Below, piece after piece: positions 1 to 64,000 of a stretch of 64,000 nt of DNA. The first letter of the stretch is position 1. Each line of letters opens with the position of its first letter. The DNA is from Gigantopelta aegis. Taxonomy: Eukaryota; Mollusca; Gastropoda; Neomphalida; Peltospiridae. The stretch covers positions 30,010,023 through 30,074,022 of the forward strand of contig NC_054704.1 in NCBI RefSeq assembly GCF_016097555.1, in the 5' to 3' direction. The position numbers were made by a program, and so were the translations under genes. The notes beneath the pieces are model-generated. The model had not been told where the DNA came from, searched no databases, and was given only the letters and a program-made list of their open reading frames with translations.

Positions 1-269
1 GTATTGTAGATATTAAGACACTTGTTGGAGTCTACCTTGTTGCCCTGCCTTCTGGCCTTAATCCCAACCCAAAATGTCCATCAGTCTTCGCCAAATGGTC
101 TTGCCCTCTAATTTACCAGATCCGAGGCCTGCCCTATATTTCAGTATATAAGATTTGTCTAGATTTGATAACACTGGCATCTAATCCAGACCTGTGAATA
201 TTTCAAGAATTATTGTTTAATTTGCACTGGCTCATCCAAATCTAATTTTGCATTGCCCCTTCACTTATT

Positions 270-535
270 GTTCCTACAAACCTGAGTACAATATATTATA
301 AAATAAAAACAATGTTGAACTAATAAGTAACCTGTCCCTACACACCTGAGTACAATGTATTGTAAGATAAAAACAATGTTGAACTAATGAGTAATGTGTT
401 CCTACAAACCTGAGTACAATGTATATTTTATAAAAATTAAAACAATGTTGGACTAATGAATAAATGCTTTCCTACAACTTGAGTACAATGTATTATAAGA
501 TGAAAATCAATGATGAACTAATATGTAATGTGTAG
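270..535. repeat. 64-69-bp tandem repeat, 4 units
   Basis: Diverged units built on CCTGAGTACAATGTATTRTA and AAAACAATGTTGAACTAATG. Non-coding. Confidence 0.75.
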
Positions 536-626
536 AACAATGCTAGAAAATAAGGCTGATCTTCAAACTAAATTTGTTCAAAGTTGCAATAATGGTGGTT
601 CCGACCAAAAATATTTATTAATTTAA

Positions 627-1010
627 AGGGACATTCCTGAGTTTGCTGCAATTTTTAAGATATTATCGACTAACAGAGACTTTTTAACAAGTGTAATTAC
701 ATATCAAATATATTTGTCTGCATAAAATATTAGTGGCTGCATATTAAACGTGTTTCTGATCGTTCTAATATTTATACGAGGTTAAATTTAATTTTATTTC
801 CTAAAATGTAATTTTTTTCATACGTACGAAATTATTTGAAGACAAAATCCAGTTTGGGCTTCTTACAAATATTAAGACGACCAGAAACACATTTAATATA
901 CAGACATTGATATTCTAAACAAGAAAATATATTTAATATGTAAGTTTAATCGTAGAAATATTTTATTAGCCGGAAACATCTTACAATGCTGCAAACTCGG
1001 GAATGTCCCT
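627..1010. mobile_element. TTAA-flanked MITE (AGGGACA family), copy 1
   Basis: A 384-bp foldback. The left end AGGGACATTCCTGAGTTTGC is the inverted repeat of the right end, and TTAA occurs on both sides (623-626, 1011-1014). TTAA targeting suggests a piggyBac- or Kolobok-type source. No coding capacity. Confidence 0.65.
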
Positions 1011-1993
1011 TTAAAGTTTAACCAGAATTCTTTGTGGTCAACTGACAAAAGAAACAAAGCTGGAGGCCATACTATATTTAGCCACAAATTATTCGGGAAA
1101 TTGAAAGAATCAAGTTAAATTATTAAATTATTCTAATTCACTCTGCACAGAATTGCAAAATTGTATTGGCTAATCAAATCCATTTAAATTAAAATAGCCT
1201 AAAATGTGCTTTCCTGGCATCTAAATTGCAAAATTACCCAATTTTTTAAACTATTTTAAGGATTATTTTACATCTGTCGTTAATATTATAACCCATATAA
1301 TTCCTGACATCTGATTTGCAAAATTATCTATTTTCAAATAGTGCTCTTAAAGATTAGTTTGGAGGTTTTTTTTTAACCTTGTGAATTATATGAATTGAAA
1401 GACAATTTTCTTACATCTGAAACACAAAGTCAATTATTTTATAGGGCATTATTAGGATAATTTTAATTAATTTCTTTTTATATATAGTAGTATGAAGCAT
1501 GCACAGCAAATCAAGCACTTGAGTGGGTCATATCTTGAAGCTTTTCCCTACAATCTACATTTATCAGTCTTAAGTGAACTTACTGTGACACATATCCTTC
1601 AAGTTATATAAACAAGTACAAGTGAGAAAATCACTAGCCCTCAAAGAAGCTTTGACTAGTGCCCTATGTGAAATAGTTGATAATTTCCGCTAGCCCAGAT
1701 AATATTTAATAGCCAGGACCAAGAGCTAGTGGATTTGTCAAACCCTGTCAGACACCATGAACTCAAATTGCAAATTTAGTTTCAATTTCAGTGTATTCTT
1801 CTTCTGTGTACACTCAACATTCTGAATAGGACATCAAAGACAGAATAAAGTCACTGTTGTTTTTTCCCCCGAAAGAAGATAAGAGTATGGCCTTGTATGT
1901 GTTAATTTATCATATTTATCGTGCAGTAATTTTAACTAGTATCCAATTTTTTTTATTTGTAAAATACTGAGAAAGATATATACAGAGATAGGT

Positions 1994-1998
<5 letters not shown>
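1011..1998. other. Unassigned AT-rich intergenic DNA
   Basis: Nothing coding and no clear repeat structure. Together with 2071-2540 it may lie in an intron of the candidate minus-strand gene starting near 2760. Confidence 0.4.

Positions 1999-2070
<72 letters not shown>
1999..2070. repeat. (GA)n microsatellite
   Basis: About 36 uninterrupted GA dinucleotides. Confidence 0.95.
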
Positions 2071-2073
<3 letters not shown>

Positions 2074-2547
2074 TTTATTAAATGATGTAATTAGAAAAAA
2101 ACTAAATCACTATTTTCCACCATAAATGTGGCAATGTAAAAACTGCAACAAAAACAACATTTTAATTTGATTTGGCCTAGTAACACACTGATCGACGTTT
2201 AATTAATAATTAGGATATTCACGCCCAGGTGATACAATTACCTCTGGCTTTAACCTGTTTCAAACTCACGTAAATACACACTGCATTTGTACAAAACCTT
2301 CCAGTGAGAAATGACTGCTTGTTTCAACAGATTATAATCAGAAGTTTTGACATTTGGTTTAGTAAACGACCGACGTTAGACAATGACATGGCCGTAGGCC
2401 TTTTACACAGTACATACGCGACACTTCGACAGTGTCACACGGGCTTATGGTTTAACCCGCCGGTTTAAACCACACACGTTAAAACAATACCTCCAAAAAC
2501 TACAGAGAATAGAGATAATGACACACTATGTCGAAAAATATACTCAC

Positions 2548-2830
2548 CTAATATTATTTTCAAGTTCGGAAAACGTTTGGGCCAAAAATGTCGCCAACAT
2601 TTCAATGAGGAAGTAAAATTTTCCAACTTCTTGCACCCATTTCAATCTCGCGAGATTTGTGTTGGCGTGTCGCTTCGCTTGATCAACTACCTTCCGAACA
2701 CTGCTACCTTGTTTTTTCCGAACAGGTGCGTGGACATTCGGCAAACTTCGGACTCAAATGTGCTGACGTCAGTAGCCCAAGGGTTTACTGCTATTTTAGG
2801 GCCCAGTACAGTGTTCACTCATGTATATTG
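2548..2830 (-). promoter_or_regulatory. Candidate promoter and first exon of an unseen minus-strand gene
   Basis: TCTCGCGAGA at 2646-2655 (BANP/Kaiso-type motif) and a perfect CRE, TGACGTCA, at 2764-2771 lie in a locally GC-rich island. On the minus strand a strong donor (AG|GTGAGTA) ends a candidate exon at 2548. A reading frame runs through it (...EVGKFYFLIEMLATFLAQ) but has no ATG before EM. I do not recognise the peptide, and no further exon can be seen down to position 1. Confidence 0.35.
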
Positions 2831-3149
2831 TTAATGTACTTGTAAACGTATCATTATGTTGAGCATAAGTATATTACTTTGTATGCTTGTTAAAACAAAC
2901 AAACAAAAAGTGCCACTTTGTCTGGCTGGAGAAGACTATATATATTTAGTCACCTTCTTATTTAGGTTAAGTAATGCCTAATATTATACACAACCCTAAA
3001 AAGACCCAACCCCACCCCATAAAGAAAGAAGGTATTGAAGACCACACACACACACACACACACCCCAAGTAAAACATAAAACAAACTTAGTTATCTGAGA
3101 TTATGCTTGTTGTCCTTGAATGTCTTGTTCAGTGGATAGCAAGACCCCA

Positions 3150-3480
3150 TCCAGATGTGATGCACGGTGGGTTTAAGATCAATCCATGTCAGTGGGCCCA
3201 TTGGGCTATTTCTCGCTCCAGCCAGTGCACCATGACTGGTACGTGAAAGGCTGTGGTATGTGCTATCCTGTCTGTGGGATGTGCTATCCTGTCTGTGGGA
3301 TGGTGCATATAATAGATCCCTTTCTGCCAATCGAAAAGAAGCCCAAGAAGTGGCGACAGCAGGTTTCCTCTCTCAATATCTGTGAGAGTTTAGTGAATTA
3401 GGTCTGTGACATATACCAGATTTAAAGTTGTTTGGCAACTGATGTGAAGTTTGTGTTGTTTAATGACATCTCTAAGAATT
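3150..3480 (+). mobile_element. tRNA-derived SINE copy
   Basis: Body matches the 26632 copy (AGCCAGTGCACCATGACTGG), with a local duplication of TGTGCTATCCTGTCTGTGGG. The head is decayed. Confidence 0.7.
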
Positions 3481-3610
3481 TTGCTTACAATTAATTAATC
3501 ATTAGCTATAGAAGTTTGTGTTTTTGATGGTCTTCAGAGGAAACCTGCAACATTTTTCATTGAGCAGTAAGGAATCTTTTTATACAAAACTATCCCACAC
3601 TGGACCTAAG

Positions 3611-3912
3611 GGAGGGACGTAGCTCAGTGGTAAAGCGCTCGCTTGATACACAGTCAGTTTAGGATCTATTCCCATCAATGGGCTATTTCCCACCAGTACA
3701 CCACAACTGGTATATCAGACTGTGGTATGTGCTATCCTGTCTGTGGGTTGGTGCATAATAAAAGATCCCTTGCTACTAATGGAAAAAGGCAGCAGGTTTC
3801 CTCTCTAAGACTATATATCAAACTTCCCACATGTTTGATATCCAATAGCCAATGATTAAATTAATAAATCAATGTGCTCCATGTGGTATCGTTAAACAAA
3901 ACAAACTTTAAC
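3611..3912 (+). mobile_element. tRNA-derived SINE copy, second tail type
   Basis: Head GACGTAGCTCAGTGGTAAAG, shared body, and a different tail (CCACATGTTTGATATCCAAT ... GTTAAACAAAACAAACTTTA). Two tail types share one tRNA head here. Confidence 0.75.
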
Positions 3913-4205
3913 TTTGATATATACTGGTCATGGGACACTGGTTGGGATGGGAAAAACCGCAATGGGTCTGCTGAGGTTCAATCCTACATGTATAACCTAA
4001 GCGTCTCAGGTGAGCATTCGAACATGTTGGATCCTGCCCAACAATCAATAAAATATGGCCTGATTCAATGAACATACATATACACATGTATATATATATA
4101 TATATATACTTTTATATTGTCCTGGATCCAGTTTTACGAAGTGATCTAAGCACTAAGATTGCTTTGTAAAATAGGGCCCTGAAAAATATGTTATTTAACC
4201 AATGA

Positions 4206-4500
4206 CATAGCCCTCACAGCGCTCACTCGATATGCAGTCGGTCTGAGATCGATTCCTGTCGGTGGGCTATTTCTCATTCCAGCCAGTGCACCACGACTGG
4301 TATATCAAAGGCCATGGTATGTACTACCCTGTCTGTGGAATGGTGGATATAAAAGATCCCTTGCTGCTAATCGGAAAGAGTAACCCATGAAGTGGCGACA
4401 GTGGGTTTCCTCCCTCAATATCTGTGTGGTCCTTAACCATATAACCGTAAATAAAATGTGTTGAGTGCATCGTTAAATAAAACATTTCCTTCCTTCCTTC
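4206..4500 (+). mobile_element. tRNA-derived SINE copy
   Basis: Body and CCTTCCTTCC tail of the 26632 family. CCAATGACATAGCC occurs at both borders (4199, 4499), a likely target duplication. Confidence 0.7.
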
Positions 4501-4796
4501 CAATGACATAGCCTTCATATCCCATGACATTAACAGTTTGTGAGAAATGGAGTTAAATGCTAAACTTTAACATTGATCTAAACGCTGATGCCATCGCCAA
4601 CGCTGTTGGAAACGTAATGCCTATATGACAAAAATTAATTATTAAACAGACACCCAAACTACTTTTTTTTAATTTACAAACTAGCAGCAATGGGTCTTTT
4701 ATATACGCACAGGCAGGATACCATACACTACAGCCTTCAATATATAATTTATGGAATCTGAATGACAAAACTGTATACCATAATCAAAATTTAGCC

Positions 4797-5055
4797 GAGT
4801 CAGTTGAGCGCTTGCCCGATCGAACCACCTCAGTGGATCCGTTCAACTGACTGGGGTTTTTTCTCGTTCCAACCAGTGCACCACAACTGGTCAAATGCCT
4901 GTGGGAAAGTGCATATAAAAGATCCCTTGCTGCTCATGGAAAAATGTAGCAGGTTTCCTCTGATGACTACAAGTCTACCAAATGTTTGACATCCAATGAT
5001 TAATTAATCAATGTGCTCTAGTGGTGTTATTAAACAAAACAAAACAAAACAAACT
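4797..5055 (+). mobile_element. tRNA-derived SINE copy, degraded
   Basis: Second tail type (TTATTAAACAAAACAAAACA). An antisense fragment of the same family lies just upstream at 4680-4750. Confidence 0.6.
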
Positions 5056-5320
5056 ACTTCATCCTTAGGACTGCCATTCCCCTGAAAGATATCCCCCAAA
5101 GACTAGCTTAGAAAATCCAAACTTGAAGAGAATAGAGCCTAATGGAATATATACAGCTATAATTATAGGCATGCACTCATGAGTCACTGTAAAAACAGTG
5201 ATGATGAGATGTTAGCCTGGTAGCAGATGGAAACGAACTTGAACACATAGTGATTTTAAAATGAACAGGCAGTTTGCAGACCTGTGACACTAACATAGTA
5301 AAATCCAGAATTCTAAAAAA

Positions 5321-5960
5321 AAATCTGGTGGCTGATCACCTCTGTGGATGTAACCAGATCCTAGGACCGATGATAAACAAATCTGGTGGCTGATCACCTC
5401 TGTGGATGTAACCAGATCCTAGGACCGATGATAAACAAATCTGGTGGCTGCTCACCTCTGTGGATGTAACCAGATCCTAGGACCGATGATAAACAAATCT
5501 GGTGGCTGCTCACCTCTGTGGATGTAACCAGATCCTAGGACCGATGATAAACAAATCTGGTGGCTGATCACCTCTGTGGATGTAACCAGATCCTAGGACC
5601 GATGATAAACAAATCTGGTGGCTGCTCACCTCTGTGGATGTAACCAGATCCTAGGACCGATGATAAACAAATCTGGTGGCTGCTCACCTCTGTGGATGTA
5701 ACCAGATCCTAGGACCGATGATAAACAAATCTGGTGGCTGCTCACCTCTGTGGATGTAACCAGATCCTAGGACCGATGATAAACAAATCTGGTGGCTGCT
5801 CACCTCTGTGGATGTAACCAGATCCTAGGACCGATGATAAACAAATCTGGTGGCTGCTCACCTCTGTGGATGTAACCAGATCCTAGGACCGATGATAAAC
5901 AAATCTGGTGGCTGCTCACCTCTGTGGATGTAACCAGATCCTAGGACCGATGATAAACAG
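5321..5960. repeat. 58-bp minisatellite, 11 units
   Basis: Unit begins AAATCTGGTGGCTGATCACC, about 58 bp; copies differ mainly by TGATCACC/TGCTCACC. Very uniform, so recently homogenised. No function seen. Confidence 0.9.
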
Positions 5961-7303
5961 GTAGGTGCCCTTCCTGCCCCGGAACCACCCACTGGCTTTG
6001 TCAGAGGCTGGATCCGTGATAGGCATGCCTGAACCTTTATTGGATATTGACACGTAAATAGAGTTCCCATTCCCATTCCCAGGTAAGTGCTCTACCATTG
6101 GGCCACTCCTCTCTTTATTTCTGCTAATACTGTCTTATAGTGAAGACGCATGTGCAGGAAATTCAGCAGGGGTGAGGGTGAGGGGTCTAGACTGGTAAGT
6201 GAAGTTTATAGTGGATGTTAAGTCATGCTCCCCCAGAAAATACATTGAAAAAAAAGAAGAAAATTTGCTGGAGCCGAGAGGTTATGACCCCTTAAAACCC
6301 TCCTCCTACATATGCACTCTGTAATTTCAAGATTATAATAACAATTATAACAAATTCACGAAACCAAAGAGTAAGATATATTTATTGTTATCTTTCTGAG
6401 CACATATAAAATCTGTCAAACATTTGTACACACATATTACAACAGCTTTGCTTTTATTTCAATTTCTATAATTATGATACCTTTGTATTTGCTTTTTTAC
6501 AATGTTAACATACTTTTCCATTTGTCATTATACAATATACATATTAAATAAAATCTTTGGTTATTATATACATTTCTGCACAAGGCACGGTAACAGTTAT
6601 ATACAATACTACTGATTCTTGCTCACATTTTCACATCTTCATCATATAACATACATTATTAATATTTTTTACAAAACAATATTTGTAATATGGGAATCAC
6701 TCTACAAAATAATCTTTGTATTAACAGAACCACTGCAGTGACTATGTGACTGATTACGTATACACTCTTTCTGTTCACAGTAATTACATATTTTAATTAA
6801 CTGCAATTCTGTATAGCAAAAATGAAAGAAACTGCCATTAATATAAGCATGTGCCTGTTCACCAATATTCTTCCTAATATACTTAGATGGTGTAAAAGTA
6901 ATGTGCAAGTAATGAGTGGGAAAACTGCTAGGGATGTTCAGGGACATGTTATAGTGTGGATTTTCTTTTGTAAATTTGACGTGCATCCAGATGCATGTTC
7001 AAGAGTGCGAGAATTCACGAACAAGATGACTGGTACCATCGTCTTCTATCATATCACATTCATTTAACATTAGATGCCAAAACTAGTCTAGCATGTAACC
7101 GTAATCTCTCGCATTCATGGCTCAGTGACAAATATTCCCTTGACTGATATTGAAATTATAAATAATTTTACCACCCATCCCCTCCACCCACCCTGCCAAC
7201 CCAACAACAAGTAGCAGAACATTTAAGTACCCTAACCTTGTATTTTTTAAACATGCCTAAAAAGCCTGAGTAAGCAAGTGGCTTCTATGAACAGGCACTG
7301 TGC
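5961..7303. other. Unassigned intergenic DNA
   Basis: Between the 58-bp and 31-bp minisatellites. AT-rich, short frames only; 6350-6700 is especially poor in C and G. I see no gene. Confidence 0.4.
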
Positions 7304-7800
7304 CTACAAAATTTTAGGATCTAGATTCCAAGGCTTACAAAACTTTAGGATCTAGATTCCAAGGCTTACAAAACTTTAGGATCTAGATTCCGAGGCTTAC
7401 AAAACTTTAGGGTCTAGATTCCGAGGCTTACAAAACTTTAGGATCTAGATTCCGAGGCTTACAAAACTTTAGGATCTAGATTCCGAGGCTTACAAAACTT
7501 TAGGATCTAGATTCCAAGGCTTACAAAACTTTAGGATCTAGATTCCGAGGCTTACAAAACTTTAGGATCTAGATTCCAAGGCTTACAAAACTTTAGGATC
7601 TAGATTCCGAGGCTTACAAAACTTTAGGATCTAGATTCCGAGGCTTACAAAACCTTAGGATCTAGATTCCAAGGCTTACAAAACCTTAGGATCTAGATTC
7701 CGAGGCTTACAAAACTTTAGGATCTAGATTCCAAGGCTTACAAAACTTTAGGATCTAGATTCCAAGGCTTACAAAAACTTAGGGTCTAGATTCCGAGGCC
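7304..7800. repeat. 31-bp minisatellite, about 16 units
   Basis: Unit GGCTTACAAAACTTTAGGAT plus CTAGATTCCRA. It resembles the terminal sequence of the GGGCC foldback family (GTGCTTATAAAACTTTTAGA), which may be its source. Confidence 0.9.
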
Positions 7801-7843
7801 TTAATAAAGTCTCACTAATACAAACAGCATGTAGTTAAAAAAG

Positions 7844-7940
7844 TGGGCCGTGTTTTATGAAGCAATCATAGAGCTAAGATCACCTGAAGTGGGTAATACT
7901 TAATATGATCTTAGTGCTACGATCACAACAAGGCCCTGGA
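7844..7940. mobile_element. Tiny foldback, GGGCCnTGTTTTA ends
   Basis: About 97 bp with GGGCCGTGTTTTATGAAGC at the left and CAAGGCCC at the right, and internal GATCTTAG motifs. A smaller relative lies at 4122-4184 (AGTTTTACGAAGTGATC ... TAGGGCCC). Confidence 0.4.
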
Positions 7941-8845
7941 GACTATGCTTAAGTCTTGAGTCTGGACTGTAGATATTATGGCATGTTAAAATATTGTGGT
8001 TTTCATACATGTGACTCTTTCACAACAATTTAATTGATAATTTTCGAATTTTGATGATGATCAGCATTTATATTTGTTTGACACTCAGTAGCCAATATGT
8101 TTTTCATACTGGGGTGTCATTAAATATTCAATTCAATTAGCAAGGGCCTAGATGAATTTATATATACATGTACATATTAAAATACATTCTATACAGGTGG
8201 GTGATTTAAACAGAAATCAAGAATTTGATAAATGTCATATCTTCTTCCTTCATACTCTGCATATATTACTGGTATAAAAATAAATGACAAATTCCACTAT
8301 CTAAAAATTCAAAGGGCATGACACTGCATAAGAACTATAATGACTTGCAAAAGTAATAACATTCCAAAAAGTTTAAAAAAAAAAAAAAATCACAAAAGAA
8401 AAATGTCTCATGTGATAAAGAACCAATTATTTGTTTCGAGGTCTGTTTTCAGATCACCGGGTAAAAACGGACAAATTAAACCAAAACATGGCTTTACCAA
8501 TAACGGCTGTTCTAGAAATGATTATGATGGGGGTGCAGGTGGGGGTGATGTAAATGGGAAAGACATTGAAAGTTTTACTTTTAGCTAGTACACCCTTTTT
8601 GGTGTGATAATAATGCAAATGAAACATTATTATGATTAAGGTTTGAAGAACAGAATCATCAAGTTCAGTCTTAGTGAACGTGACGTTTAACTGGTGAATC
8701 CACCTTAAATACACTGAATATGTCTGAAATGTCAGTCTGGAATCTCTTACCTAATTCATGATTCATATCCATAGAACAGTGTTTGTCAACCTTTTTCTGC
8801 CAATAAACAGTAATATATTATTAAAATTAGAAACTTAAAAGAACA

Positions 8846-8962
8846 CTTTAATCATTGGCTATTGGATGTCAAACACTTGATAATTTAAGTATTAGAGAAA
8901 CCTGCTACTCTTTTTCCATTAGCAGCAAGGAATCTTTCATATGCACTTTCCTACAGAGATGA
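8846..8962 (-). mobile_element. SINE 3' fragment
   Basis: ATTGGCTATTGGATGTCAAA and TTAGCAGCAAGGAATCTTTC mark the distal half of the second-tail SINE, minus strand. Confidence 0.6.
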
Positions 8963-8967
8963 CAAAT

Positions 8968-9080
8968 CAGGTCAGGTCAGTGTTTAACGTGCACATTCAG
9001 AGCAAGCTGTTGTAGCGCATGCCTGTCCTGGGCACAATTGCCGGCCTTGGCTGGCTCCTCTGTCCAGGACAGGAAAGTGT
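8968..9080 (+). repeat. Dispersed repeat CAGGTCAGGTCAGTGTTTAA
   Basis: A ~110-bp block (GTTGTAGCGCATGCCTGTCC, then TCTGTCCAGGACAGG) that recurs inverted at 49545-49628. Probably part of a SINE family. Confidence 0.5.
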
Positions 9081-9558
9081 TTGGGGTGGGTGGGAGAGGT
9101 AGCAGGCGGTGGGTAGTTTTGGTGCTATGGAATTTTGAAATAGAATAGAAAGGTTGAAAGGTTACACAGTTTCGATGAAGGAATTTGGGTGCTTTTTTTT
9201 AACGGTCTGCCAAAAGGTAAAGGGGAGCTAAGTATAGTTTTTTAATTTTAATATATCGAGAGTAGTTCGTTATTGGAACCTAGCCTACTGTGTCAAAATA
9301 ACCATACACTTGACACCAAACAGCCATAGTTTAAAATGTGCTGAGGTGTTGTCAAACAAGTATTTCTTTCGTAAAAGGTGGGCATTGGGGGGAAATGTGC
9401 CTGCCCCTCCTCTCTTTCTAAACAATCATTTCTAAAACAGCTCCATAATACAGTTCATACAGACAATTAAAAAAATGTGTCCTGTACATATAATCTCAAT
9501 ATAGATGCACCATTAAATATAAATAACCAATGTCCTACACCTTTGACATCATCAATTT

Positions 9559-9855
9559 CAGGGCTAGCTCTGCCACTCGCCAGTTGTGAATTTCAGGAAC
9601 AATTGGTGAATTTTATTTTGATTTGGCGAAAACATTTCATGTAATAATTGGTATTTTGTTGAAAAAGAACAGTGGATTTTGATTTGGTGAAAACATTTCA
9701 TGTAATAATTGGTATTTTGTTGAAAAAGAACAGTGGATTTTGATTTGTTGAAAACATTTCATGTAATAATTGGTATTTTGTTGAAAAATAACAGTGGATT
9801 TTGCATATTTAAAGATAATTTGGCGAATTATTTTGCTCACCCAAAGCTAGCCCTG
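9559..9855. mobile_element. hAT-like MITE, CAGGGCTAGCT termini
   Basis: A 297-bp foldback with ends CAGGGCTAGCT and AGCTAGCCCTG, AATTT on both sides. Inside, a ~61-bp unit (TTTTGATTTGGCGAAAAC..) is repeated about three times (9616-9800). Confidence 0.55.
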
Positions 9856-10341
9856 AATTTGACTTGACTAGGGTAGGTAGGTGATATTCTGGCTCCTCTT
9901 GTCAGATTATCACCAACCTACCCTACACATAATTAACAACTCACGACCATAATGACAGTAACTAATGAACATTTTAAAGTCAAACATCTTTTGACATAAA
10001 AAAAAAGTCCAGTCTGAAACATAACTGTTCATAAGAAAAGTTGTTACTTGTTAAAATATTTTAACAAGAAAAAACCATTAACTGAACGTTTGTCTAAACT
10101 GGCATCCCCTTAAGACTACTGAAATTAACATGCATGCCCAGGATAGGCCTGCTTGAAAATATAGGCATGTTAATCTGATTAGTATTGGTCTAAAACAAGA
10201 GGTTCACCTAAATAGTCACCTGACTAAATTGTCGACTGAATCTACCAGACTAATAGTATGCATGACAACCATTTTTCTGGTGGTGTGTGTGAAATTTTCA
10301 TATTTTTTAAAATGCATGTACCTCTGAGAAGTAATGGTTAT

Positions 10342-10697
10342 CAGGGCTTCTAGATTATGGTAGCCCCACTCCCGTGGCTAGTGATATTATTCAATGATGG
10401 GCTAGTAAATAACTACAATTGCCATGCTCAATGGCTAGTGAAAAAAAAATGTGTCAAATGTTGCAGTTAAGTCTATTTTGTAAATATGAATATACTGACG
10501 CCACTCCAACCCCTAATGTTTGTGTTTTTAAGCTCTATCTCCCCCTTTAGGTAACATATCTGATTATTACTATTATTTAGTAAAATTGTATTAACTCAAA
10601 GTAAAGTAGGGCTAGTGAATTTTTAATCGTGGCTAGTAAATTTTTTAAATGACTGATCCCATGGCCAATAGATTTAAAAACAAATCTAGAAGCCCTG
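10342..10697. mobile_element. hAT-like MITE, CAGGGCTTCTAGA termini
   Basis: A 356-bp foldback with ends CAGGGCTTCTAGA and TCTAGAAGCCCTG, flanked by the exact 6-bp duplication GGTTAT (10336-10341, 10698-10703). Non-coding. CAGGG ends are typical of hAT elements; 6-bp duplications fit a hAT subgroup. Confidence 0.65.
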
Positions 10698-10889
10698 GGT
10701 TATGGAGATGGGGTCAAGTCTAATTTTTAACGGTATTTCAGAGTTTCAACATCATAGTCTCTTGTTTCACTCTATTTAACTTTATCCAAATGTGTTAAAA
10801 CGTTTGTAGATTAACGGAACTGGACACTATCATGGTTGAAACTAAGATCTGTAACTTTAGTACAATCTCAATGACAACTCTGTAGTGTC

Positions 10890-11130
10890 AGTGTGGATTC
10901 AGGCGGGGGCCCAAGGGACCCAGTGTAGATTCAGGTGGCGTGGATTCAGGCAGGGGCCCAAAGGACCCACCCCCCTCCCCCCTATTTTTGGTAAAACAAT
11001 ATATATTACAGAATACACCAAAAATGCAAACTTATCCCGACCATCTGTCAAAGACCTTTAAATTCTATTTTCAAAAACAAGAGTGGCTTTTGGGGGCCCC
11101 CTCTATTAAAAAATCCTGGATCCGCACCTG
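10890..11130. repeat. Possible degraded foldback, GTGGATTCAGG termini
   Basis: GTGGATTCAGGCGGGGGCCC occurs in near-repeat at 10895 and 10938, and CCTGGATCCGCACC at 11115-11128 is roughly its inverse. The open frame across it has no recognisable protein. Confidence 0.35.
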
Positions 11131-11229
11131 GGTGTTGCACATCTACAGGAAATTCCTGTGGACTAAGACTGTATCAGAGGTGTTTGAAGGCTTTGATGAT
11201 CAACAGAACACAATTTTAATATACATTTT

Positions 11230-12780
11230 CTGATAATAAATAAATTATCACAGTTTATGAAACTCGTTGAGAATTTCGTTATTCCCCTAAATCATTCTCA
11301 GGAAATTCAATTATTCACAGCTTGTTTCATAATTTTAATTCAGCACCTATGTGACTGTGGTAATATTTTATGTAATGACTGCATAGTCCACCGACTGCGA
11401 CTGTTTTTAATATCAGAGATCAAAATCAATATTATCACATTAAAAAAAAAAAATCCATTTCAATAAAATCAAAAACATGTATTAACCAAGAACTAAAGAA
11501 GCAATTAAAGAAATGGTTATTTATACAGGTATCACATAATTAATATAGTTATGATATTTAATTTGTTCACGTATCAATCATAATGTTTAAATTTATAACA
11601 CATTTGGCACATTTTCTGAAGTAGTACAATGTAATCATAATTTAAAAATCATCTGCTGAATTTAGTATGTATAAAACTAACGGTTATTTAAGACATGAAG
11701 AAAATAGGGGATGTAACAAAAAATATTAGCAAACACTACACTGGTCTGTAAAAACAGAAATTGTAGCCTCAAATGGGTGTATACATTCCCAATAATGTTT
11801 TTCAATAAATCAGATTTTTAAAATTGTGCTCCTCATTTCAATTAAAAAAAAAAAAAATCTTGCATCACCTTTTGAGATAAAGAATATTTAGAAATATTAT
11901 AAGGACATTCATTGCTCTACAACATCAGTTACTGAATATTCATTCATAAATAGTGTTTTGGTGTACAATGTTTGTTAGGAATGAATATTAAAACAGTACA
12001 CAGTACACTGATACTCATTGTTCATTTAAGCAAACTTATTAACAAACAAACAATGGAACTGAATGTGAAGAGTACACTGGTAAATGTTAGTTTTTTAAGC
12101 AGAATGATAATGAATATTCATAAACACATTACACTGGTACACACACTGATCCGCAAAGGAGACTTAATGAAGATTACTTAACACAAGTAGTCCACTGGTA
12201 GTGCACACTGCTCTGCTTTGAGCCTTAATGAACTCTAATAAACATTATACACAAGTTTTCTTTGACTAGTATAATAAATAAATCACTGACATACATTCTG
12301 TCATAAACCTCCTTATGAAATGAAAACACTTGACTTGCACAAAGCATAAATATCTTGCAATTCAGTATTAAAAAAACAAAACTACAGAAAAAATCTAAAA
12401 CAATAGGAGTTAACAATCTGCTTTTGATAATTGTTTGAGGACAATAAAATATATTAAAACAAATCTGTACTAAAGCAGCACGTTTTAAATTTACAAATAC
12501 ATAATATATTACATATTTATGCCAAATTAGATGTATCAATTATTATTCTTGAAAACAATACACTTAAGATTATCAGTCATGCAAAAACCAGGATTAAATT
12601 AACAAACATTAACAAAAAGCTGATGCTGGTGGGTTTTTTTATCTATCTAATTATAGCATAAATTTATTTCTAACTTTTAAATTTTAACACCAAAACATGC
12701 TTTATATTATTTACAAAAAACACCGACTAGTTTAAATGAGCGGCAGAATCTATAAATCTTATGTCAAAAACATTAACATC
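11230..12780. other. Unassigned AT-rich intergenic DNA
   Basis: No gene, tRNA or clear repeat. ACACTGGTA-like motifs recur between 11960 and 12200, but without a fixed period. Confidence 0.4.
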
Positions 12781-12801
12781 TTCTTTGAAAGGATCCCTGA
12801 A

Positions 12802-13153
12802 CAGGGCTCGAACTTAACGACGGCACCGACGGCAATTGCCGTCATTGAGATATAAATTGCCATCGGTCACGAGTATCACCGATGGCACAAAAGTACCGAC
12901 GGTAAAGCTCCTCAATTATGGTAAAATGTTTACGTCTGGTGTACATTATATGTCAGTATATACCATTAGTACATTTAAAATATGTCTACATACAGAAAAA
13001 TAACCTTTCACTTGTGTTTATTTGTTGCGAAAATCATTTTCACAAAAATTGCCATGGGTAGGCTTTAAATTGCCATCAGTGAGCCGTCGTTTCACCCACA
13101 GCAATTTTGTTTTTACATTGCTGTCAGAAAGAAATTCTTAAGTTCGAGCCCTG
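12802..13153. mobile_element. hAT-like MITE nested in a minisatellite
   Basis: A 352-bp element with perfect inverted ends CAGGGCTCGAACTTAA, inserted between the first unit of a 31-bp minisatellite and the rest. Flanks CCTGAA and CTTGAA are both common unit variants. Interior repeats (CCGACGGCAATTGCCGTC) form smaller hairpins. Confidence 0.6.
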
Positions 13154-13727
13154 CTTGAATATTAACAATTTCTTAGAAAGGATCCCTGAATATTAACAAT
13201 TTCTTAGAAAGGATCCCTGAATATTAACAATTTCTTAGAAAGAATCCCTGAATGTTAACAATTTCTTAGAAAGTATCCCTGGATATTAACCATTTCTTAG
13301 AAAGGATCCCTGAATATTAACAATTTTTAGAAAGGATCCCTGAATATTAACAATTTTTTAGAAAGGATCCCTGAATATTAACAAGTTCTTAGAAAGGATC
13401 CCTGAATATTAACAATTTTTAGAAAGGATCCTTGAATATTAACAATTTCTTAGAAAGGATCCCTGAATATTAACAATTTCTTAGAAAGAATCCCTGAATG
13501 TTAACAATTTCTTAGAAAGTATCCCTGGATGTTAACAATTTCTTAGAAAGGATCCCTGAATATTAACAATTCTTAGAAAGGATCCTGAATATTAACAAGT
13601 TCTTAGAAAGGATCCCTGAATATTAACAATTTTTAGAAAGGATCCTTGAATATTAACAATTTCTTAGAAAGGATCCCTGAATATTAACAATTTCTTAGAA
13701 AGGATCCCTGAATATTAACAATTTAAA
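13150..13727. repeat. 31-bp minisatellite, about 18 units
   Basis: Unit CCTGAATATTAACAATTTCT plus TAGAAAGGATC with small length variants and higher-order repetition. The first unit (12785-12801) is separated by a hAT-like MITE. Confidence 0.9.
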
Positions 13728-14016
13728 TCATGATATGTTAGGATATCAAATAGTCATAGTTTAAAATGTGTTGAGGTGTCATTGAACAAACATTCCTTTC
13801 CTTTCCTTTATAGCAAATGAAATTAAATTTTAACATACTTTTAAACAGGGCGAGTGGACGGATGGAAACTGTGACCGATCAGCATATGGTTACCAATACT
13901 ACCAAATGTAATGCATGGAAAGGACAACAGACTAACAATCAAGTTTGATTAAACATTAAAACAAATAATTCTGGCACCTATATTTTTTCAATTAAACATT
14001 AACCAAAATAATTATA

Positions 14017-14622
14017 TGAGCTCTGTGGTCTAGTGGATAAGCTGCTGGATAATCAAGCTGACGACAGTGATTCAAATCCCGTCAAAGCTGGCTCACACAT
14101 TAATTCACCTTTCTCATCTATCACCCTCTGCCGATCATTCTCATTATCTTAAAATAAAACACTTTCCAATTTCTCCCACTATTTCAATCGGTTTCGACCC
14201 TTGCTGTCAGTTTCCTCCAACTTTGTCTTCTGAGCTGTCCACACCATCGCCTACCTATCTCAACTTCCTCCACGGGTGTAGTCTCTGTGTCCCTGCACCC
14301 ACCTGGCATCCTCGTCCTCTGCCACTAATAAAACTGGTCTGACCCACGACACTAACTAACGACCGCCTAGTGCATAGTAAGTGCCTCTTGACACTCCCCG
14401 AAGTGGTCAGACTAAGCCCACAGCTAAAAGCTGATGTGGAATGGCAGGTGTGTGGCACAGATAGCCACAAGAGGCAAGCACCTGTCGCGGTTGGAAGGAA
14501 TGGGATGTGGAGGTGGGCTGTGAAAGAAGTTGAAAGTTAGGAGTTGCCTGATCGGGAAGAAATGAGATGGAATTCAAAGGAGAGAAAGAGAAGGGGGCAG
14601 TTGGATTAAGACAATAATAATA
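14017..14622 (+). mobile_element. tRNA-derived SINE, ~600 bp
   Basis: The head (14020-14100) looks like a tRNA: A box TGGTCTAGTGG, B box GATTCAAATCC, and a partial acceptor stem. The body is unrelated to the other SINEs here; the tail is (AAT)n. AATAATTCTGGCACC occurs on both sides (13964 and 14624), a probable target duplication, although ~30 nt separate the left copy from the head. Short body reading frames are not genes. Confidence 0.65.
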
Positions 14623-14853
14623 ATAATTCTGGCACCAATGTTTTTTACACATGAGAAGGTTGAAAATTAAGGTTAAAACCCCCCTGAAGTAACCTATGTT
14701 TTTTCTCCACTGTCAGGTGGATAAAACAGTAGATTCATTAACTGATTAAGACCAATAAGAGATGTTTAATATACACTTCACACAGGTCAGACCAATTGAA
14801 CAATGTTAATAACATCATTAGTAAGATTATGAATGACATCTCCGCGAGTCTGG

Positions 14854-14964
14854 TCATCTGAAGGATTCTGGGAAGCTGTCAAGACTTTCCTGCCGCACAG
14901 AGGCCAGGTTTCCATTTTTCTCCGTGTTGCTAATTCCTAACATGTTTCTAGGTTCCTCCAGAAG
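14854..14964 (-). CDS. RICTOR: RICTOR exon 35, terminal (aa 1660-1695)
   Basis: LLEEPRNMLGISNTEKNGN ends ...SFPESFR then TGA. This tail is as variable in humans. Acceptor TTTGCAG. A possible ATTAAA polyadenylation signal lies at 14765-14770 (minus strand), about 85 nt past the stop. Confidence 0.85.
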   Translation of the reverse strand, partial: LLEEPRNMLGISNTEKNGNLASVRQESLDSFPESFR

Positions 14965-17900
14965 CTGCAAATATATAAATTATAAAATTATTTAAAATAA
15001 CCTAAAATGAGCAAAACTGTGAATGAACAGTGAAAAAAAACAAAACTAGGTTCCACAAATGTCAAGATAAACTAACTTTTCTCCATAACGAAATAAAAAA
15101 TCAAAACTATTTTAGATGATTGGATAATTCAAAGACAAATATGTCTGAATTAGCAATGAATAATAAAAAGAAAAGGTATTTGATCACATGGCTGAAGGCA
15201 ACATCCAAAAAACATAGCATACATGTGGAAATATTAATATCTTTGACTGGCTGTTTTTGAACTTCATTTGAATCCATTATATGGACGAGAAACTGTCCTA
15301 CTGTTTGAGGTTTAGGACAGGTGTCCTAAAACATTGATTTCAGCTATGTTTACTACAATAGTGCTGATAAACTTACAAACTACATATAACTACAATATAT
15401 AAAAGCCACCCAATTGACATTATAAACATAAAGTCTTTAAACACAGGCAGACTGAAATGCAGACATCTAAATTCAGAATGCAGAAAGCATTGACCTTTTC
15501 TTTCTTCATCAATACTTAATCTGACCCCTCAGCTGAGTACACGTCTCCTCTAAACCGAAAATGCACTATTGGATTTCTATACAAAGTGCCTTTATTGAAT
15601 GCAACTTAAAACCCTTTGAAACTACTTGTCTGTCTTGAATACATAGCCAGGTATATCATTCTCACCAGAGTCAGAACTGAACTTAAAACCCTTTGAAAGT
15701 ATTTATCTGTCTTGAATACATAGTCAGGCGTAATATTCCTACCAGAGTAATATCGAACTCGTCAAACAGTTCTTGAATAAAGCGCCTGGCCAGCAGACGG
15801 AAGGAATAGTTTGCCAACAGGTCACTGACATCCGAATAGAAACACAGATCTTGGAATGCCTTTGGAAACTTCTGCTTTAATCTAAAACACAAGAAAATAC
15901 AACTAAATATATTTGATATACAATTTATATTTTATAATATTTTATATGCACTTTCCTGGAGAAAGAAAAGCATGTTATTTAGAAGACTTTGGAAGATGCC
16001 ATACATCATTTCAGAGATTGTCGGGTCTTTGTGAAAGCAACTGCAGCTATGTGATAAGGTTTATTGTCATTTCCAATAAATTGTTTACTTAGTGAACAGA
16101 TGTTATATTAGTTTGTTTTGTTTAACGACACCACTAGAGTACATTGATATAGTAATCATCGACTATTGGATGTCAAACATTTTGTAATTTTAACATATAG
16201 TCTTAGAGAGGAAACCTGCTACATTTTTCCATTAATAGCAATGGATCTTTTATATGCACCATCTCATAGACAGGATAACACATACCAATGCCTTTGATAT
16301 ACCGTCGTGGTGCACTGGCTGGAACGAGAAATAGCCCAATGGGCCCACCGACGGGGTTGGATCATAAACTGACCGCTCATCAAGTGAGCGCTTTACCACT
16401 GGGCTATGTCCCCACACACTGGATGTAGTAATTACTCACTGGTATAGGATACAATAAAAAATACCAAATGTAACACTGTGATTTTGTACAAAAATATGGG
16501 ATGCTAATAAAAACTTTTTTTTTTTTTAATCTCTGAAATGTCATGTGATCCCTCCCAATTTTTTGCAGGTAAAATAAATATTAGATATTTAATTTTTTTA
16601 TATGTGTACTGACTTGGTGGATCCACTGATCATATCAGTTTTTTTATAAAATTGGAACATTAGTAGTAATGAAAAATTATTTATTCTAGTGGAACCTAAA
16701 AATACTTATGCAGGTTGTCTTGCATTACACCAGTGACTTCTGTGTCAAAGTCTGAGCTGTAGTACAGTCCTACCTGATGACTGAAAACCGATCGTAATAC
16801 TGTACTAACGTGAGTAGAACCTGGTCCAATCCCTTGAGTCCTATTGAACTACAGAGACTGATGATGAGACGGAGAATTTCCTTCATAATACTGACTCTAC
16901 AAACCGATGTAATATGTAGACGGAGTAAAGCCTGCTTCCCTTGAGTCCATAACTACTGACTCTGACAAGACGGAGAATTTCCTTCATAATACTGACTCTA
17001 CAAACCAATCGTAATACTGTACTAACGCGAGTAAAGCCTGCTCCGATCCCTTGAGTCCTACTGAACTACAGAGACTGATGACGAGACGGAGAATTTCCTT
17101 CATAATACTGACTCTACAAACCGATCTTAATACTGTACTAATGTGAGTAAAGCCTGCTCCGATCCCTTGAGTCCTACTGAACTACAGAGACTGATAACGA
17201 GACGGAGAATTTCCTTCATAATACTGACTCTACAAACCGATCGTAATACTGTACTAACGTGAGTAAAGCCTGCTCCGATCCCTTGAGTCCTACTGAGCTA
17301 CACAGACTGATGATGAGACGGAGGATTTCCTTCCGCACGAGAGTCCGGCCTTCGGGGGTGTCTTCACTCAGCTTCTTGGGCGCTGCAAGCAAAATGGCTA
17401 ATATATTAGGCTGCATTCGAGTGTGCTCGTAATTACCATTCTGACAACTACCAAATTGAAAATAGCAACCGAAATCTTCCAAAGCTGATATTTTCCACTT
17501 GTAAACTCAGAAGAAAAAAGGCTAACCGAGTGACCTTCACCTTTTGAATTTAAAGAAAAATAGTGACAAAATGTCTGTCTGAACTCGGTTTTGATGATAA
17601 GAAATAAAGCATGCACCGGAACTCTTTCACCACTAGGTTTTACAGCCTTGACCTTCCCTGCACACTGAGTTTAAATAGCAGATTTATGATCATGTTTGTT
17701 AAAGGATAAAACTACTTGTTTTATCATTAATTTTAGTTATAGGCTATACATTTCCAGAAAGGTGAATGGACAGCTGTCTAGATAAAAAAATAATACTTTA
17801 AAACTGTTAGATTCAACAGGTATAAATCTGGTAATTACAGGTAAATTATGCATATGACTCACCTATTTGAGTAGGTAGGACTGGTAATTTAAAAAAAACC

Positions 17901-20900
17901 CAGTACAAATGTTTTTCTTGTGGGATAATTAATTAATTAACATTCCAGTTATAATTTTAAAAATATATTTACAATGCTTTTGCAAAATTAACAAGCCATA
18001 ATAAGCTTTCATTTCATCAACAGAAACATCATACCACACACCTTTGTTGTTAGCAGGATCTGTATCACGCTTTTTTTTGGCATTCATGTTGGTAAATTAC
18101 ACAATTATAATATAAAATAGCGAAAAGTACTTTATGGCGTTTGTGTTGATGTCAAACACTTTTACGGGCCCCGGATTTTTAGTAAACGTTGATCTGCAGG
18201 TAACCGAATATGGCTCATATGTCCAGGTAAACTCAGGCGCGTGGTAAAACAGTGGCAAGTCATCTTGTAACTCGTCATCGGTATCATTTTCTTCTAAATT
18301 GCCATGTTGAATGACATTTCGTTCACGATCGCCAATCTTGATTAAATCAAATGCACCAAAGTCCATATTATCCCACATTTCATCATCGGAAAACCCGTCA
18401 TCTGAATTGCAACCATTGTTTTCAACAGACAAAATTTCGTCACCTGGTTCATGTTTAATTACAGTCAGAATATCAGTATAAACTTGGAAAAACTCATTCA
18501 AAATTCGCTAGAACATGGGCGCAGCCATTACAGTGTGTCACATGGCAGCTTTGGTCGCGCGAGATTTTGTGTAATTATAATATTGACGCGTCACTCGGCA
18601 CCAAATATGAACAGGTGTTACAAGCCGCTAAACCGGCCTGTCGTGCTGAGAGGCACTGGATATCGCTAGCCGGTATACCGGCCTGTCGTGGTGAAAGAGT
18701 TAATTGTGCAACTGAAGATGATTGATCGGTGCAAAACTGGTGGGAGACTATTTTAATACTTTTTCACCCTATTTCAAGTGAGAGATGACGTAATTTATAA
18801 TTTATGAAAATTTCACACATTTAAGTCAATAAACTAGAAAAATATTATAAATATTAATAGGTGTATCAGAATAATTTTAAAAAGTAATATTATATTTCAA
18901 GCATCTGAGTATTGATTATCTGCATAAACCATTTATCGGTCAAGCAAAAATAAATTCGGGTAACCCATTTTCTTTTTGCATAACCCGTTATGTCCCTGTA
19001 AATAATGTCCTAAATTTAATGTGTGAACGGAAAAAAAGTTATTTGCTGTAGCAACTTAATATATATGTAGTCCAGTTTAGAAAATGGTTCCTCATAAAAA
19101 AAATACTTTCCGATATGCTTTTTAAAATCTTTCTTTGATGATTACACGTAGGTTGACCTCTGTAGTATTTAAATAACCCACTGGTTTGAAGTAACTTGTT
19201 ATATGTAGCACTAACTGATAACAACTGTGTAAGTGGTATGGTGCCACTTGTGTAATAGCAATTTCGTGGTCGACTTATGTTAATATTTTACAATGTCAGT
19301 CGGGAGCACTCCCTAAAATTAGTAGTCACATGACCCTCTCGACAGTGTTGTATTTTTCACAGAATATATTCTGACATAGAAATTGTATTGAACTGCATGG
19401 AGTAATTAATGGTGGTGTGTAACCTTATACTAAATTAGATTTGCGTGAATGACACGCGAAGGAAACAATTGTTCTCGCAATTTTCTGAGGCCTATTATTT
19501 TTACATGTGTCTGAACTCATTTCACTGGTTCAACTTACCTATGTCTGAACTCATTTCATTGGTTCAACTTACCTGTGTCTGAACTTGTTTCACTGGTTCC
19601 ACTTCCCGGGGTTTCTGACGAGACTATGATACTTTCTCCGCGAGGTCGACTCGTCTTGATACCTTGAAGAGAGCCCCCTAACTGGCCCGTCCCTCCATCC
19701 GAATCACAGTCAATCGGAGGAATGTCTGAAACAAAGAGTCTTCCTTAATACTGAGTACATTCTGACCAATCTTCAAAGGAATGAATGAGCGAACGAAAGA
19801 TCAAATGAACAAATGAATATTTAAGGACATTCCAGCATGAATGACATGAATGAGATAATCAGCTACTGGGTGTCAAACAAATGTAAATGAATGGTGAAAA
19901 TTACACATCAATATAAGAATTAACATACTTAAATTAATACAAAATTAATAGAGCTGGCCCAATTCCCTAAAAAAACTACAATAAAAAAAACCTACCGTAA
20001 TAAAAAAAACAAACAAAAAAACTCAAAAACAACAACAAAAAACCCCAACTAAATTAATAAATAAATAAATAAATAAAAAGAAGAGGTAACTGTTGTAAAA
20101 AAATTCTAATAAAGTAATGCATTATCCATTTATTTTCAACAACCAAGCGACTGCACCCCATCCAACTCCACCTATTTCAGAGTATCTCCAGGCACAATCT
20201 GTCCCCCTAACCTCCCCCTCACCAGCCAAGCCATTTCTGTTAGTCATCCTACCGTTGTAATCCCGAATATAATCTTCCTCATGGTCAGATTTCTGAGACT
20301 GCCGGTTGCGTCTGCACACCAAACAAATATCTGCCTGGTGCTCAAACAGAGAATCATATTTCAGTGGTGGGACGTTCACCGACAACGAACCCTTTCTCAC
20401 TGAAAATTAAATACATAACAGTAAATTAAAACACAAAAAGCCTAAAAACACAATTTCAGTTTATTTTTAACCAGGAGTTTCTTTCCTTCTCTTACAATAT
20501 TAAATATTAATAATGAAAAATGATATGCCTACTGACCAATTGACTCGGCCAGGTGTAACAAGTATGTAGTGTACATCAAAAACAGGCTTTGTAAATTCAG
20601 CCTGCAATGATAAAGTTGTCAGTCCTTACCAAGATAAAAACAAACAAATCAGTTTTACCTAGAAAGTGATGATTCATTATGCCAAACAAATTATTTTCTG
20701 ACTGACGAAGATGGTTTGCTACTGAAAGCCTATTGCTAATTTGAGTGTATTAATAAAATGTGCTGTTCTCTAGTAAAGCCTGCCAATGAAATCACTCACC
20801 AGAAAGCTAGTTGCTGATTTGTATGTATTCATGAAATGTGCTGTGAAATCACTCACCAGAAAGCCTGTTGCTGATTTGTATGTATTCATGAAATGTGCTG

Positions 20901-23900
20901 TGAACTCACTCACCAGAAACCCTTCTGCTGATTTGTGTATATTCATGAAATGTGCTGTGAAATCACTCACCAGAAAGCCTGCTGCTGATTTGTGTGTATT
21001 CATGAAATGTGCTGTGAAATCACTCACCAGAAAGCCTGTTGCTGATTTTTGTGTATTCATCTTTTGCTGAAACTGATGATCTCTGATCTTCACCTTCAAT
21101 GACCTAAAACACAATTTTGCTGTGTAAAATAGCACATGTGCTTTTCAATTTACATTTAAAATTTTGAACAAACATCTCTAAAGTTTAAAAGATTTTATTT
21201 ACAGTTATGTTTAAATTATCTAGGACACCCTAGGTAATACTGACCATCCTTTAATAGGCCAACCATGGGGTGGTAGTTGGAACAGAACATTACTAAGAGT
21301 TGATGGTTCCACTGTGAGGAATCGATTCTTCAACCTATCTCAGGCAAGTGCTCAACTACCGATCTATACCCTATTCCTATAAACAGTGCTCAAAATAGTT
21401 AAAAAGAAAAGCTTTTGACAAAATTTAGGAGAGAAATAATTTTAAGACTTTTCCAGACTTTTAAAAGTTCCATACTGGTAAGAACTGAAAGATAGAGCAC
21501 TCACTTGAAGTGCTGCGAGTTGAAGTATAAATCCCATTACTGGTTAAGCAAAAGCTATGGTATGTGCTGTTTTTGCTTGTCGTCAAGTACATACAACTGA
21601 TTGCTTGCTGCTAACAGGCAAGAGCAGGATTTTTCTTACAACTCTTATTTTCTGGATGAAGTCATTTGTCACTATTATCATACGTCAGACACCTAATAAC
21701 TGTTTTTTAAATATGTTCTGTGGTTTTGTCAACATTATTTAAATTTTCTTGCTTCCAAATCAGTTTCACAACATGTTCAATACTTCCATTACAATACATG
21801 ATTGATTTTTTGGCTGAACTACCTTACTCAAAGGAATGTCATTCTCCAGTAATCCATGTTATATCCATCTTTAAGAACAGCCATAATTAGAAAGATGGAT
21901 CATGTTATTCAACTCATCTCAAGTTGGGATTTTCCTACCTATAGTCCTTCCCAGCTTCCATGAACATTGGGTTTTTTTGGTAAATAATTTCAGTTTGATT
22001 TGACTAAGAAGAAAAGTTAAAGTGGTTTGGAAAAAAAAAAAAAAAACCCACTATTTTTTGTACGTAATTTAGAAAATAATCCACTCAGAAATTAGTAACT
22101 TTGTCAGGTGTGGATACCGAATTTTTCTGTGTGTGTGTGTGTGTTTCGTATGCAGCTAATTAAATGAAAAATATTTAAGGATGCCTATTCATTCATTAAT
22201 ATTAGTGGAAAATAAAATTGTCAACGGGGGGGGGGGGAGGAGGGGAGGGGGAGGGAGGGGGGGGGGAGAAAGGGAGAGATCTCCTCAAACCTCTTCTGGA
22301 TCTGCGCCTGCTTGTAATAAACACCAAAGTAAGAAAACTACGTTCCGTGATGGGACAGGACTGGTATAAAATTTCTGTTTTGTATTTACCTCGAATATCA
22401 TGTGAATGTCGACAGGGAGTGTGAGACCTATGAATCGGTTAGTGGGTTTGTTCGCCTTGATGGCCGACTTGTTTAACGTGTTGAACGGACTCGTTTGCTG
22501 AACTTCACAGTCCACGAGAGACGCACAGCTCATGTTGCTTCGTATTGTGCTGGAAAATCAGAGAAAATAATCATCAGGCATGTGACTGAAACATTTCTAA
22601 AAAAGCTGAAAATTATACATGCATGCCGAAGGCACGTAATTGAGTGTAGAATGCAAGGAAAATGAATGAAATGAAAACTTTTTAAAAAGCAGAATTCCAC
22701 CAATTAGCGGAAGAATCACATGCCTGAATCATCCATACATTTTACTGAATACTGTGTCCAAAGTATATATCCCCAAAATAATCACACCCAAATTAAGTGC
22801 AAACATGCCGACTTCAAAACATTTGACCTCAAAACCACGGGATTAGATAAAAAATAACTTGAAATTTATTTCTGAATATCTACAACTCTTCATCAGCTGT
22901 AAATAACATTTCTGAATTAAAAAAGACCTGGCTGCGCTCAGAACAGACAAATAACATGTTGCACCCAAATTATAGGCCCTCAGATTTCATGGAAGTTATC
23001 GTTTCGGGTACGGTGTCGGTAAAATCACAGAACCAAAATTTTGTTTCCCATGATTATTATATTTAGTACAACTATTCAACAAAAATAATATATATATAAT
23101 TATTTTTTAAAACCAGTTTCCAATGGGTTCCCATGATCACAAGACATGCATCGAAAAAGTGTTTGCCATGAAATTAGAAATCCTATGGCCTGAAATTAGT
23201 GCTACTTAAAGCCCTGATTGTCAACCTATGTTACACTAGTTAATGAAAATGGAAATATTTTATTTAATGACGCACTCAACACATCTTATTTATGGTTATA
23301 TGGCGTCGGACATATGGCTAAGGACTATACAGATATTGAGAGGAAACCCACTGTCACCACATCATGGGTTACTCTTTTCGATTAACAGCAAGGGATCTGT
23401 TATATGCATCATCCCATCAACATAACACATACCACGGCCTTTGATATACCAGTCGTGGTGCACTGGCTGGAGTGAGAAACAGCACAATGGGCCCACTGAC
23501 AGGGATCGATCCCAGACCGACCGTGCATCAAGCGATCTCTTTACCACTGGGCTACGTCCTGCCCCACTAGTTAAAGGCCTTACCTCAGATACATGTTGTC
23601 TACGCTGCTATCCGACTCTGTACTGCACGTTCTCGTAATCAGCGGCTCCACAAACAGGGAGACCGAAGCGTCACCTTCCCCCTCTGAACTGTACGTCCTC
23701 TGTCGCTTAATTATCCGGAGTGTCGCGTAACCGAGAGCATCACGGTAACTTGTGTACGCAGAAACTGTTTCCACGCTGCGGCTGATCCCGAGAGACGACG
23801 CGGCTGATCGCCTCCGCAGACTAGGGACGCGCGTCAAGTTAACGAGTCGTCGGTTGACAGTCGAAGGGTGGACCTTGTCGGTCGTGTCAAGCTGTACGGA

Positions 23901-26900
23901 TGCCGGTATAGTATTGAGAGATGACGCGCTCGCGATTGGACTCAGAGGTGAAACCGTCAATGTGGGCATGAGGCCAGAGTCGCAAGAACTTATACCACTT
24001 GTTGTGGAGTCCGTGTTGAAACTGCTAGTCCGACTTTTACTTTTATGTGAACTATCACTGCTGCTGCGGTCCTCTCTCACGACCGAACTGCCACCAAGTT
24101 TGAAAGAAAACTTCTCCTGCCCTTTATTGTCGCCGTCTGGCGACATACTTCCGACAGTGAAGGTAAACTTGTTTTCTTTTTGATTATTTGAAGGTGACAT
24201 TTCGCCCTCAGATCCTTGTGACTGATGAACAAACGCGGCACTTTTGTCGATTATCACAGAGGTTATCACAGAGGTTGCCACTGGTGTCGTTTTTGTACTT
24301 TTATCCATTTCAGACACTATAGTATTCACTGTCTGTGTGTGCGTTTCTGGTTGCAATTTAACATTGAGTTTTTCTGAATTAGACTTCACCGACACATTGT
24401 GAAACTGGTGAAATTCGACCGTGTCCGATTGCAACGTCCTGTCACTGGGCATATCCTTCACAGAATGCTGCAACAAGACTGGCACTTTGTCATTCACTAG
24501 AATGGGAATGTTTAATGACTTCATCGAATGAATGTTGGTTTTATCACAGGAACAGTTTTGATCAGAGTTATCCCCCTTCTCTTCCTCTTCAATGAAAGAC
24601 AACTGTGTGCTTCCCATGACCATCACTTTGTCCCCATCTCCTTTGAAAGCACTATGAAAACTAGAACAACTGTCACCTAGGTACCCGCGATACTGAAAGG
24701 GAAAGCAGCCCCCCTCATCCATGACTGGCCACAGATCCTCTCTTGTACGGCACATCGACTCCCAACCATACCTGGCAAGAATTTCTGTCCCTTTTCTAGT
24801 CGAAGCTAGAAGTCCCAACACATAGAAGGCTGTGCTGTAAAACAAGACAATTATAATGACAACATGCCTAATGTGCATTCTGTAAAGAAAATATTATCAA
24901 TAAGAAATGCATACTGGTTTTACAATAGATCACAAGAATACTTCAGAATTAAATTAAATGTCCTGCCTATCATAAACTGATTCTGTGGATAAAGAAATAA
25001 TTTGTGATGTAACATTCAGAATTAATCTACTCTTTTGAAGAAAAAATTCAACAATAATAATTTTAAAAATTCAACAAATAAAATAAAAAAAAAGCATTTA
25101 ACAACAAATGATGTACCTGAGGGTGGTATAGCCCTAATCCACATAGATACATAATGAATAATTCCTTTTCTCCCATCCATTCAGTGAAAATAAACAATGT
25201 TGTACAAATGTCCAAAATGATTTTTTTTTTTTTAATTTTATTATGCAGTGAAATAAATATCACCATTAGAAAAACATATCTAAAAACTGTTGATACTAAA
25301 AGTATAAACTGAAAACAACAATTCTGCTGAATTAAATGTCTCGCCTACCATAAATGTTTTCGGTGCACTGTGATGAACATCGATAGGTGCAACTATAAAC
25401 CAAGTTTCACCGACATAGGACTAATAGTTTGTGAGAAACAGATCTAAACAGGAAGCTTTAACTCTAAAGTTGACACCTTCACTGCCACTGCTGTTGGAAA
25501 AGTAACACCTATATCTCACCATTTAACTTTGTAAAGGAAGAACAAAAACAATATACTGTTCCATCAGATTGTGTATTCTTGTTATTGTGAGAGAATTTTT
25601 GTCTTTTCCCATGCCAAGAATTGTCTGGACATACCAGACAGATTTATTTCATCTGGAGTGCTGTCATAAAACAAATATCTTGCATAGCTATAAATGGAGG
25701 AAAAAAGATCTGGGCCTGTGCTTATAAAACTTTTAGAGTCCAGACTCAATCTCAAATGACGTCACATGTATACAATTTGTATAGCGTTGTCATGACATTA
25801 GTATCTCAGACTTATTTAGAGTCTTGAGTCTAGACTCTAAAACGTTCTGTAAGCACCGGGCCTTGAAGGTTTACAGGGTCTTTCAAAGTAGGTGGTTACT
25901 GTGAGATCAAAGATAAAAATGGAAACAGTTTTCAGATGACAAAACAAATCTGAAAATTCCATGGTTTTTTATATCCCATAGTGTATGCATATTTACAGCA
26001 TGATTTATTCTGAATCGTACATATAATGAAGGCAGTTACCCTCTGATTGAGAACACTCCACATTCCTCAGCCAATCGGATAAATTCCGGTATCAATCTTT
26101 CTTTGTCCAAATAGGTCACTCCTTCCACAGAGATTCCTAAATGACCCTGAATAATACAACATAATACAAAGTTAAAATATCAACACAACGAGCAGATTCT
26201 CAAGCAACAGAAATGTATTGAAAAAGAGCAAACAGCTAAGGGATGATCATGTCATCATTGTTAAGAAACTTGTTTAATTTGTCTAGAGGTTTGAATACCT
26301 GGTACGAAAGACTCATGTATTTATTGCAACTTTGTACTATAGTATTGTCGGAAATAGAATAAAAATGATTTTCGTTGATTATTTCTTACATATTAAACTG
26401 ACTAGTAAATATTTTGTAAATATCTATTTAATGATACTCTACCTAATTTAGCATTTACTTGTTTGGGCGCTCATTGATGTACAAGGTGGTGTTTACTTTT
26501 GAAATTAAAAGAAAAATGTCAGTAAACAGGTGATTTGTGCACTTTATTGGAACAGACTATAACAAATTTTGGTCAACGTGTCAATTTCATTGCTGTTACA
26601 ATAGGTGAGGGACTGTTTCTGATGACGGTTTGGGGGCGAGACGTAGCCCAGTGGTAAAGTGCTCACTTGATGTGTGGTCGGTTTGGGATCAATCCCTGTC
26701 AGCGGGCCCATTGGGCTATTGCTCGCTCCAGCCAGTGCACCACGACTGGTACATCAAAGGCCATGGCATGTGCTATCCTGTCTATGGGATGATGCATATA
26801 AAAGATCCCTTGCTGCCAATCGAAAAGAGTAGCCCCTGAAGTGGCGACAGCGGGTTTCCTCCTTCAATATCTGTGTGGTCCGTAACCATATGTCTGACGC

Positions 26901-29900
26901 CATATAACCGTAAATAAAATGTGTTGAGTGCGTCGTTAAATAAAACATTTCCTTCCTTCCTTCCTGATGATGGTTTGCCCCTATCCCTCTCCAAAACAAA
27001 ATATTTGTAGTCATTTATAAGTAACTTTTGAGCAAAACTGTCAAGAGCCATTATGAGTGATCCATTATACCGGTATTAAAGGTGCTATCTCAATGTTACA
27101 CAATGACAGCTATTGCAAATCAATTTTTTTTTTTTTTTAAATTTTGATTTAACATTTAAAGAAGACACCTTTAACAATATGCCCATAAATGATTATAGGA
27201 AATAATTTTATCTACTGGCAGAAAATACATTTTTATTGGAGAATCTTTATCACAGCTCGCATTATATAGCACCTTTAAATTGTTGCAAGGTTGTGTAAAT
27301 TTCTAATGTACTTATATTGAATTTATATTCAATAAATATGCTTGTCATAATTAATAATTTATGCTGGAATTCAAAATAATCAGTCAACTTGCAGTTTTAA
27401 ATTAAAAGTTTGTTTAAGGGTAAATGAAATTGACACATATCGATCAAAATGTGTTATAATCTGTTCCAATAAAGGTGACATATTTAGTTTAATTTCAAGA
27501 GTAAACACTACCTTGTACATCAATGAGAGCCTAAACAAGTAAATGCTAAATTAGGTAAAGTCTCATTGAATGGGTATTTACAAAATATTTACTTGTTAGT
27601 TTAATATAAAAGAAATAATCGACGAAAATCATTTTCATTCTATTTCCGACAGTACTTTAGGAGGCATAAATCTCAAAAGGATATAGTTTTTTCTTTCGTT
27701 TTGTTTACAGAGTATACATTTTTGTTTTACTCCCTCATTTTTTGCTATGCTATTAAATTAAGGGTTTTTTTATAATTGTAAAAATAATATCTAAAACTGC
27801 TGTTTCACAATTAATACTTTTTGGAATTCGTGAAATAATTTTATTACAATTCACAGAATAAAAACGATACATTTTTGTCATATTTCAGAACTTTGGTATC
27901 CCCTGTTGCCTTTTTGTCACTCCTTCAGAGGATTCTGCCTACAGATGGATGGGCCGTAGTCTGAATTCTTGAAACAACATGGGGTCGCTACAATTTCCTA
28001 TTTACTTCAACCATATTATAATTTGAAATAAATAATGTCATTTATGCTTACCAGAGCCCACAAGGCAGTTTTCAACTTAAGAATATGATCATCTGACAGT
28101 AATTCCAAACTCCGAACATACTGATTATACTGATGGACACATTCCTGAAAATAAAGTATAATTATAAATTATTCGTTTTATTTGCAAGCACAGTGTTAAC
28201 CGAATAGCATGGATTTTTATATAAAAATATAGCACCAACAGGTTGTTAAAAATAGTATCAAGTCCAGACTAGCGAATTTTAAGAATAAAAGGCAAGTATT
28301 GGTATCTTTTATTTAAATTAAATATTAAAAAATGACAACACTGCTATATCAAAAAGCCTATTATTTTCTTACCTCTTTCTTGAGCATGTCAAAACCGTCT
28401 TCATGCATCGTTAGTTGACCATAAAGATGCATTGGAAGAAACACATCTTTCTGTGGATGTCTGCAAACAAAACAGATACTTTAACAATGAAGTCAATATT
28501 AAGCTTATCTCAAGATTAAAACAAACGCAAAAATGTCAACAACAAAAAACAAGACAAAACACAAACCCACTCACTCCATCTCCGCAAAACCAAAAACAAC
28601 AAAAACCTTTGTGATAGCAGTTATTGTTTGATAAATAGAACTATTTAATTTTTGTATTGAAATAAACTTCTGTAATAAAATTGCTTCGCCTAAACAGGCT
28701 TACTTGAACTACAGAATTTATTTCTGCATTCAAATTATTAATCCAACCAGAGGGGACTATAGGTTTCATCTCCGTCCTTCTGTTTGTCTCTCAACATCCA
28801 TCTGTCACACATATAGTCTTCCGGATGTCGTTTTTTTCACAATGCTTTGAGATATTGAGCTGAAATTTTGTATATAGCTTTATTTGGTATTGTTACAGAT
28901 CTAGTTTGACTTTCATGGTGATTTACCCATTTTTGTCAAGAGTTATGGGCCTTGAACTTAGGAAATACGAAAATTTGTTTTTCAGATTTTAATTTTTTTT
29001 GCAATGCCTCAAGATATTGTGTTGAAATTTTGTGCATAGCTTTATCATGTTCTATTACAAATCAAGTTTGACCTTCATGGAAGATACGAATATGTGTTGG
29101 GCTCTGTAGGGGTCATGTATTGCTTTAGCAGTATATCACAATGCGTGTTTCTCTACTGAACTTTGTGCTGTTCTGAATTTACTGAACTTACTTTTGTATT
29201 GATCGTCTTGTGAATGAACCCTCGTACGTCTTCTCATACGTGGTCAGCGCTTCATTCAGCATTTCCTCCACTATCTGAACATATCTGGTGTTGAAGCCCT
29301 GAAGAAAATAACACAATAAAGAAATACAAAATAAACTTGAACAAAGGAGACAGTTCATAGATAAAAATTACACGGACAAAAAATTCTGAAAACGTTTCAT
29401 CAAAGAATAAAGACAATAACGTTTTTTTGTTGGTGCTGAAATCAGAATTGTTTTTTTAATTGTACAGATTTCCATCTCTGACAAGTTAAAAAAAAGAGAA
29501 AAGGAAATTCTCAATTTTATATGAAATAACAACAAATTTCCAAAAACATATCTTTAAAGTAAACACCTTATTAAAAAAATGGCAGGATATTTAGTTTTAC
29601 TCATATGATGTTAGATGCTTAAAGGGACACGCCCTAGTTACGGCTAGTTGTTAACCATTACGGCGTTGTTTTTCGCTATTAAACCCATTTTTTCACAAAT
29701 AAAATTGCACTTTACTTACATTTTATTATTTAGAATACACATTTCCATTCACCTGAAGTGCTTTTTGGTAATCCTGGTAATCCTGATGTTTGTAAAACCA
29801 CGAAATGCATTTTTTGTATTTCTTAAAATGCTGTGTGCACTCGAGAAAAAACCGTTAAGCAAGCGAGGTCCAATCTATTTTTAGAGGGAACCTTCCTGTG

Positions 29901-32900
29901 TAAACGTCACAGACGTTGGTATACCACGTGACCGTTATCATTTTGGTCCGGTTTGTTTTCTCGTGCACGGTTTGCGCAATCAACATCCGATTTGTAAGTG
30001 TCTCAATACAAAACGTTACAAACCCTTAAAACCAATAATTTTGCTAAGTCTTACGATATCTGGAGAGGGGATACAACCAGGACAGAACAGTTGGAACATG
30101 TCCAGGAGAGGTGAAAGGAACGTAGGTATTGTTGTGCTTCGAGCGACATCTACCGGTGACATCAGAATACTAACTTTCAAAATTATTTCAAGCAATTGGG
30201 ACATGGGGATTCCCATGGTATTTATCGATATAAAACCTGCTTTTTCACTCCATTTGATAAAAACGTGATCTAAGTGTGTTACAGGTTTGTAGATTAACCA
30301 AATTATAATTTATTTTCGCTGGATGGAACTAGGGTGTGCGGCTTTAACAATAACTAAAAATATTATGCTAATAAAGTAACTATTGATAACTCAAAATTGC
30401 TTGAATTTCTGGGACTGGAAATAAACATTGTGTATTTCATGAATTCCGTGACCCCCCAAAAAAAGGAAAAAAAAGAAGAAAAAAAAAGAAAAAACCCCCA
30501 GAAAAAAACAGAGAAAAAAAAGAGAGAGAAGGAAAAAAAAAAAAGAGTCAAAACCTTGTTCCATTTCTGCAGCTCATGCATCACAAAGTTGGAGTCCATG
30601 AGAGACTTGAACCCTTTAGGAACAGACAAGAACCGACACAACATCATCACACCCTGGTCACCGAGATGTAGCAGTGAAGGCCTTAACTTGATCAAGGATT
30701 CTAGGTTTTCCTGAAAACAGTTAAAAAAACCCCCAAATTAAATGTAAAAATTATTAACATTCAAGATACTGCAAGTAAGATATCTTACTGACGTCATCAA
30801 AGTTAACATGCTGTATTCCACGTACAGTGCATTCTCTCATTAATATTTTCTGCCATTTTGCATACCCCAATAGAGAACAAAACAATTAACAGAACCACAG
30901 GAAGTTACAATAAGAAATATCCATGAAAATTATACTTAACCATTCAGAAATGAAACATATTTTATATATAACTTTAAAATTAAAAATACATCAGCAACAG
31001 TTATAAATTTGTACCACATAAATATGGCTTGTGTCAACCATTAAAATCCATTCCAGTATATATCCTTTTTCATGTCAGTAAAACTTCATTGTAGAAACTT
31101 GATACAGTGAAACTCCTCTAAACCAGACGCCTTCGGGACCAAATAAAACATCCGGCATTAAGAGATATCCAGTTTAGAGAGGTTCTCTTCTGTACAGATA
31201 TATAAAAGGGGGCTGCCAAAAATGTCTGGTTTTAAGGGAATTCCGGTTTACAGAGGGTCTGGTTTTGAGAGGTTTCACTGTATGATAAAAATAATAAAAT
31301 AGGCCTCACGTTTATTTCTGAAGCCTCGTCCAGGATATTCAACGCTACTCCGGCCACTATCTGACTGGGGTCATACAGCTGGGTCACCAGGAACTCGATA
31401 CCCCATGACGAGAAGGACGCAATACCCGTACGAAGCAGCACTCTCAGGAATCTGGTACAATATATTCTACCAGTCTGCAGTAAAGAAACCAAAACCATTC
31501 TGTGAAGCTTAGCAAGTAGTTTGCCATGAGAAGGACGCAATACCCGTACGAAGCAGCACTCTCAGGAATCTGGTACAATATATTCTACCAGTCTGCAGTA
31601 AAGAAACCAAAACCATTCTGTGAAGCTTAGCAAGTAGTTTGCCATGAGAAGGACGCAATACCCGTACAAAGCAGCACTCTCAGGAATCTGGTACAATATA
31701 TTCTACCAGTCTGCAGTAAAACAACCAAAACGATTTTGTGAAGCTTAGCAAGTAGTTTACCATGAGAAGAACGCAATACCCGTATGGAGCAGCACTCTCA
31801 GGAATCTGGTACAATATATTCTACCAGTCTGCAGTAAAGAAACCAAAACCATTCTGTGAAGCTTAGCAAGTAGTTTGCCATGCAGATAGCTTCTGTATTC
31901 AGAAATGTAACATAATATGATAAAATAATTACAAACAACTCTCTGCTGTTATATGATACACTTGAGTCTGATTTGTTGGCGTCACCAACAAACTGAATGT
32001 TATCCTTTGATAAAATGAAGAAACGTATGCCATTACTTAAGCATCATGAAAAGGACAAAAGCAACTGATTTGTGTGTATTTAAACAAAATAAATTTAGTT
32101 TTTTTTATAATTATAAGAATTTGTTTGCGTGTGAATTCACTGACATTTTAACAGTCACCAATTTGATATAAAATCGCGTCACTATACTAGGTTTTTATAC
32201 AACCTGTGACTGTTAAGCAAAAGTAAATTCACAAAAAAAGACAGACAAATAATTCTTATTTAATATAGCATGTTATTGAATGCACATACTTTGCCGTAGG
32301 AATATACTTTAAAATTCTGAATAAATATGATACTCAGTCATAAAAATATATTTTAATTCCAAACAAATCTATTTTGTCATACATATCAGGGCACAATACT
32401 ATTATATTCTATAATTAAAAGCTCCAAACTTGAGTATCGTTGGAATTACATGTGTAGTATATCAGTAATCAATTTTAAAAAATACTACCTATTTGAAAAA
32501 TCAGTTTGTTTAAAATAAATTTGAAATACCAATGTGGTACTAAACCACAGTACAATAGATTTATGTTTAATAGGTAACTCAGTGGTTATGCAAATATAAT
32601 TAATGTAACAATCTGTTATCTAAATATAAATCATGTGAACCGAATTCTGGTTACCAAAGATTTTCATATATTGTTTCTTCCACATGAAATAATTTAATTT
32701 TAAAAAAAAATTACACTTTGTTATAAAGACTATATTTTAATTTTGAATTCTAAAAAATCTAGCTAAATGATATTTTGTCATAATATAGAGTAACTGTTAA
32801 GTGTGCACATAATAGGTTAAACTGCCATTCACCAATTTGCCAAATAAAAATCATATTGAATTTGGTGCATTATTGTCAAGTTGATAATGCACCAAATTCA

Positions 32901-35900
32901 ATATGATTCTTATTTGGCAAATTGGTGAATGACGTTTAACCTATTATATGCAGACTTAACAGTTAATGTATATTATGACAAAATGACAAAATATCATTTA
33001 GCTAGATTTTTTAGAATTCAAAATTAAAATACAGTCTTTGTAACAAAATGTAATTATCAACTTGACAATAATGCACACTAAAAATCATATCTAATCTCTT
33101 GAAATATTTGCTTCGGTTTTAATTTTGGTGGCTAAGCTTGTTTTTGTCACCAATAAAGAGGTTATAAATGATTATAATGTGATTATTGAAATAACTCACC
33201 TCAGAGGAAGCAGTGAGAGCTTTGGACAAAATGGTGCGAGCGGATCCCTCCCTTGAATAGTTCAAACTGGCCACAGCCAACTTGATGTAAATGTCTTGAG
33301 TGTTCGGACCAATCAGATCCAAAAGGCTAAAACAAAACAATTAACACAAGATACTTAGACAGTTTGCATGCAGTTTTATCTTTCTTTCTTGTTGTTGGGT
33401 TTTTTTTTTACTGCAGTTTTAACACAGGATAAAAAATAATAAGTAAAACCACATTTAATGCAATTTATGCACAATTTATGGATACATTTTTAGCTAAAAC
33501 CCCCATCTCTGTTGCTAGTTTTACATTACTAAGAAACATATGATTCCTACATTTTGTATGGTATCACCTGACCTGACAAAACATTCTAGGTAGTGGTTGT
33601 CTGGTTGGGCATTGGTGGAAGTGTACTAAGAATGAAAGGTCAGGTTACAGTATGAAATTTTTGCTCCTTCATTTTGCTACAGAACTGCATGTATATCTAG
33701 GTTGTTATAGAAGATGCCATTTTAACAAGCTCGACTTGCTCTCCAATCGAGATGAAATGGTCAAGTAGGCAAACTATTTTTAAATACTCCAGAGGACATA
33801 ACTTGGTAATGTCAATGGCCCCTGAGATAATTGCCATACCCTCTAGGTAATGTATAAACAATACTGGACTTATCTGGACATATCTATAAATAATATAAAT
33901 TATTATTAAATATTAAAATCATTTCCATGAATCATTTACATACTTAACAAATACAAAGGTACAACAATTGCCCTATTTGAAAAGTGTGGGATAAGGATGT
34001 TGAAGTTTGTTTTGTTCAACAATACCACTAGAGCACATTTGAAATATTAATCATTGGCTATTGGATGTCAGACATTTACATATAGTCTTGAGAGAGAAAA
34101 CTGGTACATTTTCCCCATTAGTAGCAAGGGATCTTTTTCATGCAACATCCCACAGACAGGATAGCACATACCACGGCCACCGACAAGACTGATCCTAGAC
34201 CGACCACCCCAATGGAATAAGGAATCTTACTTTTGAAAGATGCCTGTGTTTTCCAAGAAGCGATCACCTCGTGGCGTGAGTGAGAAGCGACCGATGAAGA
34301 GGAAGTAGAACTGGCTGAGAGAATGGTGCATACTGTTCATACCGAATATCGACTCGGGAGCCACTCTGTGGGCGCTCAGCTGCAACGGAGAGTAGGAGAA
34401 ACAAGCATGTTACTAAGGAAATGACCCTAATCATCTACTTCTTTAACTGTCAATCTCATATTTTTGTATTTATGGTGCTTTCATTAACTAAAAGAAAGCA
34501 AAACTTTTTCTTATACCTTTGATCCTTTTTACACACATTTAAAAACAAAAAAAATCATACAAAGACCAAATTAACATCAACAGCATCAACCAGTTTCAAA
34601 ATGTATCGGTATGTTTTTGGTTTATTACATGAAACATCAATTTACCTTGTCATAAATACATTAAATAATTCATATTTTATTCCATTTTAAAACAATTTAG
34701 TTAAACATACTATAGGTTCCTATTAAAAGAGTTAAATATCAAATACAGTGTTCTACTGAAATCCTAATTAGAACAGATGGTTACCTCGTATAAGCACTGT
34801 GCAATATCTGTAAGCCATTCTGTTACGTGTTTTTGTGCCTCATCCTGTAAGTCAAGATAAATAAAACAATATAATTACAATCCTTTATTAATAATAATAA
34901 TAATAATAATAATAACAATAATGATAATAATAATAATATACCAGTAATAATAAAGAAAGAAATGTTTTATTTAACGACGCACTCAACACATTTTATTTAC
35001 GGTTATATGGCGTCAGACATATGGTTAAGGACCACACAGATTTGGAGAGGAAACCCGCTGTCGCCACATAGGCTACTCTTTTATGACAGGCAGCAAGGGA
35101 TCTTTTATTTGTGCTTCCCACAGGCAGGATAACACAAACCATGGCCTTTGTTGAACCAGTTATGGATCACTGGTCGGTGCAAGTGGTTTACACCTACCCA
35201 TTGAGCCTTGCTCATTCACTCACTCAGGGTTTGGAGTCGGTATCTGAATTAAAAATCCCATGCCTCGACTGGGATCCGAACCCAGTACCTACCAGCCTGT
35301 AGACTGATGGCCTGCCACGACGCCACCGAGGCCAGTCCCAGTAATATAATAACAACTATTCTGTGAGAAAAATTTCAGTTCAATATCTTAAGGCATTGCA
35401 AAATTAAAGGGCCCTGGAAAACAGCTTTTTTTTTATCTCCTAAGTTCAAGGGCCATAATTTTGTCCAAAATGGGTAAATTGGCATGAAAGTCAAACTTGA
35501 TCTGTAACAGTACATGATAAAGCTGTACATAAAATTTCATTGCGAAAAACCCCATCTGGAAAACTATATGTCGGACAGTCAGACGAACAGGCAGACAGAC
35601 AGAGATAAAACCTATAGCCCCTCCGGTTGGACCTGGAGTGGACTAATAATAATGATAATAAAATAATAATTAAAGTAATACTACTACTACTACTACTACA
35701 GTGATCTCCAAAATGTTAAGTACAAACAATTTTGGCATCGGCTAAAATCTCTAACTGTAAAAGAAAGAGTACCTGATGTGACTTGATAAGGAAGTCTATC
35801 AGATGACAGCCTACTTTGCAGAAGAGTCTTGAATTATCACATTTGAGGTCCATACGAGAGAATTGGTCATTCGTTGGTTTGAAGAAATAAATAACTTTTT

Positions 35901-38900
35901 TCACCAGTCTGAAATGACAAGACATGAATAATTGTTTTCAGCAGCATTTAAAAAACAAAAAAATTAAAAATCAAATTATACAGGGATCATGCTAGGGGTG
36001 ATTTCGATGCCAATGAACTTCGTCTTATTTTAATTGCAATGGCGAAATCCACTTAATTTTGACTTCTTGAAATCAGATTGCAACCACGACTATGCAAAAT
36101 TATCTAATGTCTAAGATCCAATAGCTGTATCTTTATAAAATGATACAGTGAAGCCTCCCAAAAGTGGACGCTGTGTAAACCGGAATTTCATCAAAACCAG
36201 ACTTTTTCAATGGTTCCTTTTTAAACATCAGTACGAAACAGAACCTATCTAAACCAGATGCCTCCAAAATCCAAACTTTTTACTTGGCCCTATGAGTGTC
36301 CGGTTTAGAGGAATTTCTGTATAAAGGAAGGAAGAAAGGACATGTTTTATTTAACGATGCACTCAACACATTTTATTTATGGTTACACTGTATAAAGATG
36401 CTCAGAAATAATGTTGGTCTGGTATTCTATAAATAAAACAAACATTTTGAGAGTACTGCTAAAGCAATACATGTCCCCTACCAGGCCCATCAATTTTTCA
36501 TATCTCCTAAATTCAAGGGCCATAACAGAAAAGTGGGTAAATCACCACTAAACTTCAACTTGATCTGTAAAGCTATATACAAATGATAAAGCTATATAAA
36601 AAAAATTATTGTGATATATCCTGGCATTGCAAAAATCTGGAATTTGTTTTTCACATCTTCTAAGATCAAGGGCCATAAGTCCATTAAAAATGAGTAAATC
36701 GTTATGAAAGTCAAACATGATCTGTAACAGTACGTGATAAACCTATACACAAAATTTCAGCTCAATATCTAAAGGTCTTCTGAAAAAAGATTCTGGAAAA
36801 GAAATTTTGACATCTCCTAAGTTCAAGGGCCATAAGTCCGTTAAAAATGAGTAAATCGTTATGAAAGTCAAACATGATCTGTAACAGTTTGTGATAAACC
36901 TATACACAAAATTTCAATATCTAAAGGTCTTCTGAGAACAAATTCCGGGAAAACACATTTTCACATCTTCTAAGTTCAAGGGCCATAACGCCATCAAAAA
37001 TGGGTAAATCGTCATGAAAGTCAAACGTTATCTGTAATAATACATGATGAAACTATATACAAAACTTCAGCTCAGTATCTCAAAGCCTTCTGTTAAAAAC
37101 ATCCGGAAAACATATGTGGGACAGATGGACGGAAGGACAGATAGACAGACGGATGGACGGATGGAGCTGTAGGGGACTAATAACAGCATTTATTATTGTG
37201 AACTGGTCTAACTTGAAATACAATTTTAAAAATGATTTTAACCTCACTGAAAAAGAAAGGTCTGAGTCATAATAAACTATTCAAGTCATAATACAAACCT
37301 GATTACATTCTGGTCATCAAGTCTTCGTAATTTATCATCTGGCCACTGAAAACATTTAAATGTTGAATTTTAGCTATGTTTAATAGTTACATTTCTTTTA
37401 TACCAAGTCATATTATATTCACGTATATCCTTTTGCACTTATAGTATTATAATTAAATTTTCTTTGTGTCTCTACACTTTATGGCAATCTGACTGGTCCA
37501 GAGGTGCTTACTTTTTTTTTTCATATCTCGATGCCTACTACCACCCTCCAACTGACTCGCACTACTTTTGTGCAACCATATTTAGATATTTTTAAGAAAA
37601 CACACAGAGTCATACAGTATGCACATCATTTTTTTCAGTTCATACTTGCATGCACCAAAAAATAATTGCGGTCAATTTTTAAATATTTCCACAAAATAAT
37701 GTAAGAAAATGTCAGTCTTTAAACACAGGTAAATATTTTTAAACTATTTGCTCAAAGATGCTACAGATGATTTTGGAATTAACCTCTTTTTTTTATAAAT
37801 TTAAATCCATGAGAATTATGAAGGCCATCAAGTGGAAATTAAAAACCTGTGAGTGAAAGAAAGAAATGTTTTATTTAATGACGCACTCAACACATTTTAT
37901 TTACAGTTATAAGGCGTCCAACATATGGTTAAGGACCACACAGATATTCATGGGCTACTTTTCGATTAGCAGCAAGGGATCTTTTATATGCACCATCCCA
38001 CACAGGGTAGTACATACCACGGCCTTTGATATACCAGTCGTGCTGCACTGGCTGGAACAGAAATAGCCCAATGGGTCCACCGATGGGGATCGATCCCAGA
38101 CCGACCGTGCATCGAGCAAGTGTTTTACCACTGGGCTACATCCCGACCCTACTTGTGAGTGAAATGCAGTAAAATGCATGCAAAACATGAATGGTGATGT
38201 GTAACCTGTACTGAATCTAGGACATCCAATCCTCACCTTCAACAAAGAACTAATGAGATTCCAGTCCCAACACTTCCAATCTCTGTTTCCAAGAATCTGA
38301 GTGTCACGCACCACTTGAGACACGAGGTCATCAGCCAGGGCCTAAAAGTAAATAAACCAAATAGTACGACATGTTATAAACCTGGTTTATTACCCTCTCA
38401 AAATATGCAGTTTTGGGATCGGACAAGCCAAAGCCTACAATAAGGCCTCTTGCAAAATTTTACAACAAAACAGTTACACAGTCAACATGTTTTAAATATA
38501 GAAGCTTGGTCAGAAGACAGACAGGCAGTAGCAGGATGGGAATAGCAATATACTGCAAATCCTTGAGCAGAAACCAAGAGGGCTGTAAAGAAAAAATAAG
38601 TGTATTGCCCAATAGTAAATGAAAAATATCCTTTACTTTCAACTTATTTTCATGCTTATATCCAATTAAGGTTCAAGCACGCTGTCCTGGGCACACATCT
38701 CAGCTATCTGGGCTGTTTGTCCATGACAGTGAGTTTGGGGTTAGTTTGTTAGTGAGAAAAAAAAGAGGGTGTAGTGGTTTTACACCTACCCTACTGAGTT
38801 GATAAAAAAACTCGCTCTGGGTGGGAGCCGGTACCGGGCTGCAAACCCTGTACCTACCAGCCTTATGTCTGATGGCTTTACCACGATGCCACCAAGGTCG

Positions 38901-41900
38901 GTAAATCAAAATACCTTTGTGAAGTACAGCTCTGACAAGCTGTCTCGTTTCAAGTGCCAGTGTCTGCCTACGAATTCAATGAATTTCCCAGCATGCTGCA
39001 GAAGCTGATCGAGAAAGAGACTGTGTGGAACCGGTCCGCGTTTCTTCAGTGAATGTAAATGAGTCAGGTTGGTCACAGCCACACTGGCCTGGCTTTAATA
39101 AAGAAAGAAAACAAACTTTTATCAATACGAGTGCTAAAGTGAAATATTTTTCCATACAAATCAGAGTTCACACTGGAAATGGGCCCTTAATAGGATTATC
39201 AATATGATGTTTTTTAAACAAGAAATCTGTACCATATTCAAATTTAGATAGCTAAACACAATAAAATAAAGGCTCTTTTGACAATTGTATTTATTACATT
39301 TTCTTAATTAGCATTTTGGTAATTTAATAATGAAATATATTTGCGTAACATTAACAGGGAACAATATTTTAAAATCTTAAGACAGCCTGAAGTTGGTTCA
39401 GCTGATAGTGTAAGGTTATCTAAAATAAACTTTAAAATACTGGGGTTTTTTTTTTACTGCAAATCACTGAAGAACAGTTTCTTTAAAGGGACAGACTCTA
39501 GTTTCTAAACACCAAGTCTTTATGTTTCACAATTACAGCCGTTTATGATCACTGAAATCAAACATTACTTATATTTTATTCTTTACATTATCCATTTTCG
39601 TACATCCGAAGTGTTTCTGGTCATCCTGGTGTTTCTAATACCACAAAATGTATTTTTCACATTTTCGAAAACGCACATGCGTTCGAGAAATAGCGGTTAA
39701 GGAGTTGCGTTTTAGTTAATTTTTACGGGTATTTCAATGTCACAGACTCTTTTTTTACTCTATTGTATCCATATTTGTTACAGGTTTGTAAATTAATCAA
39801 ACTTAGGGTCCATTTTTACGGGTTGAAACTAGGGTCTAGATGAAAAAAATATGTTTAAATTCTAGGTTCTCTCCCTTTAATACTTGGTAAAGTGACTTTC
39901 AGAACATGATGTCTAAAGCTTTTCAATTAAACATGATATTAAAACAAGCATAGTATCCTCATATTTTATATTTACCAAATTGTTTGTAATTAACAGTGTG
40001 GATATTAAAGACATGCTGATTGCATATCAGTAATGCTTACTGTCGCTTTGCAAGAGGAATTTCAAAGGAGGAAGCCATGGTTATCAAACTTGGTAAACAA
40101 TGACTATGGCTGCTGGTTTCTGGAGGGAGTAGTTTGTAGGCCTGGAAAAAACAAGACACCCATATAATATATCAAATATTGTTTAACAAGATTAGGAATC
40201 AGTCAAATAATAAATATATTTATATGTAACACATCAAATATATTGTTTGACAATTAGGAATCAGTCAAATAATAAATATATGTACAAGTAACATATCAAA
40301 TATATTGTTTAACAAGATTAGGAATCAGTCAAATAATAAATATATGTACAAGTAACATATCAAATATATTGTTTAACAAGATTAGGAATCAGACAAATAA
40401 TAAAATATATGTAGAGCCAAAAAATCAACAATGGCACAAATCTGTGAAACTGTGTTCCGTTCCATATTATTTTAACATGCTCATATACCACAGAGGTTTC
40501 GAGCATGTCTGCCCCGGGATTCGACCTCTGAGAGGCCAGGGGCCCAACCCGGGGCAGATGAATCTGTGTAAATTCTTTTTGTGTCAAAATTAAATGAAAG
40601 GGGTATTTGTTTAACACGGCCATTGATCTTCACGACATCAAAGCAGTACTGTAACAGTAACAAAATTGATCCGTAATTTTTTTTTATCATTATCAAGAAT
40701 TAAGTATTATTATTTGTAATAAATTGTTGTCTCAAGATGACCCGAATTTTGAGAGCTGTTACCGACACCTCAGCACATTTCAACTCCTTAAAGCACTGAC
40801 CATAGTTATTACAGTCAACTGTTTTCAGCTATTACAGCTTTTTCATAATATAAAATGGCTGTTTCAGTTATTTTTTCTGTTTTCTCTGAAAAATCAATTA
40901 CAATATTTAGTGGCAAAGGGGGAAATTTAAAAACATTTTTTTTTTTTTTTAGACAGGCACTATCAAGCTTTTACCTACCAAATGCAGCAATTCACCCAAC
41001 AATATCACAGCTCTGGTAAACAGGGCTCCTTCGCTGCTTATCACAACTTCAATCAATGCCTGACAAAAAAAACAAACATAAAAAAAAACAATAAGGCTCA
41101 TCCTGTGCTTGAATTGTTATTATGAAAACATTTAACATGATAAAAAGTTTCGTATTTCTCCTGCCTCATCTATTCTAGTCTTCTTTCATGATGCATTTTA
41201 TTTAGTACTTCCATGCACCAATCTAGCTGATCCTGGTAAAACAGGCCTACCCCATGGTACCAGATAATATACATGCAAAACTTAGTCAAGTAGTTACAGA
41301 TGCATAGAAAATCCCAAACATTTGACCAAGCTGAAGCATTTCTACAACATGTGTAGAATGAACATTTGTTTATATTTATTTTCGTTCTTATATCCAATTA
41401 AGGTTCAAGCATGCTGTCCTGGGCAACCACCTCAGCTATCTGGGCTGTTTGTCTAGGACAGTAGGTCAGTGGTTAGTTAGAGAGAAGTTGGTGTAGTGGT
41501 CTTACCCATCGAGTTGTTAACTCAAGCCGGTACAGGGATGCGAACCCAGTATCTACCAGCCTTAAGTCTGGTGGCGTAACCACTACACCACTGAGGCTAG
41601 TTAACACAAATATTCACAATGCACCTTTAATAGCTGGAGCTGGACAGCAAGGAGCTGACAAAGAAAGAAAGAAAGAAATGTTTTATTTAACGATGCACTC
41701 AACACATTTTATTTACGGTTATATGGCGTCAGACATATGGTTAAGGACCACACAGATTTTGAGAGGAAACCTGCTGTCACCACTTCATGGGCTACTCTTG
41801 AGCTGACAAATAAGGAGTGCTATCACAGGGAGAAAAAAGCAAGGACATTTTAGGACTGAAAGGTTAGGGAACACATAAAATAAGGAAATAGGCACAGACA

Positions 41901-44900
41901 CATCTGTTATTATATTAACCACATCTGTGGTCAAAATGGTTACCTCTAAAATGCCAGCACTAATCCAAGCACTTAAGATCAGTGCTAAATGATTCTCAAC
42001 AAGATTTGTTCTGAAAAAAAAAAAAAAAAAAATTAAAACAAAATATAGAATAAAATACAGAAAACTATAACTACTAAACAATTCTTACAACTTAATCCCT
42101 CCATAAAACTCCCACCAAAATCCTATTGGATAGATGAACATGATATGTATTTTATTTTCAAAGTATAGAAAGAACAGTGAATTTTATGGCAATATCTTCA
42201 AACTAATCTTACACCAATGTCAGTTCATGAAATTTACGGGGGTTTTTCCACAACGTAGATTTTACATCCCAAACAGTTATAAAACAAATTCATAATTCAT
42301 AACTGAAACAGCGAAGGAAAAAGGACATTACAGTCATGTGACCGGAACTAGAGGGAGCATACAGCAGAAGAATTTCAGGCCATCCCATTGGCTGTTGGGA
42401 TGTTCAGACCAGACTACTAGCCGTAGGAGGGAGTGCACTTGTTTGAAGACAGGTGATGTTGAAAAGAAATAAATATTGCTATAGGTGTAAGAATATAAAG
42501 GAATCTGCAACTGATTTTTGTCCATACTTTTTATAAATTAATACGTTCAAGTATATATCAGGTATCCAAGTCACCTGTCCAGGAAAGTGTTAACTGATTA
42601 GTGAGAGAAGCTAATGCAGTAGTCTTACACTCCCACAACTGACCTTGGTGGTGGAGTGGTTCAGCCATCAGATATAAGGCTTGTAGGTTTTAGGTTCGCC
42701 TCCTAGTACTGGTACCCACCCAGAATGAGTCGGTGGGAAGGTGTAAGACCACTACACCGACTTCTTTCACTAAAAACTAAAAGCTAACCACTAACCATCT
42801 ATCCTGGACACAGTCCAGATAGCTGGGTGTGTGTGCCCAGGAGAGGGTGCTTAAATCTTAACCTTCTGACTACTGCAGGCGAGATATCTTGCCCGACGTC
42901 ACGCCAGTCGACATACTGTACACTGTATACAGTTTATTCCCCAATTCATATTTCCCGCCATTTTGCACACCACACTTACCAGGAAACAGTTTAGTTTACA
43001 ATAAACAGCTTTTGTTTGTTGTTTTTCAGTGGAAAATAGCTTGGAATTTTTAGTTTAAAAAGTGGTTTTCGGCAAGTATTTTCGCTTGACAACAATGGCG
43101 GCACATTGCGGTCATTTTCAGGGATCGATAACTGATTGTAATAGCTAATTTGATAATAAATTTGATCGTTTTACCAACAACAAAAATCACCAAATATTGC
43201 AATATGAATAAAAAACATTCTGGTCAGAAAACCACTGTTATTGGGAATAATGGACATGACTACTGGACAGCTGGACACACATCTTTTTTTATTCTTTGCC
43301 TAATTTAATAACCATTAACTGACCTAAAATATCATAGAAATTACAAAAACCCACGAAAATAATATTTACCGATTCATACATGAACTTTATTTTATATATT
43401 TAGAAAACATTTAAGTGAATATGTTAGTAAAAATTATAAACTTGTACCCACTCAACATGGTTTTGTCAAAAATTAATCCAGTAGTCTAAAGGTTGATTGG
43501 ATATAAGCATGAAAATAACTACAAATGAATTAATACACAATGTCACTCACCAATCTTCAACCAACTGACATAACCACTGAACCATTGAGGTCAAGTTAAT
43601 GCAAGTGTTCAGTTAGAAACAAATCATCAGTGGCAAAAAAAAACCCACCACCACCCTCTGCACCCACCAAACATTTCATCATTCATAAATTATATTAATG
43701 TTGAAAAGAATTCTCAAACAGTACTTTTTTTTTAACAATGCTTTGCTATTAAAAATAATAATCCGACACCTTTCATTTTGTAAATGATTTTGTTAGTGAA
43801 AGTAATAACCCACCTTGTTTTAGCTAAATGAGGTAACACTGCTCGACCTTCCTCCACTATAAACCCTTCGGAGAGGCGCCATGTTTCCTGCATATCACTG
43901 CGGTCTGAAACATCATACAAAGTGTACATGTATATAGTATATATGGAATAATATAATATACTTTAGTTACCGACATTCAACAACTCCATTACTGCAAAAA
44001 AACCCCACAAAAAGCATTAATTTGGGGTGTAGCCAGAGAGGAAAAAACGTGGAGGTAAACCCAGACCTGTAAAATAAATATCAGTCAGTGTTCGAGATTA
44101 ACGGTATCCCGATATCCCAGGGATACCAGAATTTAATTTTGGATACCAGACTTCAATAACCCAGTATCCCACCGGGATACCATACAAAGTTTTTTTTTTT
44201 TTTTTTAATCCTGCGTTTTTATTTTTCGCTGAAACAATGAAAGTCGTCATTTATTGGTGAAGTTAAGTAACAGTATTTTCGAGCTCGTACCCAATCTAAT
44301 GCTATGCCGTAACAGTATCTCCCCCAACTCGTACCCAGTCTAATGCTACACTTGTCTAATGGAGCAATAGCGGGGTAGCAATACACTGGAAACTGCTACG
44401 TCGCTATTGTTTTTGTTGGATGTTTCCTCCCTTAAAATGATACAGGTAAGTTTATCATTAGTAATGTCAGAAACACTTATAGATTACTGCTAAATATTAA
44501 TTTATGTCAGTATTACTCAAAAATAGATGCAGCAAATAATTTTGCCGATTCTGTTTGATTGCGAATTTCACAAATTCCGCGATTTCGATTGCGGCGTAGA
44601 AATAGATTGGGAACAGTCCGTCCCATCATTCTATAAAAAAATGTTGTTCTAAATAATGTCAGTTTGGTTTAACGTAAGAAAAAAGTAAAAGTGGTTTGGA
44701 AATAACAAAACAATACTATGTTTCTGTGTAACTTACAAATCGGTTGGATCAGAAATAAATCATTTGTAGTAAATTCCATATCATGAAAAAAGGCGTTTTC
44801 TGTTGGATGGAATATAAGTGGGATACTAAATTCTCATGTGGGTTACCAGATTTTAAAATGTTACAATCTAACTGGGATACTGCCTACAAATTGCCTTGTC

Positions 44901-47900
44901 TGCCTCATGTTGGCTACACCATTGTTAATTGCCACACATATTTGGTTGAAAAATTAACTAAAACTTGCATTGCAAATACTTTAATGTCAGTATTACAACT
45001 GATATTGTAAGTATTTATCTTACGACAGAGCACACAATACATATACACAAAATACATCAGATAGACATAACACACACACAAAATAGGTGAAAAAAAATAT
45101 TTTAAGTAGGTTAATTAAAAAACTAACATAATAATTTAATGTATCACATGGCTAGTTCTAAGAAAAGCAGAAATTAACCATTAAAAAGCAGTACCGATAG
45201 TTAAAACATTATGTTTGTTTAAAAGACTTGTACTTGATAACGTGTCTCTTAGTTATCTGTAATTATTCACCACATAACCTATTAGCGATTCATGTTAATT
45301 CAAAGTTACAAACCCGACACATGAACAGAATGACTGTTCGCATGGAATATTGAGCCCTACATGCTGCACAACTCACCAACACTAATGAGAGCAGTCGCAA
45401 AATCCGAGGTCCACTGAGGTAAGGTCAGTCTGAAGAGATCAAACAAGGTTTCCATGATGTTTTTCTGTGGACAAACAAAAGTTAAAATTGGTTTTGTTTC
45501 ATGACATCACTAGAGCACACTGATTTATTAATCATCCACCAGTGGATGTCAAACATTTAGTAATTGCGACATATAGCCTTAGAGAAGAAACCCGCTACAT
45601 TTTTCTATTAGTAGCAAGGGATATTTTATATACATCATCCCAAATACAGGATAGCACACACCACAGCTTGTGATGCACTGCCTGGAATGAGAAATAGCCG
45701 AATGGGCCTGTGGACAAACAAAGTCTACTTCATCAACATAATATATTAATACATCCAGCATTTGGTAAATACATCCAGCATTTGGTAAATACATGTACAT
45801 CCAGCATTTTGTAAATCCATCCAGCATTTTGTAACAGGGTAACCACTTCTCAGCCTCACAGAGATACAAACAGATTATTATATATCAATACATTACAATA
45901 TGAAATAAGAACAGTTACTGTCTTACGACTTTGAAAATATTTTACTGGACCCTAATTTTTTTAAATACATAATATATTTAGGACAGAACAGTTTAGGCCA
46001 TGGTCAGATTCTTTTCTCTTTTTTGTTTGTTTGTATGTACGCACCAGATTCCACACACATTATCTGCTGCCTATCCAATTCAATTGCCTTGATGACTGGT
46101 GTATTAAGGTGTTGAAGTAGGGACGGACAGGTCTGTTAGCACCTACTGATTTCAATACAACCAAATTCAACAGTCAATGAATATCATGTGCAGAAGTGGT
46201 ACAAAACATACCAAAGATAGCTTTGATCTCAGCCTTACAGTTTCGTCTGCTGAATCATCAAATATACAGTGAAGTTGAATTCGCCAAAAAGCAGATTTGG
46301 AACGTAGCTTGTTTAACTGAGATTTTAAGGAAATCTCAGTTTGACAAAACATTCTGAAAAATGCTAACAGTGTTTTTATTCTAGTTTAAAGACTGGTAGA
46401 GAGTAATTTGTTCATACTCTGATTTCTGTGTAAGGGAGGTAGAGTATTCCAATGAGGGACTGCAGACCTGACCCTTCTGGATGACACAGTCGTATTAAAC
46501 CTGGAAATATAACAGAACAATACTGGATGATGTAATTTCAGAACATTCAGAATAATCTTAACTGTCTTTACTTTATAATTCTACAAGTTTTAAAACTGAG
46601 AATATTATTTAAAACATATAAAATGTATGACTGTAAACGATCACCGAAACATATAGTTAATCAGTCATAAAAATACTGGCTTTGTGACAAAATGATGTCC
46701 AAATTACACGTTGCTTGTTAATATCAACAGTTTTTCCCTATAAATTCTACAAGTTTTAAAACTGAGAATTTTTTTAAAACATAAAATGTATGACCGTAAA
46801 TGATCACCAAAACATATAGTTAACAAGTCATAAAAATACTGGCTTTGTGACAAAACGATGTCCAAATTACTTGCTTGTTAATATCAACAGTTTTCTCCTA
46901 TAAAATTAATGCAGGTGAAAAATAAAAAGGTATGTCTATATATAGTAAATTAGATAAAAGACCCAAATGTAATAGCTAGCTTTTATTAGGATATTCAATA
47001 GTTGGATGTGTAACAGAAAAAATCAACCTCCACTGAGGGGATTTGAACCACAGACTCTCAGTATGAGAGTCCAGCACTCTACCAACTGAGTTGATAGGGA
47101 AATTCCCACAAGCTACTGCCAGTAGGAGCACTTTATACCAACACTACTACATACTATCCTATCAAGTGAAACTATGTCCCAGAGCTATGGGCCATGGGCA
47201 GTTGAACTGTTACGGGTCCTGACTGGGTTATAATTGTATTCTTGTGCTAAGAACACACCCAGTCCCTACGTCGGCTCCAAATGTAACAGAAAAAATCAAC
47301 CTCCACTGAGAGGATTTGAACCACAGACTCTCAGCACGAAAGTCCAGCGCTCTACCAACTGAGCTAATAGGGAAATTCCCACTAGCTACTGCCAGTAGGA
47401 GCACTTTATACCAAAACTACTCCAGATGTACCATCATCTGTTGCATTCTCCACAAACAAAAGTCTTTGTAAAATACACAGTTGGGCAATAAAGATAATGC
47501 TTAGGTTTTAGAAACAGGCTAATGAAAGATGGTTTCCATGTACCATAAAAAAAAAGTTAAAGTTTGTTTTGTTTAGCAACACCATTAGAGCACATTGATT
47601 TATTAATAATCAGCTATTTGGATGTCAAACATTTGGTAATTTTGACATATAGTCTTAGAGAGGAAACCTGCTATATTTTCCCCTTAGTAGCAAGGGATCG
47701 TTTGTATGCACCATCCCACAGGGAGGATAGCACATACCACAACATTTGATATGCCAGGCTGGAATCAGAAATAGCTCAATGGGCACACTGACAGGGATTG
47801 ACCCTAAACCGACCGTCATGACAGCACTTTACCACTGGGTTACGTCCCACCCCATATGCCCATGTGCTAGTACAAGTATTAAATGATTAATAATCTTTCT

Positions 47901-50900
47901 CCATAATGAACTGTTCAGTAAATATTTGACAGCCTTCCTCTCACCAGGCCATGATCGCATCATGCACACCAGCGCCATTTTTCCAGCGATAAACCTAGCC
48001 TCTTTGTCATCTCTGTATGAAAAAAAACGAAAGGACCAATTATTGACATCACTGCTCATCTTAAACTACAAAATTTACAAAGCCTGTTTTTCCTTACAAG
48101 CATATGTTTAAGCATTGTAAAATTTATGTACATGTAAGATAAAAAACCAACAACTTTGTATATTTGTCTCTGAAGTGTCTAACATATAGTATTTGCAACA
48201 TTTGGTCAAAGAAAGAAAAAAAAAAAGAAACATATTTTAACAGCAATTTCTTAAAGCACATCTCATTTAAAGTTATGATGTCACAATAGCATGAAGGAAA
48301 ATATTCCTTGCTTTTACTCTTATAAATTAACTGAATCTATTCATTTGATTAATCGAGTCCACATTACGTCCTAAAATCTGGTTAACATTTTGACATATTA
48401 TATATTACTTCATTAATTTGAGACTTATCAGGTTTAATATTTTAAGTTCTTCGACACTAATTGCTTTTAACAACAGTAAGTAGATGTTTAACTTACGCAT
48501 GATGATGGTCTGTCTCCCCACTGTACCTAAAGTGACAGTCTGTAAATGGCGCCAAGAGTTGCTGTCAGAAAACAAATAAAGTGATAAAGTTATTAGTTTT
48601 GCATATTCCTACATAAATTTGTGATGGTGGTTATGCGACAGATAAAAAAAGCTCTATATTTCTATATTATTAATTTAAGGACAGGTAATAAACATAGATT
48701 ATTGTATAAGCAGGAGTTCAGTACAAGATGTATTGATACTGTTTTATTCACCAAGCTAGAATGTGGGTATGAAACAATACCAAATACATTCCATACACTT
48801 CGAATAGCACTTCTGCAAAAATGATATTAGGGCATTGAGTGCTATCACTTCGATTGACAGCATCAGGGCTACAGAAAGTAGTTGCCTGGTCACCAAATGC
48901 GAGTAAAATGTCTTATGGATGATTTAAAAAATGCAACTACCAGTCCGAAGGTCTTTTGATTTTGTTTGACACATGTTACCAAGGGCCATTTTTGTTTTGT
49001 CAATATATCTATAGATTTCATTTGACGTGAAGACACTGTACATATTGTTAATAATATATTGTTCGGACTATTAAAAATTCTGGCAGGATAGTAATTTTAG
49101 TCTGGCGGGCTAGTTAAATATTTACCATTTCTGCACCCCTGCAGCATTCATAAATGTTATCCTCTTACAAATGACATCATGTGTCACGTATGACATCATA
49201 ATACAAAGGCTAGAGCCTGTATGGAGCTAGATTGCTTGTATATATAATTTGTGTATTTATTATTATTATAAAATCGATTGATGTAATAAAACAATTATGG
49301 TACAACGAGACCAATGTTTTGTGGAATGTGAAAAAATAAATATTCATCCTAGGTCAATATATATATCAAGGGTCCAAAAGAATAACCTACAGTGTTCAAA
49401 CAGATGGTAAATATTATAACGGTTGTGCGTATCAAGATCACAATGACACAGTAAAATAAAAACCTAAATGTCAGTAAATAAAGCTTGTTTAGTTATAAAT
49501 ATTTCATGATTGCCGAATTGTAATTATTAAAGCTTGTGGGTCCTGGACGGAGGAGCCAGCGAGAGTCGACACCTGCACCCATGACAGGCGTGTGCTACAA
49601 CAGCTCTATGACCTGAACTGACCTGACCAAATTGTAAATTTTAAAATTCAAAAATATCAAAGTGCCAAAAGTATGACATCAAGTGTTATTCCTGTGGACC
49701 ATTCATATATATTTTTTGCTTTATAAAACACCATATCAGTCTCATCATATAGGTTATTATTGGCTGTTATACATACCTCGAGGTCTGTGTTTGCCCTAAT
49801 ATAGTGCCGTGTCCTTGGGTGGTTTAGCAGGTATAACACAGTGCACACGAGTGACTCGTTCAAACGTGGGTACTGGTGAGAGTCCAGTATGTTCTGTAGC
49901 AAACAATTCAGTCCGCCACATTGTGACATTAGGCTTATGTTAGATATTGCTGAAACATAAAAAAAAATTGTTTTTACAATTAGAACAAAATTTGTGAAGA
50001 GGACTGCTTTTCTTTTTTAATTTTCATCTTCTTTTAATGTTATATATTCTAATTTATACTCTATTTCCCAAACATTTCTGCCTTCGTAGCAGTTTATTAT
50101 TCATAAATTATCAATTACTAAGCAGTTTATTATTCAAAATTATTAATTACTAATCAACAAAAATGTACATTATATTTCTTTGAGGTACTAAACCTGCTAC
50201 TTAATGCCAAACACCTTGGAAGTGTAGATTTTGGTTTCTATATTAAATCTTGTCAATCACATTTGTTGAAATATTTTTGTAATTCTAGTTCATTAGCAAA
50301 CTGACAATCTTGGATCTAGAAGGGAAGTAACTCTCTTCTTGTATTCAGTTTTACTCAGTGATGTACTCGATCAATTGTTCAAATGGTTCAAGTCAGCAAT
50401 GCTCAATTAACTTGATTAATTAGAATATCGATAATGAAAACGTAATATTATTCATTGTTGAAAACCATGCCGAGAAGAACTAACAACAATATACGTAAAC
50501 CTACCAATCTCACAAATAGTGGCGAGAGACACGCGTAGCAATCTATCTCTTTCACTGGCGCCATCTTTGCCGATTGAGATCAGTGGAAAGACAAATGAAG
50601 ATGGTAACTTATGTGGAGCAATCTGGATGATCTTTCGTATCAGTTTGACTGCATGAATTCTTTCTATCTCGTTGTCTAAACATGTGTCCAGGCATCTGCA
50701 ATACACATCAATGAATTACATCAAAAAAATATAACTAAATTTCTGTTATATTCATTACAATTTAAAGCCATTCCATCGGTCCAAATGCAGCAATGCAAGG
50801 TTGTTCATTTCTCAATGAATGTAAAAATAATGTCGTCAGGGAACATCACTTTATATTAGTACTTTGAGCATTATTGTTTAAGAATTTAAAAAAAAGTCAA

Positions 50901-53900
50901 ATTAAAATGTGAATTTTTAGTATTATTATTAGTAAGTATGTTTCAAATTTAATTATAAGTATTGTCTGTTATTGCTTAAAAAATTACGTTCATCAGGGTA
51001 TGAAGACAAAAAATCATCCACAAATTTATGTGTGAACGACTTTGCCAATTCAGTTTGGCAGGAATTATGCGTTTCAGCCTAAACCCTGTTTACTATAGAT
51101 CTACATGTACATGTACTTTCCCAGGTAAAACAGTATATAATCATGGCTTTTAATGGTAGTTATAAAGCTTGGAATATGATGTTTCCAAATGGGTTTATTT
51201 ATAAGGCTCGATCCTACAAACTGTCAAACCGTAGACAAACATTATACAACTGAACTATATTTTGTTGGTTATCATTTTTCAAAATTCTATTTCAGAGCCT
51301 TCACAGTTCTTAGAATTTTAAAATTTATGGGATTATTGGTACCCATTAGAAAGTTCTGTTTTTCAGTAATAATGGATTATGTTACATAAAAATGTGTAAC
51401 AGATTTATCATTCAGTGATTTTTACCGACACACTATAAACATGATACCAGAAACATTCATTTTTGTGAAATCAGGCCTGCCTTCACTGATTAAAATAATA
51501 ACTAAAACACTGATCATTAATAAACTTTATGTTGAACTATACAAATGTATACACCAACAGGCATCAAAATTAGTTGACAACCGTTCTGGTTGCCATATGT
51601 CAAGAAAGTTGAGAACGCTACTTTGTTCTGCACAAAATGTTATTAACTACATAATTCACCTATAGTCTGTCTCACAGGGAACGCCTTTTTTATACTATGG
51701 AATTTACTACACATTATTTGTGTCTGAGCAGACTGATTTGTACACTGCATATAAAAATTGTATATTTTTGTTATTTCCAAAGCACTTTCTTATTACGTTA
51801 AATCAAACTGAAATTATTGACAAAAAACATGATGGGACGGACTATAGAGTTTGATTAGGTGTGTGTTATTTAGATACACATGTATGTACAGTATCAGTAC
51901 AGTGAGAACAGTGACATGAATGACTAACAAAGTATCAGTGAGAATAGTGAAGGGCTTTTATATCAATACATGTAACAATGGAAATACAAATTTATGTTGT
52001 AACCTATATACGTTACCAGAATTTCTAAACTATCTTAGCACTACCAGGGCTTCTAGAATTTTTACAAAACCCACTTGCCATGGGATCAGCTAGTGATTTA
52101 AAATATTTACTAGCCACAATAAAAAATTCACTAGCCCTACTTTACGTAATACAATTTTACTAATAGTAATAATCAGATATGTTGCCTAAAGAGGGAGATA
52201 GAGATTAAAAACACTAAAATTGGGGGCTGGGGTCGCAGGCAGAATATTCATATTTACAAAATAGACTGAAATACAGCATTTGATAACTCTTTTTTTCACT
52301 AGCCGTTGGGCATGGCAATTGTAGTTATTTACTAGCCGAACATTGAATATTACTAGCCATGGGAGTGGAGCTACCATAATCTAGAAGTCCTGGGCTACGA
52401 AATCGTAAAACCATCCTAGGTTGTGATGTCACTATAACACAAGCTAAAGTCGTCATAGCTTACAATGGTTTTACAATCTGTATTTTGTGGGAACCTGTAT
52501 ATATATATATATATAGGTTAAATCAGACACATTGCTTATTTTGATAACTGCACTAACATAATTGTTAACCTAGCTAAAGAGTCCCTTTGTGAAGGTTGTT
52601 TTACCTGGCCACAAAGTAGTCCAATCGTAGGAATAGCAGCGTATCGAGAGTGTCATCAAACAGCAGCAGGTGACGCAGAACCCGGAGTGTCGCTGCTCGT
52701 ACTTCTTTTGCTTCATCGAGCAACCCGACGCGCAAACTGAGAAAAACATACAAACACAATGTGACTGTGACTACTTAATCCAACAACAGCAGTGTCATTT
52801 ATCTTAATATAATGCAATTTCTGTTATATTCATTAAAATTTAAAGCCATTCCATTCATCCATCTGTAGCAATGCGAGATTGTTCATTTCTGAATGAACAT
52901 TTAAACATTTTACATTGCATTGTTGAGCATTATTGTTCAAGAACCAAATTTTTTTTTAAAATAGAATATCTTGTTTATGTTTTCAGTAACAAGTATCTTT
53001 TCAATTTTGTTTTCATGTAAATACATATAGGAGATTTGCATTTAAAAATAGAAATAAACCATACACAAAAGTGTACATGTTCTAGAACTGACATACATGT
53101 AATTAAATGGAGGATTGGGGGAGGGGGGGGGGGGCGGACAAATCGCCAAGGCATCATAATTATTAAACTATTTTGTCTGGTGCTGCTGATAGTCCTTTTG
53201 GTTTGACATGACATAATTGCTAACGCTCGCATGTGCTAGTGCAAAACTATTTTTGTAAGGTGGAGGAAATGGCTCACCTTGTTACGTGAATTTGACACTG
53301 AATTTGACTCTTAGCAATTGCTCTGTTATATAATTCCAAGACAGGAATTTATTTCTCACCATCTATTTCACCATCTATTTTCAAACTATATATATATATA
53401 TATACACACACACATACACACACACACATACTGGTAAATTAAATTAGTTTGTCTGTGGTGAGTACAGAGAACAGTTGCCTCCTCTCATCTGATCAGTACT
53501 GAAACTGTCCCAGTCAAAATCAGCAATTGTGATATTATTAATATATATATATATATATATATATATAATACACTTACTTAGGAAACATATTTTTGGTGTG
53601 AACATTTATTTACTATTTTGGATGAGCAAGTGAAAACATATTGTGCGCAACTAAGAAAGCAAAACCTATTTGGGCATGTGTGTTTTAAAATAATTGCTCA
53701 ACCCCTTTGTTTATGGGTTTGATAATCATGTGATTAATTTGCATGTAGCAATGAGTTTTTTTTTCTTTAACATACATGTAATATAGAGACTTACCAAGAA
53801 AGAATCTCTTTCGTTGTGAATCCAAATGTCAGTGCATTGGAAGACTTCTTCACATAATGAATGAGTCTTACAAAACAGTTTAAATATCCCAGTTTTTTAG

Positions 53901-55978
53901 CTTTGGGACACACACTCTTCAGCACAATGTGGTGCAGTATTTCTTTAACATTTTCTTTGGGTTCTGAAATAATAAAGATCTATGTGAAATTTGGCACTGA
54001 ATAAAAATAAAGATCGTCAGCAGTACTTAAATCAGAAGAAATGACACAATCAGAACAATTTAGGAAACTGTTAAAAAGGTTTATAGATTTAACTACTGAT
54101 GTGCTGTGCATCAGGCGTCCAAAAATCGGTTTAGAACATTGTAGGGATAAGTGGATTTTTGGGGTAAAACAATCGCACAGTCTTTTTCGAACAGATACAT
54201 TTGTATTTGTCTTTAAACTTAGTGTCATCAAATATTAGCGTCTGTAAAGCAATACTAAATTTGTTACATTTTTTATGCTCGCTCACATTTTATGATTAAC
54301 AGTACTTATTAATTATCGGTTATTGGATGTCATACATTTGATATTTTTACACAGAATCTTAAAGGAATCCTGCTAAATTTTTCCATACAAATTAGCAGCT
54401 AGGGATCTTTTATATGCACCATCCTACAGACAGGATAACAAATTACATGGCTTTTGATGCACTGGTTGGTACAAGAAATAAACCAAATGGACCCACCGAC
54501 AGATCAACTGCACATCATTCGAGTGCTTTACCACTGGGCTATGCCCCACTACAAGTGTGAAATATGTCCTGCAAATGTGATCAATTCCAGAAAGCCCTTT
54601 AACCCGGGATCGTAGTCATAACGGCCCCAGTACTAAACGGCCTTAACAATAATTGGTCAAAACGGCCCGAAAAAAGTCAAAACGGCCAAAGTTAAAAAGT
54701 CATAACGGCCCTTGAAAAAAGTCAAGACGGCCTTAGATATAATACTTTTAAAATGTATTTCATCTACACAAGTGTCGAGAAATGCAGGAGAGTCTTGATG
54801 CGTCCTTCAAAATAAGGATGTGTGTTGATCATGACGGTATCAAAGATTGGTCTATCGGTCTTTTTAAATACAAGGTCAACTGGTGGTCTTAATTATATTA
54901 GTAAATTGGGGAACAGGCCCGTTGTGGCCCCCGGGTGAGCAGCGCCACTAGGAACTCGTTCAGACGATACGCACTCACCCGGAAAGCCTAGATGGTCCAC
55001 TACCCCCCCCCCCCCCTTTCTGAGATTGAATTATTAAAATAATGAATTACAGGGCGGGCACGCACGACACCCCGACGAGTAGCGCCACATGGAACTCGTC
55101 CGGGGGGCACGGCCGGGTCGGTCTATCAGTGTTGTTAAATAAAATGTTAATTGGTGGTCTTAATTACAATAGTAAATTGCGTTGTGTAGGCTAATAAATT
55201 GATACCAGTGATTCTTTTGTTTTGGTTGTTTTTATACATATTTTTGAACTGCCTGTGATATAGGCTATATTGATTACTAATTATTCTGACCATTTCTTTT
55301 GGCCGTTTTGACTTTTTTGTTTGGCCGTTTTGACTTATATGTTCAGGGCCGTTTCATCATGGGGCCATTTTGACCGCATACATTTAACCCGTACCATAAA
55401 TGATAAAACAAATTGAAAATAATAAAAATGTGCTGGGATTCAGACAAATATTTCTTTTCTTTGAGTTTTTCAATTAATGTAAACTTCACTACTGATACCC
55501 ATGTTCTGCCAAGTGTGCATGTGCATGTGTGTGTGTATGTCCTGCATTTTGTGCATACACATAAAATCTACCTTGACAGACGAGTAGGGCCTAACCCATG
55601 TGGCGGAAGTGGGTTTCTTTTCTGATATTCTAGACCATTTGTCACCAATGACACGATTGTCAAGCTTGATACACATTAATCACTGCTCAAACAATCGTCT
55701 GGGTGTAGTTAATCAACTAGTTCCTTCATTTTCTATTATTTTAAAATATTTTTTAAAACATTTTTTTTTATTGCTTACCCTTGGCAAAGTCAAGACGGAT
55801 TTCAGTTTCACTTTCGTGGCGATCTGAAAAAAGAAGATAACACAAAATATTAATTGCATCGTATAGTTAATCAAGTATATCTATTTTGTTCTCAATATAT
55901 ATTAAAATAAACGTTCAACATACTTCGGAATCGCCCACTTCTTAGATTTCGGCCCTGGCGAACCATTGAGGCCGCCAT
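14854..55978 (-). CDS. RICTOR: RICTOR, mTORC2 scaffold subunit (35 coding exons, 1695 aa)
   Basis: Rapamycin-insensitive companion of mTOR, the defining subunit of mTOR complex 2, which phosphorylates AKT, SGK and PKC. I joined 35 exons with GT-AG borders; every phase agrees and there is no internal stop (5088 nt including stop; human RICTOR is 1708 aa). The N-terminal ~1000 residues form an armadillo/HEAT-like solenoid colinear with human, with matches such as ERDRLLRVSLATICE, GLQSLIGILYLP and LCRFLSVPKG. Exon 28 encodes a Ser/Thr-rich, probably disordered region. The C-terminus keeps the zinc site known from human RICTOR: His1492, Cys1497 and Cys1500 with the spacing of human H1515/C1520/C1523, and Cys1626 for C1651. 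Basic residues of the reported nucleotide site are kept near 580-587. I do not see the vertebrate Thr1135 S6K motif at the colinear place. Several exon edges are tandemly duplicated (see findings). The orthology is very secure; single exon borders less so. Confidence 0.97.
15603..15757 (-). repeat. 77-bp duplication over RICTOR exon 34 donor
   Basis: AACTTAAAACCCTTTGAAA recurs at 15603 and 15680, and the donor edge ACCAGAG occurs at both 15664 and 15741. The outer copy has the better donor, GTGAGA. Confidence 0.75.
15743..15881 (-). CDS. RICTOR: RICTOR exon 34 (aa 1613-1659)
   Basis: FPKAFQDLCFYSDVSDLL aligns to human YPQTFDDICLYSEVSHLL, and ARRFIQELFDEF to CRRFIQELFQDV. Cys1626 matches the fourth human zinc ligand. 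Donor GTAGGA, with a second donor-like copy ~77 bp on. Confidence 0.93.
16108..16412 (-). mobile_element. tRNA-derived SINE copy
   Basis: Minus-strand copy with the GTTTAACGACACCACTAGAG tail (plus sense) and head ending CTGGGCTATGTCCCC, in RICTOR intron 33. Confidence 0.75.
16784..17330 (-). repeat. 116-bp tandem array over RICTOR exon 33 3' edge (about 5 copies)
   Basis: Units repeat the coding stretch for KEILRLIISLCSSVGLKG to LLT with the AC|GTTAGT donor and ~33 nt beyond. Period is 116 bp, with one degenerate ~101-bp unit near 16890-16975. Only the 5'-most copy has the complete exon start. Confidence 0.9.
17259..17382 (-). CDS. RICTOR: RICTOR exon 33 (aa 1572-1613)
   Basis: GRTLVRKEILRLIISLCSSV aligns to human CRILLRKEVLRLVINLSSSV, and QALLT to TGLLT. 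I placed the donor at AC|GTTAGT, which restores human-like LLTLKQKFP with exon 34; reading further meets an in-frame stop. The 3' part of the exon with this donor is repeated at 116-bp period down to about 16780. Confidence 0.88.
17622..18699 (-). mobile_element. piggyBac-like transposon remnant
   Basis: A 1078-bp element in RICTOR intron 32 with a 12-bp terminal inverted repeat CTCTTTCACCAC. TTAA follows the right end (18700-18703); the left flank is GGAA, taken as a decayed TTAA. On the minus strand 18097-18498 stays open and resembles the N-terminal end of piggyBac transposases (acidic DDEMWDNMD, then FTKNPGPVK and YFSLF). The catalytic DDD domain is missing, so it is non-autonomous. A CCGGCCTGTCGTG motif occurs twice beneath the right terminus. 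Confidence 0.7.
19504..19606 (-). repeat. 34-bp tandem array over RICTOR exon 32 donor (3 units)
   Basis: The unit GTGTCTGAACTCATTTCACT... with the ACTTACC donor (plus sense) is repeated, giving a second donor at ~19538 besides the authentic one at 19572. Confidence 0.8.
19573..19725 (-). CDS. RICTOR: RICTOR exon 32 (aa 1521-1572)
   Basis: Ser/Thr/Gly-rich linker (DIPPIDCDSDGGTG; SETSSDT) with no clear human match; phase joins exons 31 and 33 exactly. Donor GTAAGT. The donor and last ~28 exonic bases repeat at 34-bp period downstream. Confidence 0.8.
20253..20399 (-). CDS. RICTOR: RICTOR exon 31, zinc-site exon (aa 1472-1521)
   Basis: FEHQADICLVC aligns to human EHTDDNCLYC. His1492, Cys1497 and Cys1500 keep the 5- and 3-residue spacing of the human zinc ligands. 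The rest is charged and variable. Acceptor TTTCAG, donor GTAGGA. Confidence 0.88.
20786..21060 (-). repeat. 57-bp tandem array over RICTOR exon 30 donor (5 copies)
   Basis: Units carry exon 30's 3' half and the donor CTG|GTGAGT. Donor borders fall at 21028, 20971, 20914, 20857 and 20800. Because 57 is a multiple of 3, both strands show open 19-residue peptide repeats, an artefact of the period. Confidence 0.9.
21028..21103 (-). CDS. RICTOR: RICTOR exon 30 (aa 1447-1472)
   Basis: Encodes VIEGEDQRSSVSAKDEYTK, a poorly conserved linker chosen by splice sites and phase. Acceptor TTTTAG, donor GTGAGT. The 3' half with its donor is repeated at 57-bp period downstream, offering four more donors; reading on from the first hits a stop at once. 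Confidence 0.75.
22226..22272 (+). repeat. G-rich tract with quadruplex potential
   Basis: Runs of 4-13 G separated by single A bases, in RICTOR intron 29, about 120 bp past the exon 29 donor; C-rich in the RICTOR RNA. A second G run lies at 53115-53135. Confidence 0.8.
22390..22549 (-). CDS. RICTOR: RICTOR exon 29 (aa 1393-1446)
   Basis: RFIGLTLPVDIHMIFE aligns to human DYIGLALPVDINDIFQ, the conserved C-terminal motif. Acceptor TTCCAG, donor GTAAAT. A G-rich tract lies ~120 bp beyond the donor. Confidence 0.95.
23245..23566 (-). mobile_element. tRNA-derived SINE copy next to RICTOR exon 28
   Basis: Near full-length, minus strand; the head (CCACTGGGCTACGTCC, plus sense) ends ~18 bp from the exon 28 donor. 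Confidence 0.75.
23584..24834 (-). CDS. RICTOR: RICTOR exon 28, large Ser/Thr-rich exon (aa 976-1393)
   Basis: At 1251 nt this is the longest exon. Its start, TAFYVLGLLASTRKGTEIL, matches human TCVYVLGLIAKTKQGCDIL and closes the solenoid (W..REDLWPV). The middle is acidic and Ser/Thr-rich, probably disordered. SFNTDSTTSGISS matches human SFNTDTTTSGISS, and SYRDALGYATL matches SSRDAFGYATL. Basic patches (NRRLVNLT, SLRRRSAASS) look like AGC-kinase sites, but that is inference. The reading frame extends upstream into the intron with an unused ATG; the acceptor TTTACAG at 24835-24836 sets the true start. Confidence 0.96.
25712..25862. mobile_element. Short foldback, GGGCC..TTTTAGAGTC family
   Basis: A 151-bp element with inverted ends (GGGCCTGTGCTTATAAAAC and its counterpart) in RICTOR intron 27. 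A relative lies in the DFPase 3' UTR at 62447-62565. Confidence 0.5.
26040..26146 (-). CDS. RICTOR: RICTOR exon 27 (aa 941-976)
   Basis: ERLIPEFIRLAEECGVFSIR aligns to human ENVIPDILKLAKQCEVLSIR. Acceptor ATTCAG, donor GTAACT. Confidence 0.94.
26632..26975 (+). mobile_element. tRNA-derived SINE, full-length reference copy
   Basis: A box region GTAGCCCAGTGGTAAAG and B box-like GGGATCAATCCC, then conserved body (GCCAGTGCACCACGACTGGT; ATATAAAAGATCCCTTGCTG) and tail GTTAAATAAAACATTTCCTT followed by CCTT repeats. This family dominates the window. Confidence 0.8.
27080..27274. mobile_element. TTAA-flanked MITE, AGGTGCTAT termini
   Basis: A 195-bp element with ends AGGTGCTAT and ATAGCACCT and TTAA on both sides (27076-27079, 27275-27278). 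It is nested inside the larger inverted-repeat element 26340-27657. Confidence 0.6.
28052..28144 (-). CDS. RICTOR: RICTOR exon 26 (aa 910-940)
   Basis: HILKLKTALWAL aligns to human EIKKLKAALWAL. Acceptor TTTCAG, donor GTAAGC; phase 0 at both ends. Confidence 0.93.
28373..28460 (-). CDS. RICTOR: RICTOR exon 25 (aa 880-909)
   Basis: DVFLPMHLYGQLTMHEDG aligns to human HVYLPIHLYGQLVHHKTG. Acceptor TTGCAG, donor GTAAGA. Confidence 0.94.
28745..29150 (+). repeat. Dispersed repeat, same family as 36430-37175
   Basis: Two units containing TTATGGGCCTTGAACTTAGG and GTTTGACTTTCATGGTGATT, in opposite orientation to the block at 36430. Confidence 0.65.
29192..29298 (-). CDS. RICTOR: RICTOR exon 24 (aa 845-880)
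   Basis: VQIVEEMLNEALTTYEK aligns to human VDLIEEQLNEALTTYRK. Acceptor CTTCAG, donor GTAAGT. Confidence 0.95.
29623..30343. mobile_element. TTAA-flanked MITE (AGGGACA family), copy 2
   Basis: A 721-bp element in RICTOR intron 23, flanked by TTAA (29619-29622, 30344-30347). The ends AGGGACACGCCCTAGTT and AACTAGGGTGTGCGGCT are inverted repeats, and the interior is partly shared with copy 3 at 39487. It carries extra central sequence with two short reading frames that match nothing I know. Confidence 0.55.
30555..30710 (-). CDS. RICTOR: RICTOR exon 23 (aa 793-844)
   Basis: LRPSLLHLGDQGVMMLCRFL aligns to human MKPALSHLGDKGLLLLLRFL, then SVPKGFKSL for SIPKGFSYL. Acceptor TTTCAG, donor GTTTTG, followed by a purine-rich low-complexity tract on the plus strand. 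Confidence 0.95.
30758..31065. mobile_element. Shorter copy of the 42862 MITE family
   Basis: About 308 bp, preceded by TTAA, sharing blocks such as AAGATATCTTRC, GACGTCA and GCCATTTTGCA with 42862-43492. It lies in RICTOR intron 22, just upstream (minus sense) of exon 23. Confidence 0.5.
31103..31282. mobile_element. pogo/mariner-like MITE, TACAGTGAAAC ends
   Basis: A 180-bp element with TACAGTGAAACTCCTCTAAA and an inverted counterpart ending TTTCACTGTA, TA at both borders. It begins only 27 bp past the donor of RICTOR exon 22. Confidence 0.6.
31310..31474 (-). CDS. RICTOR: RICTOR exon 22 (aa 738-792)
   Basis: RFLRVLLRTGIASFSSWGIE aligns to human KHLRVLLRANVEFFNNWGIE; VALNILDEASE matches EALDILDEACE. 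The acceptor CTGCAG and the first ~59 exonic bases recur in three further tandem copies upstream (118-bp period). Only this copy continues into the whole exon. Donor GTGAGG, with a pogo-like MITE about 27 bp beyond. Confidence 0.95.
31416..31882 (-). repeat. 118-bp tandem array over RICTOR exon 22 acceptor (4 copies)
   Basis: Each unit has about 59 nt of the 5' end of exon 22, its CTGCAG acceptor and about 59 nt of intron. Acceptors lie at exon starts 31474 (authentic), 31592, 31710 and 31828. Copies are nearly identical, so the array is recent. Confidence 0.9.
32108..32265. repeat. Imperfect foldback
   Basis: Arms 32113-32168 and 32207-32260 are inverted (AAGAATTTGTTTGCGTGTGA; AACAGTCAC against GTGACTGTT). 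In the same RICTOR intron as the 32710 palindrome. Confidence 0.5.
32710..33055. repeat. Near-perfect ~346-bp palindrome
   Basis: The left arm (32710-32876) and right arm (32887-33055) are inverted copies with few differences around a ~10-bp centre (TGTCAAGTTG). It lies in RICTOR intron 21, ~145 bp before exon 21's donor. It could extrude as a cruciform or fold as an RNA hairpin. Confidence 0.75.
33200..33326 (-). CDS. RICTOR: RICTOR exon 21 (aa 695-737)
   Basis: SLNYSREGSARTILSKALTA aligns to human SLDYSRDGLARVILSKILTA. Acceptor TTTTAG, donor GTGAGT. Confidence 0.95.
33990..34205 (-). mobile_element. tRNA-derived SINE copy, truncated
   Basis: Second tail type, minus strand, ending about 25 bp before the donor side of RICTOR exon 20. 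Confidence 0.65.
34231..34379 (-). CDS. RICTOR: RICTOR exon 20 (aa 646-695)
   Basis: LSQFYFLFIGRFSLTPRG aligns to human LSQHYFLFIGTLSCHPHG. Acceptor TTGCAG, donor GTAAGA. Confidence 0.94.
34785..34844 (-). CDS. RICTOR: RICTOR exon 19 (aa 626-645)
   Basis: A 60-nt phase-0 exon encoding DEAQKHVTEWLTDIAQCLYE, near human EDLVKDIVQWLNASS. Acceptor TTACAG, donor GTAACC. Confidence 0.85.
34884..34942. repeat. (TAA)n microsatellite
   Basis: Interrupted TAA/TGA repeats in RICTOR intron 18; a related (TAA)(TAC) stretch is at 35642-35700. Confidence 0.85.
34962..35337 (-). mobile_element. Chimeric SINE: two families fused
   Basis: The tail half (TTAACGACGCACTCAACACA) is of the 26632 family; the head half (CGACTGGGATCCGAACCCAG ... 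GACGCCACCGAGGCCAG) belongs to the family of 42640. Either a hybrid or one insertion within another. Confidence 0.55.
35385..35645 (-). repeat. Dispersed repeat, same family as 36430-37175
   Basis: About two partial units (AGTTCAAGGGCCATAATTTT; GTCAAACTTGATCTGTAACA) with a terminal GACAGACAGA stretch, in RICTOR intron 18. Confidence 0.6.
35773..35908 (-). CDS. RICTOR: RICTOR exon 18 (aa 580-625)
   Basis: RLVKKVIYFFKPTNDQFSRM aligns to human RFVRRLLYFYKPSSKLYANL; the basic residues R580, K583 and K584 match the cluster reported to bind nucleotide. VGCHLIDFL matches VGCQFTEFL. Donor GTACTC. Confidence 0.93.
36144..36321. mobile_element. pogo/mariner-like MITE, second copy
   Basis: A 178-bp diverged copy of the element at 31103 (TACAGTGAAGCCTCCC... 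AATTTCTGTA) in RICTOR intron 17. A fragment also lies near 60595-60660. Confidence 0.5.
36430..37175 (-). repeat. Dispersed ~150-bp-unit tandem repeat
   Basis: Four units at ~143-157 bp spacing with TCAAGGGCCATAA and GTCAAACATGATCTGTAACA. Related blocks lie at 28745-29150 (opposite orientation) and 35385-35645. It is a common interspersed repeat rather than a gene; ends with a GACRGAYGGACGG tract. Confidence 0.7.
37299..37345 (-). CDS. RICTOR: RICTOR exon 17 (aa 565-580)
   Basis: A 47-nt exon encoding WPDDKLRRLDDQNVIR, aligned to human WPNVNLRNYKDEQLHR. Acceptor TTTCAG, donor GTTTGT. Confidence 0.88.
37861..38147 (-). mobile_element. tRNA-derived SINE copy
   Basis: Minus-strand copy of the 26632 family (TTTAATGACGCACTCAACAC ... 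CCACTGGGCTACATCCCGAC), in RICTOR intron 16. Confidence 0.7.
38237..38341 (-). CDS. RICTOR: RICTOR exon 16 (aa 530-564)
   Basis: CWDWNLISSLLK aligns to human EWNWNLIGTILK, and RDTQILGNRDW to RDSQVLQHKENLEW. Acceptor TTTTAG, donor GTGAGG. Confidence 0.93.
38652..38905 (-). mobile_element. SINE, family of 42640
   Basis: Minus strand; tail TATATCCAATTAAGGTTCAA (plus sense) and tRNA-like head GCTTTACCACGATGCCACCA. Ends ~10 bp from the exon 15 donor. Confidence 0.6.
38915..39092 (-). CDS. RICTOR: RICTOR exon 15 (aa 470-529)
   Basis: LHSLKKRGPVPHSLFLDQLL aligns to human FHEMKKRGPKPYSLHLDHII. Three AGs cluster at the 5' end; the first (TTAAAG) gives the same residue count as human and an open frame, so I used it. 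Donor GTATTT. Confidence 0.87.
39487..39876. mobile_element. TTAA-flanked MITE (AGGGACA family), copy 3
   Basis: A 390-bp element in RICTOR intron 14 flanked by TTAA (39483-39486, 39877-39880), with AGGGACAGACTCTAG and CTAGGTTCTCTCCCT ends. A decayed internal part of the same family lies near 10700-10860, and another at 61735-61810. Confidence 0.6.
40041..40141 (-). CDS. RICTOR: RICTOR exon 14 (aa 437-470)
   Basis: SHCLPSLITMASSFEIPLAK aligns to human HHLHCLPTLMNMAASFDIPK. Acceptor TTCCAG, donor GTAAGC. A ~63-bp tandem array begins just upstream of the acceptor. Confidence 0.92.
40155..40420. repeat. 63-bp tandem repeat, 4 units, beside RICTOR exon 14
   Basis: Units with AGGAATCAGTCAAATAATAA start at 40194, 40256, 40320 and 40384. 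The array starts ~12 bp upstream of the exon 14 acceptor. Confidence 0.8.
40979..41059 (-). CDS. RICTOR: RICTOR exon 13 (aa 410-436)
   Basis: ALIEVVISSEG and RAVILLGELLHL align to human GLVEVITNSDD and RATILLGELLHM. Acceptor GTCAG. I chose donor GTAGGT over the GTAAAA four bases on because it keeps the frame. Confidence 0.9.
41385..41602 (-). mobile_element. SINE, family of 42640
   Basis: Minus strand copy (TATATCCAATTAAGGTTCAA ... TAACCACTACACCACTGAGG), in RICTOR intron 12. A 3' SINE fragment of the other family follows at 41665-41800. Confidence 0.6.
41944..42010 (-). CDS. RICTOR: RICTOR exon 12 (aa 387-409)
   Basis: ENHLALILSAWISAGILE aligns to human DNYLALILSAFIRNGLLE. Acceptor is a long T tract ending CAG, donor GTAACC. 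Confidence 0.93.
42640..42861 (+). mobile_element. SINE, reference copy of the TTGGTGGTGGAGTGG family
   Basis: tRNA-like head (TGGTGGAGTGGTTCAGCCAT; GGTTCGCCTCC as B box), body GGAAGGTGTAAGACCACTAC, tail split by a MITE and resuming at 43493-43510. Confidence 0.6.
42862..43492. mobile_element. piggyBac-like MITE nested in a SINE
   Basis: A 631-bp element preceded by TTAA (42858-42861) and followed by TTGA. Ends CCTTCTGACTACTGCA and its inverted form. It splits a SINE whose body is 42640-42861 and whose tail (TTGATTGGATATAAGCATG) resumes at 43493. Confidence 0.6.
43814..43904 (-). CDS. RICTOR: RICTOR exon 11 (aa 357-387)
   Basis: QETWRLSEGFIVEEGRAVLP aligns to human QDSWRLSDGFVAAEAKTILP. Acceptor TTTCAG, donor GTGGGT. 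Confidence 0.93.
44086..44885. mobile_element. Degraded element enclosing a mariner-like MITE
   Basis: Opens with CAGTGTTCGAGATTAACGG, a hAT-like end, and has GGGATACC/GGTATCCC motifs near both edges in opposite orientation. No matching right terminus is visible, so the right limit is approximate. A TAGTCCGTCCC-type MITE (44614-44814) sits inside. It lies in RICTOR intron 10. Confidence 0.4.
45377..45464 (-). CDS. RICTOR: RICTOR exon 10 (aa 328-357)
   Basis: METLFDLFRLTLPQW aligns to human LEVLYDIFRLPLPVV, followed by ATALISV for EALLSV. Acceptor CCACAG, donor GTGAGT. Confidence 0.9.
45490..45710 (-). mobile_element. tRNA-derived SINE copy, truncated
   Basis: Second tail type, minus strand (ATGACATCACTAGAGCACAC ... 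AATAGCCGAATGGGCC); starts ~25 bp upstream of RICTOR exon 10. Confidence 0.65.
46418..46500 (-). CDS. RICTOR: RICTOR exon 9 (aa 300-327)
   Basis: GLIRLCHPEGSGLQSLIGIL aligns to human GIINLCKPGNSGIQSLIGVL. Acceptor TTCCAG, donor GTATGA. Too short for a simple ORF scan; placed by homology and frame. Confidence 0.92.
46578..46910. repeat. 166-bp tandem duplication
   Basis: Two copies starting ATTCTACAAGTTTTAAAACT at 46578 and 46744, in RICTOR intron 8 just upstream of exon 9. Confidence 0.8.
47008..47420 (-). mobile_element. Tandem pair of tRNA-derived SINE units
   Basis: Two units 273 bp apart on the minus strand, each with A box TCAGTTGGTAGAGTGC and B box GGTTCAAATCC; the second is cut short. 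In the anticodon region GACTCTCA-TAC-TGAGAGTC forms an 8-bp stem. No intact tRNA acceptor stem, so not called tRNA genes. Confidence 0.6.
47556..47852 (-). mobile_element. tRNA-derived SINE copy
   Basis: Second tail type, minus strand, nearly full length, head TTTACCACTGGGTTACGTCC. Confidence 0.7.
47945..48012 (-). CDS. RICTOR: RICTOR exon 8 (aa 277-300)
   Basis: KEARFIAGKMALVCMMRSW aligns to human REARFLASKMGIIATFRSW. Acceptor CATACAG, donor GTGAGA. Confidence 0.92.
48497..48561 (-). CDS. RICTOR: RICTOR exon 7 (aa 256-277)
   Basis: A 65-nt exon encoding QLLAPFTDCHFRYSGETDHH, aligned to human RILAPYTDFHYRHSPDT. Acceptor TGACAG, donor GTAAGT. Confidence 0.88.
48864..49141. mobile_element. 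hAT-like MITE, CAGGGCTACAGAAA termini
   Basis: A 278-bp element in RICTOR intron 6. The ends CAGGGCTACAGAAA and TTTCTGCACCCCTG are inverted repeats, and the exact 6-bp duplication CAGCAT flanks it (48858-48863, 49142-49147). Confidence 0.6.
49777..49949 (-). CDS. RICTOR: RICTOR exon 6 (aa 198-255)
   Basis: LLNHPRTRHYIRANTDLE matches human LLNHPKTRQYVRADVELE, and RLNESLVCTVLYLLNH matches RINEALITTILHLLNH. Acceptor TTTCAG, donor GTATGT. Confidence 0.95.
50505..50695 (-). CDS. RICTOR: RICTOR exon 5 (aa 134-198)
   Basis: KLIRKIIQIAPHKLPSS and GKDGASERDRLLRVS match human LRLVRKMITVN... and GNDGLQERDRMVRAC. Acceptor TTGCAG, donor GTAGGT. Confidence 0.95.
51663..51844. mobile_element. Tc1/mariner-like MITE, second copy
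   Basis: A 182-bp inverted copy of the 56187 family (TAGTCTGTCTCACAGGGAAC ... GATGGGACGGACTA) in RICTOR intron 4. Confidence 0.6.
52045..52392. mobile_element. hAT-like MITE, same family as 10342
   Basis: A 348-bp element in RICTOR intron 4, inverted relative to the copy at 10342 and sharing its interior (CTAGCC... motifs). The flanking hexamers CACTAC and GGCTAC differ at two places, suggesting an older insertion. Confidence 0.6.
52605..52736 (-). CDS. RICTOR: RICTOR exon 4 (aa 90-134)
   Basis: Encodes CLRVGLLDEAKEVRAATLR, nearly identical to human CLRLALLNEAKEVRAAGLR. Acceptor TTCTCAG, donor GTAAAA. Confidence 0.95.
53795..53963 (-). CDS. RICTOR: RICTOR exon 3 (aa 34-90)
   Basis: First armadillo-repeat exon. 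EPKENVKEILHHIV aligns to human EPSDNLREILQNVA, and KKLGYLNCFVRLI to RKLGHLNNFTKLL. Acceptor TTTCAG, donor GTAAGT. Confidence 0.92.
54285..54550 (-). mobile_element. tRNA-derived SINE copy, old
   Basis: Diverged minus-strand copy (GGTTATTGGATGTCATACAT ... TTTACCACTGGGCTATGCCC) in RICTOR intron 2, beside the MULE-like element. Confidence 0.65.
54607..55382. mobile_element. Mutator-like (MULE) non-autonomous foldback
   Basis: A 776-bp element bounded by an exact 9-bp duplication, TTTAACCCG (54598-54606 and 55383-55391), as Mutator elements make. The ends form imperfect inverted repeats (GGATCGTAGTCATAACGG and TGTATGCGGTCAAAATGG). Subterminal AAAACGGCC motifs repeat on both sides in opposite orientation. 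The core holds two GC-rich patches (54915-55010, 55050-55130), unlike the AT-rich surroundings. No transposase frame. Confidence 0.65.
55779..55823 (-). CDS. RICTOR: RICTOR exon 2 (aa 19-34)
   Basis: Short 45-nt exon encoding RHESETEIRLDFAK, matching the charged linker before the human armadillo domain. Acceptor is a T-rich tract ending CAG, donor GTAAGC. It carries the frame exactly between exons 1 and 3. Confidence 0.8.
55924..55978 (-). CDS. RICTOR: RICTOR exon 1 (aa 1-19)
   Basis: Opens with ATG in the peptide MAASMVRQGRNLRSGRF, resembling the human start MAAIGRGRSLKNLR. A second Met is codon 5. The start codon sits inside a YY1-type motif. Donor GTATGT; 55 nt, leaving one base for the next exon. 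Confidence 0.85.
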
Positions 55979-56010
55979 ATTGGTGGCAAAATAGTAAACA
56001 TTAACCAATC
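55971..56010 (-). promoter_or_regulatory. RICTOR core promoter: YY1 motif over ATG plus CCAAT box
   Basis: The plus-strand sequence GCCGCCATATTGG at 55971-55983 is a YY1-type site and contains the RICTOR start codon on the minus strand. A CCAATC box lies at 56005-56010. YY1 sites that straddle the first codons are typical of housekeeping TATA-less promoters, so transcription probably starts within about 100 bp upstream. The motifs are seen; their use is inferred. Confidence 0.55.
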
Positions 56011-56186
56011 GGCGCCTTGTTATCCATGGTTATGTGGCTCAGTCTTAAAAGCAGTATCAGTTTACAAGGTTTTAATTTTTAAAAACTTAACTTTAATTAT
56101 AGACATACAAAAAATATATATTCATTCGGAAGATCTGTGTAAAGAAATGGTTGTTATGATGTATGGATCTTGCAATATTTTACTTG

Positions 56187-56392
56187 TAGTCCGTCCCATC
56201 ATTCTATATAAAAAAAACAATCGATTGTTAATAATTTCAGTTTGGTTTGACGTAAGAAGAAAAGTGTTTTGGAAATAGCAAACAAAAAATAAGACTATTT
56301 CTGTGTCCAATTTAGAAAACAAACGGCTCAGAAATAAATAACTTGTAGTATATCCCATAGCATGAAAAAGGCGTTCCCTGTGGGACGGACTA
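56187..56392. mobile_element. Tc1/mariner-like MITE, TAGTCCGTCCC ends
   Basis: A 206-bp element with TAGTCCGTCCCAT and GTGGGACGGACTA ends and TA borders, in the RICTOR-DFPase intergenic space. Other copies are at 51663-51844 (inverted), 44614-44814 and a partial one near 21990-22095. Confidence 0.6.
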
Positions 56393-57261
<869 letters not shown>

Positions 57262-57699
57262 GGCTCCCCATAACCTTTTAGGGAAGCAATTAATTACTCT
57301 TGTTTTAAAGGGAGGTTTGTGCAATCCATTTCTGCAGTTAACAATAATTAAGTGACACCCCATTTTCTTGCAAGCAGGTTGAATTGAATGCAAATTGTTG
57401 GTGTTATTATGCATACTGGGTGGGTGGACAACGTACTGTCGAACCTCTAGATCCATTTTATTACAATTCGATAACATTATCATCATTGGGGCTCTCTTTT
57501 GTGTGAGGGAACCAAAATATTTTTAACATTTTTATTTTTGATATGTTGTAAACAGTAGTGGTAAAAACTCAATTTCTTCGGTGATTGTCATAAATAGATT
57601 ATCAAATGCATGTTTGTAATGTGTACTGTGAATCCAAGGGACGTATGCTGGTATATATTGCCGTCGTTTGACTAAGTCGCAAATCTCTAAGACCTATTT

Positions 57700-57897
57700 A
57701 TGAGCAGCATGGCCGCATCGAAACATCAGGAAGTGCAACTGGTTGAACCGCAATTTTCGAAAATCGTTGAAGGCCTTCGTGGAGCTGAAGGTCCAGTATT
57801 TGACAACCATGGACAATTTTTCATGGTTGCCCCAGAAGTAGAAAAAGATGGAAAATATGCAGGACAAATTCTAAAAGTTGATTTGGAAACCGGAAAA
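57700..57897 (+). CDS. DFPase-like exon 1 (aa 1-66)
   Basis: GAEGPVFDNHGQFFMVAPEV aligns to squid GAEGPVFDKNGDFYIVAPEV; Glu30 is the calcium ligand E21. Donor GTATGT, phase 0. TATATA at 57652-57657 lies ~45 bp before the ATG and could be a TATA box with a very short leader. Confidence 0.95.
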
Positions 57898-60800
57898 GTA
57901 TGTTTGAAATGTCAGATCATGTTATGAATCGAATGATGCTGCGACCACGCCCCCATTTTTATTTGATTTCCAGTCTAATTCTTCATGTTATAATGTGGCG
58001 ATTTTTAGTTTGATATGCAAACATTATGCTCATGAATTCCATCAGAAATGTGTATCGCTCAATTAATTTATGTATATAAACTCTTGTGGTGTTGATCACA
58101 AAATTGTTAGTGCTTAAAAGTCCTGGAAAGTATTTGAAGTGTTTGAGAGCTAGATGGACATTTGGATGGTTATAATTGTTTTCTGTTGTAGAGACTGTTC
58201 TATAATGAAAATTCTGGATTTGTGCCCACCACTGAGATTAATTATTAATAAATACACTGCAGGAAGAAACCCTACAGTATGCCCTTTAAACAATGGCATA
58301 CAAGGCAGGGGAGGGGCAACTGCAAAACCTAAAATTCTTGCAAAAATTATACAGATCTATATTTTTGAAAAAATTGCTAACTTGAGACCTTTTTACCATG
58401 TATTTCCATCAATCTACCCTCAAAATTAGTTGTAAACTATGGGCAAGATCAAGCAAAATAGCATTGTAGACTTCAACAAGAGTAAATTTTTGTCAGAAAT
58501 ATATACATTTTTTAGACAGTACTAGACAGTAAACAATTATTTAGAAGACATATTAAACAACTTTAAATAGTAAAACAGAATTATTAATACATACTTTACA
58601 TATTTAGCTAATTGTTTTCACTTTTAAATATTAAAAGTAATTAGTACAAATTAAAATATACAATCAACTAATAGCTTGCAAGTATTAATAAGTATATATA
58701 TCTATTTTTTTAATTATACAAATTTAGTCATTGTAACCAATTAAAAACCTGTCCTTCCATTACCGGTACCGATGACGTTTTGATTAATTAGCTGTGATTT
58801 AATTAGTGTATGTGTTTTTCAGACAACCATATTATGTGAACCCTCGGTTGACGGTTTTGGAGGTATTCCAGCTGGCTGCCAGTGTGACCATGAGGGGAAT
58901 TTATGGGTTGCAGATATGAGGCTTGGCATCATCAAAGTCACCCAAAAAGGGGAGATGACTCAGGTGAAATATCCTTTTGTTTGCCATAAATGATCAATCT
59001 TCGGTGACTTATCTTCCCTTGCTCCATTCACCAAAGAAAAACCAGTGTTAAAGTAGTGGTACTCAAATAGGCTATCATGAAGGTCAGATCAGGAAGTCAC
59101 CAAGGTAGAAATTTACACCACCAAGTGTACTTTTTCTATCCAAAATGACCGCATATGATGGAGTCTTTTTCTCTTATCCATTCAGTGAATAAACTATTAT
59201 TTTACACAAACAGACAGATGGCTGAAAAAGTTACTTTTTTATTTGACCATTTAATCATAAATAAACTACATTATCGTATTTGCCATGTTTGTTTCATAAT
59301 ATAACACTACAAATTAACAAAATATTTATTTAAAACTGTTGTCTGGTGAGCTGATATCAGTATCTTGCATTAATATGACTCCTATTTAATTACCAATGAC
59401 CTCATGTTAAGCACAATCACATTTTATCCCATATAAGATTAATAGAATCTATCACCATTGTGAGGTATAGATAAGGCTATTTCAACCCAAGGGACAAAAT
59501 GTTTTTTTATGAGGGCCAAGGTTTGTTTAAATATTTTTAAAACAATGATACAACATGAAATGGCAAACAGAATTTTGAAAACCATGAGTTATGACGTCAG
59601 TTGTCATAAAACATGAGTTATGACATCATGCGTATGTAGAATGGTCTAGTGCTCAGGTCGGACACATTTATCTAGCCCTGGGGTCAGACAGATTTTTCTA
59701 GCACCGTGCAAAAGCTGGATAACCCTGTCCAGTGGGCAAGAAAGACATTTCTTTCGTAGCTTTCTTTTGTGGGATAGCTCTGTCCTATATACCTGAGGAC
59801 GAGAGAAATTCATATAAAAGATCCCTTGTTACTGTTCTCTAACAGAAGCTGGTGTGATGCACCAGATTTCCTCTTTGATATTCTAGACTAAGTGTCACAA
59901 CATCCATATGTTGGACATGAAATAGCTGTACTTTAAAATGTGTAGCAAACACTCCTGTCTACTTTTTCACCTCTGTATATTACTGGGAATTAGGCTTGTT
60001 ACCTTTAAAGAAAAGTAAAGTAGACAAATGAAAATAATTTTACTTTGGCAACACTCTTTTTTTTTTTTTTAAATTGTTGGGCTATAATTATGTTTATTTT
60101 GCTTATTATGTATTTTATTGTTAATAGCAGTGTTTCTTGTAGATATGTACCAAAGACAGTGAAGGACGAACTATGCAAGGATGCAATGACTGTGCATTTG
60201 ATTACCATGGCAACTTGTGGGTGACTGCACCAGCTGGAGAGATAGCACCACACCCTTATCGGAGGTCAAATGAGGTCACGTTAAACTCTTCTTATGGATT
60301 ATGCTTTTTGTCAACTATAATTTTGTACATACTGCCAAACCAAATTAATTCCAAATGTATTTGTGGACATAATGCTTTATCTTTCAGACATGTTTTATAG
60401 GCTTTTATATAGGTTTTATTGCCCAGATGTACATTTGGTAACATGAGTGGATTAATCCACTATATCAATTGCTACAAATTCAATATAATTCCTTTAAACT
60501 TAGTATCTTCAATAATTTGGTATTTAACTGAATTAGGGCTTAAGAAGTAAGGAAAAAAAAGACATTTTCTTTCCTAAATGGCTTATGGCAGTGAGTAGTA
60601 GCTGTAATGGAAGGAATTCTGGTTTACAAATAGTCTGGTGTAGAGGAGTTTGTGTACAGATCTGATGCAGAATTGTTTGAATTTAACAAATTATCAGATC
60701 CCAGTATTTCAACTGAAATGAAAGAACATTTGAGCGGGAATATTTTATTGCTAGGATGTATCACCAACATCGGCGCCCACCCTGAAAGAGTTTTAATGGC

Positions 60801-62214
60801 TTGATTAGTAGGTGATTGGACAATACACTGACATCTTTCCGACTAACCAGAAACAACCAACACACTGCGTTAGACAGACAGCCCAGGTGTGTGCTTGAAC
60901 AGTAATTAGATACAAGCACGGAAATAAATTGAAATGAATAATTGATGGGTTAGATTACAGTAAACCTATCATCATGTTTTTAAGGTACGGCCTTGAGAAT
61001 CGTTTTTTATTTTCACATTCAGGAAGCCTTTGGGTCTGTGTATTGTTTGACAAAAGCTGGACAAGCTATTCGTGTTGACACGGGAATTTTGTTTCCGAAT
61101 GGCATTGCTGTCTCGCACCTGGATGATGGCCGACCAAAACAATTAATTGTTGCAGAAACATTTACAAAACTGCTGTGGTCGTATGACATTAATAACGACG
61201 GACAACTCCAGAACAAAACAATATGGGGAAGACTTTCAGGTAAGCTGTTACGTGGTCACATGCTAAAAACATCATGTTACTTCATTTTGATATTGGTTTT
61301 ATCTACTACAATTCACTGTTGAAGGCACCAGATTTTAAAAATTACTTTGACCAAGAGGTGATTTTGTATACAGCATCGAAACATACTGTGAGAACACCTG
61401 TATCGGAATGACATTAGTTTTATACAACAAGTCGTGTGGGAGTCATACCTGTGTGAGAACACCTAAATCAGAATGACATTAGTTTTATATGACAAGTCAT
61501 GTGGGAGTCGTACCAATTAGAACATGTCATATTTCTCACAACAAATCGTATGTGACAAGTCTGTGTGACAAATCGCATTATGAAAATGCCACTTTAGCCA
61601 CTTTTAGGGCTGGGCAAAATTCTTCATTGGGTTCTTCATTTTAACTCTACCTATTTATGTTTGCATAGACATCCTTACAGTAGTAATTTGATTTACTTAA
61701 AGTTATAGCTTTCAGCTTAAAAATACCGGTACTAGCATGACCAGAAACACATTGGATGTACAGAAATTGATAATTAATGTAAGAAGTCTAAAGTAATGTG
61801 TAAACATATTTTACACTATCTTAGAATCAGTGTCTTTAAAATATATATATATATATATATATTTTTTTAATGAAATTTTCTTTTTAACAACCCAGTTTTA
61901 GATTTATCATGAACTGCAAACAAAAATAAATTATAATTTCAGGGGACCATGAAGGAGGGGCTGATGGGATGGATTTTGATGACGATGGGAACCTGCTTGT
62001 TGCTCACTGGGGGAGTGGTTTCATTGAAGTTTTTTCACCAGCAGGTGGAACGTCTGCTAAAAGGATCAAGTGCCCCTTTAAGAAAGCAAGCAACTTACAT
62101 TTTGCTCAGAAGTCGAACACAGTTTACGTCACAGAACACGATTCCCATGCCTTGTGGAAGTTTGAGTGGGAGAGGAATGGCAAATTACAGTTCTGTGATA
62201 CCTTGATCTTTTAA
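57700..62214 (+). CDS. DFPase-like calcium-dependent phosphotriesterase (5 exons, 319 aa)
   Basis: Close relative of squid diisopropyl-fluorophosphatase (314 aa), a six-bladed beta-propeller of the SMP-30/gluconolactonase/LRE fold that hydrolyses P-F bonds and probably acts in the cytosol; the natural substrate is unknown. Exons 57700-57897, 58823-58963, 60143-60274, 61023-61239 and 61943-62214 join in frame (960 nt with stop). Squid positions map with constant offset: Glu30 (E21), Asn128 (N120), Asn183 (N175), Asp237 (D229, catalytic), Asp240 (D232), Asn280 (N272), His282 (H274) and His295 (H287) are all present, so both calcium sites look intact. There is no signal peptide. It lies head to head with RICTOR. 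The start ATG at 57700 has a second Met at codon 4. Confidence 0.97.
58823..58963 (+). CDS. DFPase-like exon 2 (aa 67-113)
   Basis: GFGGIPAGCQCD and LWVADMRLG align to squid GYGGIPAGCQCD and LFVADMRLG. Acceptor TTTTTCAG, donor GTGAAA, phase 0. Confidence 0.95.
59720..59965 (+). mobile_element. Old SINE copy in DFPase intron 2
   Basis: Diverged body (ATATAAAAGATCCCTTGTTA; ACATGAAATAGCTGTACTTT). Similar tail fragments (ACACCAAACAGCCATAGTTT) occur at 9311 and 63500, and a variant at 13745. Confidence 0.5.
60143..60274 (+). CDS. DFPase-like exon 3 (aa 114-157)
   Basis: MQGCNDCAFDYHGNLWVTAP aligns to squid MQGCNDCAFDYEGNLWITAP; Asn128 is the calcium ligand. The donor GTCACG is weak, but the junction restores RRSNE-EAFGS against squid TRSMQEKFGS. 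Confidence 0.92.
61023..61239 (+). CDS. DFPase-like exon 4 (aa 158-230)
   Basis: FPNGIAVSHLDDGRPKQLIV aligns to squid FPNGIAVRHMNDGRPYQLIV; Asn183 is a calcium ligand. LWSYDI is shared. Acceptor CATTCAG, donor GTAAGC. Confidence 0.95.
61943..62214 (+). CDS. DFPase-like exon 5, terminal (aa 230-319)
   Basis: HEGGADGMDFDDDGNLLVA aligns to squid HEGGADGMDFDEDNNLLVA and holds Asp237 and Asp240. SNLHF supplies Asn280 and His282, TEHDSHALWKFEW holds His295. Ends CDTLIF then TAA. Acceptor ATTTCAG. Confidence 0.96.
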
Positions 62215-62910
62215 AGATACGACATTGTATGGTATATCTGTCCAAAATATAGGGTGGAATTTATGAGTCTTATTTTCTTTAAGCGCAGGTGGTTAAGGAT
62301 TGTAAATGTATGCAGTTTTATGCATGTAAAAGCAGCTCTTAATGTCTTGCCTAGAAGGATTGTATTACACATGTATTTCACATTGGGCCATGTGAAATAT
62401 ATTATAAACAATCAAGATGACTTTGGATGTGCTGAGGTATATTCCTGGGCCCGTGCTTTAAAACGTTTAGAGTGTAGCCTCCATTCTCTAATGACATCAC
62501 ATGCAGGCAGTCTTAATTTAGAGTCTTGATTCTGGACTCCAAAACAGTTTAATAAGTACCAGGCCAGACCTCACCTTGAAACAAAATTGATGGGAGTGAT
62601 TATGTGTGTTATGTGTAAGACTCTACCATAATGATACAATATAATTTCAAATGCTAAGGGGAGGTAAAAATTATTCTCCTGGAACTAGTCTCTGGTGAGT
62701 TATGGGGAGCGAGAATGATAGCTTAAATGTTGAGGTCTGGTACTCTAAGAAAGACACTGTAAGTTTCCGTCAGGACTACTGTCAGTGTTTTAGAGGACTA
62801 TGTCCTTAAGCTATTCTTTATGTATAATTTTAGCAGTGGTCAAACTGGGAAAACAAGGTTTTGCTGCTGTTTTTGTGTTGAATAAAAATTTATTATTAAT
62901 AATACATGTA
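62215..62910 (+). other. DFPase-like 3' UTR with MITE
   Basis: The first AATAAA after the stop is at 62881-62886, giving a 3' UTR of roughly 690 nt; a second AATAAA is at 63005. A short foldback element (62447-62565) of the GGGCC..TTAGAGTC family sits inside it. Confidence 0.6.
62447..62565. mobile_element. Short foldback, GGGCC..TTTAGAGT family
   Basis: A 119-bp relative of 25712-25862, with GGGCCCGTGCTTTAAAACG at one end and AGTACCAGGCC at the other, inside the DFPase 3' UTR. Confidence 0.5.
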
Positions 62911-64000
62911 ATACTTAAACAAATCATTGGTGGAAAATCATCTGGGTAAGGGCGTTTTATGAATTTGTCAGGTTAGACCAAAGTGTCTTTTCTTTTAAAG
63001 TTGCAATAAATGTTTATTTTATTATTATACTTGTTCATGTGGGGTAAGGTATCATGTATGTCTGTGTTATCTGTGCATGCTTTATTTTAATATCATTTAT
63101 ATACTGTATATATAATGGAAGTCTGTTTACTGTTTATATGTAGTCCTGAAATTGTAGGAAAATGAGGAGTCTTCCAGGTTTTGAAAAAGTACCAAAGAAA
63201 TAACAGCACCATATTCTTTTGAGTAGCAGCACAAATTAAATGTTTACTGTATATACATTAATTAATAACAATTTTTAAAAAACATGGGACTTGTTACAAA
63301 CCCTTTGAAATTATATTTTAAATATTATTTTTATACTGGTATATAATATAGGACAACTGGATTTATTTATCATAATTCAAGTGGTCATCTAAGGAGCAAT
63401 AGAATCCTTGTTATTTATCTGAAGGAGTAGCCTACATTTGGATGTTACGGCAGTGAGCTTCTAACTCCTTCTATCCAAGAGCAAATGAACCAAATATTAG
63501 ACACCAAACAGCCATAGTTTAAAATGTGCTGAGGTTTTGTTAAATATTAATTTTTAAAGTTTTTAACTAAGACTAGTAATAAATTAGAGTTCAGTCCAGC
63601 CTTTGGCAGCAAATTACACCCTAACAACCAGGTCTCTCATTTATATTTATAAACAAATACATAGTCCCACTCCATTAAAACAAGAAATCCTCTATACATG
63701 TATGTCTTTGACACTGTTGTTTAGTAGGGTATATGGACATCCTGTCAATCCAGCTGAAATTAAATTTCAATTATCTCCCTTGCCAAAGAAAGGCTCTGGC
63801 GTCATATCTGATAGCTGATAACTAATTTTTTTTTTTTTTTTAATAAATCAAATTACTTGATTATACCATGGCTAAAGAAAAGGTTTTTTGACCAAGTGTT
63901 AAAATAACTATCACTGACGTAGGAAGCAGAGATTGGGGTGGAAGACATGGGAGGCATGTCCCCCCTACACTTTGTATCAGCATCAGTAATAGTTTTTATA
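62911..64000. other. Flank downstream of DFPase
   Basis: AT-rich, with a SINE tail fragment at 63500-63545. Short frames such as 63603-63818 have no recognisable content. No gene seen before the window ends. Confidence 0.4.

Follow-up and report, generated by a model that had tools for sequence, protein, structure and literature searches.

Tandem repeats whose unit spans an exon-intron border have been described in amphioxus, where they were named "mirages" (PMC3087553). Amphioxus mirages have units of 10-160 bp (Adh3, globins), occur at both 5' and 3' exon borders, and include many copies, though not all, that carry AG/GT signals. Their length is unstable, RT-PCR suggests that splicing is undisturbed, and they were proposed as a route to new introns (PMC3087553). 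A second report adds PGBD5 and cites troponin C (PMC3902484). Related processes are reported from other lineages: in human segmental duplications, genes with internal tandem repeats at their exon-intron boundaries can acquire novel introns (PMC2812944), and an intron of the potato RdRp gene is reported to have been gained by tandem genomic duplication (PMC4974935).

The five arrays studied here, all in one RICTOR gene, resemble amphioxus mirages as so described. The unit spans the border in five of five cases, unit sizes are similar (34-118 versus 10-160 bp), copies carry AG/GT, and an intact exon stands at one end. They differ in that the animal and the gene are different and that five arrays occur in a single gene. 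Length instability and undisturbed splicing are reported for amphioxus; the RICTOR arrays are described here from assembled sequence. Given their structural features, they would best be filed as further mirages in another animal. Like the human repeats (PMC2812944), they are minisatellites at boundaries that are able to offer cryptic splice sites; the human case concerns novel introns and alternative transcripts in young paralogues, whereas the RICTOR model is that of a conserved gene with its exon structure kept. The likeness to potato RdRp (PMC4974935) lies in the starting point, a tandem duplication within a gene, yet RICTOR presents no evident new intron, and the copies lie in introns beside intact exons of the model. 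For molluscs, no title or abstract opening describing such arrays was found; subscription literature was mostly outside the scope of this search, and priority among molluscs is not claimed.

The RICTOR gene and its border arrays

The window, i.e., the whole 64-kb stretch of DNA that was analysed, corresponds to C6:30010023-30074022 of an assembly of 1.149 Gb in 5,216 contigs. Its host is an animal, as judged from gene structure, and on the basis of a repeat motif it is probably a mollusc. The minus strand carries, at 14854..55978, a complete RICTOR orthologue with 35 coding exons and 68 internal exon borders, whose CDS of 5,088 bp encodes 1,695 aa in one open frame. When the joined open frames were compared with PDB, human RICTOR was matched with E-values of 1.3e-114 and 1.4e-106. 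Exons 1-28 were obtained from a spliced alignment to human RICTOR, and exons 29-35 were set by hand according to splice motif and phase. Exons 30, 31 and 35 show by eye scant likeness to human RICTOR, and their placement relies on splice motifs and on all phases fitting.

The initial annotation had described five RICTOR exon edges as tandemly duplicated. TRF recovered all five arrays where they had been placed and with the same units (118, 57, 34, 116 and 77 bp), and the exon numbers were confirmed with the 35-exon model. Each array overlaps one RICTOR border, namely one acceptor (exon 22) and four donors (exons 30, 32, 33 and 34), and both border types are likewise affected in other sampled genes. 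The arrays, as delimited by TRF, and their exons are as follows.

31410..31882, minus strand: array at the exon 22 acceptor, 118 bp x 4.0 copies, 65 bp exonic
31310..31474, minus strand: exon 22, intact copy; acceptor at 31474, outer acceptors at 31592, 31710 and 31828
20787..21060, minus strand: array at the exon 30 donor, 57 bp x 4.8 copies, 33 bp exonic
21028..21103, minus strand: exon 30; donor after 21028, outer donors after 20971, 20914, 20857 and 20800
19501..19604, minus strand: array at the exon 32 donor, 34 bp x 3.1 copies, 32 bp exonic
19573..19725, minus strand: exon 32; donor after 19573, outer donors after 19539 and 19505
16785..17333, minus strand: array at the exon 33 donor, 116 bp x 4.9 copies, 75 bp exonic
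17259..17382, minus strand: exon 33; weak donor GTTAGT after 17259, outer GT after 17027 (copy 3), 16922 (copy 4) and 16810 (copy 5)
15603..15748, minus strand: array at the exon 34 donor, 77 bp x 1.9 copies, 6 bp exonic
15743..15881, minus strand: exon 34; donor after 15743 (score 2.9), outer donor after 15666 (score 5.0)

With the inner sites included, the in-register splice sites comprise four acceptors at exon 22 and, as donors, five at exon 30, three at exon 32 and two at exon 34; at exon 33, GT is kept in four of five copies. The outer copies had been taken for decoy splice sites. This holds for the 13 in-register outer sites at which AG/GT is retained (3+4+2+3+1), although one of these has a very poor context, but not for copy 2 of exon 33, which has lost the GT. 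Copy 4 of the same exon is partly deleted, and its GT stands in that very poor context (score -11.8; copy 3 scores -3.2), hence some outer copies make poor decoys. At exon 34, by contrast, the outer donor outscores the inner one (5.0 versus 2.9).

Copies match one another at 85-95% (TRF), and most are separated by substitutions and small deletions. At exon 22, however, the exon copy and the outer copy closest to it agree at all 118 bp, which suggests that this outer copy is young or was recently homogenised. In exon 33, three places (ATC/ATT, CTG/CTC and AGC/AGT), all of them synonymous in the exon frame, set the exon-side copy apart from the outer ones, as read by eye from an alignment where copy 4 has a partial deletion at that point. 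Exon 33 is thus consistent with the edge copy being excluded from homogenisation, whereas exon 22 is not, and its identical copies suggest that such exclusion is not general.

Predicted use of the outer sites

The transcript was rebuilt with each of 14 outer sites. Exon 22 contributed three of these, exon 30 four, exon 32 two and exon 34 one; the four of exon 33 are three copies and one donor beyond the array. An early stop is brought in by all 14. That further donor of exon 33, past the last copy (after 16774, score 4.9), was considered as a usable site and set aside, as its use leads to such a stop. For 13 of the 14 sites the stop lies 280-3,048 nt ahead of the last exon junction. Nonsense-mediated decay is, as a general rule, expected for stops well upstream of the last exon junction. 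With the outer donor of exon 34 the stop falls 17 nt ahead of that junction, and a different C terminus is predicted.

Only the inner sites yield the full open frame in the RICTOR model. In this respect the initial annotation was correct in stating that the copy beside the complete exon gives the right frame. The frame was less apt as a telling sign, since it follows from the geometry of duplication alone: a duplication running from exon into intron leaves the exon and its own donor in place (acceptors are the mirror case), and the inner copy is therefore always in frame. The affected exons measure 76-165 nt with the inner sites and 133-609 nt with the outer ones, and exon definition would favour the inner sites.

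Border arrays in other genes and expectation by chance

Exons of CCT, adaptin, myosin and SNF-transporter genes at other genomic places were surveyed from Pfam matches (55 of 74 matches used for CCT, 32 of 43 for adaptin, 41 of 80 for myosin and 20 of 98 for SNF transporters). Borders were called near match ends by a simple splice-site score with generic animal values, which yielded 249 of 296 borders: 114 of 134 in CCT and adaptin whole genes, 72 of 82 in myosin stretches, 29 of 40 in further adaptin stretches and 34 of 40 in SNF transporters. Small contigs and most exons with inner stops were left out by choice, and the border counts exclude units shorter than 30 bp. Some of the 1-kb stretches overlap, and arrays may be cut at stretch ends.

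In the CCT and adaptin whole genes, six of 114 borders lie in an array or at most 2 bp from one, versus 2.99 expected. The corresponding values at arrays are 3/72 versus 1.67 for the myosin stretches, 0/29 versus 0.46 for the further adaptin stretches, and 2/34 versus 1.49 for the SNF transporters. On inspection, the splice site is truly repeated in nine of these 11 borders. These nine form the strict count, in which the splice site itself must be repeated; the loose count adds two borders (CCT_C7 and L057) that merely abut an array. Outside RICTOR, the strict count gives 9/249 duplicated splice sites versus 6.61 expected from founding units (P = 0.22), and the loose count 11/249 versus 6.6 (P = 0.073). 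RICTOR, with 5/68, does not differ significantly from the survey's 9/249 (Fisher P = 0.19). Pooling the two gives 14/317 versus 8.1 expected (P = 0.037), a figure that includes the case which prompted the survey.

Single genes can carry long series of such sites. One CCT gene has two exons with 10 and 11 outer acceptor-like sites in register, a myosin donor occurs six times in register, and an SNF-transporter donor has three outer copies with scores of 4.4-4.9. Two of the sampled genes, CCT_C4a and the SNF-transporter locus on C2 (L101 and L107), hold two border arrays each. Given that 47 of the 296 borders were uncalled, and that in one of these (L102) a donor array of 150-bp units is clearly visible by eye, the true rate may be higher than the sampled one. 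Arrays are present in most sampled whole-gene regions; those with units of at least 30 bp account for 0-40% of the sequence in the 11 CCT/adaptin gene regions sampled, and for 6.7% in the RICTOR region, and units in the CCT gene regions range over 17-359 bp.

Within RICTOR, the outcome varies with the null model. With whole arrays placed randomly along the gene, 3.3 of 12 should fall on a border versus the five observed (P = 0.20), or 3.1 of 10 for units of at least 30 bp (P = 0.15). When only founding units are placed, 1.48 borders are expected versus five (P = 0.018). The latter model is fairer because copies are added later, but its P value is optimistic, given that RICTOR was picked for looking striking.

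Base composition was considered as a driver of the border excess and rejected, for the units are not GC-rich (47 arrays, mean 0.345 versus a background of 0.359). The GC content of the five RICTOR arrays is 0.36-0.43 and that of the 80 bp around borders 0.379, and with these values composition may still make some contribution.

These values bear on several points of the initial annotation. That the pattern exceeds what random minisatellites would give, and is special to RICTOR, is not borne out by the survey or by the comparison of RICTOR with it. As to whether arrays are commoner at borders than elsewhere, the survey shows no significant excess, RICTOR taken alone under founding units shows one, and the pooled data do so weakly. 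The placement of four of the five arrays near the 3' end (exons 30, 32, 33 and 34 of 35) is correct, yet this clustering goes with a local minisatellite excess, as nine of the 16 window arrays with units of at least 30 bp fall in the first 21 kb (P = 0.046). Finally, a need for the local mechanism that had been suggested is not supported, since contigs other than that of RICTOR carry arrays of the same kind in their CCT, adaptin, myosin and SNF-transporter genes; the other suggestion made, a tolerance for redundant splice sites, is what the data point to. Border arrays are found in several unrelated genes, and RICTOR is not clearly exceptional among them. A mild preference for borders may exist but is not established by the sample.

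Origin of the arrays

We consider it likely, with a probability of roughly 0.75, that each of the five arrays is an ordinary minisatellite founded by a duplication that chanced to span an exon-intron border, that the arrays are near-neutral, and that no mechanism specific to RICTOR is required. The genome as a whole would be dense in tandem arrays, as the sampled genes are. By its geometry, a duplication crossing a border leaves one end with the whole exon still joined to the splice site that belongs to it, and the extra copies become intron, which should make such a duplication far less harmful than one inside an exon. Slippage or unequal exchange may then alter the copy number, with the exon-side copy presumably staying under coding constraint. 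The spliceosome would take the inner site owing to its normal exon length, and any use of an outer site would give a longer exon and an early stop, mostly cleared by nonsense-mediated decay. Several results sit less easily with this account: the excess in RICTOR alone (5 versus 1.48), the pooled P of 0.037, the loose count outside RICTOR (P = 0.073), the uncalled borders with the array in L102, the stronger outer donor of exon 34, and the identical copies of exon 22.

The first two of these results are what would be expected if founding duplications arose or survived about twice as often at exon-intron borders, for example if R-loops or breaks linked to transcription form close to splice sites, and the two sampled genes with two border arrays each point the same way. 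The independent sample by itself shows no such excess (9/249 versus 6.6), nor does random placement of whole arrays in RICTOR give a clear one, and we regard such a bias as unlikely. The stronger claim that border-crossing duplications are favoured and not just tolerated, with approximately 4-7% of borders carrying tandem splice-site copies at some twice the chance level, is similarly doubtful. The independent sample lends no support to a mechanism that is specific to one gene or that seeks out borders.

The outer sites could also be poison extensions, which would lower RICTOR output through nonsense-mediated decay in some tissues or states. The stops produced by all 14 outer sites agree with such regulation, at least 280 nt before the last junction in 13 of them, as does the exon 34 outer donor, whose score exceeds that of its inner counterpart and whose use would change the C terminus, the stop then lying just 17 nt before that junction. 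However, reading into an intron gives an early stop by chance anyway, the decoys are not all preserved (the GT lost from copy 2 of exon 33, the partial deletion of copy 4), and arrays of the same kind occur in unrelated conserved genes. Regulation of this kind is highly improbable. More improbable still is a multiplication of copies during assembly. Although the exon 22 array includes two copies (3 and 4) that show no difference across their 118 bp, most copies differ by substitutions and small deletions, and the divergence between copies disfavours a simple assembly error; moreover, such arrays occur in most sampled whole-gene regions. Ordinary minisatellites crossing borders by chance remain the preferred reading.

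If the rate of approximately 4% of sampled borders holds genome-wide, thousands of exons would have from two to a dozen near-identical splice sites in a row, in genes that include the conserved RICTOR, CCT chaperonins and myosins. Nature would thereby have set up an experiment on the choice that the spliceosome makes between equal sites, and on the cost at which decoys can be tolerated. In genomes of this kind, exon borders may be misplaced by gene predictors and in short-read assemblies. Should the border bias prove true, these genes would form a natural library of choices among near-identical sites, as well as a lasting supply from which new exons and shifted borders could arise.

Two further readings of single arrays were rejected. 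The 58-bp array at 5317-5959 was considered as part of a downstream gene, but the seven open frames examined from 1-14,500, a subset, have no Pfam match at E 0.01. The 57-bp array of exon 30 was considered as a source of in-frame 19-aa repeats; a 124-codon open frame does cross it, but the RICTOR frame meets a stop in the first added unit. Among the survey stretches, the donor called in L036 (663) may be a second copy, with a first copy at 583.

Arrays at exon borders of other genes

The chaperonin (CCT) gene sampled in L010 and L011, two stretches of contig C4 of the same assembly, presents outer acceptor-like sites in a row before each of two exons (10 sites before one and 11 before the other), at a spacing of about 37-50 bp. 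These acceptor arrays at two exons are a stronger case than RICTOR itself.

C4:19800001-19816500, CCT gene (L010-L011); arrays at 9489-9954 and 11076-11692 of the joined stretch
L102:1-514 (contig C15), SNF-transporter exon array; 150-bp unit

The repeat unit of the SNF-transporter array comprises a large part of the exon together with its donor, and is present in at least 3.4 nearly identical copies (98% matches).

A dispersed repeat and a weak RICTOR donor

By eye, a dispersed repeat, putatively SINE-like by a motif, seemingly has several copies in the window, and spurious open frames that are alike among the copies arise from it.

Window 16100-16420, 23240-23600, 26544-27014 and elsewhere, dispersed repeat (by eye)

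The donor of RICTOR exon 23 (window 30555) is very weak (AAG|GTTTTG, score -3.9); on the gene strand, a long T-rich stretch begins shortly after it.

Regions flanking RICTOR and small contigs

Three long minisatellites lie downstream of RICTOR, in a region where the seven open frames compared with Pfam revealed no gene. Upstream, two open frames matching Pfam SGL (SMP-30/gluconolactonase-like) mark a predicted divergent gene on the opposite strand. The open frame at window 57691-57927, selected by eye as a candidate first exon of the SGL gene, has no Pfam match.

Window 5317-5959, minisatellite, 58 bp x11
Window 7305-7799, minisatellite, 31 bp x16
Window 13156-13724, minisatellite, 31 bp x18.5
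Window 60984-62214, + strand, SGL matches in two open frames

On small contigs of the assembly (e.g., C758, C950 and C1254), several matches to conserved proteins contain in-frame stops; such matches could represent pseudogenes or read-through introns, or derive from other haplotypes or foreign DNA.
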